In this document: positions 1 through 40,431 of the stretch, one piece after another
How the letters are laid out: each line of letters begins with the position of its first letter
Numbering within the stretch: position 1 is the first letter of the stretch
Source: a virus
DNA length: 40,431 nt
Virus record (IMG/VR): IMGVR_UViG_3300031857_000465
Coordinates: 1 to 40,431 of that record
Reading direction: 5' to 3' (one strand)
Notes under the pieces: model-generated
Seen by the model: the letters and a program-made list of their open reading frames with translations, nothing else
The model's database searches: none
Told to the model about the DNA's origin: nothing
Translations under genes and position numbers: made by a program

Positions 1-486
1 GTTTAATAGTTGAGTACGGAATCTTCGTTCAAATTCTTTAATATTATCTTTATTATATGAACATTCTTCTGGCATATAGCAATAGAGTCCTACACACTGA
101 GCCTTGCGGTAGTCATTTGAGATAGTGCTTGTGATATGCCTAAAAGTATTGCCAGAACAAATAAGGTCGTCAATTATTATGTACCTCCAAGGAGTAACAC
201 CTTCCATAAAAAAATTTGAATAACATTCCTCGTTTTTCTTACGAATAACAATAATATGTTTATTCAGCAGTTCAGCAATTTGTGGAACAACCATCAAACC
301 ACTAATACCACAGCAGGCTATACTATCAAACTCATCAGTTATCTTACGCAAATCACAAATGGCCTTTATGATTATAGAATTTCTGTGCTTATGATTTAGC
401 ACTTTTGTAGTATGGCTACAACCCTTAATATATTGGCCGTCTGGAGTAACTCGATGATCTTCTAGTTTCTGATGTAGTATATTCAT
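1..486 (-). CDS. Phosphoribosyltransferase-like protein (3' end beyond window)
   Basis: I translated this leftward frame from ATG at 484-486; it stays open for 162 codons to the window edge, so the C-terminus is missing. A segment reading YIIIDDLICSGNTF matches the PRPP-binding signature of type I phosphoribosyltransferases (hydrophobic strand, two acidic residues, then S/T-G-x-T). An upstream CCGISGLM segment fits the family's glycine-containing loop. The family transfers phosphoribose from PRPP to a base, or acts as a regulator such as PyrR; the substrate cannot be told. The start lies in GTTATGA, the outer box of the last attC-like site, and no good ribosome site is seen. Base composition is AT-rich, like the phage and unlike the adjacent cassettes. 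Confidence 0.75.
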   Translation of the reverse strand, partial: MNILHQKLEDHRVTPDGQYIKGCSHTTKVLNHKHRNSIIIKAICDLRKITDEFDSIACCGISGLMVVPQIAELLNKHIIVIRKKNEECYSNFFMEGVTPWRYIIIDDLICSGNTFRHITSTISNDYRKAQCVGLYCYMPEECSYNKDNIKEFERRFRTQLLN

Positions 487-594
487 AACAGCACGGATGA
501 TACGATTCGAACGTATAAGAAAGGAATAAGAAAGGCTAGTTGCCTATAATAGATACTTGTCCCACCAAGTTGCATCCGTGAAGAAGAGTTCTCA
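483..594 (-). repeat. Possible attC-like site 0 (end of cassette array)
   Basis: On the minus strand it begins TGAGAAC, containing the stop codon of the preceding ORF exactly as at two other sites, and ends GTTATGA. Between them CACGGATG pairs with CATCCGTG, but the spacers next to the boxes are unequal (7 and 2 nt) and a tRNA-like sequence fills the centre. It may be a real long attC, or a boundary where only the left box survives. Confidence 0.4.
493..579 (-). tRNA. tRNA-like gene or relic, class II size, anticodon unclear
   Basis: A 7-bp acceptor stem (ACGGATG with CATCCGT), a possible D arm (ACTT-GGTGGGAC-AAGT) and a clean T arm (ATACG-TTCGAAT-CGTAT) are visible. The 87-nt span suits a long-variable-arm tRNA. 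The middle is poor: the best anticodon arm (CTATT-ATAGGCA-ACTAG, anticodon AGG) has a mismatch and an unusual C37, and the variable region forms no stem. It may be decayed. It sits wholly inside a 112-bp interval bounded by attC-like boxes. Confidence 0.4.
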
Positions 595-819
595 CTTCGT
601 CCGCTCCAGCAGGCCGCGAGCCACAGCAACCGCCGCCTCGTCCTCTTGCCAGTGGCTTCCACCGGCCGTCCTGTCATCGTAGATTATGTCATTGGCGGCC
701 TCGCACAGCCGCTCAATCGCCTCCCGCTCCTCGTCGGTGAGCCGCAGGCGGGCAACCTCTCGCTGCAACTCCTCGTATGAGGGCGTGTCAGCAAACCGTC
801 CGATTGGTGTCGGCCTCAT
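592..819 (-). CDS. Integron-cassette hypothetical protein, LTDEERE type
   Basis: The 75-residue product starts at ATG 817-819 behind GGAGACAGAC. It has the pattern LTDEEREAIERL followed by an alanine-rich helix ending in ARGLLER. I recall this small charged helical family as common in Planctomycetes, with no known function. The TGA stop lies in the TGAGAAC box of the next attC-like site, as expected when one ORF fills a cassette. GC content is far above the phage background. It is related in sequence to the neighbouring cassette ORF at 884-1183 (shared LTDEEREA and RGLLER). Confidence 0.75.
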   Translation of the reverse strand: MRPTPIGRFADTPSYEELQREVARLRLTDEEREAIERLCEAANDIIYDDRTAGGSHWQEDEAAVAVARGLLERTK

Positions 820-836
820 GTCTGTCTCCATGCCTG

Positions 837-886
837 TGAGAACCACGCGATGCTGCGGACTGCGCCGCAGATCGCAAGCGTTCTCA
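837..886 (-). repeat. attC-like recombination site A (short form)
   Basis: A 50-bp imperfect palindrome. Minus strand: TGAGAAC, then GCGAT-CTGCGG pairing with CCGCAG-C-ATCGC, then GTTCTCA. The arms are complementary except for an unpaired C and unequal spacers, the asymmetry expected of a folded attC bottom strand. The outer AAC/GTT core is kept. It overlaps the stop codon of the ORF at 884-1183. Confidence 0.8.
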
Positions 887-1183
887 GCCTAGTCGTTCCA
901 GCAGGCCGCGAAACACAATTGCGGCGCGCTTTGCGTCTTCAAGCCCTACTCTGTCGTATTCGTCGGCTTGCCTAATGCCGTACTCCAACGCCTCCCGCTC
1001 CTCGTCGGTGAGCGTGGGGTGGCCAAGCCGCACCACAGTCCCACCGACCATCGCGGCCTCGCTCGTCGCGTCCTTTTCCAGAAACCACAGCGAGTGCTGC
1101 ACGCCCTCGTCGTCAATCACGGCGTAGGCCATCACCGCAGAACCACGCGATGCAGCGGACATCTCATCTACCTCTTTCGTCAT
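884..1183 (-). CDS. Integron-cassette hypothetical protein, LTDEERE type
   Basis: The product has 99 residues if translation starts at ATG 1181-1183, which has a strong AGGAGCGACC ribosome site. That start lies in the loop of attC-like site B, so the first residues (up to about SRGSAVM) would be read from the site. A shorter start at MAYAVIDD is possible but lacks a ribosome site. The C-terminal half repeats the motif LTDEEREALEYG...FRGLLERLG of the next cassette. No known function. The stop is in the TGAGAAC box of site A. High GC, unlike the phage. Confidence 0.75.
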   Translation of the reverse strand: MTKEVDEMSAASRGSAVMAYAVIDDEGVQHSLWFLEKDATSEAAMVGGTVVRLGHPTLTDEEREALEYGIRQADEYDRVGLEDAKRAAIVFRGLLERLG

Positions 1184-1225
1184 GGTCGCTCCTGTGTTCG
1201 ATGCCGCTGATCGCAGCCGTTATGT
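1137..1225 (-). repeat. attC-like recombination site B (long loop)
   Basis: An 89-bp site. Minus strand ACATAAC ... GCGATCAGCGG pairs with CCGCTGCATCGC ... GTTCTGC. Arm sequences match sites A and C closely (accacgcgatgc-gcgg on the plus strand). The central loop of about 45 bp holds a ribosome site and ATG for the next ORF. Confidence 0.75.
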
Positions 1226-1387
1226 AACCAGAAGTCGGCACCCAAGTGCGATAACAGCAACAACGGCTCCGGTCGCCCCAAACACTACAGCAACGGCGGG
1301 CCAGCCGCCGTGCATGTGGCACAACACCGCAACGCCCGCAAATGGGGATGAGGTCAGTGCAACGCCGATTATTTGAGTGATTGTCAT
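1220..1387 (-). CDS. Cassette-borne small membrane protein (55 aa)
   Basis: ATG at 1385-1387 behind GGAGACACACAC. The product, MTITQIIGVAL... to ...GCRLLVT, has two hydrophobic segments (about residues 5-22 and 29-50) around a His-Met-His turn, so it is probably a two-helix inner-membrane protein. The TAA stop lies in the ACATAAC box of site B, which places the gene as the complete content of one cassette. Function unknown. A longer overlapping frame on this strand runs through site C and is not credible. Confidence 0.65.
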   Translation of the reverse strand: MTITQIIGVALTSSPFAGVAVLCHMHGGWPAVAVVFGATGAVVAVIALGCRLLVT

Positions 1388-1397
1388 GTGTGTGTCT

Positions 1398-1446
1398 CCA
1401 TAACCACGCGACGCAGCGGACGAGCCGCTGATCGCTGGCGTTCTCA
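1398..1446 (-). repeat. attC-like recombination site C (short form)
   Basis: A 49-bp imperfect palindrome. Minus strand TGAGAAC, GCGATCAGCGG pairing with CCGCTGCGTCGC, then GTTATGG. It is nearly identical in arms to sites A and B and overlaps the stop codon of the ORF at 1444-1815. Confidence 0.8.
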
Positions 1447-1815
1447 GCCGTCAAGGCAGAGGTTTGATATTCCGCTCGCGAAGTTTACTGGCTTTCCGCT
1501 CTCGTCGCGGATCACAAGATCGACGCGGTACAGATAAGAAGGGTCGTAGTCGCACTCAACTTGCTCAACACGCACTACCTCCCAATCGAAAGAACCGAAC
1601 CGCACGTGCTGGCCCACTGACGGGAGAATGCACGCCGGCACAACCGTTGCCCCAATGACGCGACGCCAGCCCGCAACAAATACGCGGTTCTTTGACCGCC
1701 GCAAAACCTTACCAGAGCAGTTCTCTACCAACTTCCAAGACACCGGCATTTCGCTACCCCTTTGCTTCTGCGAACCAAGACGATGCAGCGGACTCGCGTC
1801 AACGTCTGAAATCAT
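1444..1815 (-). CDS. Integron-cassette hypothetical protein (123 aa)
   Basis: Start at ATG 1813-1815 with a near-perfect AGGAGG ribosome site inside the loop of site D. A second plausible start (MPVSWKLV, behind AAAGGGG) would give about 102 residues and avoid translating the attC arm. The product is rich in short beta-type stretches (VFVAGWRR, HVRFGSFDWEVVRV, YRVDLVIRDE). I recognise no family. The stop codon lies in the TGAGAAC box of site C. GC-rich. Confidence 0.65.
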   Translation of the reverse strand: MISDVDASPLHRLGSQKQRGSEMPVSWKLVENCSGKVLRRSKNRVFVAGWRRVIGATVVPACILPSVGQHVRFGSFDWEVVRVEQVECDYDPSYLYRVDLVIRDESGKPVNFASGISNLCLDG

Positions 1816-1862
1816 GTCGTCCTCCTGCGGCTGCGAGCCGCTCCTGGTCCTGAGTGTTATTC
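1769..1862 (-). repeat. Divergent attC-like site D (upstream edge of array)
   Basis: The R' side (CCGCTGCATCGTCTTGGTTCGCA) matches the other sites. The other half (AATAACACTCAGGACCAGGAGCGG) pairs only in patches and contains its own perfect hairpin GCGGCT-CGC-AGCCGC (opposite-strand reading). It may be the hybrid junction where the first cassette entered phage DNA. Confidence 0.5.
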
Positions 1863-2015
1863 TTCCACTATTTCATCGGCCAAAATATGATAGTAATTGT
1901 CCCATTCTCTTTCATCGTAGAGATTAGTTTCATAACTGTGGTCATCATCATACGAAAAGAGTTCGTCTGAGTCTTTTACAATATCTTCATAATTCTCATA
2001 CTCGCCATGAAACAT
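1857..2015 (-). CDS. Small acidic phage protein (52 aa)
   Basis: ATG at 2013-2015 follows AAGGAGAG at ideal spacing. The product is very acidic and tyrosine-rich (MFHGEYENYEDIVKDSDE...), AT-rich in codons, and so belongs to the phage and not to the cassettes. It is the first gene after the strong promoter at 2035-2063. Its TAA stop sits in the AATAAC outer box of site D, so cassettes appear to have inserted exactly at its 3' end. Function unknown. Confidence 0.7.
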   Translation of the reverse strand: MFHGEYENYEDIVKDSDELFSYDDDHSYETNLYDEREWDNYYHILADEIVEE

Positions 2016-2034
2016 AAAACTCTCCTTTAATCGC

Positions 2035-2063
2035 ATTATACACCAAACACCGTCCGCTGTCAA
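2035..2063 (-). promoter_or_regulatory. Consensus sigma-70 promoter for 1857-2015 and the cassette array
   Basis: TTGACA, 17 bp, TATAAT on the minus strand, 20 bp upstream of the start codon. The spacer ends GGTGTATAAT, so it also contains the GGTGTATA string seen in the late region. Confidence 0.8.
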
Positions 2064-2136
2064 TGGGTCATGTAGGACTCGAACCTACAACCTACAACTT
2101 AAAAGGATGCTGCTCTGCCAATTGAGCTAATGACCC
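2064..2136 (-). tRNA. tRNA-Lys (TTT)
   Basis: 73 nt. Acceptor GGGTCAT/ATGACCC, D arm GCTC...GAGC, anticodon loop CTTTTAA, T arm GTAGG-TTCGAGT-CCTAC. One mismatch in the anticodon stem. CCA is not encoded. Confidence 0.9.
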
Positions 2137-2148
2137 GTATTTAGCCTT

Positions 2149-2176
2149 ATTGTACCTCGCCAGATTGTTTTGTCAA
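2149..2176 (-). promoter_or_regulatory. Promoter for tRNA-Lys
   Basis: TTGACA, 16 bp, TACAAT, ending 13 bp before the 5' end of the tRNA. Confidence 0.7.
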
Positions 2177-2177
2177 G

Positions 2178-2250
2178 TGACCCTACGGGGATTCGAACCC
2201 CGATATTCGGAACGAAAATCCGAAGTCCTAAACCGTTAGACGATAGGGCC
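2178..2250 (-). tRNA. tRNA-Glu (TTC)
   Basis: 73 nt. Acceptor GGCCCTA/TAGGGTC, anticodon arm TCGGA-TTTTCGT-TCCGA, T arm CGGGG-TTCGAAT-CCCCG. CCA not encoded. Confidence 0.92.
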
Positions 2251-2289
2251 ACACTCGCAACTCAAACGTCAGCCTCCGAAACATATAAG

Positions 2290-2365
2290 TAGGGCGTGTA
2301 CGAGTCGAACGTACCTAAGATCACCTTATAAGAGTGACGGATGCAACCGGCTTACCTTACGCCCC
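2290..2365 (-). tRNA. tRNA-Ile (TAT)
   Basis: 76 nt. Acceptor GGGGCGT/ACGCCCT, anticodon arm TCACT-CTTATAA-GGTGA, T arm GTACG-TTCGACT-CGTAC. The D arm is poorly paired. It reads the AUA codon, frequent in the AT-rich late genes. Confidence 0.85.
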
Positions 2366-2375
2366 GTGTTGTGGG

Positions 2376-2403
2376 ATTATACCTTGTTATCGACCGTTGT
2401 CAA
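2376..2403 (-). promoter_or_regulatory. Consensus promoter for tRNA-Ile and downstream tRNAs
   Basis: TTGACA, 16 bp containing CGATAAC, TATAAT; 11 bp before the tRNA 5' end. Confidence 0.8.
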
Positions 2404-2415
2404 GTAAAAGTTTAG

Positions 2416-2495
2416 TGGTGGATGAGGGACTCGAACCCCCGAAGCCGAAGCACCTGATCTACAGTCAGGCCCATTTGCCGCTCTGGAAATCCACC
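2416..2495 (-). tRNA. tRNA-Tyr (GTA)
   Basis: Class II. Acceptor GGTGGAT/ATCCACC, anticodon arm CCTGA-CTGTAGA-TCAGG, long variable arm, T arm with TTCGAGT loop. Confidence 0.92.
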
Positions 2496-2497
2496 AA

Positions 2498-2584
2498 CGG
2501 AATCTACAGGATTCGAACCTGTGGAGGATTTTAACCCTCGGCGGCTTAGTAAACCGCTGCCTTAAACCACTCGGCCAAGATTCC
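2498..2584 (-). tRNA. tRNA-Ser with anticodon ACT
   Basis: Acceptor GGAATCT/AGATTCC with G73, D arm, long variable arm GAGG...CCTC, T arm ACAGG-TTCGAAT-CCTGT. The anticodon arm GCGGT-TTACTAA-GCCGC puts ACT at 34-36, where bacterial serine tRNAs normally have GCT. Confidence 0.85.
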
Positions 2585-2586
2585 AA

Positions 2587-2657
2587 CAAAGGCGGAGGGA
2601 ATCGAACCCCCATCTACGGTTTTGGAGACCGTCGTTCTACCGTTGAACTACGCCAAT
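2587..2657 (-). tRNA. tRNA-Trp (CCA)
   Basis: D arm GTTC...GAAC, anticodon arm ACGGT-CTCCAAA-ACCGT, T arm GGGGG-TTCGATT-CCCTC, G73. The acceptor (ATTGGCG against CGCCTTT) has T-T mismatches at pairs 2 and 3. Confidence 0.85.
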
Positions 2658-2666
2658 CAAACTAAG

Positions 2667-2738
2667 CACACGGGGTAGGATTCGAACCTACATCTGACAA
2701 ATTAACAGTTTGGGGCATTACCATTATGCTACCCGTGT
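2667..2738 (-). tRNA. tRNA-Asn (GTT)
   Basis: Acceptor ACACGGG/CCCGTGT, anticodon loop CTGTTAA, T arm GTAGG-TTCGAAT-CCTAC, G73. Confidence 0.92.
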
Positions 2739-2747
2739 ATAAATCAT

Positions 2748-2820
2748 ATGCCCGGCTAGGATTCGAACCTAGACTCAGTTGATCCAAAGTCAACAGCTTT
2801 ACCAGTTAAGCTACCGGGCA
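2748..2820 (-). tRNA. tRNA-Gln (TTG)
   Basis: Acceptor TGCCCGG/CCGGGCA with the U1-A72 pair typical of glutamine tRNA, anticodon arm GTTGA-CTTTGGA-TCAAC, T arm CTAGG-TTCGAAT-CCTAG. Confidence 0.93.
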
Positions 2821-2853
2821 GCATTATTCACCGTTTTTTATTTCAATTCCTAG

Positions 2854-2926
2854 AGCCGGTAGTAGGATTTGCACCCACGACATTCAAATTACAAATTTGA
2901 CACTCTGCTAACTGAGTTATACCGGC
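2854..2926 (-). tRNA. tRNA-Thr (TGT) with altered T loop
   Basis: Acceptor GCCGGTA/TACCGGC, anticodon arm TCAAA-TTTGTAA-TTTGA. The T loop reads TGCAAAT where TTCAAAT is expected, so position 55 is G. Confidence 0.88.
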
Positions 2927-3007
2927 AAAGAGGATAGTTTTTATTTAAAGATAGAATACCCTCATAAACTATCTTCTCGATTTGTCATGACTCAAACCAA
3001 GAATAAC

Positions 3008-3202
3008 CTATATATCATACTCCTTACGCCACTTCCTGTCAATATCGCTGCGGGTACGTTGACGCTTGGGCCGATTGTCCATAACCGTATACCGCTCCTC
3101 CCTGTGACCCGTAGGAAGTTCCCACCGCTGCTTGGTTTTGATTTTGATACTGTTGTACTTGCGACGTGGCCGCATATCGTCGTTGTTGTGGGGGATGATC
3201 AT
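3008..3202 (-). CDS. Small basic protein overlapping 3039-3401 (64 aa)
   Basis: A strongly basic product (RPRRKYNSIKIKTKQRWELP..., DNRPKRQRTRSDIDRKWR...) whose DNRPKRQRTR segment I recall from small phage proteins. It starts at ATG 3200-3202 without a convincing ribosome site and overlaps the 3' half of 3039-3401 in another frame. A promoter-like TTGACA-N16-TACAAT at 3269-3296 lies just upstream. It may be the true gene here, or both frames may be used. Confidence 0.5.
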   Translation of the reverse strand: MIIPHNNDDMRPRRKYNSIKIKTKQRWELPTGHREERYTVMDNRPKRQRTRSDIDRKWRKEYDI

Positions 3203-3401
3203 ACCATTGTCCGTTTTCGTGAAGGTAAAAAATCCTATCTAGGTTAGGGTCATACGCCATTAAACAATATTGTACAGGATACTTAGGAGTTGTCAAATTT
3301 TTATTTAGGGGAGGAATTTTTATATCCCCTTTTTGATAATCCTTAACACCCGTATACACCAAAGCAGCAGCAGTCAACGCAACGCCAATCCATTGTAGCA
3401 T
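3039..3401 (-). CDS. Membrane-anchored hypothetical protein (120 aa)
   Basis: Starts at ATG 3399-3401 with GGAGGGTTAAT upstream. Residues 1-18 form a hydrophobic anchor (MLQWIGVALTAAALVY), followed by a lysine-rich stretch, an FYLHENGQWYDHPP segment and a low-complexity Gln/Tyr/Gly/Ser tail. The last half overlaps 3008-3202 in a different frame, so the C-terminal part may be non-coding in this frame. A promoter-like sequence spans the start codon and another lies within the gene. Confidence 0.5.
   Translation of the reverse strand: MLQWIGVALTAAALVYTGVKDYQKGDIKIPPLNKNLTTPKYPVQYCLMAYDPNLDRIFYLHENGQWYDHPPQQRRYAATSQVQQYQNQNQAAVGTSYGSQGGAVYGYGQSAQASTYPQRY
3269..3296 (-). promoter_or_regulatory. 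Promoter-like sequence inside 3039-3401
   Basis: TTGACA, 16 bp, TACAAT. It would transcribe 3008-3202 with a leader of about 60 nt. Confidence 0.45.
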
Positions 3402-3419
3402 ATTAACCCTCCTTGTCAA
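3392..3419 (-). promoter_or_regulatory. Promoter-like sequence over the start of 3039-3401
   Basis: TTGACA, 16 bp, TACAAT; the spacer contains the ribosome site and start codon. It stands 48 bp from repeat element R1, in the same order as other element-promoter pairs. Confidence 0.4.
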
Positions 3420-3466
3420 ACCCTTGTCCATGAAAGAATTATCGGCCAATCGTACCAGAAACTTAA

Positions 3467-3510
3467 CTGCCGTTTTGGCAGATCGCCCGGCCGCCCTGCC
3501 ATTATGGCAG
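3467..3510. repeat. 44-bp double-palindrome element R1
   Basis: CTGCCGTTTTGGCAG, 14 bp with a CCGGCC core, then CTGCCATTATGGCAG. The second palindrome supplies the stop codon of 3502-3744. Confidence 0.9.
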
Positions 3511-3744
3511 AGTGTCATCCGTCAATTCGGATTCGGCGGCACGAATAATGCTAGAAGTAGGAATTACGTTAGTACCATTATCAGCACTGACATAATCACG
3601 AAAACCACGCTCATCAATATAAAAATACTCATCTATTGTATCCATCTTGTTAGTCATTAGGAATCCGGCCACTCCAGCCTCAAGAGGATCACTATGGTCC
3701 ATAATCACTTGAAGCGTACCACTATTAACATAATACTTAGCCAT
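3502..3744 (-). CDS. Hypothetical protein (80 aa)
   Basis: Starts at ATG 3742-3744 behind AAGGATATAAC, 12 nt after the stop of 3757-4461, so the two are probably cotranscribed. The product is acidic (MAKYYVNSGTLQVIMDHSDP...) and ends LTDDTLP, the last codons and TAA stop being read out of repeat element R1. No family recognised. Confidence 0.7.
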   Translation of the reverse strand: MAKYYVNSGTLQVIMDHSDPLEAGVAGFLMTNKMDTIDEYFYIDERGFRDYVSADNGTNVIPTSSIIRAAESELTDDTLP

Positions 3745-3756
3745 TGTTATATCCTT

Positions 3757-4461
3757 TTAGTGGGCAGGAAATAGTACGTTAGCCAAACCCTTGACGCACA
3801 TATCACAACTAATACTATCCTTAGTACCAGTACAAGTAATAACTGATCGACCACGACGAATCTCGGGGCAAACAACATACTTGACATCTTCGATAATTAC
3901 CAGTTTAGGCAAAGCCTTACGCCACGCATCGGCCTTGGCCTTACTCTTTGGACGCTTGGGAGCAATCTTAGTATCACTATCGCACCACGCAAACAACTTA
4001 AAACCGGCAGACACCGCAGCAGCCCTATCTTCTGCATTATGAATACTAGCATAGACGGCCATATACTTTTCCAGTACAACAAGCCGACTATCGTAGATAT
4101 GAGTATAAAACCACATATTAGGCAGACTAATACCATCGGCCAGAACACTCTCACACGCCCACGTTACATTCTCAACATAGTTGGTATCAAGTTCGCCGTT
4201 GAGAAACCAATCGCCACGCTCATGCCAGCGGATGCTTTTATTACGCTTGATAGCATCAAGAATCATAGCACGAATCTTATGCTTTTCGGTAATAACATTA
4301 GCAAAGCCCGCGGTGCGAGCGTTCTTATACTGATTCTCGGTGGCTTCGGCATAGCAGCCATTATTGAGAAAGTCGCACGTTGACGGGCAAGTGTCGCCAA
4401 CAGGACGCGAAACCACAATGCAACCCTTACCCAACTTGTCGTTACCATCAGCAGTTTTCAT
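3757..4461 (-). CDS. Cysteine-rich GP88/DUF7227-like phage protein
   Basis: 234 residues from ATG 4459-4461, behind AAGGGAGATAACC. The N-terminus KLGKGCIVVSRPVGDTCP is the opening I associate with mycobacteriophage GP88-like proteins: glycine-rich, then Cys residues (CPSTCDFLNNGCYAEA). A second Cys group lies near the C-terminus (CTGTKDSISCDMC). Together they suggest a metal or Fe-S site. A central aromatic segment (SIRWHERGDWF) is also typical. Biochemical role is not established. First gene after the promoter at 4484-4511. Confidence 0.7.
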   Translation of the reverse strand: MKTADGNDKLGKGCIVVSRPVGDTCPSTCDFLNNGCYAEATENQYKNARTAGFANVITEKHKIRAMILDAIKRNKSIRWHERGDWFLNGELDTNYVENVTWACESVLADGISLPNMWFYTHIYDSRLVVLEKYMAVYASIHNAEDRAAAVSAGFKLFAWCDSDTKIAPKRPKSKAKADAWRKALPKLVIIEDVKYVVCPEIRRGRSVITCTGTKDSISCDMCVKGLANVLFPAH

Positions 4462-4483
4462 GGTTATCTCCCTTGTGCTAGTG

Positions 4484-4511
4484 ATTCTACACTACGTTAT
4501 CGGCTTGTCAA
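4484..4511 (-). promoter_or_regulatory. Early promoter for 3757-4461
   Basis: TTGACA, AGCCGATAACGTAGTG, TAGAAT. It is a type example of the repeated early promoter, with CCGATA in the spacer. Confidence 0.82.
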
Positions 4512-4535
4512 GAGAAAGAATCCACAAAATTTTAA

Positions 4536-4579
4536 CTGCCATTTTGGCAGTTCGGCCGCGGAGCCTGCCATTTTGGCAG
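4536..4579. repeat. 44-bp double-palindrome element R2
   Basis: Two perfect CTGCCATTTTGGCAG palindromes 14 bp apart, 25 bp upstream of the promoter at 4484-4511 and just 3' of tRNA-Asp. Confidence 0.92.
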
Positions 4580-4582
4580 AAG

Positions 4583-4656
4583 CGAGAGCGACGGGACTCG
4601 AACCCGCAACCTCCAGCGTGACAGGCTGGCGATCTAACCGATTGATCTACGCTCCC
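4583..4656 (-). tRNA. tRNA-Asp (GTC)
   Basis: Acceptor GGGAGCG/CGCTCTC, D arm GATC...GATC, anticodon arm CCAGC-CTGTCAC-GCTGG, T arm GCGGG-TTCGAGT-CCCGT, G73. Confidence 0.93.
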
Positions 4657-4660
4657 TAAA

Positions 4661-4732
4661 TAGCCCCAAGAGGAATCGAACCTCTAATACAGGATTAGAA
4701 ATCCCGTGTTATATCCTTTTAACTATGGGGCC
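4661..4732 (-). tRNA. tRNA-Arg (TCT)
   Basis: Acceptor GGCCCCA/TGGGGCT, anticodon arm CGGGA-TTTCTAA-TCCTG, T arm AGAGG-TTCGATT-CCTCT. It reads AGA, the main arginine codon of the late genes. Confidence 0.92.
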
Positions 4733-4738
4733 GAAATA

Positions 4739-4775
4739 CCGATAGCCGCCAGTGCGTCCACCAGCGGTCTATCGG
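4739..4775 (-). other. Long stem-loop between 4799-5056 and tRNA-Arg
   Basis: CCGATAG-CCGC pairs with GCGG-T-CTATCGG around a 14-nt loop. No U-run follows, so a processing or stability hairpin is likelier than a terminator. Confidence 0.6.
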
Positions 4776-4798
4776 ACATTATAACTCCCGAACCGTGT

Positions 4799-5056
4799 TC
4801 AGCCAACAGTCTCCGCCTCAACCTTAGTAGTCTTAGCCTTGTGACCGTCACCGGCTTCCTTGACACTCACACCGAACTTGCGATTACGGGCAACCTTCCA
4901 GCCCTGCTCGCTATAGTCCTTGATACCCTGGGCCTTGACCACCACAAGAGTACCATCGGGCAGACCATCGGCAAGAGCCTGACGAATCGTATCCTCAACC
5001 ACTTCCGTATCAAGAGTGTCCGACGCAACAGCAACCGCAAAATCATAAGTACGCAT
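4799..5056 (-). CDS. Hypothetical protein (85 aa)
   Basis: Start chosen at ATG 5054-5056 behind GGGAAAGG. The product (MRTYDFAVAVASDTLDTEVVEDTIRQ...) has an alternating strand-helix pattern, a DGLPDGTLVVVKAQGI turn-strand and a lysine-rich C-terminus. No family recognised. Tandem promoters at 5101-5129 and 5189-5216 precede it, and read-through would make the tRNA-Arg/Asp precursor. Confidence 0.75.
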   Translation of the reverse strand: MRTYDFAVAVASDTLDTEVVEDTIRQALADGLPDGTLVVVKAQGIKDYSEQGWKVARNRKFGVSVKEAGDGHKAKTTKVEAETVG

Positions 5057-5100
5057 AGTAAAAACCTTTCCCAAAAGAGTTATCAACCACCAATAAACGA

Positions 5101-5129
5101 ATCATACATCACTTATCGTCACTTGTCAA
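5101..5129 (-). promoter_or_regulatory. Proximal early promoter for 4799-5056
   Basis: TTGACA, 17 bp with CGATAAG, TATGAT. Confidence 0.75.
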
Positions 5130-5188
5130 GTGCTGGGTTGAACTTTTTTGTGTTGCAGTCAACCAGCGTCTTGTCTCGTGATAACATC

Positions 5189-5216
5189 ATTCTACACTAA
5201 GCATCGGCATTGTCAA
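5189..5216 (-). promoter_or_regulatory. Distal tandem early promoter
   Basis: TTGACA, 16 bp with CCGATGC, TAGAAT. Between it and the proximal promoter only a 23-codon frame is possible, so it may make a long leader. Confidence 0.75.
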
Positions 5217-5239
5217 GTATCATACATGAATTTTTTATG

Positions 5240-5283
5240 CTGTCATTTTGGCAGATCGCCCGGCCCCGCTGCCATTTTGGCAG
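5240..5283. repeat. 44-bp double-palindrome element R3
   Basis: CTGTCATTTTGGCAG and CTGCCATTTTGGCAG flanking a CCCGGCCCC core, 24 bp upstream of the promoter at 5189-5216. Confidence 0.9.
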
Positions 5284-5295
5284 ACAGGGTTTGGA

Positions 5296-5667
5296 TCATG
5301 AGAGAAAACCCTCACAACCCAAAGTGGTCAGATCACGCAGCAGATTCTCGGCCGCTTCCGGAGTCTTGAGGGTGATGCTCTGCTTGGCGTTGGGAGAAGC
5401 AGGATGCCACTTGTCGTACTTCCAGCCGCCAACCAGAAAATCCGTCCACTCCTTTGCCTCCTTAAAACCCCAGCCGGCGTGGAGTCGGATAGCCTTGATA
5501 CAAGGAACACGGTTATCAAGAGTCATGCCAGCGGTGATAGTAACCATCCTGTGCTGGTTCACACCCAACGCAACCTCAAAAGCGGCCACAATCCGCTCAT
5601 AGATATCGAGGTGGCAGTTCGTCGCCAGATTCATAGCCTCACGAACCGTCAGTTCCAACTTGATCAT
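5296..5667 (-). CDS. Protein with ribosomal L7/L12 C-terminal-like segment
   Basis: 123 residues, starting at ATG 5665-5667 behind AAAGGGTTTGAAT. Residues around 68-95 (CIKAIRLHAGWGFKEAKEW) resemble the L7/L12 C-terminal helix-turn (I-K-x-I-R-x-x-x-x-x-G-L-K-E-A-K), the part of L12 that contacts translation factors. The similarity is short. The gene may act on translation or simply reuse the fold. It follows 5670-6083 within 2 bp, so the two form an operon. Confidence 0.6.
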   Translation of the reverse strand: MIKLELTVREAMNLATNCHLDIYERIVAAFEVALGVNQHRMVTITAGMTLDNRVPCIKAIRLHAGWGFKEAKEWTDFLVGGWKYDKWHPASPNAKQSITLKTPEAAENLLRDLTTLGCEGFLS

Positions 5668-5669
5668 AT

Positions 5670-6083
5670 TCAAACCCTTTCTTCCAAAATATAAACTTGT
5701 TTGCCGTTAGTTAGTAGAGTAGCGTATTCACTATTATCCCAAATGAACTCGTTATTGTCGCTTTCACGACGCCAGTGCGGATCTCTCAACGGATTGTAGT
5801 ATAATTTCTCAAGATTGTCAACCCCTACTTCATTATTTATTCTAACATCCCTACACTCAACCCACCCCGTAACATCCTTAACGCCAGCCTCATGAACCTT
5901 TTTAGCCTGATTAACCTTATTGATTAATTTGCACCCAATCATCTCTAATTGATAATAGGCAGGATCACAATAGTAAACATCAACCTTCTCTTTTCCTTGT
6001 ACAATCTTGATTTGCCAATGCTTAAAAAACTGACCTTTACCAAGATGGAATCGAACTTCGGCATGTAGTGGTTTCTGTTTCAT
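5670..6083 (-). CDS. Conserved-type phage hypothetical protein (137 aa), leaderless
   Basis: ATG 6081-6083 lies only 6 nt after the -10 box of the promoter at 6090-6118, so the mRNA should begin at or next to the AUG. The sequence (EVRFHLGKGQFFKHWQI..., NQAKKVHEAGVKDVTGWVECRDV...) has the look of a conserved phage protein with paired beta strands and WxxC, but I cannot assign a function. Cotranscribed with 5296-5667. Confidence 0.72.
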   Translation of the reverse strand: MKQKPLHAEVRFHLGKGQFFKHWQIKIVQGKEKVDVYYCDPAYYQLEMIGCKLINKVNQAKKVHEAGVKDVTGWVECRDVRINNEVGVDNLEKLYYNPLRDPHWRRESDNNEFIWDNSEYATLLTNGKQVYILEERV

Positions 6084-6089
6084 GCTTGT

Positions 6090-6118
6090 AGTATATCTTA
6101 TCGGCTAGTGCTTGTCAA
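6090..6118 (-). promoter_or_regulatory. Early promoter for the 6083-5296 operon
   Basis: TTGACA, 17 bp with CCGATAAG, TATACT. Confidence 0.8.
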
Positions 6119-6128
6119 GACCTTTAAT

Positions 6129-6212
6129 CCCCGATGGAGGAGTTGAACCACTTGACAGCCGCCACACATAATATGTCAACTGATTTACAGTCAGTCGTGT
6201 GGAACATCGGGG
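6129..6212 (-). tRNA. tRNA-Tyr-like gene without a normal D arm
   Basis: Acceptor CCCCGATG/CATCGGGG and a perfect anticodon arm ACTGA-CTGTAAA-TCAGT (GTA) are present, with a long variable region closed by TGACA/TGTCA. Only 9 nt (TTCCACACG) separate acceptor and anticodon arm, so no D arm fits. CCACAC there can pair with GTGTGG in the variable region. The T arm is weak. It has its own promoter. Confidence 0.5.
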
Positions 6213-6245
6213 TATTTCGCTTTAGTTATGCGTCTTGTTGTTTCT

Positions 6246-6274
6246 ATTATACCTTATCGACCAAACCTTGTCAA
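6246..6274 (-). promoter_or_regulatory. Consensus promoter for the tRNA-Tyr-like gene
   Basis: TTGACA, 17 bp with CGATAAG, TATAAT. Confidence 0.8.
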
Positions 6275-6289
6275 GACCTTTAAACTTTC

Positions 6290-6328
6290 GCTGACTACAG
6301 CCACACCAGCCAAATCCGAAGGATTGGG
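6290..6328 (-). repeat. UUCG-hairpin intergenic element, copy 1
   Basis: Minus-strand RNA: AATC-CTTCGG-ATT, then GCTG-TAGT-CAGC. It lies 16 bp upstream of the promoter at 6246-6274 and matches 10294-10336. Confidence 0.75.
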
Positions 6329-6395
6329 AAAAACAAATATTTCAAACGCTTTGGTGTCTACTATATAGAGCGTTTACAATTCGGACTAAAAAGAA

Positions 6396-6478
6396 TACCG
6401 CTGGCGAGACTTGAACTCGCAAGCCTATAAGGCGTGACATTTTAAGTGTCATGTGTATGCCAATTCCACCACAGCGGC
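6396..6478 (-). tRNA. tRNA-Leu (TAA)
   Basis: Class II, 83 nt. Acceptor GCCGCTG/CAGCGGT, anticodon arm TGACA-CTTAAAA-TGTCA, variable arm GCCTTATAGGC, T arm GCGAG-TTCAAGT-CTCGC, A73. Confidence 0.93.
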
Positions 6479-6492
6479 ATGGTTGTGTATTA

Positions 6493-6521
6493 AGTATACT
6501 CCTATGATCGGCGTCTGTCAA
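6493..6521 (-). promoter_or_regulatory. Early promoter for tRNA-Leu
   Basis: TTGACA, 17 bp with CCGATC, TATACT. Confidence 0.78.
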
Positions 6522-6543
6522 GAGTATTCTTAAGAAAAAAAGA

Positions 6544-6587
6544 ATGCCATTTTGGCAGATCGGCCGGCCAGCCTGCCATTTTGGCGG
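6544..6587. repeat. 44-bp double-palindrome element R4
   Basis: ATGCCATTTTGGCAG, a GGCCGGCC core, CTGCCATTTTGGCGG. It abuts the stop of 6588-6713 and is 23 bp upstream of the promoter at 6493-6521. Confidence 0.9.
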
Positions 6588-6713
6588 TTAATCGTTTCCG
6601 ATATACCACCAGTGGCATTGCTGGCAAAATAACCAGATTAAACCATTATCATCATATTTCCATACTAGCACATCACAAGCGCCACATGGACAAATATCAC
6701 TAAGAGTTTTCAT
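6588..6713 (-). CDS. Small zinc-ribbon-like protein (41 aa)
   Basis: ATG 6711-6713, overlapping the end of 6700-6873 by 14 nt. The product MKTLSDICPCGACDVLVW...LFCQQCHWWYIGND has C-x-C-x-x-C and C-x-x-C-H groups about 20 residues apart, as in a zinc ribbon. Ribosome site is weak, so it probably depends on coupling with the preceding gene. Its stop touches element R4. Confidence 0.6.
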   Translation of the reverse strand: MKTLSDICPCGACDVLVWKYDDNGLIWLFCQQCHWWYIGND

Positions 6714-6873
6714 ATACTAATTTCACATACTTATCCACAAGTTCACTAGCACTAATTTTATGAGTAGAGATTAATTCTTTAGTTCTCTCTATATTATTCT
6801 TATTCATGGCACTCATACGAGAGTTAAAAAAGTTAATCACATAAATCAACGCCTTATCTTTATTGTCAATCAT
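6700..6873 (-). CDS. Small hypothetical protein (57 aa)
   Basis: ATG 6871-6873 overlaps the stop of 6870-7109 as ATGA, a coupled start. The product (MIDNKDKALIYVINFFNSR...) is helical and lysine-rich with a possible hydrophobic face. A longer frame upstream on this strand overlaps the previous gene and is not used. Function unknown. Confidence 0.68.
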   Translation of the reverse strand: MIDNKDKALIYVINFFNSRMSAMNKNNIERTKELISTHKISASELVDKYVKLVYENS

Positions 6874-7109
6874 GATGGATAATCCTTTGGGTAATCTTTC
6901 TCTGGTTTTGCTGGTCTGTAAGGTTGCCAATACGGGGCATCCATACGATCCACAACGCCGGGAGCCTCGTCGCATAAAATAATATGAGGACTTACAGGAT
7001 CATTTGGAGAATAATGGTATATACCAACCCACACACCAATATATTTTCCATAATACCAAATCTTTTGCCCGTCTTCTGGTTGACGATCAAAAAAACTAAT
7101 CCATTCCAT
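6870..7109 (-). CDS. DUF551-like small protein (79 aa)
   Basis: ATG 7107-7109 behind AAAGGAATAGGT. It starts MEWISFFDRQPEDGQKIWYY and ends ...APYWQPYRPAKPEKD, the W-I-x-x-x-D-x-x-P-x-x-G-Q...W-x-P layout of DUF551-type phage proteins, which have no known function. It is cotranscribed with 6700-6873 and 6588-6713. Confidence 0.72.
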   Translation of the reverse strand: MEWISFFDRQPEDGQKIWYYGKYIGVWVGIYHYSPNDPVSPHIILCDEAPGVVDRMDAPYWQPYRPAKPEKDYPKDYPS

Positions 7110-7154
7110 ACCTATTCCTTTTGCAGATAATACTCTGGCATAATAGAACCATTT

Positions 7155-7337
7155 TTAGGACACACTACCAGTTTTGGCTTCCTCAATCTTTTCCAAAACT
7201 CTATTTTGCATCTTTACAAACTGAGCATGACTACCCCCCCAATTACCCCATGAAACACCAGAGTCAATATGTTCATGAACAACACTCAGAAGATAATCAA
7301 GTTCAGTCTTAGTCAGTTCAAGAGTTTCAGTTTTCAT
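7155..7337 (-). CDS. Small hypothetical protein (60 aa)
   Basis: ATG 7335-7337 with only a weak AAGAAA ribosome site. The product (MKTETLELTKTELDYLLSVVHEHIDSG...) is helical and acidic, with a tryptophan/glycine-rich centre (SWGNWGGSH) and a C-terminal helix KMQNRVLEKIEEA. It could pair with another small protein. No family recognised. Confidence 0.65.
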   Translation of the reverse strand: MKTETLELTKTELDYLLSVVHEHIDSGVSWGNWGGSHAQFVKMQNRVLEKIEEAKTGSVS

Positions 7338-7397
7338 TGTTATTTCTTATAAGGATTTAGACCAATCTCATTACATTAGGTTGTCCATAATGCCAGT

Positions 7398-7625
7398 TCA
7401 TTTCGTCCTAGCAATAATTAAGCACTTTGTACCAGTTTTCTCATCTGTAAACTCCACGCACTCATGAGGCCCATAATACCAAGCCCCTTCACCGCGTTGG
7501 ACATCAAATACAATATCATTATTGTCCAATCTAATATCATTATACCCACCCTCATACCCAAGAGTCAATACCCTCATATCGCCCGGATAATTCTTCAACA
7601 TCTCAATAAGTTCATTAACGGTCAT
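7398..7625 (-). CDS. Hypothetical phage protein (75 aa)
   Basis: ATG 7623-7625 behind AGGTGGA; the upstream GTG is less likely. It opens MTVNELIEMLKNYPGDMRVL, a pattern (x-V-x-x-L-I-x-x-L-x-x-Y-P-x-D-x-x-V) I recognise in many small phage and mobile-element proteins of unknown function, followed by GYEGGYNDI. The start overlaps the stop of 7625-7741 (TAATG). Confidence 0.75.
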   Translation of the reverse strand: MTVNELIEMLKNYPGDMRVLTLGYEGGYNDIRLDNNDIVFDVQRGEGAWYYGPHECVEFTDEKTGTKCLIIARTK

Positions 7626-7741
7626 TATTTCCACCTAAAACTAAATTTAGTAGCCTCGTTATCACAAATAAAAGTAAAGTATGCCAAAAAGAACATGGTT
7701 AAAGATGGGAAAAACAGAATTATTTTACGAAATACTCTCAT
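7625..7741 (-). CDS. Single-span membrane microprotein (38 aa)
   Basis: ATG 7739-7741 behind GAGAAAAAAA. The product has a basic N-terminus (MRVFRK) and one hydrophobic span (IILFFPSLTMFFLAYFTFI), probably N-in. It ends with TAA overlapping the next start. The chain of overlaps 7725-7829, 7625-7741, 7398-7625 argues for translation as a coupled set. Confidence 0.6.
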   Translation of the reverse strand: MRVFRKIILFFPSLTMFFLAYFTFICDNEATKFSFRWK

Positions 7742-7829
7742 TTTTTTTCTCTAAGACTTTTTCCACAATCTTCATCATCTCTTGAAACTTTGGATCAAGA
7801 AACTCATCCAGAAACTCTTGCAGTGTCAT
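7725..7829 (-). CDS. Helical microprotein (34 aa)
   Basis: ATG 7827-7829 without an obvious ribosome site, 12 nt after the stop of 7842-8042. The product MTLQEFLDEFLDPKFQEMMK... is a single amphipathic acidic helix. It overlaps 7625-7741 by 17 nt. Existence is supported by the overlap chain, not by homology. Confidence 0.45.
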   Translation of the reverse strand: MTLQEFLDEFLDPKFQEMMKIVEKVLEKKNESIS

Positions 7830-7841
7830 TTCAGTATTCTA

Positions 7842-8042
7842 TCATTCCTGACCGGCTATGTCAATATCTTTTATCGGAAACCAGCCACTCCAACCATCAG
7901 TCAAATTTTTCATCAAAATAGCATCTTCGCCCGGCCAGCAAGGAACACTCTTAGCATCCTGCTCAACCTTCCAAAGACCCGGATGACGTTTCAGCCGTTC
8001 TTTTGTCCACTTTCGTGCGTTTTGTTTTGGTATGATTTTCAT
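7842..8042 (-). CDS. Hypothetical protein (66 aa), leaderless
   Basis: ATG 8040-8042 lies 6 nt after the -10 box (TAGAAT) of the promoter at 8049-8076, the same geometry as at 6083. The product has a basic N-terminal half (MKIIPKQNARKWTKERLKRH) and a central VPCWPGEDAILMKNL segment resembling short phage beta-barrel-type proteins. Function unknown. Confidence 0.68.
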   Translation of the reverse strand: MKIIPKQNARKWTKERLKRHPGLWKVEQDAKSVPCWPGEDAILMKNLTDGWSGWFPIKDIDIAGQE

Positions 8043-8048
8043 AAAACT

Positions 8049-8076
8049 ATTCTACCATTCTTTATCATCAAGTCAA
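8049..8076 (-). promoter_or_regulatory. Early promoter for 7842-8042
   Basis: TTGACT, 16 bp, TAGAAT. Confidence 0.7.
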
Positions 8077-8668
8077 GTACCGACCGCCGATAGTTTTACG
8101 AACAGCCTCTCGGTACTGATCCGTTCAACCTCAAGGTTTTACCTTATCTAAGGGAAACTATCAGCAGATTTGTAACCAGCGAATCTTTTACGCCCCGATT
8201 CTATGAAAACCGTCCACGGAAATCCTCCCTGCAAATAAGGTGGTATTGCGCATATAACCCTATTTGGTCTGGCTCTTAGAAACGGTTACTGGTTGTATTG
8301 TATATGGCAACGTTTTTAGCCTATCACAAAGGATGGGAAGGGCGAACGTTTTTAATCCTAACCTATTATCTAGGAACCATAATATTGTTTATGGGTGTCA
8401 CCTATTTCTACTCCTGCTTTCGCAGTTTGGGAGGCCGCGTGGAAGGTTCGTCACCGGTAACTCCCCTTCGCTCCGCTGTGCTTTGCCTCGTCATACGGAA
8501 AACCGTCACCCATAAAGTATTGGTCGTGGTGAGGACGCCATCCCCCATAGATTGGTACTTCTATCCAACGTATAACCCCGTTGGCAACTCCCCCAGTCTT
8601 TCAGAGAAAGTTTATCGAAATAGGTTATCCCAATCTAGTCCCGCCGCATGGACCCACGAAAGTTTGTG
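8077..8668 (-). ncRNA. Candidate large structured non-coding RNA (about 590 nt)
   Basis: No minus-strand ORF is credible here, yet a promoter at 8674-8701 reads into it. The minus-strand RNA contains many clean helices. These include CCAACG/CGTTGG (8565-8584), CTGC-GAAA-GCAG (8414-8425), CCATAA/TTATGG (8377-8394) and AAGGT/ACCTT (8133-8145). A 10-bp long-range stem CTGATAGTTT/AAACTATCGG joins 8155-8164 to 8087-8096. At the 3' end GAACGG/CTGTTC (8121-8126 with 8100-8105) interlocks with GTACCGA/TCGGTAC (8110-8116 with 8077-8083) as a possible pseudoknot. Size, tRNA-rich phage context and density of helices recall the large ornate RNAs such as GOLLD and ROOL. I cannot assign it to a known class. 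Confidence 0.6.
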
Positions 8669-8673
8669 TCACC

Positions 8674-8701
8674 AATATAGCATACGTTCTCGACTTGTCA
8701 A
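8674..8701 (-). promoter_or_regulatory. Promoter for the candidate RNA at 8077-8668
   Basis: TTGACA, 16 bp, TATATT. Start of transcription expected near 8667. Confidence 0.72.
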
Positions 8702-8745
8702 GCGTATAACACCGAATGAATCGGATTTTTGTTGGTGACTCTATC

Positions 8746-8773
8746 ATTCTACACTCTAGTATCGGCTTGTCAA
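8746..8773 (-). promoter_or_regulatory. Distal tandem early promoter
   Basis: TTGACA, 16 bp beginning AGCCGATA, TAGAAT. It reads through the promoter at 8674 into the candidate RNA; no clear gene lies between. Confidence 0.78.
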
Positions 8774-8797
8774 GAGACAAAATCCACAAGAAATTTC

Positions 8798-8841
8798 CTG
8801 CCATTATGGCAGATCGGCCGGCCCGCCTGCCGTTTTGGCAG
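8798..8841. repeat. 44-bp double-palindrome element R5
   Basis: CTGCCATTATGGCAG, a GGCCGGCC core, CTGCCGTTTTGGCAG, 25 bp upstream of the promoter at 8746-8773. Confidence 0.92.
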
Positions 8842-8851
8842 AAACTCCATC

Positions 8852-8882
8852 AGCCCGCCCTAGGGGTTTCCTAGGACGGGCT
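8852..8882 (-). terminator. Strong GC-rich hairpin after 8900-9310
   Basis: AGCCCGCCCTAGG pairs with CCTAGGACGGGCT (one mismatch, 5-nt loop), 18 bp past the stop of 8900-9310. There is no U-run, so termination would be Rho-assisted, or the hairpin protects the mRNA 3' end. Confidence 0.55.
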
Positions 8883-8899
8883 TGCGATGGAACATCTTT

Positions 8900-9310
8900 T
8901 CAGGACAGCAGTTCAGCCAGCCCTGTTCGGAAGGCTACCCCACCAAGGAGTGGCCGACGAACATTGCGGGTGCGTTCAGCGTAAAAGTTCCTAATCTTAC
9001 CATCTGGCGTTTGGGCCGTCACCATATGGCGGCTACGCTCAAAGTTAGGATCATACCTACGATACCTACTCACCGCATTCAGTCTAGCCAGATAATCAGC
9101 GGAAAACTCATGAACATCCAGCACCTTAGCCATAAATCGCTCAGGATCACCCGTCACGGGCTGAATATACTCAAAGTTGTATACTCGACCAACCCGTGCA
9201 TTGGTCAGACTATCCTTAACGCCACCATACACATGAAAACCAGCAAACGACAGAAGACCAGCAACCAATACCACAGCAGCAATAGCACCAATAATCACTT
9301 CATTCATCAT
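8900..9310 (-). CDS. Membrane-anchored hypothetical protein (136 aa)
   Basis: ATG 9308-9310 behind AAAGGGTTTC; a second ATG follows directly. Residues 4-24 (EVIIGAIAAVVLVAGLLSF) form a membrane anchor. The rest is soluble and rich in Arg and Tyr (RVYNFEYIQPVTGDPERFMAKV..., HMVTAQTPDGKIRNFYAER...), with a beta-barrel-like pattern. Monocistronic behind the promoter at 9343-9370. No family recognised. Confidence 0.7.
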   Translation of the reverse strand: MMNEVIIGAIAAVVLVAGLLSFAGFHVYGGVKDSLTNARVGRVYNFEYIQPVTGDPERFMAKVLDVHEFSADYLARLNAVSRYRRYDPNFERSRHMVTAQTPDGKIRNFYAERTRNVRRPLLGGVAFRTGLAELLS

Positions 9311-9342
9311 GAAACCCTTTCGTTTTGAAAAACCTTTTCCAT

Positions 9343-9370
9343 AGTCTAACCCATGATCGTCAAAAGTCAA
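9343..9370 (-). promoter_or_regulatory. Early promoter for 8900-9310
   Basis: TTGACT, 16 bp with CGATC, TAGACT. Confidence 0.65.
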
Positions 9371-9372
9371 GC

Positions 9373-9612
9373 CTACACTTCAACAAAATCCTGAACCCAA
9401 TCCCGATTCACGCTTTCACGGTCGATGCCAGAATCATTCCAAGCCACACCATCGGGCGTTTGATATCCAATCTCACCACCCAAATCTTTCATACAATCCA
9501 CAAACTCATCATAGGATACGCACTGGCGAGCCAGATTATACAGACCCTCATCGTTATTGATCCACAGCACAACATTCCACGTTTCGTAATTCTTGAAGCC
9601 GTTGTAGGTCAT
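9373..9612 (-). CDS. DUF7249-like phage protein (79 aa)
   Basis: ATG 9610-9612 behind AAAGGAAAAGAAC. The N-terminus MTYNGFKNYETWNVVLWIN is the NYETWNVxLWI signature of a widespread family of small phage and plasmid proteins (I recall DUF7249) with unknown function. The remaining sequence is acidic with an ARQC...YDEFVDCM helix. It is the single gene behind the promoter at 9637-9665. Confidence 0.8.
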   Translation of the reverse strand: MTYNGFKNYETWNVVLWINNDEGLYNLARQCVSYDEFVDCMKDLGGEIGYQTPDGVAWNDSGIDRESVNRDWVQDFVEV

Positions 9613-9636
9613 GTTCTTTTCCTTTCGTGTTTGCTG

Positions 9637-9665
9637 ATTCTACACTAGATATCGGCAGTTGTCAA
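9637..9665 (-). promoter_or_regulatory. Early promoter for 9373-9612
   Basis: TTGACA, 17 bp with GCCGATATC, TAGAAT. Confidence 0.8.
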
Positions 9666-9688
9666 GCAATACTTAAAAATTTTTTTGA

Positions 9689-9732
9689 CTGCCATTTTGG
9701 CATGTTGGCCGGCCGAGCTGCCTTATTGGCAG
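9689..9732. repeat. 44-bp double-palindrome element R6
   Basis: CTGCCATTTTGGCAT, a GGCCGGCC core, CTGCCTTATTGGCAG. The second palindrome supplies the last codons and TAA stop of 9723-10010. Confidence 0.88.
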
Positions 9733-10010
9733 CATTTCCAGTGACATCCTCGGCATGAGGCCACCTTAACAGTATGAATTCCTTCCTGTTCACTAGTATA
9801 CATAACTTCAACAATTTTCAATTCGGGATCATTATATGAAACCCCACTAGGTTCCTGTTCAAATTCTACCTTCGGCGGCTCCATTGGCTTTTCGTTCAAA
9901 AACTCTGCGGGAGTATCATGCTTAATGCTGGTATTAGCATAAAAAGCACAAAAACAACCAACCACAAACACGCAAGCAAGAAAAACGATTTCCTTAGTCG
10001 TCAATTTCAT
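9723..10010 (-). CDS. Membrane-anchored protein with Cys-rich C-terminus (95 aa)
   Basis: ATG 10008-10010 behind AAGGATAATAGTA, overlapping 9994-10110 by 17 nt. One N-terminal span (IVFLACVFVVGCFCAFY), a proline/glutamate-rich middle, and a C-terminal CRGCHWKCC group that could bind metal. The last residues are encoded by repeat element R6, so element insertion may have shaped this terminus. Function unknown. Confidence 0.65.
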   Translation of the reverse strand: MKLTTKEIVFLACVFVVGCFCAFYANTSIKHDTPAEFLNEKPMEPPKVEFEQEPSGVSYNDPELKIVEVMYTSEQEGIHTVKVASCRGCHWKCCQ

Positions 10011-10110
10011 TACTATTATCCTTAGTGGAAAAAACCAGATCGGCCACACTATAGCACAACAATAAGGCTACAATAAAACCACACACAAAATTATAGGGGT
10101 CAAAATTCAT
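9994..10110 (-). CDS. Membrane microprotein (38 aa)
   Basis: ATG 10108-10110 behind AAGGAATTCAAGG. The product MNFDPYNFVCGFIVALLLCY... has one hydrophobic span and an acidic tail (NSNEIDD). It is the middle of three overlapping or adjacent small membrane genes behind the promoter at 10243-10270. Confidence 0.62.
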   Translation of the reverse strand: MNFDPYNFVCGFIVALLLCYSVADLVFSTKDNSNEIDD

Positions 10111-10131
10111 CCTTGAATTCCTTTTATTTAT

Positions 10132-10221
10132 TCAATCATTAAGATCAGCAGCCACCCCAATAATACCCACAATAAACCCACAAAAAATGACCAAGATCAA
10201 AAGCCCAGCAAGATGACCCAT
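10132..10221 (-). CDS. Membrane microprotein (29 aa)
   Basis: ATG 10219-10221 behind a strong GGAGGTTGTT. The product MGHLAGLLILVIFCGFIVG... is almost entirely one hydrophobic helix with a short acidic end (ADLND). First gene of the three-gene membrane set. Confidence 0.6.
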   Translation of the reverse strand: MGHLAGLLILVIFCGFIVGIIGVAADLND

Positions 10222-10242
10222 AACAACCTCCATTTCTGCACC

Positions 10243-10270
10243 ATTCTACCTTTATCTATCGGCTTGTCAA
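10243..10270 (-). promoter_or_regulatory. Early promoter for the small membrane-gene operon
   Basis: TTGACA, 16 bp beginning AGCCGATA, TAGAAT. Confidence 0.8.
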
Positions 10271-10293
10271 CGTTTCAAACTTTAGTATTTTTG

Positions 10294-10336
10294 GCTGACT
10301 ACAGCCACCCCAGCCGAACCCGAAGGGTTAGGTGGG
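10294..10336 (-). repeat. UUCG-hairpin intergenic element, copy 2
   Basis: Minus-strand RNA: AACC-CTTCGG-GTT, outer CCACC/GGTGG, then GGCTG-TAGT-CAGCC. The stem bases differ from copy 1 but remain paired. It overlaps the stop of 10328-10645. Confidence 0.75.
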
Positions 10337-10645
10337 ACAACCCACCACCATCCCATCCATAAAAGGATATTCCTTATCGTTAATCTTCACGAACCATTCA
10401 AAATTCCGCTGGTACACTCGACGCGGGCTATACTGGTTAATTCTATCCTTAGTGGTTAGCGTTTGCCAGCCCCCACTATTGAGGGTGTAGGTATTGTCAG
10501 GATGAATCTGTACAACATAGGTACTGTGAAGCATAATTCCCACACTACCATTCGGCAGAATTTCAGCATAGGTATTGTTGCCAACCTTGCGACGATCAGC
10601 GTTCCTCTTGCCACGAACCATCTTAATTGCTTCGGCGTGATTCAT
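10328..10645 (-). CDS. Conserved-type phage hypothetical protein (105 aa)
   Basis: ATG 10643-10645 behind AAGGGAAAAGACA. The opening (MNHAEAIKMVRGKRNADRRKVGNNTYAEILPNG split around a helix then strands) followed by VGIMLHSTYVVQIHPDNTY is a beta-rich layout I have seen in small phage proteins; no role is established. Its 3' end runs into the UUCG-hairpin element. Monocistronic behind 10673-10701. Confidence 0.72.
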   Translation of the reverse strand: MNHAEAIKMVRGKRNADRRKVGNNTYAEILPNGSVGIMLHSTYVVQIHPDNTYTLNSGGWQTLTTKDRINQYSPRRVYQRNFEWFVKINDKEYPFMDGMVVGCPT

Positions 10646-10672
10646 TGTCTTTTCCCTTAGTGGTATAGTGTA

Positions 10673-10701
10673 AGTCTACTCTACTTATCGACACTTGTCA
10701 A
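10673..10701 (-). promoter_or_regulatory. Early promoter for 10328-10645
   Basis: TTGACA, 17 bp with CGATAAG, TAGACT. It overlaps the last codons of 10698-10922. Confidence 0.75.
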
Positions 10702-10922
10702 GCAAGATTCTTAATTCTTTCCAGAATATCGGCCACGCCAGCAAAATCAAGCCATCCAATTACATCACCAGTAATAAAGGTATCATAACTAATTTGATCA
10801 TTCTTATCAAGAATAGCAATCTCAAACAAACCCTCTTTTCCTCCATATGAGCCACTATGAGAAACCACACTGGCCCCAAAACCATTGTCAAACTTATAGA
10901 TTTTCTGGTATCCGTCAACCAT
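10698..10922 (-). CDS. Hypothetical protein (74 aa)
   Basis: ATG 10920-10922 behind GGAGAAAAAGAAA. The sequence (YKFDNGFGASVVSHSGSYGGKEGLFEIAIL...) has repeated short strands with glycine turns and a C-terminal helix ADILERIKNLA. I recognise it only as a small phage-type protein. Single gene behind 10952-10979. Confidence 0.7.
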   Translation of the reverse strand: MVDGYQKIYKFDNGFGASVVSHSGSYGGKEGLFEIAILDKNDQISYDTFITGDVIGWLDFAGVADILERIKNLA

Positions 10923-10951
10923 TTTCTTTTTCTCCTACTAGTGTTATCGGT

Positions 10952-10979
10952 ATTCTACAGGCCGAACTTGAATAGTCAA
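10952..10979 (-). promoter_or_regulatory. Early promoter for 10698-10922
   Basis: TTGACT, 16 bp, TAGAAT. Confidence 0.68.
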
Positions 10980-10993
10980 GAGAAAAAATTAGG

Positions 10994-11037
10994 GTGTCAT
11001 TTTGGCAGATCGGCCGGCCCGCCTGCCATTTTGGCAG
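10994..11037. repeat. 44-bp double-palindrome element R7
   Basis: GTGTCATTTTGGCAG, a GGCCGGCC core, CTGCCATTTTGGCAG, 15 bp upstream of the promoter at 10952-10979 and 12 bp past the stop of 11050-11346. Confidence 0.9.
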
Positions 11038-11049
11038 ATCGGGTTCCTC

Positions 11050-11346
11050 CTATTCAAAATCTACGAAAATAACTTGATTATAACCCCTAGGCTTAATAGT
11101 AAGACCAACATCATAATCAAACGTATCACTCTTAACACCGGTCATTCCGGCCAAAGCCTTAACCTTTCGAGTAATATTACGCTGTGACGCATGCTTGTGA
11201 ATAGTAAACTCGTGACGCTTCACCCATCCATAATTAGCCTCTCCACCAAAAGTATCCGTGTGAGTTACGATAACGTTCATCATTTTCTTTTCCTCTGGTT
11301 GTGACATATAAGACTTAATCCAATCCTTAACACTAATCTTTGGCAT
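11050..11346 (-). CDS. Hypothetical protein (98 aa)
   Basis: ATG 11344-11346 is preferred because GGTGGAG stands 9 nt upstream; the longer start lacks a site. It begins MPKISVKDWIKSYM, followed by beta strands (MMNVIVTHTDTF, HEFTIHKHAS) and a helix RKVKALAGMTG. The stop-start gap to 11351-11602 is 4 nt, so the two are an operon. Function unknown. Confidence 0.7.
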   Translation of the reverse strand: MPKISVKDWIKSYMSQPEEKKMMNVIVTHTDTFGGEANYGWVKRHEFTIHKHASQRNITRKVKALAGMTGVKSDTFDYDVGLTIKPRGYNQVIFVDFE

Positions 11347-11350
11347 GTTA

Positions 11351-11602
11351 TTATTCTCCACCATAGTAATCGTCGCTCATCGGGGTATCATCACCATAAT
11401 ACCCGTAGTCCTCATCGGTTCCCCATCCGGCGGAAGCGAGGCCAGTTTCCACATCGCCATCCATATCATCATCAAATGAATCACTGTAAAAATCCTCATG
11501 ATCATCATAGTTAGGGTCGGTAGTGTCATCATGATAGTACATATCAGTATCCTCTTTATTATTGTAAAGATATTCGGCCAATTCATCATGACCTTTGCTC
11601 AT
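11351..11602 (-). CDS. Very acidic hypothetical protein (83 aa)
   Basis: ATG 11600-11602 behind AAAAGGAAAAAATA. After a short helix (MSKGHDELAEYLYNN) about half of the residues are Asp, Glu or Tyr (DDTTDPNYDDHEDFYSD...). Such DNA-mimic-like acidity is common among phage anti-host proteins, but that role is only a possibility. Cotranscribed with 11050-11346. Confidence 0.68.
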   Translation of the reverse strand: MSKGHDELAEYLYNNKEDTDMYYHDDTTDPNYDDHEDFYSDSFDDDMDGDVETGLASAGWGTDEDYGYYGDDTPMSDDYYGGE

Positions 11603-11615
11603 TATTTTTTCCTTT

Positions 11616-11810
11616 TCAACTAACATACCACAGAACACCGTTTTCGTCAAGCATGGGCTCGGGATAAATTTCATCCTGCACATCGTCCAGCACCCCGGTC
11701 ACTTCGGCCCAGTCCATCGGGTGACAATCGCTCTCGTCGATGGGTTCGATCATGTTCTCGCTCGTCATCTCAGCCAGAATCCGATTCACATCATCAAAAT
11801 CGTGAAGCAT
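11616..11810 (-). CDS. Small acidic protein (64 aa)
   Basis: ATG 11808-11810 behind AAGGGAGAAAAGTT. The product (MLHDFDDVNRILAEMTSENM..., MDWAEVTGVLDDVQDE...) is acidic and helical. The last codons include TTGACG-N17-TATGTT, a possible internal promoter for 11351-11602. First gene behind 11836-11862. Confidence 0.68.
   Translation of the reverse strand: MLHDFDDVNRILAEMTSENMIEPIDESDCHPMDWAEVTGVLDDVQDEIYPEPMLDENGVLWYVS
11622..11650 (-). promoter_or_regulatory. Possible internal promoter for 11351-11602
   Basis: TTGACG, 17 bp, TATGTT, within the 3' end of 11616-11810. Weaker than the others and lacking the CGATA core. Confidence 0.4.
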
Positions 11811-11835
11811 AACTTTTCTCCCTTGTGATGCCTTG

Positions 11836-11862
11836 ATTATACCAGAATTATCGGCTTGTCAA
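11836..11862 (-). promoter_or_regulatory. Early promoter for 11616-11810
   Basis: TTGACA, 15 bp beginning AGCCGATA, TATAAT. Confidence 0.75.
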
Positions 11863-11893
11863 TCAAAAAAAATCAACGGAAAAAATATTTTTA

Positions 11894-11912
11894 TTTGGCA
11901 CACGGTTTGCTC
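11894..11912 (+). promoter_or_regulatory. Sigma-54-type -24/-12 motif, site 1
   Basis: TTTGGCAC-ACGGT-TTGCT: GG and GC are 10 bp apart as sigma-54 requires. It points right, into element R8, with no rightward gene nearby. Confidence 0.35.
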
Positions 11913-11914
11913 GA

Positions 11915-11958
11915 CTGCCATTTTGGCAGATGGGCCGGCCGGCCTGCCATTTTGGCAG
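11915..11958. repeat. 44-bp double-palindrome element R8
   Basis: Two perfect CTGCCATTTTGGCAG palindromes with a GGCCGGCCGG core, 53 bp upstream of the promoter at 11836-11862, the widest gap of the set. Confidence 0.92.
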
Positions 11959-11989
11959 TTCCCCTACCGTAGTGGGGGTATACCGGTGT

Positions 11990-12361
11990 TCACTTATCCC
12001 ACCCAAAGGGGGAGAGTTCCTCGCCGGTCGCCTCGACGGCAGCATACTGGGATGCCAAAGCCTCTACACGCTCCCGACTACCCGGCTTGCCCACCTTCAC
12101 GATCATGGAGTCGTCATCCCCTAACACGCGGGGGTTAACCTTGTCAGCCTTGCTTTTGCTGGTATTCCGCAGAGCCGAGCGGTTGAACTTGATAACCTTT
12201 TCGGTCACAAGATAGCGGTCGTGATCGTTGACGCCGTAAACATATTCGACACCCTCCACCACCTGACTATCGGAAATCTTCACAAGGTGAGGGATAGCGA
12301 TACCCTTGAAGGCCATGCGAACGGTACGCTTTGCGTTTTCGATGATAGCATACTTAGCCAT
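11990..12361 (-). CDS. Hypothetical protein (123 aa)
   Basis: ATG 12359-12361 behind AGGAGAAACAAC. The product (MAKYAIIENAKRTVRMAFKG..., YVYGVNDHDRYLVTEKVIKF) is basic and beta-rich in the first two thirds and helical at the end (ERVEALASQYAAVEATGEE). No family recognised. Monocistronic behind 12383-12410. Confidence 0.72.
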   Translation of the reverse strand: MAKYAIIENAKRTVRMAFKGIAIPHLVKISDSQVVEGVEYVYGVNDHDRYLVTEKVIKFNRSALRNTSKSKADKVNPRVLGDDDSMIVKVGKPGSRERVEALASQYAAVEATGEELSPFGWDK

Positions 12362-12382
12362 GTTGTTTCTCCTGTTCAAAAG

Positions 12383-12410
12383 ATTCTAGCAAAGTTCCGA
12401 CTACAATCAA
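12383..12410 (-). promoter_or_regulatory. Early promoter for 11990-12361
   Basis: TTGATT, 16 bp, TAGAAT. Confidence 0.6.
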
Positions 12411-12426
12411 CCCCCCTAGTAGGGGG
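12411..12426. other. C-run/G-run palindrome
   Basis: CCCCCCTAGTAGGGGG, immediately upstream of the promoter at 12383-12410 and at the 3' end of 12427-12627. Confidence 0.7.
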
Positions 12427-12627
12427 TCAACCCACCTTGAATATAAACACGCGAGCGAATCCGCAGGACGATACCCCCCATCCGGGGCATCCATAAATCC
12501 AATCGGGCAACCCCTTCGCATGGGGGGGATGATAGCCGTCAACGTGTAATGTCCGACTATCATTCGGAATACGCGACACGATCATACCTTCCGATTGCAG
12601 TCGCACGATCATTTCTGATACGCTCAT
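12427..12627 (-). CDS. Hypothetical protein (66 aa)
   Basis: ATG 12625-12627 behind AGGAAAAATC. The first 20 residues form a helix (MSVSEMIVRLQSEGMIV), followed by a Pro/Gly/His-rich part (VDGYHPPHAKGLPDW...). A CCCCCA/TGGGGG hairpin (12645-12659) stands in its leader. No family recognised. Confidence 0.62.
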   Translation of the reverse strand: MSVSEMIVRLQSEGMIVSRIPNDSRTLHVDGYHPPHAKGLPDWIYGCPGWGVSSCGFARVFIFKVG

Positions 12628-12644
12628 GATTTTTCCTAGGTTAG

Positions 12645-12659
12645 CCCCCACTATGGGGG
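12645..12659. other. C-run/G-run hairpin in the leader of 12427-12627
   Basis: CCCCCA-CTA-TGGGGG, 18 bp upstream of the start codon; it could occlude or expose the ribosome site. Confidence 0.65.
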
Positions 12660-12699
12660 AGGATTCAAAGTACCCCGATAACGGCCCGTCTATACCCGT

Positions 12700-12930
12700 T
12701 CACTCCCCCCGGCCGGGGAGGGGAGGAAGGGGAAAGTCGCTCCAAGCGTAATCGTAGCACTCGTCTAGATAGACGTTTGCATACTTTGCATGGCCGGTAA
12801 GAACGGTAATCATCTTACCCTTCATGCCCATAGACTTGACGTTGACAATAGTCCCGACGAAAACCTTATCGTCACGATTGCGAATAGCAGAGAAATACAT
12901 ACCCTTAACCGGCTTGATTGTCATTTGCAT
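12700..12930 (-). CDS. Hypothetical protein (76 aa)
   Basis: ATG 12928-12930 behind AGGGAAATAAA; a second ATG lies two codons on. The product is beta-rich (MYFSAIRNRDDKVFVGTIVNV...KMITVLTGHAKYANVYL) like a small SH3-type barrel, and ends in the odd string PLPPLPGRGE, read from the CTCCCC/GGGGAG palindrome at 12703-12720. The upstream region is nearly duplicated in front of 13057-13311. Confidence 0.68.
   Translation of the reverse strand: MQMTIKPVKGMYFSAIRNRDDKVFVGTIVNVKSMGMKGKMITVLTGHAKYANVYLDECYDYAWSDFPLPPLPGRGE
12703..12720. other. C-run/G-run palindrome in the 3' end of 12700-12930
   Basis: CTCCCC-CCGGCC-GGGGAG, translated as the C-terminal Pro/Gly tail. Confidence 0.7.
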
Positions 12931-12953
12931 TTTATTTCCCTTTCGTTTCCCTG

Positions 12954-12981
12954 ATTCTACCTTAGTTATCGACAATTGCAA
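12954..12981 (-). promoter_or_regulatory. Variant early promoter for 12700-12930
   Basis: TTGCAA, 16 bp (TTGTCGATAACTAAGG), TAGAAT. It differs from the promoter at 13335-13362 in one spacer base. Confidence 0.68.
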
Positions 12982-13011
12982 ACGGAAAAAATTAGAGGAA
13001 AAATATTTTGG

Positions 13012-13030
13012 TTTGGCATGATAGTTGCAT
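13012..13030 (+). promoter_or_regulatory. Sigma-54-type -24/-12 motif, site 2
   Basis: TTTGGCAT-GATAG-TTGCAT, with GG-N10-GC spacing. It points right, antisense to 13057-13311. Confidence 0.35.
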
Positions 13031-13056
13031 ATGCAAAAACTGTGCCAAACAAATAC

Positions 13057-13311
13057 TTAGCCTTGAAATGGTGCGGGTGTTTCTGGTACTGGCATCCATG
13101 CTATGATTGTACCATAATCTTCTATATCGCATTCTTCTCCATCATAAGAATGAAACTGCCAGTTATCGGAAGGATGATTGTAGTTTTTATAACAATATGT
13201 ACCTTCCTTTACGCATCGACGCCCTTCATGGCTAAGAATAGTAACATAGTATTCTTTGCGACATTCTGCCACGGGGGGAAGTTGTTTGTTGATAGGAGTC
13301 CAGTTTTGCAT
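13057..13311 (-). CDS. DUF551-like protein (84 aa)
   Basis: ATG 13309-13311 behind AGGGAAAGAAA. The sequence follows the DUF551 plan: TPINKQLPPVAECRKEYYVTI near the N-terminus, a tryptophan-containing middle (SDNWQFHSY) and the ending GTIIAWMPVPETP. The family is widespread in phages, with no known role. It shares this plan with 6870-7109. First gene leftward from the early/late junction. Confidence 0.78.
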   Translation of the reverse strand: MQNWTPINKQLPPVAECRKEYYVTILSHEGRRCVKEGTYCYKNYNHPSDNWQFHSYDGEECDIEDYGTIIAWMPVPETPAPFQG

Positions 13312-13334
13312 TTTCTTTCCCTTTCGTTTCCCTG

Positions 13335-13362
13335 ATTCTACCTTAGTTATCGGCAATTGCAA
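13335..13362 (-). promoter_or_regulatory. Variant early promoter for 13057-13311
   Basis: TTGCAA, 16 bp (TTGCCGATAACTAAGG), TAGAAT. Confidence 0.7.
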
Positions 13363-13404
13363 GAAAAAAAAATCAGAGAATCTTTCTGGAATTTTTCTCG
13401 AGCA

Positions 13405-13423
13405 TTTGGCACAGATTTTGCAT
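13405..13423 (+). promoter_or_regulatory. Sigma-54-type -24/-12 motif, site 3
   Basis: TTTGGCAC-AGATT-TTGCAT is the best match of three, pointing right towards the late block. The next 240 bp to the first rightward gene contain the C-run/G-run hairpin at 13460-13477. Confidence 0.45.
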
Positions 13424-13459
13424 AGATGCTTTCCCTACCAACGGGGGGTTTTTTCATTT

Positions 13460-13477
13460 CCCCCACAATGAAGGGGG
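13460..13477. other. C-run/G-run hairpin in the junction
   Basis: CCCCC-acaatgaa-GGGGG. Confidence 0.6.
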
Positions 13478-13622
13478 ATATCCAAAAAGGTGGCGGTGGT
13501 CTAAAAAAAATAAGCACCCTCACCAAATAATTGGCCAGTTTATCAGCCACAATCCACCATCCTTTTCTTTTTTTATCAAAATAATTTTTATACAGAATCA
13601 GAGTTTCATAGCGTCCAGTTGT

Positions 13623-13630
13623 GGTGTATA
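13623..13630 (+). promoter_or_regulatory. Proposed late promoter box GGTGTATA (1)
   Basis: GGTGTATAATCAGATACA, 32 bp upstream of the ATG of 13662-13799. Confidence 0.5.
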
Positions 13631-13661
13631 ATCAGATACATTCTTTTATTGAAAGGCTCTT

Positions 13662-13799
13662 ATGATCATAATGTTTAATAGCAAACTAATTAAAACATCA
13701 AATAATACTAAGATTAATAATGCCACCACTACCAAAGTTTTGGTTCCCAATAAACCACAGCTAGTTATCGCTCCATCTTATATCATATATGGTAGATAA
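13662..13799 (+). CDS. Small basic protein (45 aa)
   Basis: ATG at 13662 behind GAAAGGCTCTT. The product is polar and Asn/Lys/Thr-rich (MIIMFNSKLIKTSNNTKINN...). It is the first rightward gene after the junction, and its stop overlaps the next ribosome site. It may be a small virion or regulatory protein; no homology is recognised. Confidence 0.6.
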   Translation: MIIMFNSKLIKTSNNTKINNATTTKVLVPNKPQLVIAPSYIIYGR

Positions 13800-13801
13800 T
13801 T

Positions 13802-15481
13802 ATGCCAGATATTATTCTACTAAATAATACTCCGGGCTTAAGTTTATCAGCCCCATATGCTAATCTTTCACCATATATCACGTCACTATATGAATCAAAT
13901 GGATTAGGATTTAAAGGATTTTCCATAAATGATTTGGGACCAACATCAGAATATAAATTTACGTCTGATCTGTATAAAAACGATAAAGATAATTTCAAAT
14001 TTTTTGATATTATTCTAAAGGATGTGCCTGGTGCAGTTCCTGGCGATTCTTTAGATTCTTTAGGTCTAAAAGGACTAAATACTATTAATGGTCTGCATAC
14101 ATACTATAATTCTAATAGTTTATTTTATTATAATATAAGATGGTCTTTACAATCGAATGGAACAGTTCCTCAGAGAGATTTTTTCAATCAAGTAAATCCC
14201 GCAAAGAAACCACACGTATATATCAATTTTAGTAACAATCTACAACAAGACTTTTTAATATACTATCCAGTAACTGCTAATATTGAATTAACAATTAGTT
14301 GTGGTGGTCAGAATGCTATTATTGAAGTACCAGCATTTATTAGACCAGATGGCTCCCCATTTAGTCAAATATTATTTGTTAAAAAACCTAAAAAATTAAC
14401 ATCTAATGATATTGTTACCATAAAAGCAAAATCAGTATTAAAAGATCAAAAATTAAATAACAAATTACCAGAAGCACAAAGCAAACCCATACCCAACACA
14501 CGAGAATATAGACTCTATGGTATTGATGCTAATAATACTGCTAAACTAGAAGATAATAGAGTCAGAGTAAATGATAGAGACGCTAATTATTATACTAAGT
14601 GGGATTTTATATATTCAGATATATTTGATTTTATGGAAGATGCTGATGATCCAATAAGAATAGCTAGTAGTGAAAAAAGACCGTGGGGACCTAATAATAA
14701 ACAATATTTGCACGTTACTGCCCAATCAGATATTCCAAATGCGTGGGAAAGAATAAGAATAGAGGGCCATTCTGTATCAGCAGCTAATGCGGTGTGGAGT
14801 ATTGATCATCGAGAAGACAATAATCAAGTTGATACAACAACCGTTATATTAGGACCATACGATGGATCTCCAGGCTTAAACAACGGTCTCATAAAAAGAT
14901 ACACTTATGACTCAACCACAATACCAAATTTAGATAATGTTAACCTATATGAAAAACCATTAAATGCAGCTTTTAACAAATGCATTAAGGACAGAATACA
15001 TTATTTAAACAGAGGAAATAACTTAAAAAAAGAAATTGAGCTTATGCTGTCGCTCTATGGCGTAAATTCTAACGAGGGTAAAGCCTTAAAAAAAGCATCG
15101 GATATTTTAGATGGTGGTAATTGTAAAACAAGCATAAAAGTTACAGGTATCAAAAGAGCATTTACAACATTTACGGTTAATCCTGAGACTAATGAAACTA
15201 CTGAAACAGATAATGATAATAGAGCATTTACATTATCTCAGTATGAATATAGTAATGATTTTCCAAAATCTATATTTTTGGGTGATACCAATAATATTAT
15301 TTTGCAATTTAAGTATAAAATTAATGTGGAAAAAAATAATGACAATTCGATAGTTTTACAGAACAATGGCTATCCTAAACCAGAAATCAACAAAAGTAAA
15401 CAAATTTTTATAGTTAATATTATTGAGAATACAGATGCACAATTTCAACAATCAATTTATAGTAACAGTTTCCCCAAATAG
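13802..15481 (+). CDS. Large hypothetical protein, probably virion (559 aa)
   Basis: Starts ATG 13802, 2 bp after the preceding stop. Asn-, Ser- and Tyr-rich, beta-dominated sequence with no transmembrane span or recognisable enzyme motif (PHVYINFSNNLQQDF..., YDGSPGLNNGLIKRY...), and a lysine-rich helical part near residues 400-440. Composition and location suggest a fibre, baseplate-associated or decoration protein, but this is inference from composition only. Confidence 0.6.
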   Translation: MPDIILLNNTPGLSLSAPYANLSPYITSLYESNGLGFKGFSINDLGPTSEYKFTSDLYKNDKDNFKFFDIILKDVPGAVPGDSLDSLGLKGLNTINGLHTYYNSNSLFYYNIRWSLQSNGTVPQRDFFNQVNPAKKPHVYINFSNNLQQDFLIYYPVTANIELTISCGGQNAIIEVPAFIRPDGSPFSQILFVKKPKKLTSNDIVTIKAKSVLKDQKLNNKLPEAQSKPIPNTREYRLYGIDANNTAKLEDNRVRVNDRDANYYTKWDFIYSDIFDFMEDADDPIRIASSEKRPWGPNNKQYLHVTAQSDIPNAWERIRIEGHSVSAANAVWSIDHREDNNQVDTTTVILGPYDGSPGLNNGLIKRYTYDSTTIPNLDNVNLYEKPLNAAFNKCIKDRIHYLNRGNNLKKEIELMLSLYGVNSNEGKALKKASDILDGGNCKTSIKVTGIKRAFTTFTVNPETNETTETDNDNRAFTLSQYEYSNDFPKSIFLGDTNNIILQFKYKINVEKNNDNSIVLQNNGYPKPEINKSKQIFIVNIIENTDAQFQQSIYSNSFPK

Positions 15482-15495
15482 CATTCAAAATAATT

Positions 15496-16242
15496 ATGGC
15501 AATATATATACCAAATATTTTAAACACTAAAAGATTAAATTATAATAATCTATTATCTCAACAAACTTGTTCATTAGAACCTTGTCCAGATATTGGTTCT
15601 TCTGGATGTTGTTTTATAGGAGGAGTATTAAATCCTAATATAACTTCTGAAGCAGCATGCAACAGTGGTCTAAATTATCTGCTCTGTGAAGAACTGATTC
15701 CAATTGATTTCTTTGGTCCTGGAACTATCACCTGTCCATCAGGATATACATATCAAACCTATCCTGGTTATCCTCCAGAATGTCAATCTATTAGAATAGT
15801 AGACGATTGTAGTGAATGTGATCCATATTTTGGAACTTGTACTAGTCTTAGTGGGGAGTCTGTTTGGATAGAAAATTGTGAAAATTGTATATATGCAAAA
15901 TATGAACATCCAGTATGGACAACAGGTAATGTTCCATATATAAGTAGTAATTGTTGGAATAGTTTCATTGGCTGGTATGGATGCAATACTATTGCAACAG
16001 AAATTTTTATACCAAAACCATCATCATTATTAACATCATCTACAAACGTAAATATTATAGGCCAGTTTGATGATAGTATATCAATCGATGGTGTTGTATT
16101 TGGATCTTGCAAACAGCCTGGATACATTAATACTTCTACGATATTGAACGCCTCTCAATCAGGATTCATGTTGGGTGCTGTGGATAGTTTTGGAGCATGT
16201 TGTCATGGATTTTTAGCAATATGTTTTTCAGAAGCAACCTAA
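15496..16242 (+). CDS. Cysteine-rich hypothetical protein (248 aa)
   Basis: Starts ATG 15496, 14 bp after 13802-15481. It holds about 19 cysteines, many in pairs such as SGCCFIGG, DDCSECDPYFGTC, ENCENC and GACCHG, with Gly/Pro/Tyr between them. There is no clear signal peptide. The pattern resembles disulfide-rich or metal-binding adhesion and tail proteins. It may form an extracellular part of the virion. It ends 4 bp into the convergent glycosyltransferase gene. Confidence 0.6.
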   Translation: MAIYIPNILNTKRLNYNNLLSQQTCSLEPCPDIGSSGCCFIGGVLNPNITSEAACNSGLNYLLCEELIPIDFFGPGTITCPSGYTYQTYPGYPPECQSIRIVDDCSECDPYFGTCTSLSGESVWIENCENCIYAKYEHPVWTTGNVPYISSNCWNSFIGWYGCNTIATEIFIPKPSSLLTSSTNVNIIGQFDDSISIDGVVFGSCKQPGYINTSTILNASQSGFMLGAVDSFGACCHGFLAICFSEAT

Positions 16243-17501
16243 TTCCAGTGTATATTAGGTCTCATATCATTTTCATAACTATAAATAGTATTTAGCATTT
16301 TGTCCATAGCGGTAATGCGATATCTCATAGGTTCGTTATCGCTAACCACTATGGTACTAAAAGTATTTTGTTGTAAAAAATTCACAGGATTAATATGCTG
16401 AGTATGAATCATATTTCTTTGCAAATTAAAAAATTCTATGCTCATAGAAGAAATACGAGATGAATATTCTAGAAACTTTTCTTTATTTAAACTAGTAATA
16501 TTGACATTAATATATTTTTTAAATTCATTAGAGTATGTTACAGGATCACTAAAAGTTATTGGTGGCTCAAGCCCCCTAATAGCACATTTGTGTATTCTTC
16601 TGTTCTTAAAATCAAAGCCACAATAAGTTTCATAATCTTTTAATGTTCTCACATTACCTAACCCATATTTTCCCAAATCTATACCATAGTCTTCCTCCCC
16701 CAGCAGCTGTCTAATTCTACGCTTGCTATAATCATCACGCTCATTCCACGTTTTTTCCACCACTCCTTTATTTTTAACACTATCAGTATGATCGCCCCAA
16801 TGTTTATTTCTATCATATCTCCCATAATGATGCCACACAAAATTCACATTAGGATGATACAAATCATAGCCCAGTGTGTAACTTCTAGCACTCAAACATA
16901 TCTCATCTCCTGCAAAATATAGATCAGGATCATAAAGATACTCCTTACAATGAGATCCACCAGTAAAAAAGTAATGGCCACTAACTAATCGTGCTCTGAT
17001 GGGTCTGTTAGTTTCAGAAGCATCTAATCTTACAGGATTAAACCAAATGGTGCCACTACTTTTAAAGTCTATGGGCAAAACCTTACAAGCATATTGTAAT
17101 AAGTGTTGGTCATTATTTGGATCATAACCAGCAGCATACGAGGTCAAAAACGGTTTGGACGATTGGCCTAATAAAGAATTATAGCATTCTATTAACAGTT
17201 TATCCCAATTGGGTATGAATCTATGGTGACTATCTAGCTGTAGTGTAAAGTCTTCATCTTGATATAAACTTTGAGTTAAACTACGAGCCCACCCTAATCC
17301 TTTACTTTCTGCCCAATCACAACTAATGATTCTTACACGACTATCATTACTGAATTCTTCTATGGTTTCAGTATCATCTTTTTGCCACACCAGCCCCACA
17401 GTGATATGATTTTCTCCACTGCTTTTAGAGAACAAGTCCCTTAAGGTAGGCAATAATTCTTTATCTCGATAACTGGCTATTTGTACAAATATACTATTCA
17501 T
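16239..17501 (-). CDS. GlcNAc-type glycosyltransferase (420 aa)
   Basis: Opens MNSIFVQIASYRDKELLPTL, the start of the Pfam 'Glycosyltransferase (GlcNAc)' family, a GT-A fold transferring a sugar from a nucleotide donor. LQLDSHHRFIPNWD (residues 88-100) carries the acidic D-x-H metal/donor motif. An SGHYFFTGGS segment near residues 174-183 and a VWHHYGR segment follow as in the family. It is the only long leftward gene in the late block. Its ATG lies directly after the U-run of a terminator and has no ribosome site. The target may be a virion protein or a host glycan. Confidence 0.85.
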   Translation of the reverse strand: MNSIFVQIASYRDKELLPTLRDLFSKSSGENHITVGLVWQKDDTETIEEFSNDSRVRIISCDWAESKGLGWARSLTQSLYQDEDFTLQLDSHHRFIPNWDKLLIECYNSLLGQSSKPFLTSYAAGYDPNNDQHLLQYACKVLPIDFKSSGTIWFNPVRLDASETNRPIRARLVSGHYFFTGGSHCKEYLYDPDLYFAGDEICLSARSYTLGYDLYHPNVNFVWHHYGRYDRNKHWGDHTDSVKNKGVVEKTWNERDDYSKRRIRQLLGEEDYGIDLGKYGLGNVRTLKDYETYCGFDFKNRRIHKCAIRGLEPPITFSDPVTYSNEFKKYINVNITSLNKEKFLEYSSRISSMSIEFFNLQRNMIHTQHINPVNFLQQNTFSTIVVSDNEPMRYRITAMDKMLNTIYSYENDMRPNIHWN

Positions 17502-17537
17502 AAAAAAATAAGCTACTACAATTTCTTATAGTAGCTT
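17501..17537 (-). terminator. Rho-independent terminator between 17565-17774 and the glycosyltransferase
   Basis: AAGCTACTA pairs perfectly with TAGTAGCTT around a 10-nt loop and is followed by A and seven Us on the minus strand. The glycosyltransferase start codon follows immediately. Confidence 0.85.
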
Positions 17538-17564
17538 ATCATTAGCTGTTCCTTTGGTTTTAAA

Positions 17565-17774
17565 TTATGGTTGCACAGATAATACCTGTTTGCTTGGGCG
17601 ACCTCTTTTCTTAGAGATTCCACTCTTGCGTCGTTGACGCCTAACCATGCTGGGAGTAACTAGCGATCCGCTCAGTTCGCTCAGCTTAGAGGCCACATCT
17701 TTATCTAGCATATTTTGATTGTCCATAATAAATTGAAGATCGCTCTGATTCCACTTTTTATATGTTCTGCTCAT
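17565..17774 (-). CDS. Small DNA-binding protein with AT-hook-like tail (69 aa)
   Basis: ATG 17772-17774 behind AAGGAATTACTT. A helix-rich N-terminus (MSRTYKKWNQSDLQFIMDNQ...DKDVASKLSELSG) resembles the HTH start of the terminase small subunit at 18715. The end SGISKKRGRPSKQ contains RGRP, an AT-hook core. Probably a transcription factor or chromatin-like protein, followed by a strong terminator. Confidence 0.68.
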   Translation of the reverse strand: MSRTYKKWNQSDLQFIMDNQNMLDKDVASKLSELSGSLVTPSMVRRQRRKSGISKKRGRPSKQVLSVQP

Positions 17775-17813
17775 AAGTAATTCCTTGTTAAAGTTCAAAA
17801 TCAACACATTTAT

Positions 17814-17841
17814 ATTATAGACCACAATTCGATCAAGGCAA
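17814..17841 (-). promoter_or_regulatory. Promoter for 17565-17774
   Basis: TTGCCT, 16 bp, TATAAT. Confidence 0.6.
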
Positions 17842-17940
17842 GGACAGAAAAAATAATATCATTTTATATGTTTGTATAGTGTAATTATTAACTACTATAG
17901 AGTATAGGTAGGCCACAATATTAAATATATGGGTTAAAAT

Positions 17941-18096
17941 ATGAATACTTCAGAAAATCAGCCAGTTTTTGTAGACTCTACTTTGAAAGTAATAGCCAAA
18001 TTAGATAACGACGTTCTAGAAGAAGCTAATGCTGCTGATAGTTCTATTTCTATAGAGGATTTATTACAAAAACAAGATGACAAACAAAAAGAATGA
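17941..18096 (+). CDS. Small acidic protein (51 aa)
   Basis: ATG 17941 behind GGGTTAAAAT. The product (MNTSENQPVFVDSTLKVIAK...EEANAADSSISIEDLLQKQ) has an acidic, amphipathic C-terminal helix and overlaps the sigma gene by 20 nt. In T4 a small acidic coactivator works with gp55 at late promoters, so a partner role is possible; the only support is position and charge. Confidence 0.6.
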   Translation: MNTSENQPVFVDSTLKVIAKLDNDVLEEANAADSSISIEDLLQKQDDKQKE

Positions 18097-18718
18097 TATT
18101 TTTAAGCGCAAACATATTTCAGAAAGTGATTTTCTACAAGCTTTAGACGTTATTAGTAAAAAATTAATCTATAAATTTAAATTTGGTTATCATGAAATTG
18201 AGGATATGAAGCAACAAGCAGCAATATTTGCTCTTGAAGGATTAGAAAATTACGATAATAAGCGCCCACTAGAAAACTTTCTGTGGACCCATGTGCGAAA
18301 TCGGCTCTTTAACTTTAAAAGAGATAATTATTTTCGCCCAGATAATGTTTGTGTGGGATGTCCATTTCATGATCCTAAAAATTTAAAATCGACTAATCAG
18401 TGTTCCAAATACAAAAATAAAAATGATTGTTCAATATATTCTCAGTGGGAAAATCGTAACAATACTAAAAAAAACCTAATGAAAACCACCACTATAGAAA
18501 ACGATCAAAATAAATCGGCCGACCCACAAGATATTCTTTACCACATATCCAATAATGAACTACTATCATTCATAGAAAACAACCTAGAGCTTAAGTATCG
18601 TGAAACATATTTGAGGCTCAAGGGGGGTGGAAAAGTGAGCAAATCAGATTTACTCAAATTACAGGACCATATTTCTCACATCTTGCAAAATAATAATATT
18701 AACACGGATACTCTATGA
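18077..18718 (+). CDS. T4 gp55-like late transcription sigma factor
   Basis: 213 residues. The block YHEIEDMKQQAAIFALEGLENYD...ENFLWTHVRNRLFNFKRDNYFR (residues 38-87) matches sigma-70 region 2 as found in T4 gp55-type late sigma factors, which bind host RNA polymerase and open late promoters. Directly after it comes a Cys group (C92, C95, C109, C118) that could hold zinc, which classic gp55 lacks as far as I recall. Region 4 is not evident, as in gp55. Likely reader of the GGTGTATA boxes of the late block. Confidence 0.8.
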   Translation: MTNKKNDIFKRKHISESDFLQALDVISKKLIYKFKFGYHEIEDMKQQAAIFALEGLENYDNKRPLENFLWTHVRNRLFNFKRDNYFRPDNVCVGCPFHDPKNLKSTNQCSKYKNKNDCSIYSQWENRNNTKKNLMKTTTIENDQNKSADPQDILYHISNNELLSFIENNLELKYRETYLRLKGGGKVSKSDLLKLQDHISHILQNNNINTDTL

Positions 18719-19530
18719 CTAAAAAACGTGGCCAATTAAGCTTAGATGAAGAAAAGTTTATACGAGATAATGTGAAAAAATTATCCATAGATGATATAGC
18801 ATCCCAACTTAATCGTAATGCTGCTCCTGTTAAAAGATACATTGTGGAAAATAGGCTATTAGAAGATAATGATATTTTGAATGATGAGGAATATTTAAAG
18901 CACAAATTACACAGTAAAACTTTTTGGAATGAAATTAAAAAGCAATTTGATAATGAGAGCGGCGAATTAGAATATTTTGAAAGCGTATGGATTAATCTTA
19001 TTAGACAATTCAGAGAAGACGTTTTACCAGCAGAAGAACTACAAATTAAGCAATTTATCACAATAGATATTTTGATTAATCGAAGCATGAAAGAGCGCAA
19101 ACGACATATTGCCGAAACAGAAAAACTACAAGTTGAAGTAGATAAAATTTATGCTTTACCAGAAACTCAAAGAGATATTCCCAGACTAACTAATCTTGAA
19201 ACTCAATTAGGATTTGCTCGTAATAGCATTGCTAACTATACTAATGAATATACCAAGCTATTAAACGAACAGCAAAAAATTAGCAAAGATCTCAAGGCCA
19301 CACGTGAACAAAGAATCAAAAGAATAGAAGACGGTAAAAGTAGCTGGGTTGGTTTAATACGCATGTTGGAGGACGAAGAAATTCGTGAAAAAGAAGGACG
19401 CGAGATGGAAATTATTCGTTTAGCCACAGAAAAGGCAGTATCAGATTTACATTCGTATCACGAGTTTGCAGACCAAACTGTGGATCGACCATTCCTAACG
19501 CCAGAAAGTGTCATTACTAATGAGCAATAA
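18715..19530 (+). CDS. Terminase small subunit-like protein (271 aa)
   Basis: Starts with an ATGA overlap with the sigma gene. The N-terminus MTKKRGQLSLDEEKFIRDNV...SIDDIASQLNRNAAPVKRYI is a helix-turn-helix, suited to DNA recognition. A long coiled coil follows (about residues 110-215, LQVEVDKIYALPETQRDIPR...). This layout, and its place before the ERCC4/HNH/TerL genes, fits a large small-terminase subunit that marks DNA for packaging. Confidence 0.65.
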   Translation: MTKKRGQLSLDEEKFIRDNVKKLSIDDIASQLNRNAAPVKRYIVENRLLEDNDILNDEEYLKHKLHSKTFWNEIKKQFDNESGELEYFESVWINLIRQFREDVLPAEELQIKQFITIDILINRSMKERKRHIAETEKLQVEVDKIYALPETQRDIPRLTNLETQLGFARNSIANYTNEYTKLLNEQQKISKDLKATREQRIKRIEDGKSSWVGLIRMLEDEEIREKEGREMEIIRLATEKAVSDLHSYHEFADQTVDRPFLTPESVITNEQ

Positions 19531-20509
19531 AGTAGCAATAGTATCAGGAATATCAGGACAAGATGGTTCCTACTTAGCAGAGTTTTTATTAAATTTAGAT
19601 TATAGGGTGATCGGGTTGGTGAGAAGATGTAGTAATCCAAACTTATCTAGAATTGAACATATTTTAAATAGGCCACAGCTCAAATTAGAAGAATTTGACT
19701 TAACTGATAGTGCTTCTTGTTCAGGTATACTACAAAAATATCAGCCTGATGAGTTCTATAATTTAGCTGCTCAGAGTCATGTTGGAACATCTTTTAGTCA
19801 GCCTACTACAACGCTAAGCATAAATACTTTAGGAGTAATTAATATACTAGAAAGTATTAGAGTTTCATCACCTGCAACACGTCTTTATCAAGCTAGTACT
19901 AGCGAAATGTTTGGTTGTAGTTTTAGTGCTCAGGATGATATCAAATTTCAAAACGAACAAACGCCCATGATACCACAAAGCCCCTATGGAGTTGCTAAGT
20001 TAGCTTCCCATAACCTTCTACGCATTTACCGATCCTCATACAACATCCATGCATCATCTGGCATATTATTTAATCATGAAAGTCCAAGAAGAGGTGAGAA
20101 TTTTGTTACACGCAAAATTACAAAATATATTGGACAATTAGTAAATCATAAAATACATACTAGATTAAATCTTGGTAATTTAATGGCTAAAAGAGATTGG
20201 GGACACGCGAAGGATTATGTTAGGGCTATGCATATGATGTTACAAACAGATCAGGGCGACGATTATGTTGTCTCCACAGGATCTACGCATTCGGTCCAAG
20301 AATTTTTAGTTAAAGCATTTAAAATTGTTAATTTAAATTGGGAAGATTATGTGTCTATAGATCCTACTTTATATAGACCAGCAGAAGTAGAATATTTGAA
20401 TGGCGATAGTTCTAAGATTCGAAATCTACTGGGTTGGAAACCAGAATATTCATTTGATGATTTAGTAGAAGAAATGGTACATCATGATATTAAGTGTGCA
20501 AATGTTTAG
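19520..20509 (+). CDS. gmd: GDP-mannose 4,6-dehydratase
   Basis: 329 residues from ATG 19520. It is an extended short-chain dehydrogenase: GISGQDG (residues 10-16) binds NADP, STSEMFG carries the catalytic Thr/Ser-Glu region, and YGVAK holds the Tyr-x-x-x-Lys pair. LMAKRDWGHAKDYV is characteristic of GMD. It converts GDP-mannose to GDP-4-keto-6-deoxymannose, precursor of fucose, rhamnose or perosamine. Slightly short for the family. It overlaps the small terminase gene, so it is in the late transcript; with the glycosyltransferase it suggests sugar modification. Confidence 0.88.
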   Translation: MSNKVAIVSGISGQDGSYLAEFLLNLDYRVIGLVRRCSNPNLSRIEHILNRPQLKLEEFDLTDSASCSGILQKYQPDEFYNLAAQSHVGTSFSQPTTTLSINTLGVINILESIRVSSPATRLYQASTSEMFGCSFSAQDDIKFQNEQTPMIPQSPYGVAKLASHNLLRIYRSSYNIHASSGILFNHESPRRGENFVTRKITKYIGQLVNHKIHTRLNLGNLMAKRDWGHAKDYVRAMHMMLQTDQGDDYVVSTGSTHSVQEFLVKAFKIVNLNWEDYVSIDPTLYRPAEVEYLNGDSSKIRNLLGWKPEYSFDDLVEEMVHHDIKCANV

Positions 20510-20765
20510 AAATTTTCAAGATCCCATATATAAAGAATGGAGAAAGAAAGTTTATACAAGAGATAATCATCAATGTCAATGGCCTGGGTGTCAAAAAAAA
20601 CGACAATTAAACGCCCACCATATTAAAAATTGGGCTCAATTTCCAGGATTACGATTTGTAATAGATAATGGTATTACACTATGTAGACAACATCATGATT
20701 CTATAAAAGGTATGGAAGAGTCATATGCGTCTACTTTTATGAGAATAATAGCGAGCAAAAAATGA
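20502..20765 (+). CDS. HNH endonuclease (87 aa)
   Basis: ATG 20502 lies within the end of gmd. NAHHIKNW (H39-H40), FVIDNGITLC (N56) and QHH (64-65) form the HNH site, with C25, C30 and C61 as zinc ligands. Small HNH proteins next to terminase genes assist DNA packaging cleavage in many phages, which fits its place; a homing nuclease is less likely because it is not intronic. Confidence 0.88.
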   Translation: MFRNFQDPIYKEWRKKVYTRDNHQCQWPGCQKKRQLNAHHIKNWAQFPGLRFVIDNGITLCRQHHDSIKGMEESYASTFMRIIASKK

Positions 20766-21232
20766 ATACAGATGATTTTACTATTATTATTGATACCAGA
20801 GAGCAACATCCGTGGAAATTTCCATACAATGCTAAAGCCAATAAAAAATTAGATACTGGCGATTATAGTATAGAAGGCTTAGAAAATATTCTATGTATAG
20901 AGCGTAAAAATGGCATAGCTGAAATAGCTAATAATATGACAGAACCAAGATTTAAAGATGTAATAGAACGTATGAAACAGTATAAACACGCATATATTCT
21001 CATAGAATGCCACTACGATCAAATGATGAACTATCCAATAGGCTCAGACGTTCCAAAAAAAACATGGTCAAAAATCAAAATTAGTCCAGCATTCATACTA
21101 AAGTTCCTAACAGAACTATCTGTGCATCATAATATTCATGTTGTTTTTTGTGGTTCTCCAGAATGGGCAGAAAAAACAGCACTTTCCATCATGAAAAGAG
21201 TTTATAATCTATATGGGCTTAATCAAGGATAA
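20762..21232 (+). CDS. ERCC4/XPF-type nuclease (156 aa)
   Basis: ATGA-type overlap with the HNH gene. DTREQ (D11, R13), DTGDYSIEG and CIERKN (E47-R48-K49) reproduce the ERCC4 nuclease core (V/I-E-R-K-x-x-x-D). The domain cuts branched DNA. Here it probably resolves structures in concatemeric DNA before packaging; it directly precedes the large terminase. Confidence 0.85.
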   Translation: MNTDDFTIIIDTREQHPWKFPYNAKANKKLDTGDYSIEGLENILCIERKNGIAEIANNMTEPRFKDVIERMKQYKHAYILIECHYDQMMNYPIGSDVPKKTWSKIKISPAFILKFLTELSVHHNIHVVFCGSPEWAEKTALSIMKRVYNLYGLNQG

Positions 21233-23252
21233 ACACATATTTGATGACGCATGGCTTGGCCTTGGCGATTTATCAAAAATTATCATTCCTAAAAACCCTA
21301 TGATCTATAGGTCCAAGAATGATATAGAAAATCCCGATTTGCATCTATTAAGATTAATGAAAAATCCAGAATATTTTGGTATGACGGTTAAATTATTATT
21401 TGGCATAGAACTGCACCCCATTCAAATAGCCATACTGCAAGAATTTTGGATACGTCCATTTCCTATGTATATTGCTAGTCGTGGTTGGGGAAAAAGTTTT
21501 TTATTAGCCTTATATGCTGTATTAAAATGCATATTTTATCCTGGAACTAAAATAGTTATTGTGGGCGCGGCTTTTCGTCAAAGTAAAATTATCTTTGAAT
21601 ATATGGAAAATATATGGAGAACTAGTTCCATATTGCGTAGTATTTTTAATGGTAATGATGATGGTCCACGACGAGATGTTGACAGATGCACTATCAGACT
21701 TGGTGATAGTTGGGCTGTGGCTATCCCAATGGGCGACGGTAGTAAGATTAGAGGTCTTAGAGCACATATTATTATTGCAGACGAATTTGCTAGTATTAGT
21801 CCTGATATTTATGAAACAGTAGTCTCAGGATTCGCTGCTGTTAGTGCTAGTCCTATACAGAATGTTAAAGAAGAAGCGAAAAAGAAAGCGATGAAAGCAG
21901 CAGGATTATGGAATAATGAATTAGAAGCACTAGAATATAAAATGGGTAATCAGGCTATTATTAGTGGCACTGCTGATTATGCATTCAAACATTTTGCTAG
22001 CTATTGGAGAAGATATAAAGCTATTATAGAAAGCCAAGGAGATCAACATAAACTAGAGGAGATTTTTAAGGGTGAAGTTCCTAATAATTTTAACTGGAAA
22101 GATTATAGTATTATCCGCATTCCATATGAATTAATACCTACAGGATTTATGGATGATAAACAGGTTGCACGAGCCAAAGCAACTATTCATACTGGTATAT
22201 ATAATATGGAATATGCTGCTTGTTTTACAGCAGATAGCGATGGATTTTTTAAGCGTAGCCTTATAGAAAGTTGTGTTACAGACAATAAAAAGGATATAAT
22301 CTTACCCATGAGTGGTAAAGTAGTATTCGATGCTACTATAAAAGGAGATATTAATAAACAATATATTTATGGTATTGATCCCGCCTCTGAACAGGACAAT
22401 TTTAGTATAGTTATTCTAGAATTATATAAAGATCATAGTCGCATTGTCTATTGTTGGACTACTAATAGAAGTAATTTTAAAGAAAGACAAAAAACAGGAT
22501 TAGTTGCAGAACACGATTTTTATAGTTTTTGTGCTAAAAAGATTCGTAGTTTAATGCATACTTTTCCTCCTGTGCGAATAGGTATGGACGCTCAAGGTGG
22601 TGGAGTTGCTATTGAAGAAGCTTTACACGATCCTCAAAATTTAAATGATGGCGAACAATTAATATGGCCAGTTATTGATTATGATAAATCTAAGGACACA
22701 GATAATCAGGTTGGTTTACATATTTTAGAACTGGTACAATTTGCACGAGCAGATTGGACAGCACAGGCTAATCATGGATTACGCAAAGACTTGGAAGATA
22801 AAGCTTTATTGTTTCCACGATTTGATAATCTTACACTAGGTTTAGCGCTAGAAAATGAAGGCAAGGACATATTAGCTACAGATCTCAGCAGTCCCTTGTA
22901 TGATAGTTTAAGTGAGTGTATTCTAGAAATAGAAGAATTAAAGAATGAATTAACTACGATTGTAATGACACATACTAGTGGAGCTTCTGGATCAAGAGAT
23001 CGGTGGGATACTCCTGAAGTAAAGACGGCAAATGGCAGAAAAGGCAGATTAAGAAAAGACCGATATAGCTCCTTGGTAATTGCTAATATGTTAGCAAGAC
23101 AAATGAATAGGGTTTTATCTGGTCCAGAATATAATGTTATAGGAGGATCCACTAAGGATGGTGGCAAGATAAGCGGCCAATTATACAAAGGGCCTGAGTG
23201 GTTTACATCAGCCGCCAATGAAGAAGGTATTTATGGTGGCATATATAGATAA
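21213..23252 (+). CDS. Terminase large subunit
   Basis: 679 residues. ATPase domain: Walker A SRGWGKS (89-95), Walker B HIIIADE (185-191). Nuclease domain: YGIDPASEQDNFS and RIGMDAQGGG supply the acidic residues of the RNase H fold. It translocates DNA into the prohead and cuts the concatemer. The start overlaps the ERCC4 gene by 20 nt. Length is at the high end, as in T4-like terminases. Confidence 0.93.
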   Translation: MGLIKDKHIFDDAWLGLGDLSKIIIPKNPMIYRSKNDIENPDLHLLRLMKNPEYFGMTVKLLFGIELHPIQIAILQEFWIRPFPMYIASRGWGKSFLLALYAVLKCIFYPGTKIVIVGAAFRQSKIIFEYMENIWRTSSILRSIFNGNDDGPRRDVDRCTIRLGDSWAVAIPMGDGSKIRGLRAHIIIADEFASISPDIYETVVSGFAAVSASPIQNVKEEAKKKAMKAAGLWNNELEALEYKMGNQAIISGTADYAFKHFASYWRRYKAIIESQGDQHKLEEIFKGEVPNNFNWKDYSIIRIPYELIPTGFMDDKQVARAKATIHTGIYNMEYAACFTADSDGFFKRSLIESCVTDNKKDIILPMSGKVVFDATIKGDINKQYIYGIDPASEQDNFSIVILELYKDHSRIVYCWTTNRSNFKERQKTGLVAEHDFYSFCAKKIRSLMHTFPPVRIGMDAQGGGVAIEEALHDPQNLNDGEQLIWPVIDYDKSKDTDNQVGLHILELVQFARADWTAQANHGLRKDLEDKALLFPRFDNLTLGLALENEGKDILATDLSSPLYDSLSECILEIEELKNELTTIVMTHTSGASGSRDRWDTPEVKTANGRKGRLRKDRYSSLVIANMLARQMNRVLSGPEYNVIGGSTKDGGKISGQLYKGPEWFTSAANEEGIYGGIYR

Positions 23253-23256
23253 TTAT

Positions 23257-23264
23257 GGTGTATA
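23257..23264 (+). promoter_or_regulatory. Proposed late promoter box GGTGTATA (2)
   Basis: GGTGTATAAGTTAATACT, in the gap before the portal gene. Confidence 0.5.
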
Positions 23265-23306
23265 AGTTAATACTAATATAATACAATTACAAAGATATTA
23301 AAAAAT

Positions 23307-25490
23307 ATGGCTAAACAACACTCAAAAAATCAGATTATTCAGAATGCTCAAATTGTTGATGAGTCTGCTTATGTTACATGGGGTGATGATCTTGATAGTA
23401 AAGAAAAAGCTCTAAAAGCCTCATCAGAATCTTTATCAGAATATAATGTTGTAGAAAGAACCACAGCCAGACGCACCAGATTAGATTTTTCTAACTTAGA
23501 TACTAATGTTGGTGGTCGTCCGGGATTAACTCGTAATGATTATTATGCTTTTAGACCAGAAGAAGCTGTTCCCACCAAAATCAAGGGAATCATATACCAT
23601 GCTGATGATATATATCAAAGAGTTGGTCTAGTTCGAAATGTTATAGATTTGATGGGTGATTTTGCTAGCCAAGGTATTCGCATAGTTCACCCAAATAAAA
23701 GAATAGAACGATTTTATAAGGCATGGTTCAAAAAAATTAATGGTAAAGATCGTAGTGAAAGATTTTTAAATAATTTATATCGTACAGGTAATGTTGTTCT
23801 GAACAGACAAACTGCTAAACTAAATAATAAAATTACCGATAAAATGTATCGAGCTACGGCAGCAGCAGATATCCCTGATCCTGAAGATGAAGATATTACA
23901 ATTAATAAAAAAGAAATTCCATGGAAATATACCTTTATTGATCCTGCTTATGTGGAAGTTATGGGTGGATCATTAGCGTCATTCACTAATAAAAAACTAT
24001 ATGGAGTTATATTACCATCTCCATTACGCAAGATTATTAATAGTCCTAAAAATGAGATAGAAAAAGAAATTATTAATCAATTACCGGCAGACATTATAGA
24101 GGCCGCAAAGACACGTAAGCCCTATCTATTAAATGCCGACAAGACGATAGTATATCACTATAAAAAAGACGATTGGCAAGCCTGGGCATATCCTATGATT
24201 TATGCCATTATGGATGATATTACAGTAATAGAAAAGCTAAAATTAGCAGATATGTGCGCTCTAGATGGAGCGGTTTCAAATTTAAGAATTTTTAAATTAG
24301 GCAGTCTAGAACATAAAATTGCACCCACTAAAGCAGCAGCCGCTAAATTATCGGCAATATTAAGCAATAATGTGGGAGGTGGAACAATGGATCTGGTATG
24401 GGGTCCAGATATTGAACTAATAGAGAGCAATACTAATGTTCATCAGTTTTTGGGTGAAGGTAAATATATACCACATCTTAACTCTGTATATGCTGGATTA
24501 GGTATTCCTCCAACACTTACTGGTACTTTCGGAGCATCTGGAACTACTAATAATTTTATTAGCTTAAAAACTCTTACACAAAGATTACAGTATGGTAGGG
24601 ATGTATTAGTGAATTTTTGGGATAAAGAAATCGAGATTGTACAAAAAGCTATGGGCTTTAAGTATGCTGCTAAAATAGAATTTGATAGAATGGATTTAAG
24701 CAATGAAGACGCAGAAAAAGCTTTACTTATACAGCTTGCAGATAGAAGCGTAATTAGTGATGAATTATTGCAAATGAAATTCGGCATAGATCCTGTTATG
24801 GAAAAGTTTAGAATTAATAGAGAAGATAGAGACAGAAATGCTAATCGCATGGTGCAAAAAGCCGGTCCATATTATGATGCCAATTTTGAAAATGGTCTTA
24901 AAAAGATTGCTTTACAATTAGGTATTGTCACACCAAGTCAGGTTGGTTTGGAATTAGAGCCTAAAAAGAGAGGAGAGATCACTGGATTAGAAATGAAAGC
25001 GCAGTTTCCAGCAGCGCCAAAGATTGGTAATAGTCCTAATTCCAGTAGTGGACCCATAGGAGTATCTGGTCAAGGCCGCCCCAAAAATAGTAAAGACTCT
25101 AAACAAAGAAAAGAAAAAGATTTTTCGCCAAGAACAGGAGCATCATTAGCATTGTGGGCAAATGAAGCTCAAGATAAAATAAGTGAAATTGTTAATCCAA
25201 TGTTATTAGAATTTTATCAAAAAGATAATCTTAGAAAACTGTCTGCTAAAGAAAGTAAAGAATTAGATGATTTTAAGACTAAAATTCTTTTAAATATACA
25301 AGCCTACTCCAAAATTGATGAACATAGTGTAAATAAAGCTATTAGTAATATTGATGATCAAAATATTATGATTCAATTTAATAGTTTAAATTATTGGATT
25401 AAACAAATTAGTGGTGAACTTGATAAAATATTAAACATAGACGAGATTAAAAGCCTGAAGTCATCTTTTTATGCAACGGTGTATACCTAA
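23307..25490 (+). CDS. Portal protein (727 aa)
   Basis: Located directly after the terminase. The region YHADDIYQRVGLVRNVIDLMGDFASQGI (residues about 93-120) is the typical portal opening with a helix and strand before the wing domain, and SVYAGLGIPPTLTGTFGASGTTNNF with KTLTQRLQYGRD resembles the stem/clip region. A Lys/Ser-rich linker (GRPKNSKDSKQRKEK) separates a helical C-terminal domain, making it longer than most portals. Forms the dodecameric gate for DNA. Confidence 0.85.
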   Translation: MAKQHSKNQIIQNAQIVDESAYVTWGDDLDSKEKALKASSESLSEYNVVERTTARRTRLDFSNLDTNVGGRPGLTRNDYYAFRPEEAVPTKIKGIIYHADDIYQRVGLVRNVIDLMGDFASQGIRIVHPNKRIERFYKAWFKKINGKDRSERFLNNLYRTGNVVLNRQTAKLNNKITDKMYRATAAADIPDPEDEDITINKKEIPWKYTFIDPAYVEVMGGSLASFTNKKLYGVILPSPLRKIINSPKNEIEKEIINQLPADIIEAAKTRKPYLLNADKTIVYHYKKDDWQAWAYPMIYAIMDDITVIEKLKLADMCALDGAVSNLRIFKLGSLEHKIAPTKAAAAKLSAILSNNVGGGTMDLVWGPDIELIESNTNVHQFLGEGKYIPHLNSVYAGLGIPPTLTGTFGASGTTNNFISLKTLTQRLQYGRDVLVNFWDKEIEIVQKAMGFKYAAKIEFDRMDLSNEDAEKALLIQLADRSVISDELLQMKFGIDPVMEKFRINREDRDRNANRMVQKAGPYYDANFENGLKKIALQLGIVTPSQVGLELEPKKRGEITGLEMKAQFPAAPKIGNSPNSSSGPIGVSGQGRPKNSKDSKQRKEKDFSPRTGASLALWANEAQDKISEIVNPMLLEFYQKDNLRKLSAKESKELDDFKTKILLNIQAYSKIDEHSVNKAISNIDDQNIMIQFNSLNYWIKQISGELDKILNIDEIKSLKSSFYATVYT
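25478..25485 (+). promoter_or_regulatory. Proposed late promoter box GGTGTATA (3)
   Basis: GGTGTATACC lies in the last codons of the portal gene, 24 bp before the next ATG. Confidence 0.45.
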
Positions 25491-25508
25491 TTAATTAAGG
25501 GAATATTT

Positions 25509-26966
25509 ATGCAAATTTTTCAATCAGAACTTGATGATAATATTGGCGAATTAATTAGCGCTTCTGCTAGCATATCTTATGCAGCTGCTCTTGAACCATG
25601 TGATAAAGGCTCACAGTCTATGGGCTTTTTTAAAGCATTAGCTTCAATGGACGACAGCGATTTATACTATACACAATCTATTTTAGTCAGCAGTAGTTGG
25701 AATAAAAATGATGATATTTTTGATAAAAATGAGGTATGGGCAGCTAGACACAGTCCCGAACACAAACCCACAAACTTAGAACATGATGAAGGTTTAATAA
25801 TTGGTCATATTGTATCTAATTATCCAATTACAGAAGATGGTATTTTAATTGATGAAAATACGCCCATAGAAAATCTGCCTGATAAATATCATATTTTAAC
25901 CGGCGCTGTAATTTATAAATCTTATACAAAACCTGAATTACAAAAAAGAACCAATGCATTAATAGAAGAAATAGAAAATGGCACAAAATATGTTAGTATG
26001 GAATGTTTTTTCAAGGGTTTTGATTATGGCCTAATTAATAAAGGTACCGGAGAATATAAAGTATTAGCTAGAGATAATAATACAGCATATTTGAGTAAGT
26101 ACTTAAGAGCCTATGGTGGTATGGGTGAACATGAAAATTATCGTATTGGTAGAGTGCTAAGAAATATTACTTTTTCTGGTAAAGGATATGTTGACAGGCC
26201 AGCAAATCCAGATAGTATAATATTTAGTAAAGACTCATTTAAGTTTGTTAATAATATGAATTTACCAAAAAATGAAGATATTTCAAAATCAGGTGTAATA
26301 GTTTCACAGTCCAATATTAATTCGGAGAATATAACTATGAGCGAAGAAAATACACAAGTTGTTGCTGATTGTGCCGAGGCTACTCAGGCCGCAGAAACAA
26401 CTATTGCTGAACTCAGAACACAACTAGAATCTTTAACAGCATCTCATGCTGAGGTTGTTGCTTCTTTACAGTCAGAAAAAGAGGCACTATCAGTTGAGCA
26501 TGAAGAGGCCGCCAAGAAGATGAAAGACATGGAAGAAGAGAAGAAAAAGATGATGGCTTCTATTTCTGAACTAGAAACAAAGCTATCAGAAACTTCAACA
26601 TCTTTAGCCGCTTACATGAAGAAAGAAAAGAAAATGGTACGCAAGGCCGCTCTAATTGAGAGTGGTATGGATAGTAGTGAAGTAGAAGCTATCGTAGAAA
26701 GATTTGATGCCGTAGACGACGAAACATTTGCTGCTATGACAGAAGTGTTGAAGATGAAAAAGAAGAAAGAAGATAAAAACGCTATGGCTGAAGAAACAAC
26801 AGAAACCAAGAGTGAAGATCTAACTCAGGCTCTTGAAAATGTTGAAGAACCAACAGATGTTACTATTACTGTTGGTAGTGAAGACGATAGTGTTCAAAAC
26901 ACACGCGCTGCACTAGTAGATTTTGTTTGCACTAGACTCGGTAAAAAACTTAATAAGGGAGAATAA
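25509..26966 (+). CDS. Prohead protease-scaffold fusion (485 aa)
   Basis: ATG 25509 behind AAGGGAATATTT. Residues 1-240 look like a prohead serine protease: NLEHDEGLIIGHIV (H92) and YVSMECFF (S163) are candidate catalytic positions, and GYVDRPANPDS is the conserved ending strand. Residues about 280-400 form a long acidic coiled coil typical of scaffold. An internal ribosome site and ATG at 26337 can make the scaffold alone. Confidence 0.8.
   Translation: MQIFQSELDDNIGELISASASISYAAALEPCDKGSQSMGFFKALASMDDSDLYYTQSILVSSSWNKNDDIFDKNEVWAARHSPEHKPTNLEHDEGLIIGHIVSNYPITEDGILIDENTPIENLPDKYHILTGAVIYKSYTKPELQKRTNALIEEIENGTKYVSMECFFKGFDYGLINKGTGEYKVLARDNNTAYLSKYLRAYGGMGEHENYRIGRVLRNITFSGKGYVDRPANPDSIIFSKDSFKFVNNMNLPKNEDISKSGVIVSQSNINSENITMSEENTQVVADCAEATQAAETTIAELRTQLESLTASHAEVVASLQSEKEALSVEHEEAAKKMKDMEEEKKKMMASISELETKLSETSTSLAAYMKKEKKMVRKAALIESGMDSSEVEAIVERFDAVDDETFAAMTEVLKMKKKKEDKNAMAEETTETKSEDLTQALENVEEPTDVTITVGSEDDSVQNTRAALVDFVCTRLGKKLNKGE
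26337..26966 (+). CDS. Nested scaffold protein (209 aa) from internal start
   Basis: In frame with 25509-26966 (residue 277). GGAG stands 9 nt before ATG AGC, a normal ribosome site within the coding region. The product is just the coiled-coil scaffold (SEENTQVVADCAEATQ... to the C-terminus). This copies the lambda C/Nu3 arrangement, in which the protease and scaffold share a C-terminus. Confidence 0.6.
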   Translation: MSEENTQVVADCAEATQAAETTIAELRTQLESLTASHAEVVASLQSEKEALSVEHEEAAKKMKDMEEEKKKMMASISELETKLSETSTSLAAYMKKEKKMVRKAALIESGMDSSEVEAIVERFDAVDDETFAAMTEVLKMKKKKEDKNAMAEETTETKSEDLTQALENVEEPTDVTITVGSEDDSVQNTRAALVDFVCTRLGKKLNKGE

Positions 26967-26968
26967 CA

Positions 26969-27418
26969 ATGGCTCTTAAACCAGATCGTATCGAACATTT
27001 AACTGATATTTCATTTTTCATGAACACAACAGCAGAAAGAGGCGGCGTTGCCAGTTTTGTTACTGGTGGTGTTGGTGTCTCTATGGACGATGCTGATGCT
27101 GTTGTAGCTTATGCTGCTGCTGTATCTGGTAGCGTACCAGCCGGTATTCTACTCAATGATGTTGTTGATCTTGATCTAACAAGACAGCATATCAACTGGC
27201 ACAAAGATGAAGTTCAGGTTGGTGGCAAGGTCACTCTTCTAAGAGTTGGTCAGGTCACAACAGATAAAGTAACTGGAAATCCATCTGCTGGTGATGCTGC
27301 TTATGTTGGAGTTAGTGGTGCAGTTTCCACAACATCAACAAATGCTGTTAAAATCGGTACATTCCTTAGCGGTAAGGATGCTGATGGTTATGCTAAAGTC
27401 GCAGTCAACATTCAGTAA
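26969..27418 (+). CDS. Capsid decoration-like protein (149 aa)
   Basis: Starts 2 bp after the scaffold stop behind AAGGGAGAATAAC. Glycine- and alanine-rich, beta-dominated sequence (GGVASFVTGGVGVSMDDAD..., VAVNIQ end) with the segment GNPSAGDAAYVGVSG, typical of small head decoration or stabilising proteins encoded between scaffold and capsid genes. Codon use is shifted towards C/G relative to neighbours, as for highly made proteins. Confidence 0.7.
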   Translation: MALKPDRIEHLTDISFFMNTTAERGGVASFVTGGVGVSMDDADAVVAYAAAVSGSVPAGILLNDVVDLDLTRQHINWHKDEVQVGGKVTLLRVGQVTTDKVTGNPSAGDAAYVGVSGAVSTTSTNAVKIGTFLSGKDADGYAKVAVNIQ

Positions 27419-27440
27419 TTAAGAAACGGAGAAATAAACA

Positions 27441-28451
27441 ATGTCAGCTAATACTAAGTCATTTCAACCCACTCCAGAACTAACTGACCTCTTAGTTCGC
27501 TCTGGTTCACTGAATAAAGAGGAGGCTTTAGCCGCAAATTCGGAGTTTGCAAAAGCCCTAGAACTTCCACTCCGTCAGGGTATCCTAAATGGTAATATTC
27601 TAGATAACATTTTTGAGCCAATCGTTCTTGCTCAAAGTGCCACTCCAGAATTTCCATTAGATTTCATTGCTCCAGGCACTGAGAAGGATTTTGTGGCTTA
27701 CACAATTCCTAATCATGGCTATATTCCAGAGCGCCATGTTGAGGGTGATTATGTTATGGTGCCAACATATGATATTGGTGCCAGCATTGATTATCTTCTA
27801 AAGTATGCTCGTGACGCTCGTTGGGACGTTGTTGGTCGTGCTATGGAAGTTATGGAAGCTCAATTTGTTAAGAAGATGAACGACGACGGCTGGCATACGC
27901 TACTTGCTGCTGGTGTTGATCGCAATATCGTAGTATTTGATAGCGATGCTGATAGTGGTCAGTTTACCAAGAGATTAGTTTCTCTTATGAAGACAGTTAT
28001 GCGTAGAAACGGTGGTGGCAACAGTGCCAGTAATAACCGTGGTATGCTAACTGACCTTTATGTTTCTCCAGAAGCAATGGAAGACATTCGCAACTGGGGT
28101 CTAGATCAGGTAGACGAAATTACTCGTCGTGAGATTTATGTTGCTGCTGATGGTACACTTAATCGTGTATTCGGCGTCAATCTACATGATCGTGATGAGC
28201 TTGGCGAAGGTCAAGAGTATCAACTATTCTTCGACAATGTGCTCACTAGCACACTACCAGAAGGTGACGTTGAACTAGTAGTTGGTCTTGATCTACGCAA
28301 GAGAGATAGTTTCATAATGCCAGTTCGTCAAGAAGTTCAAATCTTCGAAGACGATACTCTTCATCGTCAGAAGAGAGCTGGTTTCTATGGTTGGGGCGAA
28401 CAGGGCTTTGCTGTTCTAGACAATCGTAGAGTTCTACTCGGATCTCTCTAA
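27441..28451 (+). CDS. Major capsid protein, HK97 fold (336 aa)
   Basis: ATG 27441 behind AACGGAG. Alpha-rich N-arm, then a P-domain-like part (QFVKKMNDDGWHTLLAAGVD, MLTDLYVSPEAMEDIRNW) and a C-terminal strand-rich part (LVVGLDLRKRDSFIMPVRQEVQ...RQKRAGFYGWGEQGFAVLDNRRV) that is the usual end of HK97-fold capsid proteins. The GC-shifted, optimised codons contrast with neighbours and suit the most abundant virion protein. A terminator follows. Confidence 0.9.
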   Translation: MSANTKSFQPTPELTDLLVRSGSLNKEEALAANSEFAKALELPLRQGILNGNILDNIFEPIVLAQSATPEFPLDFIAPGTEKDFVAYTIPNHGYIPERHVEGDYVMVPTYDIGASIDYLLKYARDARWDVVGRAMEVMEAQFVKKMNDDGWHTLLAAGVDRNIVVFDSDADSGQFTKRLVSLMKTVMRRNGGGNSASNNRGMLTDLYVSPEAMEDIRNWGLDQVDEITRREIYVAADGTLNRVFGVNLHDRDELGEGQEYQLFFDNVLTSTLPEGDVELVVGLDLRKRDSFIMPVRQEVQIFEDDTLHRQKRAGFYGWGEQGFAVLDNRRVLLGSL

Positions 28452-28484
28452 TCTCATTGAGATTAATACTCAAAAAGTAAGATG

Positions 28485-28513
28485 GGCTGGCCTTGTGCCA
28501 GCCTTTCTTATTT
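28485..28513 (+). terminator. Rho-independent terminator after the capsid gene
   Basis: GGCTGGC-CTTGT... pairing with GCCAGCC, then TTTCTTATTTT. A second small hairpin AATCTC-ATT-GAGATT is at 28450-28464. Confidence 0.82.
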
Positions 28514-28517
28514 TATA

Positions 28518-28525
28518 GGTGTATA
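28518..28525 (+). promoter_or_regulatory. Proposed late promoter box GGTGTATA (4)
   Basis: GGTGTATATCTATAATAG, just after the capsid terminator and 41 bp before the next gene. Confidence 0.55.
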
Positions 28526-28565
28526 TCTATAATAGAAATCATATTACTCACACGGGGACAGACTT

Positions 28566-29093
28566 ATGGCATGGCAAGAACAATTAACCATTATAGTACG
28601 CACCCTCATTAATGATCTAGGCCCAACATATACTTATGATGATTCTAGAATAGAACAATGCCTAGTGGTTGCAGCAAAATATGTTCAATTTGATGTGGTT
28701 TTAGATCATAGTTATGCTGTGGATGTGGTTAATCTTAGTATTAGTCCAGATCCTACACTAGATAATGATGATATTTTTATTAGTTTAGTTAGTCTCAAAG
28801 CTGCCTGTATTATTGATCAGAGCAATTTTAGAACCAAGGCCGCACTAGAAGGCATTAGGGCTGCTTTAGGACCAGCTAGTTTATCTGTTGGTGGTAATAT
28901 TACTGGTTGGAAACATATTATTGAGCATGGTCCGTGCGCTCTATATGACGATCTGGTTGAACACTGGGATGTGGCCAATGCTAGTGCTGTTAGAGCCATA
29001 TTTAGTCCATTTATTGGGAATAATTTTGATCCTCAGAATCTTAATAATCCTGACTATAATCATAGTAGATTTAAAAATAATCAATTTTATTAA
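28566..29093 (+). CDS. Head-tail connector/neck protein (175 aa)
   Basis: ATG 28566 behind CACGGGGACAG. The N-terminal helices (MAWQEQLTIIVRTLINDLGP...DDSRIEQCLVVAAKYVQFD) match the type of small adaptor proteins that bind the portal ring in contractile-tail phages. Position right after the capsid gene supports a neck role. Specific homolog not recognised. Confidence 0.6.
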   Translation: MAWQEQLTIIVRTLINDLGPTYTYDDSRIEQCLVVAAKYVQFDVVLDHSYAVDVVNLSISPDPTLDNDDIFISLVSLKAACIIDQSNFRTKAALEGIRAALGPASLSVGGNITGWKHIIEHGPCALYDDLVEHWDVANASAVRAIFSPFIGNNFDPQNLNNPDYNHSRFKNNQFY

Positions 29094-29103
29094 TAGGTAA
29101 CAT

Positions 29104-29634
29104 ATGAATCCTTTTGCTGGTATTATCACATCACAGTTTAAACAAACTTTTAAAGATGCTATATCGGCACTATTGGAAAATACAGCTTTAACTGTACCAT
29201 GTAAATTATATTTTGAGAATACTAAATTGAGTGATTGTCCAAACTGTGTTTATGATCCTATTAGTCAAAGATCCAGTAATATTTATCAAACCGGTGGACC
29301 ATTACCATTTGTCAATGGTCAGATTTGTCCATATTGTACTGGGGCTGGTAGTTTGAGCTTTTCTGCTGATGAAACAGTTTACTTGGGTATTATTAAACCA
29401 GTATTTTTTGGTATGGATCAATTAGAATTAAATAATGTTAATTTTGTTGATGGCATGATACAGTCATTGTGTTCTATTAGTTTATATCCTAAACTTAAAA
29501 ATGCATCATATATTATTGTGGATACTAATATTGTTGATATCACTAACACTAAATTTATACGATATAGAGATCCTATTCCTGTGGGTTTTGGTGATAATTC
29601 ATTTGTTATAACTACTTGGCAGAATGTACAATAA
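29104..29634 (+). CDS. Neck/tail-connector protein with Cys4 group (176 aa)
   Basis: 10 bp after the previous gene. It contains DCPNCVYDP and QICPYCTGAG, two C-x-x-C pairs about 33 residues apart that could bind one zinc, in an otherwise beta-rich protein. Zn-stabilised small structural proteins occur in phage necks. The stop overlaps the next ATG (TAATG), showing tight coupling. Confidence 0.6.
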   Translation: MNPFAGIITSQFKQTFKDAISALLENTALTVPCKLYFENTKLSDCPNCVYDPISQRSSNIYQTGGPLPFVNGQICPYCTGAGSLSFSADETVYLGIIKPVFFGMDQLELNNVNFVDGMIQSLCSISLYPKLKNASYIIVDTNIVDITNTKFIRYRDPIPVGFGDNSFVITTWQNVQ

Positions 29635-30278
29635 TGGTATACATACCAGCTTCATTAGATTTGGTAGATACTCAGGCTCAAATAATTAATAATATATTAC
29701 AAGCATTGGTTCCGCAGGTTGATAAGTACTTTAAAAAAACACTGAAGGCAGTATCACCAAAGATTCAAGCTGTTGTTATAGATGCTATTAAGGCTGCACC
29801 AGAATATCAATCATTACTCTCAGGACAGTTAAAGGCTGAATTTGGTTTACCGGATAGCGACACTAGACTAAACAGTATTATGGGTTTTTGGCAAAATATT
29901 AACGTGGAATACAAGACCATTACTGTTGGTAGATCGGTATTAAAGGGTGGCTTTGTTATTAATATGATTAAGCGAGATTTTAGTGATATAATTAATAGCT
30001 CAGTAGCAATACTTACCACAGAGAAAGGCACCGATCTTAATTGGTTGGAATGGCTATTGCTGTTTGGTAATCAAACCATTATTAAAGACTATAATGTAGA
30101 ATTAGGACCAAATCCACGATCTCGCACAGGCATGGCAGTCATGAAAGGTGTAATATCAGGTAAGTGGTCTGTTCCTGCTGAATATTCTGGCACTATTAAT
30201 AATAATTGGATTACTCGTTCTATAGATAGTATAGAAGGCGAGATTCAAAATATACTACTAAAGGCATTTAAGGATTAA
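29634..30278 (+). CDS. Putative neck protein (214 aa)
   Basis: Start set at ATG 29634 by the TAATG overlap; the upstream TTG is less likely. N-terminal amphipathic helices (ASLDLVDTQAQIINNILQ..., KVISPKIQ-like repeats) and a central GFWQNINVEYKTI strand, then YSGTINNNWITRSIDSIEGEIQNIL. Reminiscent in size and place of neck proteins such as T4 gp14, but not securely assigned. Confidence 0.55.
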   Translation: MVYIPASLDLVDTQAQIINNILQALVPQVDKYFKKTLKAVSPKIQAVVIDAIKAAPEYQSLLSGQLKAEFGLPDSDTRLNSIMGFWQNINVEYKTITVGRSVLKGGFVINMIKRDFSDIINSSVAILTTEKGTDLNWLEWLLLFGNQTIIKDYNVELGPNPRSRTGMAVMKGVISGKWSVPAEYSGTINNNWITRSIDSIEGEIQNILLKAFKD

Positions 30279-30281
30279 TCA

Positions 30282-31322
30282 ATGTCATTTCAATATAACA
30301 ATGAAAAATTTAGTGGAGTAAGCAGCATTGGTGAAAAGCTAATGTTAGCTCAGATAGAGAATAATATTAAGTCCTTTTTAGATTGGGGATTTTTGAATAT
30401 TGGTGGTTTTATTAATGTAGAAAGATCACAGAATAATATTTATGGTAATCCACTAGCCAAATTAAAGCCTACCACTGATCCTAATTATCAGAATGGTCAA
30501 GTATGGCAAACTATGAGAAAAGATTGGATATGGGAACAGGATATAACATTTAGTAAGTGTGTTCCTCCTGTGGGACAGGAAATACCTAATTCTAGTCCGT
30601 GTCCTCCAGAGTATCACCAAACATCATCACCAACATTAATTACTGGTATTTATATTAATAATATTTTTTATCCATTAAATACTTCGGGATCTTATGCTTA
30701 TAAAGTAGACTATATTAATAGTAGAATTATATTCAATAGTCCAGTATCCACTAGCTTAAATATAGAGATGGAATATTCTTATAGATGGATACAAGTATAT
30801 AACTATGATAGTGCGAGATGGTGGCAGCAATTACAGTATAAAACTGATGAAAACGCGGCTCACTTTAATCAAATTAGCAAGGGCGATTTTAGTATATTTA
30901 GTAATAATAGAATTCAATTACCAGCTATTATTATTGAGTCTATTGCTCGCGGATTGTCTAAGCCTTTTCAATTAGGTGATAAATCTTTAATTATGAAACA
31001 AGAAGTTATGTTACATATTGTGGCCGAAAATATGTCTAGTAGAAATACTATTATTGATATACTAAGACTACAACAAGATAAATTTATACGTATGTATGAT
31101 ACTAATCTTGTTATTAGAGATAATGTTCAGCCATTTAATATTGATGGAACACTTAATAATGATCGTTTAAATTATAGTGAACTTTTAACTAATAGTAATT
31201 ATTATTGGTTAAATAGTAGATTGACCGATATTTTTGCTTCTGGCGTAGAATCTTTTAGTCCATTTTTATCAGAGGCTAATGTGAAACTCACAGTTGAGAT
31301 AATTTCACAAATTAATAATTAG
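30282..31322 (+). CDS. Tail completion/terminator-like hypothetical (346 aa)
   Basis: 3 bp after the previous gene. Mixed beta sequence with KSFLDWGFLNIGGF near the start and a helical NMSSRNTIIDILRLQQDKFIRMYDTN segment. Located between neck genes and the tail tube, where tail terminator or completion proteins are encoded; longer than the usual 150-200 residues, so possibly a fused or distinct protein. Confidence 0.5.
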   Translation: MSFQYNNEKFSGVSSIGEKLMLAQIENNIKSFLDWGFLNIGGFINVERSQNNIYGNPLAKLKPTTDPNYQNGQVWQTMRKDWIWEQDITFSKCVPPVGQEIPNSSPCPPEYHQTSSPTLITGIYINNIFYPLNTSGSYAYKVDYINSRIIFNSPVSTSLNIEMEYSYRWIQVYNYDSARWWQQLQYKTDENAAHFNQISKGDFSIFSNNRIQLPAIIIESIARGLSKPFQLGDKSLIMKQEVMLHIVAENMSSRNTIIDILRLQQDKFIRMYDTNLVIRDNVQPFNIDGTLNNDRLNYSELLTNSNYYWLNSRLTDIFASGVESFSPFLSEANVKLTVEIISQINN

Positions 31323-31323
31323 T

Positions 31324-31331
31324 GGTGTATA
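31324..31331 (+). promoter_or_regulatory. Proposed late promoter box GGTGTATA (5)
   Basis: GGTGTATATTTGATTACA, 44 bp before the tail tube gene. Confidence 0.55.
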
Positions 31332-31374
31332 TTTGATTACAGTACAATCTTATTTTTATTAATGGAGAGTTCCC

Positions 31375-32358
31375 ATGGCAAATAAAAGAATTTTTTATGC
31401 TAGTCACGCCGTTGCCGTTAATAGTGGCGTAGTTCAGGGCGCCCAAAGCGTATCAGTAGATACTAATTTTAATCTGGAACAGGTTTTCCAGCTAGGTCGT
31501 CTAGAGGTTTATGATAATATTCAAACAGATCCTGAAGTTCAAGTTACCATTAATAAGGCACTAGACGGACATAAGCTTATTTGGACGCTTAGTTTAGCGA
31601 ATCACGTTGCTCCACCAGCTACTGATGGATGTATTGTTGTTCATGCTAATGATAAATCCAGTGTTAGTCTTACTGTTGGTAGAGAAGAAGACTCTGTGGT
31701 AGATGACGCTTTTGCTACTTCATACATTAATATGACAGGATGTTTCGTAGATTCTTTAACATATACTTTCCCTGTTGAGGGTAATTTTACTGAAGAAGTT
31801 ACATTTGTTGGAAGTCATAAGGCTCATACATCCGCTACTGATGGACCAGCAAGTGCAAATCCACAAGTCTTGTTGGGTGGTATTGGTGGCGTTCTTCGTA
31901 GACAAAACTTTAATCTAGGTAATACTTTAAAGCTACCAGTAGAAGTTCAGAATCGCAAATTGAGTAATGTAACTATTAGCACTAGTTTTAATAGAGAAAA
32001 AATGTTTGCTCTTGGACAGTTTTCGCCATTTCATCGCTTTGTAAACTTTCCTATTGAAATTACCACAACTTTTGATGTAATTGCTGAAGACGTTGCTGAT
32101 GGTGGCAATGCTCTATTTGATGAAATTACTACAAATTGTAGTGGTCGTGGATATCAGAAACAGAATATCTATATTCCAATTTGCGATGTTTCTGGTAATA
32201 TAATATATGCATTTAATCTTGGTAGTGGAAATGCTCTACAAAGCATTAGTTATAGTGGTGGAGATACTGGTGGTGGAAATGTTACTGAAACATTCACCTA
32301 TATTGGCTATAACACATTGTGTATTTATGATGAAAATGGAGATAATAATATTCAGTAA
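31375..32358 (+). CDS. Major tail tube protein (327 aa)
   Basis: ATG 31375 behind GGAGAGTTCCC, with its own late box. Beta-rich with VQGAQSVSVDTNFNLEQVFQLGRLEVYDN near the start and paired repeats of strand motifs (EDSVVDDAFATSYINMTGCFVDSLTYTFPVEGNFTE), the style of tail tube proteins that declare a baseline shape and stack as hexamers. Codons are moderately optimised. No separate sheath gene is seen before the tape measure, so the tail type is uncertain. Confidence 0.72.
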   Translation: MANKRIFYASHAVAVNSGVVQGAQSVSVDTNFNLEQVFQLGRLEVYDNIQTDPEVQVTINKALDGHKLIWTLSLANHVAPPATDGCIVVHANDKSSVSLTVGREEDSVVDDAFATSYINMTGCFVDSLTYTFPVEGNFTEEVTFVGSHKAHTSATDGPASANPQVLLGGIGGVLRRQNFNLGNTLKLPVEVQNRKLSNVTISTSFNREKMFALGQFSPFHRFVNFPIEITTTFDVIAEDVADGGNALFDEITTNCSGRGYQKQNIYIPICDVSGNIIYAFNLGSGNALQSISYSGGDTGGGNVTETFTYIGYNTLCIYDENGDNNIQ

Positions 32359-32378
32359 GCAATTAAAATAGGACTAAT

Positions 32379-33407
32379 GTGGACTTTGATAATGAATATA
32401 TCCTTTATAGGATATGCAATGGATATTACTATATAAAAGTAGATAATATAGATTATAAAATAGTAGCGCCAGATATTTCTAGTAAGTATCTGGCTCATAC
32501 TATTTATATAGATATTATTAATAATGATAAGTATGATAATTTATGGTTATCATCTAAAACTATTGAAAAATTATTATCTGTTAATAATTTATGGAATAGT
32601 GAACAAGAAAGTAAACTAGAGGATATCCAAAAGTCTTTAGATAATACTAAAATACAGTATTATTTAAATTTTTTTATTCACGATATTAAAGCTGAACTAA
32701 AAAAAGCCATTAGTAGTATTAATCAGAATATTATAGAATTACAATCTAAAAAACACTATTTTGATTATCTGACTTTAGAAGCATATGCACAAAATATTAA
32801 AAATCAATATCTGTGTTCAACCATGGTGTATAGGAATGGTACTAGGATTTTTAGCTCTAATATAGAAGATTTGGACTTTGATCTTTTAGGGAAAATTATT
32901 CCAGAAATATACAAGAATACCATAGGACAATACGAACTTAAAAAATTAGCTCGTAGTGAAATTTGGAGAAGCTATTGGACATCTAATAAAGATAATGTAT
33001 TTAGTGGACCGGTAATTAATTGGACAGATGAGCAAAGATCACTAGTAAATTTTACTAGAACGCTAGACGCAATTAGAGAACATATGGAAGCTCCTGATAA
33101 TGATATTATTGAAGATGATGATGCATTAGATGGTTGGATGTTGCATCAGCACGAAAAAATAACTAAAGAAAAGAAAACACAACACATTACAGAAAAATAT
33201 AATCTTAAGGATAAAGCAGGTCAAGAGGTATTTATTTTAGAATCTAATAAACAAGCACAGAAAGAAATTTTTGCATTAAATGATCCTCAAACTCGACGAG
33301 ACCTAAAAGTCGCTAATAAACTATTAGATCAAAAAGGCACCCTTCAGGAATATGAAATACCTCATGTACAAAGAGAACTTAGAAATCAACTAAACAGTAG
33401 GAGATAA
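32379..33407 (+). CDS. Hypothetical protein, tail-assembly region (342 aa)
   Basis: GTG start at 32379 behind AGGA. The N-terminal third is beta-rich and very Asn/Asp/Tyr-rich; the rest is helical and basic (QKSLDNTKIQYYLNFF..., IREHMEAPDNDIIEDDDALD..., KEIFALNDPQTRRDLKVAN). It may be a chaperone or tail-tip assembly factor; location is the only guide. A GGTGTATA box occurs inside it (about 32824). Confidence 0.55.
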   Translation: MDFDNEYILYRICNGYYYIKVDNIDYKIVAPDISSKYLAHTIYIDIINNDKYDNLWLSSKTIEKLLSVNNLWNSEQESKLEDIQKSLDNTKIQYYLNFFIHDIKAELKKAISSINQNIIELQSKKHYFDYLTLEAYAQNIKNQYLCSTMVYRNGTRIFSSNIEDLDFDLLGKIIPEIYKNTIGQYELKKLARSEIWRSYWTSNKDNVFSGPVINWTDEQRSLVNFTRTLDAIREHMEAPDNDIIEDDDALDGWMLHQHEKITKEKKTQHITEKYNLKDKAGQEVFILESNKQAQKEIFALNDPQTRRDLKVANKLLDQKGTLQEYEIPHVQRELRNQLNSRR

Positions 33408-33408
33408 T

Positions 33409-33708
33409 ATGAATATAGATAATAAATTAATTAATGATATAGAAAAAAGAATGAGAACACTAATGATAGGATCTATTGCAAGATTTGAGGAGTCTTTTGG
33501 ATATTTATGGAAGCATGGTGATGAACCATCAACCAAACAAGAAAATTTATTTAGGGATAAATGGGAGGATTTAAGATATGAATTATTAAACCATGGTAAT
33601 CATCAGATTAGATCTGCTGTTAATGAATTACGATCATATGTAAATAATCAAAATAAATATAATTATAGTTATAATTTTGTAATCAAACCAAAGAATAAGG
33701 AGAAATAA
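33409..33708 (+). CDS. Small hypothetical protein (99 aa)
   Basis: 2 bp after the previous gene, ATG behind AGGAGATAAT. Fully helical and basic at the end (RMRTLMIGSIARFEESFG..., NHQIRSAVNELRSYVNNQ...VIKPKNKEK). Such small helical proteins before the tape-measure gene are often tail assembly chaperone components. No frameshift relation to the next gene was seen. Confidence 0.55.
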   Translation: MNIDNKLINDIEKRMRTLMIGSIARFEESFGYLWKHGDEPSTKQENLFRDKWEDLRYELLNHGNHQIRSAVNELRSYVNNQNKYNYSYNFVIKPKNKEK

Positions 33709-33709
33709 G

Positions 33710-34558
33710 ATGTTTAGTACTATTTTTACTGTAAATATAGATGGTAATGATAAAGAGTTTGAAATCAAAGCTACTAATCTACATGATCAAAGAGAGGCCC
33801 AAAAGATTTATAATCAGGCTTTTTCAGATGCTGTAAAATCTGGTTCTATAGTCCGAGCCAGACTAGACGATTTACTAAAAGAACAAGGACTATGGGACGA
33901 GAAAAAAGAAGTGCAATTTGTTACTATTCAAAAACAAATAGCAGATAAGGATAAGGCGCTATCAAAGGGTGGCATATCGTTAAAACAGGCCAAAGGTATG
34001 GCCCTTGAGATTAAAACCCTAAGAGATGAACTAAGAGAACTAATCTCTGTTAAAACTAATCTGGATACTCATACGGCCGAAGGTCAAGCTGATAATGCCC
34101 GATTTAATTATCTAGTTTCGGTATGTGTGGTGTATAATGATACTAAGAAGCCATATTTTAAGAGTTATGACGACTACCTCAATAGGTCAACAGACCCCGT
34201 TGCTTTATTGGGTGCTCAAAAATTAGCCTCTTTAATGTATGGTTTAGATAGTGACTATGAGAAAAAATTACCAGAAAATAAATTTTTACTCAAATATAAA
34301 TTGGTAAATGATAATTTGGAACTCATAGACGATAAGGGTAGATTAGTTGACGCTGATGGTAGATTAGTTGATAAATTTGGGAGATATATTAACGAAGAAG
34401 GAAAATTCGTTGATAAGGATGGAAATTTGGTTGATGATAGTGGTGAGTACATAGTTGATTTTCAACCATTTTTAGATGATAATGGTAATCCTATAGTGGA
34501 AACTAATAATGCTGAGACTACACAATCAACACAGGAATCTTCAGCAGAAGCATCATAA
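33710..34558 (+). CDS. Tail assembly chaperone-like protein with 7-residue repeats (282 aa)
   Basis: Next to the tape-measure gene. N-terminal 50 residues are beta-alpha (FSTIFTVNIDGNDKEFEIKATNL), typical of tail chaperones, then a helical middle. Residues 204-263 contain at least six tandem 7-residue units of the form x-V-D-x-x-G-R (DDKGRLV, DADGRLV, DKFGRYI, NEEGKFV, DKDGNLV, DDSGEYI), which would fold as a short beta-solenoid or calcium-binding run. The end is Thr/Ser/Gln-rich and disordered. Confidence 0.6.
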   Translation: MFSTIFTVNIDGNDKEFEIKATNLHDQREAQKIYNQAFSDAVKSGSIVRARLDDLLKEQGLWDEKKEVQFVTIQKQIADKDKALSKGGISLKQAKGMALEIKTLRDELRELISVKTNLDTHTAEGQADNARFNYLVSVCVVYNDTKKPYFKSYDDYLNRSTDPVALLGAQKLASLMYGLDSDYEKKLPENKFLLKYKLVNDNLELIDDKGRLVDADGRLVDKFGRYINEEGKFVDKDGNLVDDSGEYIVDFQPFLDDNGNPIVETNNAETTQSTQESSAEAS

Positions 34559-34586
34559 ATTTCTCTTACAATTATTTTATCAATTG

Positions 34587-34627
34587 CAATTATCCACACC
34601 TGTCCTAGTGACTGCTGTGGATAGTTG
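34587..34627 (+). other. 12-bp hairpin with inverted DnaA-box-like sequences
   Basis: CAATTATCCACA pairs with TGTGGATAGTTG. The left arm contains TTATCCACA, the DnaA box consensus; the right arm is its inverse with one difference. It lies 19 bp upstream of the tape-measure start. No U-run follows, so it could be a translation control hairpin. Confidence 0.6.
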
Positions 34628-34645
34628 TGTATTTGGAGGTATATA

Positions 34646-37600
34646 ATGGCAACAGCTTTTAACTTAACTGCACAAATCAATCTACAAGGCCCAAGTAATA
34701 TTAAGCCCATAGTCTCTAAAATACAAAGAGATCTAAGTAGCAATAAATTTAAGTTAAATTTAGATGTGGGCAATACTGCTGGTAAAAATATAACATCTAT
34801 TACGACACGACTTAATAGCCTATCACGAGCAGCAACCAAAGCTAATAGTAGTGTTGCCACACTAGGTCAAACTGTGGCTAATTTGGGGTCAGCTCTTAGT
34901 AGTTTAAATACTTCGTCTGTCAGTAATGCTGCGACACTAGCAAAAACCTCCAAAGCAGCGTCTAGTGCGGGTAAAGCTTTGGCAGATACTAGCACCCAAA
35001 TTGAGGAATTTGGTAAACAGTCTGGATTAGCAATTAAGCGTTTTGCTGCGTTTAGTACAGTAACATCCATAGTATTTGGATTAACGAATGCTTTTAGTGG
35101 AGCATTTAAAGAATTTTTAAGTTTTAATAAAGAAATAGTAAGACTATCACAAGTTACAGGACAATCAGTTGGACAATTAGGTGCGGTTAGTAAAGAAATT
35201 ACAAGACTATCCACATCATTGGGCGTGGCATCTAGTGATCTATTAACTGTAGCAACCACACTAGCACAAGCTGGCTTATCAGCAGAAGATACTAAGATAG
35301 CTCTAGAAGCATTAGCAAAGTCCGCTCTAGCACCATCATTTGATAGTTTAACAGACACAACAGAAGGCGCTATTGCCGCTATACGACAGTTTGGATTGCA
35401 GGCTAAAGAATTAGATGGCGCACTAGGTAGTATCAACGCTGTGGCTGCCGCATTTGCTGTTGAAGCTGGTGATATTATTACTGCTATTCAAAGAACTGGT
35501 GGTGTTTTCTCTGCTGCTAGTCGTGGAGTTAGCGAAGGTACCGATGCTCTAAATGAGTTTATTGCTATTTTTACTAGTGTAAGAGCAACTACTCGTGAAA
35601 GCGCAGAAACTATTGCTACTGGCTTAAGAACTATTTTTACACGTATTCAAAGAACACAAACTATAGAGCAGCTTAGAGAATTTGGTATTGAATTACAAGA
35701 CTCTGAGAAAAAATTCGTTGGAGTATATGAAGCGGCCAGAAGATTAAGCGAAGGGCTCAGCCGTATTGATCCACGATCAGCACAATTTGCTACTATATCT
35801 GAAGAACTTGGTGGTTTCAGACAAATTGGTAAAGTTATTCCTCTTATTCAGCAGTTTGGCACCGCAGAAAAAGCATTGATAGTTGCACAGAAAGGAGTGG
35901 GATCAACGGCTAAAGATGCTCTAACGGCGCAACAATCATTAGCTGTTCAGTTTACTAAAACCAGAGAATCTTTTCTAGCGCTAGTTAGAGAGTTGGGAGA
36001 AAGCGCAACATTTAAATCTTTCGTAACAGTATCTCTATTATTAGCAGATACATTTATCAATTTGGCTAGAGCCCTTAAGCCATTGCTACCATTGCTAGCT
36101 ACATTTGCAGCTATTAAGGTTGGTGGAGCAGTAACAGAATATGTTAGTGGTTTTGGTAAAGCCTTTGGTCGTGGCGGCGGTGGAAATACGGGTGGTGGAA
36201 CAGCAACTCCGTCGCCAACTGGTGGTAGCGGTCCCAGCGGAGGCGTCACTGGAGCAGTTTTATCAGCCAACACCAATGCCCTCACCTCTCTTGCACAAAC
36301 CTTAAATATTCTTAATCAATCTGTTTTAGCTCTTAATCAAAATATTGTTAATAATAATAGTTTACTAATAAATAGACCGGCTGGACGATTTGCTAGTGGA
36401 GGTTTAGTTCCAGGCACTGGCAATAGAGATACTTATCCTGCAATGCTTACTCCTGGTGAATTTGTTATTCGTAAAAAAGCTGTTGAAACTATTGGCGCTA
36501 GTAATTTAGCTCAAATGAACATGGGTGGATATGTTCAAAAGTATGAGGGCGGTTCGCCCGGTGGCGTAAGAATGCCCAAGGGAAGGGGTAAAACAGGAGC
36601 CAGAGGAGCCAGAAGCAAATTTAAAGAATTGGACGATACAGAATTGGCTCAGCTCACAACGTCACAACTAATCTCTTATGCTAAAAAGCAAGCCTATAAT
36701 ATATTTACTACTGGTGGATCTGGTATGGCAATTGGTAGTGAATTTATAGAAGTGCCATCATCAAGAATTATACCAGAATTAGAATCTGATTTAGTAACTC
36801 ATATGGGTAAACGTGGATTTTGGAGAGAAAAAATTGCTCCATTTGGAACTCCGGCCAAACAACTTACTAAGAATAGTTCTATTGGCACTAGAGCATCGGC
36901 ACTAGCAGCACAAATGAGTAAACAGACTGATGAGGTAGCTGCAAGAGATCAAAATTGGACTGCGATTCGTGGAGGTTCAGCAATAGATAATTATTTATTG
37001 TCTAGTTTACAAGAACCTATACTTGCTGACTATAAAACAGTTAGAGGAGGAGGGTCATTAGCTAAAACTTTCCATAATACAAGATTGCGTCAAGCAGTTA
37101 ATAAAGCATTAGATTCTTATGATGATTTTGATTACTCGCCAATTAATATTGATAAATTAGTTAGTGGTATGGCAGCAAAAAGATTTGCTAATGGTGGTAT
37201 GATTAGAAAGTATGCTGGGGCTGGAATCGTTACACCATTAACCACAGAAGAAAAGATATTACAAAATATGCTTAATTCTAGTGGAGATAAAAAACGATAT
37301 CAATTTGGGTTAGTATCATTAAAGTCTGGCAATCAAAAAGGAACAAGAAAAGAAAGTTTTCCTATCGGAAATAAAGCGTTTGATGTGTTTATAGGAACAT
37401 TAAGTGATGTTACGAGTAAAACATTTAGTAAAAATATAGAAAAAAATATTAATACATCATTACAGAACAGTATTATGAATACTGCTAATACTATAGGAAA
37501 ACAATTAAATGTGCCCATAGTCAATCAAGCAACACAAAAACAAGTACTACAAGGGTCAACATTAGCAAGTGCAATAGGAAGTATTTTTGAAGCATCATTA

Positions 37601-40431
37601 GGACTATTGGGTGCTCCATATATAGACAAAGCAGAAAGTATTAAATCTATAGATTTTCCTTTTGGTATTGGATCACTTGGTGAAAAATTTAATATACCAT
37701 CAAATATACCCACAGATGCCACTAGAACAGTGGGCGGATCTGGTAAAAACTTATCAGATTTTAAAGGACAGATTCAAAGATTTTTAAAAGCTATTAATAA
37801 AGGATCATTTACTAAAGCTGAAAATAAAGCTGCTCTTAAAGCGCAAAATCGAGCTATGAGAAAATCATCAACTGGTCAATTACTAGATTCTGTGATGGCG
37901 GCGTGGCAAGGTCAAGGCGTAGCACAAAAATTATCAGACGTTAATCAAACATTTGGTTATTTAAAAACATCAGTCGGAGCACCTAGGGCATTTTTATCAA
38001 ATAAAGGCACTTTTCAGAACTTTATTAATAGTGGTAAATTAGAAGAAAGCACTAAAATTAATTTATTAAGTGCTGTTGCTGACGCATTAGGAGTATCCAA
38101 TGTTTCAGCAGTAACAAGAAGAGCTGGTGGCGGATCAATATCCGGTAAAGATACCGTGCCAGCACTATTAACTCCTGGTGAATTTGTTATTAATAAAAAC
38201 TCAGCACAAAGAATTGGATATGGTAATCTTAATAGATTAAATAAAGCTGATAAAGTTCAAGGATTTAATAAGGGTGGTGTTGTTGGATATCGTCGTGGTG
38301 GAATAGTAGAAAACATTGGTGGCAACGCTGGTGCTATTGCTGCTGTGGTCAGTGTACTAATCCCGCAAATAGAGCGCATGGCATCATCATTTAAAAACTT
38401 AAATGGTTCAATAGGAACTTTTGGTGCTACTATTGGTGAAGCAGCACAACAGGCTAGTAGTTTAGTGCTTAGTGCTGGTATTGCTGGACAAGCTGTTGGT
38501 GCTAGTAAAAAGACTATTAGAAATACTCAAGTAGGTGTGGGTATTGGTGGAGCTATAGGAGGTGGATTATCTGCTCTAGGAGCTAAGAGTCTAGAAAAGG
38601 CACTACTAAAGAATACTGATGCTTTAGGACTATTTGATAAGAACTTGCAAGATTTAACTAATGCTACTTCAGAACAATTAAGAATGGAAGCGGCTGAACG
38701 ATTACAAAAAACCTTTTCGTCACTAGATACTGCTATACAAACCAGCATCAAGAATATAATGATGTTTGAAAACTTTGAAATACTGGGTCAAGAAGTAACT
38801 AATTTAACAACAAACTTAGCAACAACTGTTACTGCGGTATCAGCATTTTCTAATATAGCCAGAGATGCTGCTAGAACTGTTAGAAGATCACAAATGGCAG
38901 GATATGCTGGTCCTGCCGTTGGAGCCACAACTAAAGTATTAGGTAGTTTTGCTAAGGCTATACCATTCTTGGGTACTGCTTTAGCAGCAGTAGAAATAGG
39001 GGCTAGTTTATGGTCATTTTTTAATACCAATCTACAAAAAAGTGGTGAACAACTCACACGGTTCTATCAAAACTTAACACAAATAACTAAAAATGCTAAA
39101 GATTTTAGTATAACTAATCGTAATTTTACCGATGTTCTTTTACCAACATTTAATAAGCTTAACTTAGATCGTAGTCTTACTACTGAAGAAGTGAATCAAA
39201 GTTTGGGTAGTACCAAAAATATTATGGGAGGCGTAAATGAATTAAATCTTGAATTTAGAAAATTATTACAAGAAAGATTAGGCGCACAAGCATTAGGTAT
39301 TGGAGTTGAAGAGACCTCAGCTCAAGCCAGAGCAAAATTATCACCAGAAAGTCAAAAAGTATTTGATGCTACTGTTGAAGCAGCTAGGCGAGAATTTATT
39401 AAAGCGCAATTTATTCAAATGAAAATGGGACAAGGGTCGGATAGGGAGTCCGCAGAAAAAGCATTTGCCAAAGCCACAGACGCAGAAATTTTTGCAACAA
39501 TAGAGTATGTTGGCGTTAAAAATAAAGAAATATTTATAGCTAAACAAGCATTAGTAATTAACAGTCAACTTAAAAGTAGTTTTGTTACGCTAGATAATGT
39601 CTTAATAAGATTTGCTACTAATCTTAATCGTTCGGCACAAACAGCTATTAATAGTTTTGATGATTTAGATAGAAAGATAGCTTTATTAACTGGTGAACCA
39701 CAACCTGTTGGCGGAGAATTCTTAAGAAGACAAATTGATGTATTAGATAATTTGAAGGGTGCCAGCGCTATTGATATTCAAAATATTACTCAAACAGTAG
39801 GTGGTCTTTTAAATATTGCACCAAATACTAAATCTGCCGAACAACTACAGGAAATGCAGGCCCAGATAGAATCTGGCAGATTGATACAACAAGAGCTTCC
39901 TCTAATACTAAGAGATATACGAGACAATCCTAGTCTTAGAACTACTACAGGAGGACTAGATCAAATAATAAAAGATAGATTTAAAGGACCTCTGACCAAA
40001 GCTATTGGTGGTCCAAATGCAGAAGAACTAAGTGCACAAATTATTGGACAAATCACTCAGCAATTATCATCTTTAACTGATAATCCAGATAAAAATATAG
40101 CCGAAATTCTAGATCAATTAACATCAGAAGGATCAGCATTTAGTACGATGCTAAAATCTTCTGAGAAAGCTCAAGAAGCCTTCAAAACTGTTATAGAAGC
40201 ATCTGCTAAAGTACAAGATAAATTAGCAGAACAAACTAAAAAATATATAGAACTCAATCAAAGATTAATAGAAAGTCAAACCAATAGACTACAAAACGAA
40301 GCACAAGAAGCTATAGAATTAAAAAGAGCAATGGGACTAAATGTTACATTGGGTGAACTCAATGATGTATTTGATCTTAGTATTAGAAGATTAACAGATT
40401 TTTCTGATTTGCCACAACCCAAGATTGATAC
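34646..40431 (+). CDS. Tail tape-measure protein (truncated by window end)
   Basis: ATG 34646 behind GGAGGTATATA. The frame runs to the window edge (1928 codons), so the gene is longer than 5.78 kb. The start FNLTAQINLQGPSNIKPIV, alternating Ala/Ser/Thr-rich helices and hydrophobic spans, and two copies of PAxLTPGEFVI followed by a positive patch (about 36430 and 38170), are marks of tape-measure proteins, which set tail length and occupy the tail lumen. A Gly/Arg-rich linker lies near 36170-36230. Tail length would be large. Confidence 0.9.
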   Translation, partial: MATAFNLTAQINLQGPSNIKPIVSKIQRDLSSNKFKLNLDVGNTAGKNITSITTRLNSLSRAATKANSSVATLGQTVANLGSALSSLNTSSVSNAATLAKTSKAASSAGKALADTSTQIEEFGKQSGLAIKRFAAFSTVTSIVFGLTNAFSGAFKEFLSFNKEIVRLSQVTGQSVGQLGAVSKEITRLSTSLGVASSDLLTVATTLAQAGLSAEDTKIALEALAKSALAPSFDSLTDTTEGAIAAIRQFGLQAKELDGALGSINAVAAAFAVEAGDIITAIQRTGGVFSAASRGVSEGTDALNEFIAIFTSVRATTRESAETIATGLRTIFTRIQRTQTIEQLREFGIELQDSEKKFVGVYEAARRLSEGLSRIDPRSAQFATISEELGGFRQIGKVIPLIQQFGTAEKALIVAQKGVGSTAKDALTAQQSLAVQFTKTRESFLALVRELGESATFKSFVTVSLLLADTFINLARALKPLLPLLATFAAIKVGGAVTEYVSGFGKAFGRGGGGNTGGGTATPSPTGGSGPSGGVTGAVLSANTNALTSLAQTLNILNQSVLALNQNIVNNNSLLINRPAGRFASGGLVPGTGNRDTYPAMLTPGEFVIRKKAVETIGASNLAQMNMGGYVQKYEGGSPGGVRMPKGRGKTGARGARSKFKELDDTELAQLTTSQLISYAKKQAYNIFTTGGSGMAIGSEFIEVPSSRIIPELESDLVTHMGKRGFWREKIAPFGTPAKQLTKNSSIGTRASALAAQMSKQTDEVAARDQNWTAIRGGSAIDNYLLSSLQEPILADYKTVRGGGSLAKTFHNTRLRQAVNKALDSYDDFDYSPINIDKLVSGMAAKRFANGGMIRKYAGAGIVTPLTTEEKILQNMLNSSGDKKRYQFGLVSLKSGNQKGTRKESFPIGNKAFDVFIGTLSDVTSKTFSKNIEKNINTSLQNSIMNTANTIGKQLNVPIVNQATQKQVLQGSTLASAIGSIFEASLGLLGAPYIDKAESIKSIDFPFGIGSLGEKFNIPSNIPTDATRTVGGSGKNLSDFKGQIQRFLKAINKGSFTKAENKAALKAQNRAMRKSSTGQLLDSVMAAWQGQGVAQKLSDVNQTFGYLKTSVGAPRAFLSNKGTFQNFINSGKLEESTKINLLSAVADALGVSNVSAVTRRAGGGSISGKDTVPALLTPGEFVINKNSAQRIGYGNLNRLNKADKVQGFNKGGVVGYRRGGIVENIGGNAGAIAAVVSVLIPQIERMASSFKNLNGSIGTFGATIGEAAQQASSLVLSAGIAGQAVGASKKTIRNTQVGVGIGGAIGGGLSALGAKSLEKALLKNTDALGLFDKNLQDLTNATSEQLRMEAAERLQKTFSSLDTAIQTSIKNIMMFENFEILGQEVTNLTTNLATTVTAVSAFSNIARDAARTVRRSQMAGYAGPAVGATTKVLGSFAKAIPFLGTALAAVEIGASLWSFFNTNLQKSGEQLTRFYQNLTQITKNAKDFSITNRNFTDVLLPTFNKLNLDRSLTTEEVNQSLGSTKNIMGGVNELNLEFRKLLQERLGAQALGIGVEETSAQARAKLSPESQKVFDATVEAARREFIKAQFIQMKMGQGSDRESAEKAFAKATDAEIFATIEYVGVKNKEIFIAKQALVINSQLKSSFVTLDNVLIRFATNLNRSAQTAINSFDDLDRKIALLTGEPQPVGGEFLRRQIDVLDNLKGASAIDIQNITQTVGGLLNIAPNTKSAEQLQEMQAQIESGRLIQQELPLILRDIRDNPSLRTTTGGLDQIIKDRFKGPLTKAIGGPNAEELSAQIIGQITQQLSSLTDNPDKNIAEILDQLTSEGSAFSTMLKSSEKAQEAFKTVIEASAKVQDKLAEQTKKYIELNQRLIESQTNRLQNEAQEAIELKRAMGLNVTLGELNDVFDLSIRRLTDFSDLPQPKID

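What the first reader, a model, noticed from the sequence alone, without database searches (positions are those of the whole stretch)
483..1862. An integron-type cassette array without an integrase inside a phage genome
Four short GC-rich ORFs on one strand are separated by matching imperfect palindromes. Sites A, B and C share nearly identical arms, an AAC/GTT core and the extra-helical asymmetry of attC sites. Each ORF's stop codon falls in the outer box (TGAGAAC three times, ACATAAC once). GC content jumps against both flanks. The flanking genes are AT-rich phage genes. Integron cassettes lacking intI are known in chromosomes (CALIN); finding one in a lytic-type phage next to a tRNA cluster is unusual and would mean phages can carry and move cassettes.
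Basis: partly seen in the sequence, partly recalled or inferred. Interest (0 to 1): 0.9.

Follow-up and report, generated by a model that had tools for sequence, protein, structure and literature searches.

The report
Integron gene cassettes in giant phage
A large uncultured phage carries a short run of bacterial integron gene cassettes, probably picked up from a planctomycete-like host, which is a clear environmental example of a phage acting as a carrier for cassettes.

Summary
Window 589-1856 (joints uncertain by about 5 bases) is a 1.27-kb, 60% GC insert in a 37% GC phage contig. It holds four small minus-strand ORFs and three complete attC sites (covariance-model E 1.4e-17, 2.2e-17, 1.3e-12). 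A further attC is present in part: an R'' box at one end of the insert, the rest at the other. There is no integron integrase. This is a CALIN in a phage. A second, 122-kb IMG/VR record is 100% identical over the stretches compared, including both joints, so a simple chimera is unlikely. In relatives the gene before the insert is followed at once by the tRNA-like element after it. The attC type matches arrays with intI in planctomycete MAGs and in one Cyanobium record. The phage has a terminase and no detected integrase or resolvase. CALINs in virulent phages were published in 2023 (PMC9892861), so the kind is known. The right end lies at an attC R'' box; the left end does not keep the usual attC spacing, so integrase-mediated insertion is possible but not shown. 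Two side findings may matter more: attC sites carrying an in-frame start codon for the next cassette, and a covarying tRNA-like element without an anticodon arm.

The parts
1..486 (-). phage phosphoribosyltransferase-like gene (runs off the contig start)
   Evidence: PHROG 2068 E 7.7e-14; 91 relatives in viral contigs, 80 kept
493..579 (-). phage tRNA-like element without anticodon arm; phage side of the right joint
   Evidence: found in 60 of 80 loci L002-L081
588..594 (-). R'' box (TGAGAAC) of the ORF1 cassette, cut off from the rest of its attC by the right joint (about 588/589, within about 4 bases)
   Evidence: GAAGTGAGAAC precedes complete attC sites in other arrays
592..831 (-). cassette ORF1, 79 aa, LTDEEREA...LLERTK type, function unknown
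   Evidence: homologue in L196, 75% identical protein, followed by its own attC
837..886 (-). attC of the ORF2 cassette
   Evidence: cmsearch E 1.4e-17; hairpin with a bulged base in the right arm
884..1183 (-). cassette ORF2, 99 aa; start codon and Shine-Dalgarno lie inside the preceding attC
1137..1225 (-). attC of the ORF3 cassette, long form carrying SD + ATG for ORF2
   Evidence: cmsearch E 1.3e-12
1220..1387 (-). cassette ORF3, 55 aa, hydrophobic (membrane protein inferred by eye)
   Evidence: 93% identical homologue in a second phage-like contig, L164/L289
1398..1446 (-). attC of the ORF4 cassette
   Evidence: cmsearch E 2.2e-17
1444..1815 (-). cassette ORF4, 123 aa from the ATG inside the partial attC (or 101 aa from the ATG at 1749)
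   Evidence: partial homologues beside attC sites in L108 and L113
1768..1851 (-). partial attC (L'' to R') at the left end; its R'' box is missing
   Evidence: similar to a complete attC in L089; AAC-to-AGCGG spacing 13 instead of the usual 10; no R1 hit
1852..1857 (.). left joint region; ACTC (minus strand, 1855-1852) also occurs at the right joint (589-586)
   Evidence: sequence; flanks; attC spacing
1857..2027 (-). small acidic phage ORF; in relatives followed within a few bases by the tRNA-like element
2064..2926 (-). phage tRNA cluster (9 of the window's 12 tRNAs)

Best explanation
A fragment of four gene cassettes of the planctomycete integron type was captured by a large tailed phage, between the stop codon of a small acidic gene and a tRNA-like gene. 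Shown: the attC sites, the absence of intI in the 122-kb record, the phage context, and the gene order without the insert in relatives. Inferred: capture happened in an infected host that carries such an integron. The route I think most likely is joining of array DNA, broken or unpaired at attC hairpins, to the phage at a few matching bases (ACTC at both joints); this step is a guess from the joints. The cassettes lie in the same direction as the neighbouring phage genes and are probably transcribed by read-through (inferred). Two of the four ORFs have a start codon and ribosome-binding site inside the upstream attC. A host integrase could in principle take the cassettes up again from infecting phage DNA (inferred).
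For: attC model hits; 3 hits in the 122-kb record and none in the 79 other relatives' loci, 80 loci and 1.1 Mb searched. The 122-kb record is 100% identical over window 1-7000 and 20432-40431. In 59 of the 79 loci L003-L081 a gene stop is followed after 4-17 bases by the tRNA-like element (27 distinct spacers). Phage genes: terminase large subunit and tape measure protein, weak major head protein match, terminase in the 122-kb record. The exact attC arm has 4 matches in the species-genome collection, 3 in records labelled planctomycete; 3 of those 4 genomes have intI over cut-off on a contig with R1 attC hits. No tyrosine-recombinase family match in the window or the 122-kb record. A part of an attC at each end and ACTC at both joints.
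Against: No empty site from a close relative: the best other phosphoribosyltransferase is 67% identical and an exact-flank scan found only the same contig, so the joints are inferred to within a few bases. R1 attC sites are rare in the phylum sample: 3 of 119 genomes, G002 itself included, with stricter filters. One of the four exact genome matches is labelled Cyanobium, so the donor phylum is likely but not certain. The two phage records may come from the same sample or reads. No control phylum was searched.
Confidence: 0.8

Rival explanations
1. The host integron integrase itself inserted a four-cassette circle into the phage at an AAC/GTT site (secondary or attG-like site). The cassettes are reversed relative to G|TT, so the normally weak attC top strand would have been used.
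For: The right joint is at R'' TGAGAA|C. The left joint also has AAC (GAATAAC), and L063 has GAATAAC at the place of the inferred empty site. Joining the two ends of the insert gives a hairpin with paired outer boxes under RNA parameters. The ORF1 homologue in L196 is followed by an attC of the same CTCGC...GCGAG class as the left-end piece, a class seen in 7 of 170 sites counted. IntI1 is described as needing only GNT, extendable to GTTRRRY, at secondary sites (PMC10127599, passages). Qi et al. saw lower but detectable top-strand recombination for most of their phage attC sites (section 3.4).
Against: At the left end the AAC is 13 bases from AGCGG, against 10 in 146 of 161 sites, so the phage AAC is not in the R'' register. 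PMC11023631 (passages) states that only the attC bottom strand was found to be recombined, which would give the other orientation. The DNA-parameter fold of the joined site does not form the attC hairpin.
Confidence: 0.3
2. Chimeric assembly: an array contig fused to a phage contig.
For: Sharp GC steps at both borders; sequences with this attC arm are common in the viral collection, at least 119 stretches.
Against: Two joints would be needed, with the phage gene order of relatives resuming on the far side. A second, longer record is identical through both joints; whether it comes from other reads is unknown.
Confidence: 0.05
3. The contig is host chromosome or an integrated prophage next to a chromosomal integron.
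For: Viral collections contain misassigned pieces; 12 of the 14 attC-bearing loci profiled have high GC nearly throughout and may be host pieces.
Against: The phosphoribosyltransferase and tRNA-like element lie on one side and the acidic ORF, tRNAs and structural genes on the other, in the order of the phage family. No integrase or resolvase was found in the 122-kb record.
Confidence: 0.03

Closest known systems
CALINs in virulent phages (Qi et al. 2023, PMC9892861; abstract and sections 2.1 and 3.4 read)
   Same: attC clusters without intI in phage genomes, in some cases with cassettes in one direction; the authors also raise off-target homologous or illegitimate recombination at GTT-like motifs as the route in
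   Different: uncultured large phage, planctomycete-type attC, borders compared with insert-free relatives, one attC divided between the two ends; no recombination assay here
Planctomycete integron (here contig C19 of G002, record titled uncultured Planctomycetaceae bacterium)
   Same: same attC arms
   Different: that array has intI on the same contig (454.5 bits); the phage has none
Cassettes at secondary or attG sites (Recchia and Hall 1995 and Loot et al. 2024, seen only as citations in PMC10127599 and PMC12901181; Loot et al. is not held)
   Same: cassettes outside attI, next to a GTT triplet
   Different: left joint out of attC register and orientation reversed, so integrase action is not established
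ORF-11 of attI1, which helps translate cassettes lacking an initiation region (PMC4670013, passages)
   Same: a recombination site that supplies translation signals to the next cassette
   Different: here the start codon is inside attC and reads in frame into the next cassette

Membership tests
CALIN (cluster of attC sites lacking an integron integrase) | at least two attC sites close together | tested here: met
   three, at 837-886, 1137-1225, 1398-1446
CALIN (cluster of attC sites lacking an integron integrase) | AAC/GTT cores and an imperfect hairpin with extrahelical bases on one arm | tested here: met
   AAC/GTT in all three; bulge in the right arm in the model structure and in folds of two of the three; 837-886 and 1137-1225 fold fully under both parameter sets, 1398-1446 folds in the inner arms only
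CALIN (cluster of attC sites lacking an integron integrase) | no intI nearby | tested here: met
   no PF00589 match in the window or the 122-kb record; no TIGR02249 match in the 122-kb record
CALIN (cluster of attC sites lacking an integron integrase) | sites recombined by an integron integrase | not testable with these tools
   needs an attC x attI assay
Complete integron | intI gene beside attI and cassettes | tested here: not met
   no intI in the 122-kb record; attI was not sought
Phage genome | structural and packaging genes on the same contig | tested here: met
   terminase large subunit and tape measure protein, weak head protein match
Integrase-mediated insertion at a secondary or attG site | both joints at G|TT (AA|C) in register with the attC | tested here: inconclusive
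   right joint fits; left joint is 3 bases out of the usual register; no close empty site
Planctomycete-type integron array | same attC type on a contig with intI in genomes labelled planctomycete | tested here: met
   G002 and G003; but a Cyanobium record does so too, only 3 of 119 genomes of the phylum sample ring, and no other phylum was searched as a control

The most novel reading that the evidence does not exclude
Some attC sites of this type are also translation starts. Their terminal loop carries a Shine-Dalgarno and an ATG whose frame runs through the attC right arm into the next cassette, so that a cassette without its own start could be expressed by whichever such attC precedes it. 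Two of the four cassettes in this phage (ORF2, ORF4) are built this way, which would help express them in a phage that has no integron promoter.
Probability: 0.55. Interest if true: 0.7.

Novelty: new member of a known kind. Interest (0 to 1): 0.5.

Why it matters
It places integron cassettes in a large, apparently virulent environmental phage, with insert-free relatives that show the cassettes are an addition. A second, different phage-like contig (G125, 205 kb, with a terminase match) has a cassette protein 93% identical to ORF3. Cassettes may therefore pass repeatedly between planctomycete integrons and phages, and a planctomycete host for this phage lineage becomes a testable prediction. 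If attC sites really donate start codons, that adds a way in which integrons express captured genes.

Tried and rejected
I first read both joints as exact integrase crossovers (notes). One search showed that the left attC spacing does not fit, and the claim was withdrawn (note). A genome scan with the ORF2 protein found no relative. A scan for the left-end attC arm gave 69 stretches; apart from the phage's own record none passed my attC-context filter. A scan for the exact right-flank sequence found only the same contig, so no close empty site. Rfam gave no attC-type hit in window 1-7000 at E up to 1. PADLOC gave nothing for the four cassette ORFs; NCBIfam and Pfam gave only matches below cut-off. 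Comparing this terminase with 12 other attC-bearing contigs found nothing and is uninformative. No control phylum was searched with the attC model, so its specificity for Planctomycetota was not measured. The model's sites were selected by a pattern taken from the window's own arms. One search was given 56 of the 123 loci L082-L204; one search was given 34 of the 80 loci L289-L368; one search was given 13 records. In one search a few rows are spurious (L168, and L089 where the regex took an out-of-frame ATG); they were kept in the counts.

Full report
What is there. The window is a whole 40,431-base linear IMG/VR record. Window 589-1856 is GC-rich (0.602 against 0.371 for the rest) and holds four minus-strand ORFs of 79, 99, 55 and 123 aa. 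A covariance model built from 29 attC sites of other contigs finds three sites: 837-886 (E 1.4e-17), 1398-1446 (2.2e-17) and 1137-1225 (1.3e-12). The only other match at E up to 1 is the opposite-strand reading of the first. The model's sites were picked by a sequence pattern taken from the window's own arms, so it tests significance, not independent discovery. A further attC is present only in part: an R'' box (TGAGAAC) ends ORF1 at the right joint, and an L''-to-R' piece lies at 1768-1851 at the left joint. That piece resembles a complete attC in L089 from AGCGG onwards. The model did not find the partial piece.

It is a phage. The window encodes a terminase large subunit (PHROG 2, E 1.7e-23), a tape measure protein, a phosphoribosyltransferase and a weak major head protein match, and 12 tRNAs. 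A 122,350-base record, IMGVR_UViG_3300027816_000069 (L002/G001), matches window 1-7000 and 20432-40431 at 100% identity; 7001-20431 was not compared. Whether the two records rest on different reads is unknown. Related contigs reach 230-244 kb. Eight phage contigs were searched for a tyrosine recombinase (0 of 8 over cut-off, one sub-threshold match in G146) and a resolvase (0 of 8); seven are of this family, the eighth is G125. This fits a virulent phage but does not prove it, because the records may be incomplete. Matches of the head protein and terminase to phage records are all below 60% identity.

The insert is an addition. In relatives the small acidic ORF that precedes the insert is followed within a few bases by the tRNA-like element that follows it. 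Among loci L003-L081 this was measurable in 59 of 79, with 27 distinct spacers of 4-17 bases; the ORF in each was recognised as an open frame of at least 40 codons ending there, and its similarity to the window's ORF was seen by eye. None of these 79 loci has an attC hit. Joining the window's flanks gives GAATAA|CTCTTCTTCACGGATGC, and L063 reads GAATAACTCTCTCCTGACGGATGC at the same place. The closest relative is only 67% identical in the neighbouring protein, so the empty site is inferred.

How it got there. The right joint falls at the R'' box, where an integron integrase could cut, but bases shared by the phage and some attC sites blur it by about four bases. At the left joint AAC lies 13 bases from AGCGG, against 10 in 146 of 161 sites, so the phage AAC does not stand in for R''. 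ACTC occurs at both joints. If an integrase did it, the cassettes are reversed relative to G|TT, which needs the attC top strand. PMC11023631 (passages) says only the bottom strand was found to be recombined, while Qi et al. measured lower but detectable top-strand recombination for most of their phage-borne sites. I therefore prefer illegitimate capture of array DNA and give integrase insertion about 0.3. Neither is shown.

Where it came from. The exact arm AGAACCACGCGATGCNGCGGAC occurs in 4 stretches of the species-genome collection: MAG records titled Kuenenia, Planctomycetaceae and Planctomicrobium, and a Cyanobium record. G002, G003 and G005 have intI over the curated cut-off on a contig that also has R1 attC hits; G004 has attC but no intI over cut-off. 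In a sample of 119 genomes of G002's phylum only 3 ring, G002 among them. Ghaly et al. 2021 (PMC8352920, passages) list Planctomycetes among 11 taxa with recognisable attC sites; their model was not run here. Of 14 such loci profiled, 12 have high GC nearly throughout and may be host pieces.

Other phages. L164/L289 (G125, 205,010 bases, terminase E 1.2e-17) carries a GC-rich array after a MazG-like gene (named by eye from the translation), with four R1 attC hits and a cassette protein 93% identical to ORF3. The same 6,098 bases are in L290, from another sample. Of 34 MazG-related loci given to the model, 5 have attC hits at E up to 0.01: L289, L290, L291, L303 and L304. No terminase was found in the records of L290, L303 and L304, and that of L291 was not searched; of these only G125 is supported as a phage here.

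Function of the cassettes. Pfam, NCBIfam and PADLOC name none of the four above cut-off, and PHROGs gives one weak match to a family of unknown function (ORF3 was not in the PHROGs scan). ORF1 and ORF2 share the LTDEEREA...LLER ending that recurs in proteins of L164 and of several MazG-related loci.

attC sites with a start codon. Of 116 long-loop attC sites in the fetched loci, 43 have a Shine-Dalgarno-like motif and a start codon (ATG in 42, GTG in 1) in the loop. In 38 of 43 the frame stays open at least 20 codons past GTT, against 6 of 86 reads in the two other frames. Counting unique downstream cassettes with one clearly longest frame, the usual leader frame is used in 23 of 27, against 31 of 83 after other attC types (counts; Fisher p 1.5e-5). 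Without that filter the longest frame equals the leader frame in 28 of 41. In one leader class all 22 distinct leaders, taken by a pattern that allows 24-33 bases, have lengths divisible by three; differences are somewhat more common at third codon positions (230, against 198 first and 125 second). The sequences are not independent, and whether the following cassettes lack their own starts was not measured. One literature search (15 of 17 papers listed; passages of PMC4670013) showed ORF-11 of attI1 as the nearest idea and nothing in the listing about start codons inside attC; this is one search of an open-access library.

What is known. Qi et al. 2023 (PMC9892861; abstract, sections 2.1 and 3.4 read) screened 10,705 phage genomes, report 17 CALINs, and showed that phage attC sites are recognised by IntI1. 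The listings (20 of 36 papers; 12 of 358; 15 of 177) showed no report of planctomycete-type cassettes in a phage; most of the papers were not opened. I file the window as a new member of a known kind.

Noticed in passing
window 493-579 (minus strand); L002-L081: tRNA-like element with acceptor, D and T arms but no anticodon arm (25-42 base spacer), in 60 of 80 loci; 43 distinct versions keep all 16 pairs, many through changes on both sides (acceptor pairing was part of the filter, D and T stems were not). Not called by ARAGORN or Rfam in the window.
   Followed up: partly
window 1137-1225 and 1768-1851; L082-L204: attC sites whose loop carries a Shine-Dalgarno and ATG in frame with the next cassette.
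   Followed up: partly
L164/L289 (contig 3300042317_001568, 143679-152005) and L290: a second, different large phage-like contig with a cassette array after a MazG-like gene, near a tRNA-Gln; it shares a cassette with the window phage.
   Followed up: partly
L203 / G005 contigs C39 and C13: a Cyanobium sp. FGCU52 genome record holds intI and the same attC type on one contig (C39); real transfer or contamination is unresolved.
   Followed up: no
G146:C1:230243-231700: the terminase match in a 243-kb relative contains one TAG codon; frameshift, error or recoded stop was not examined.
   Followed up: no
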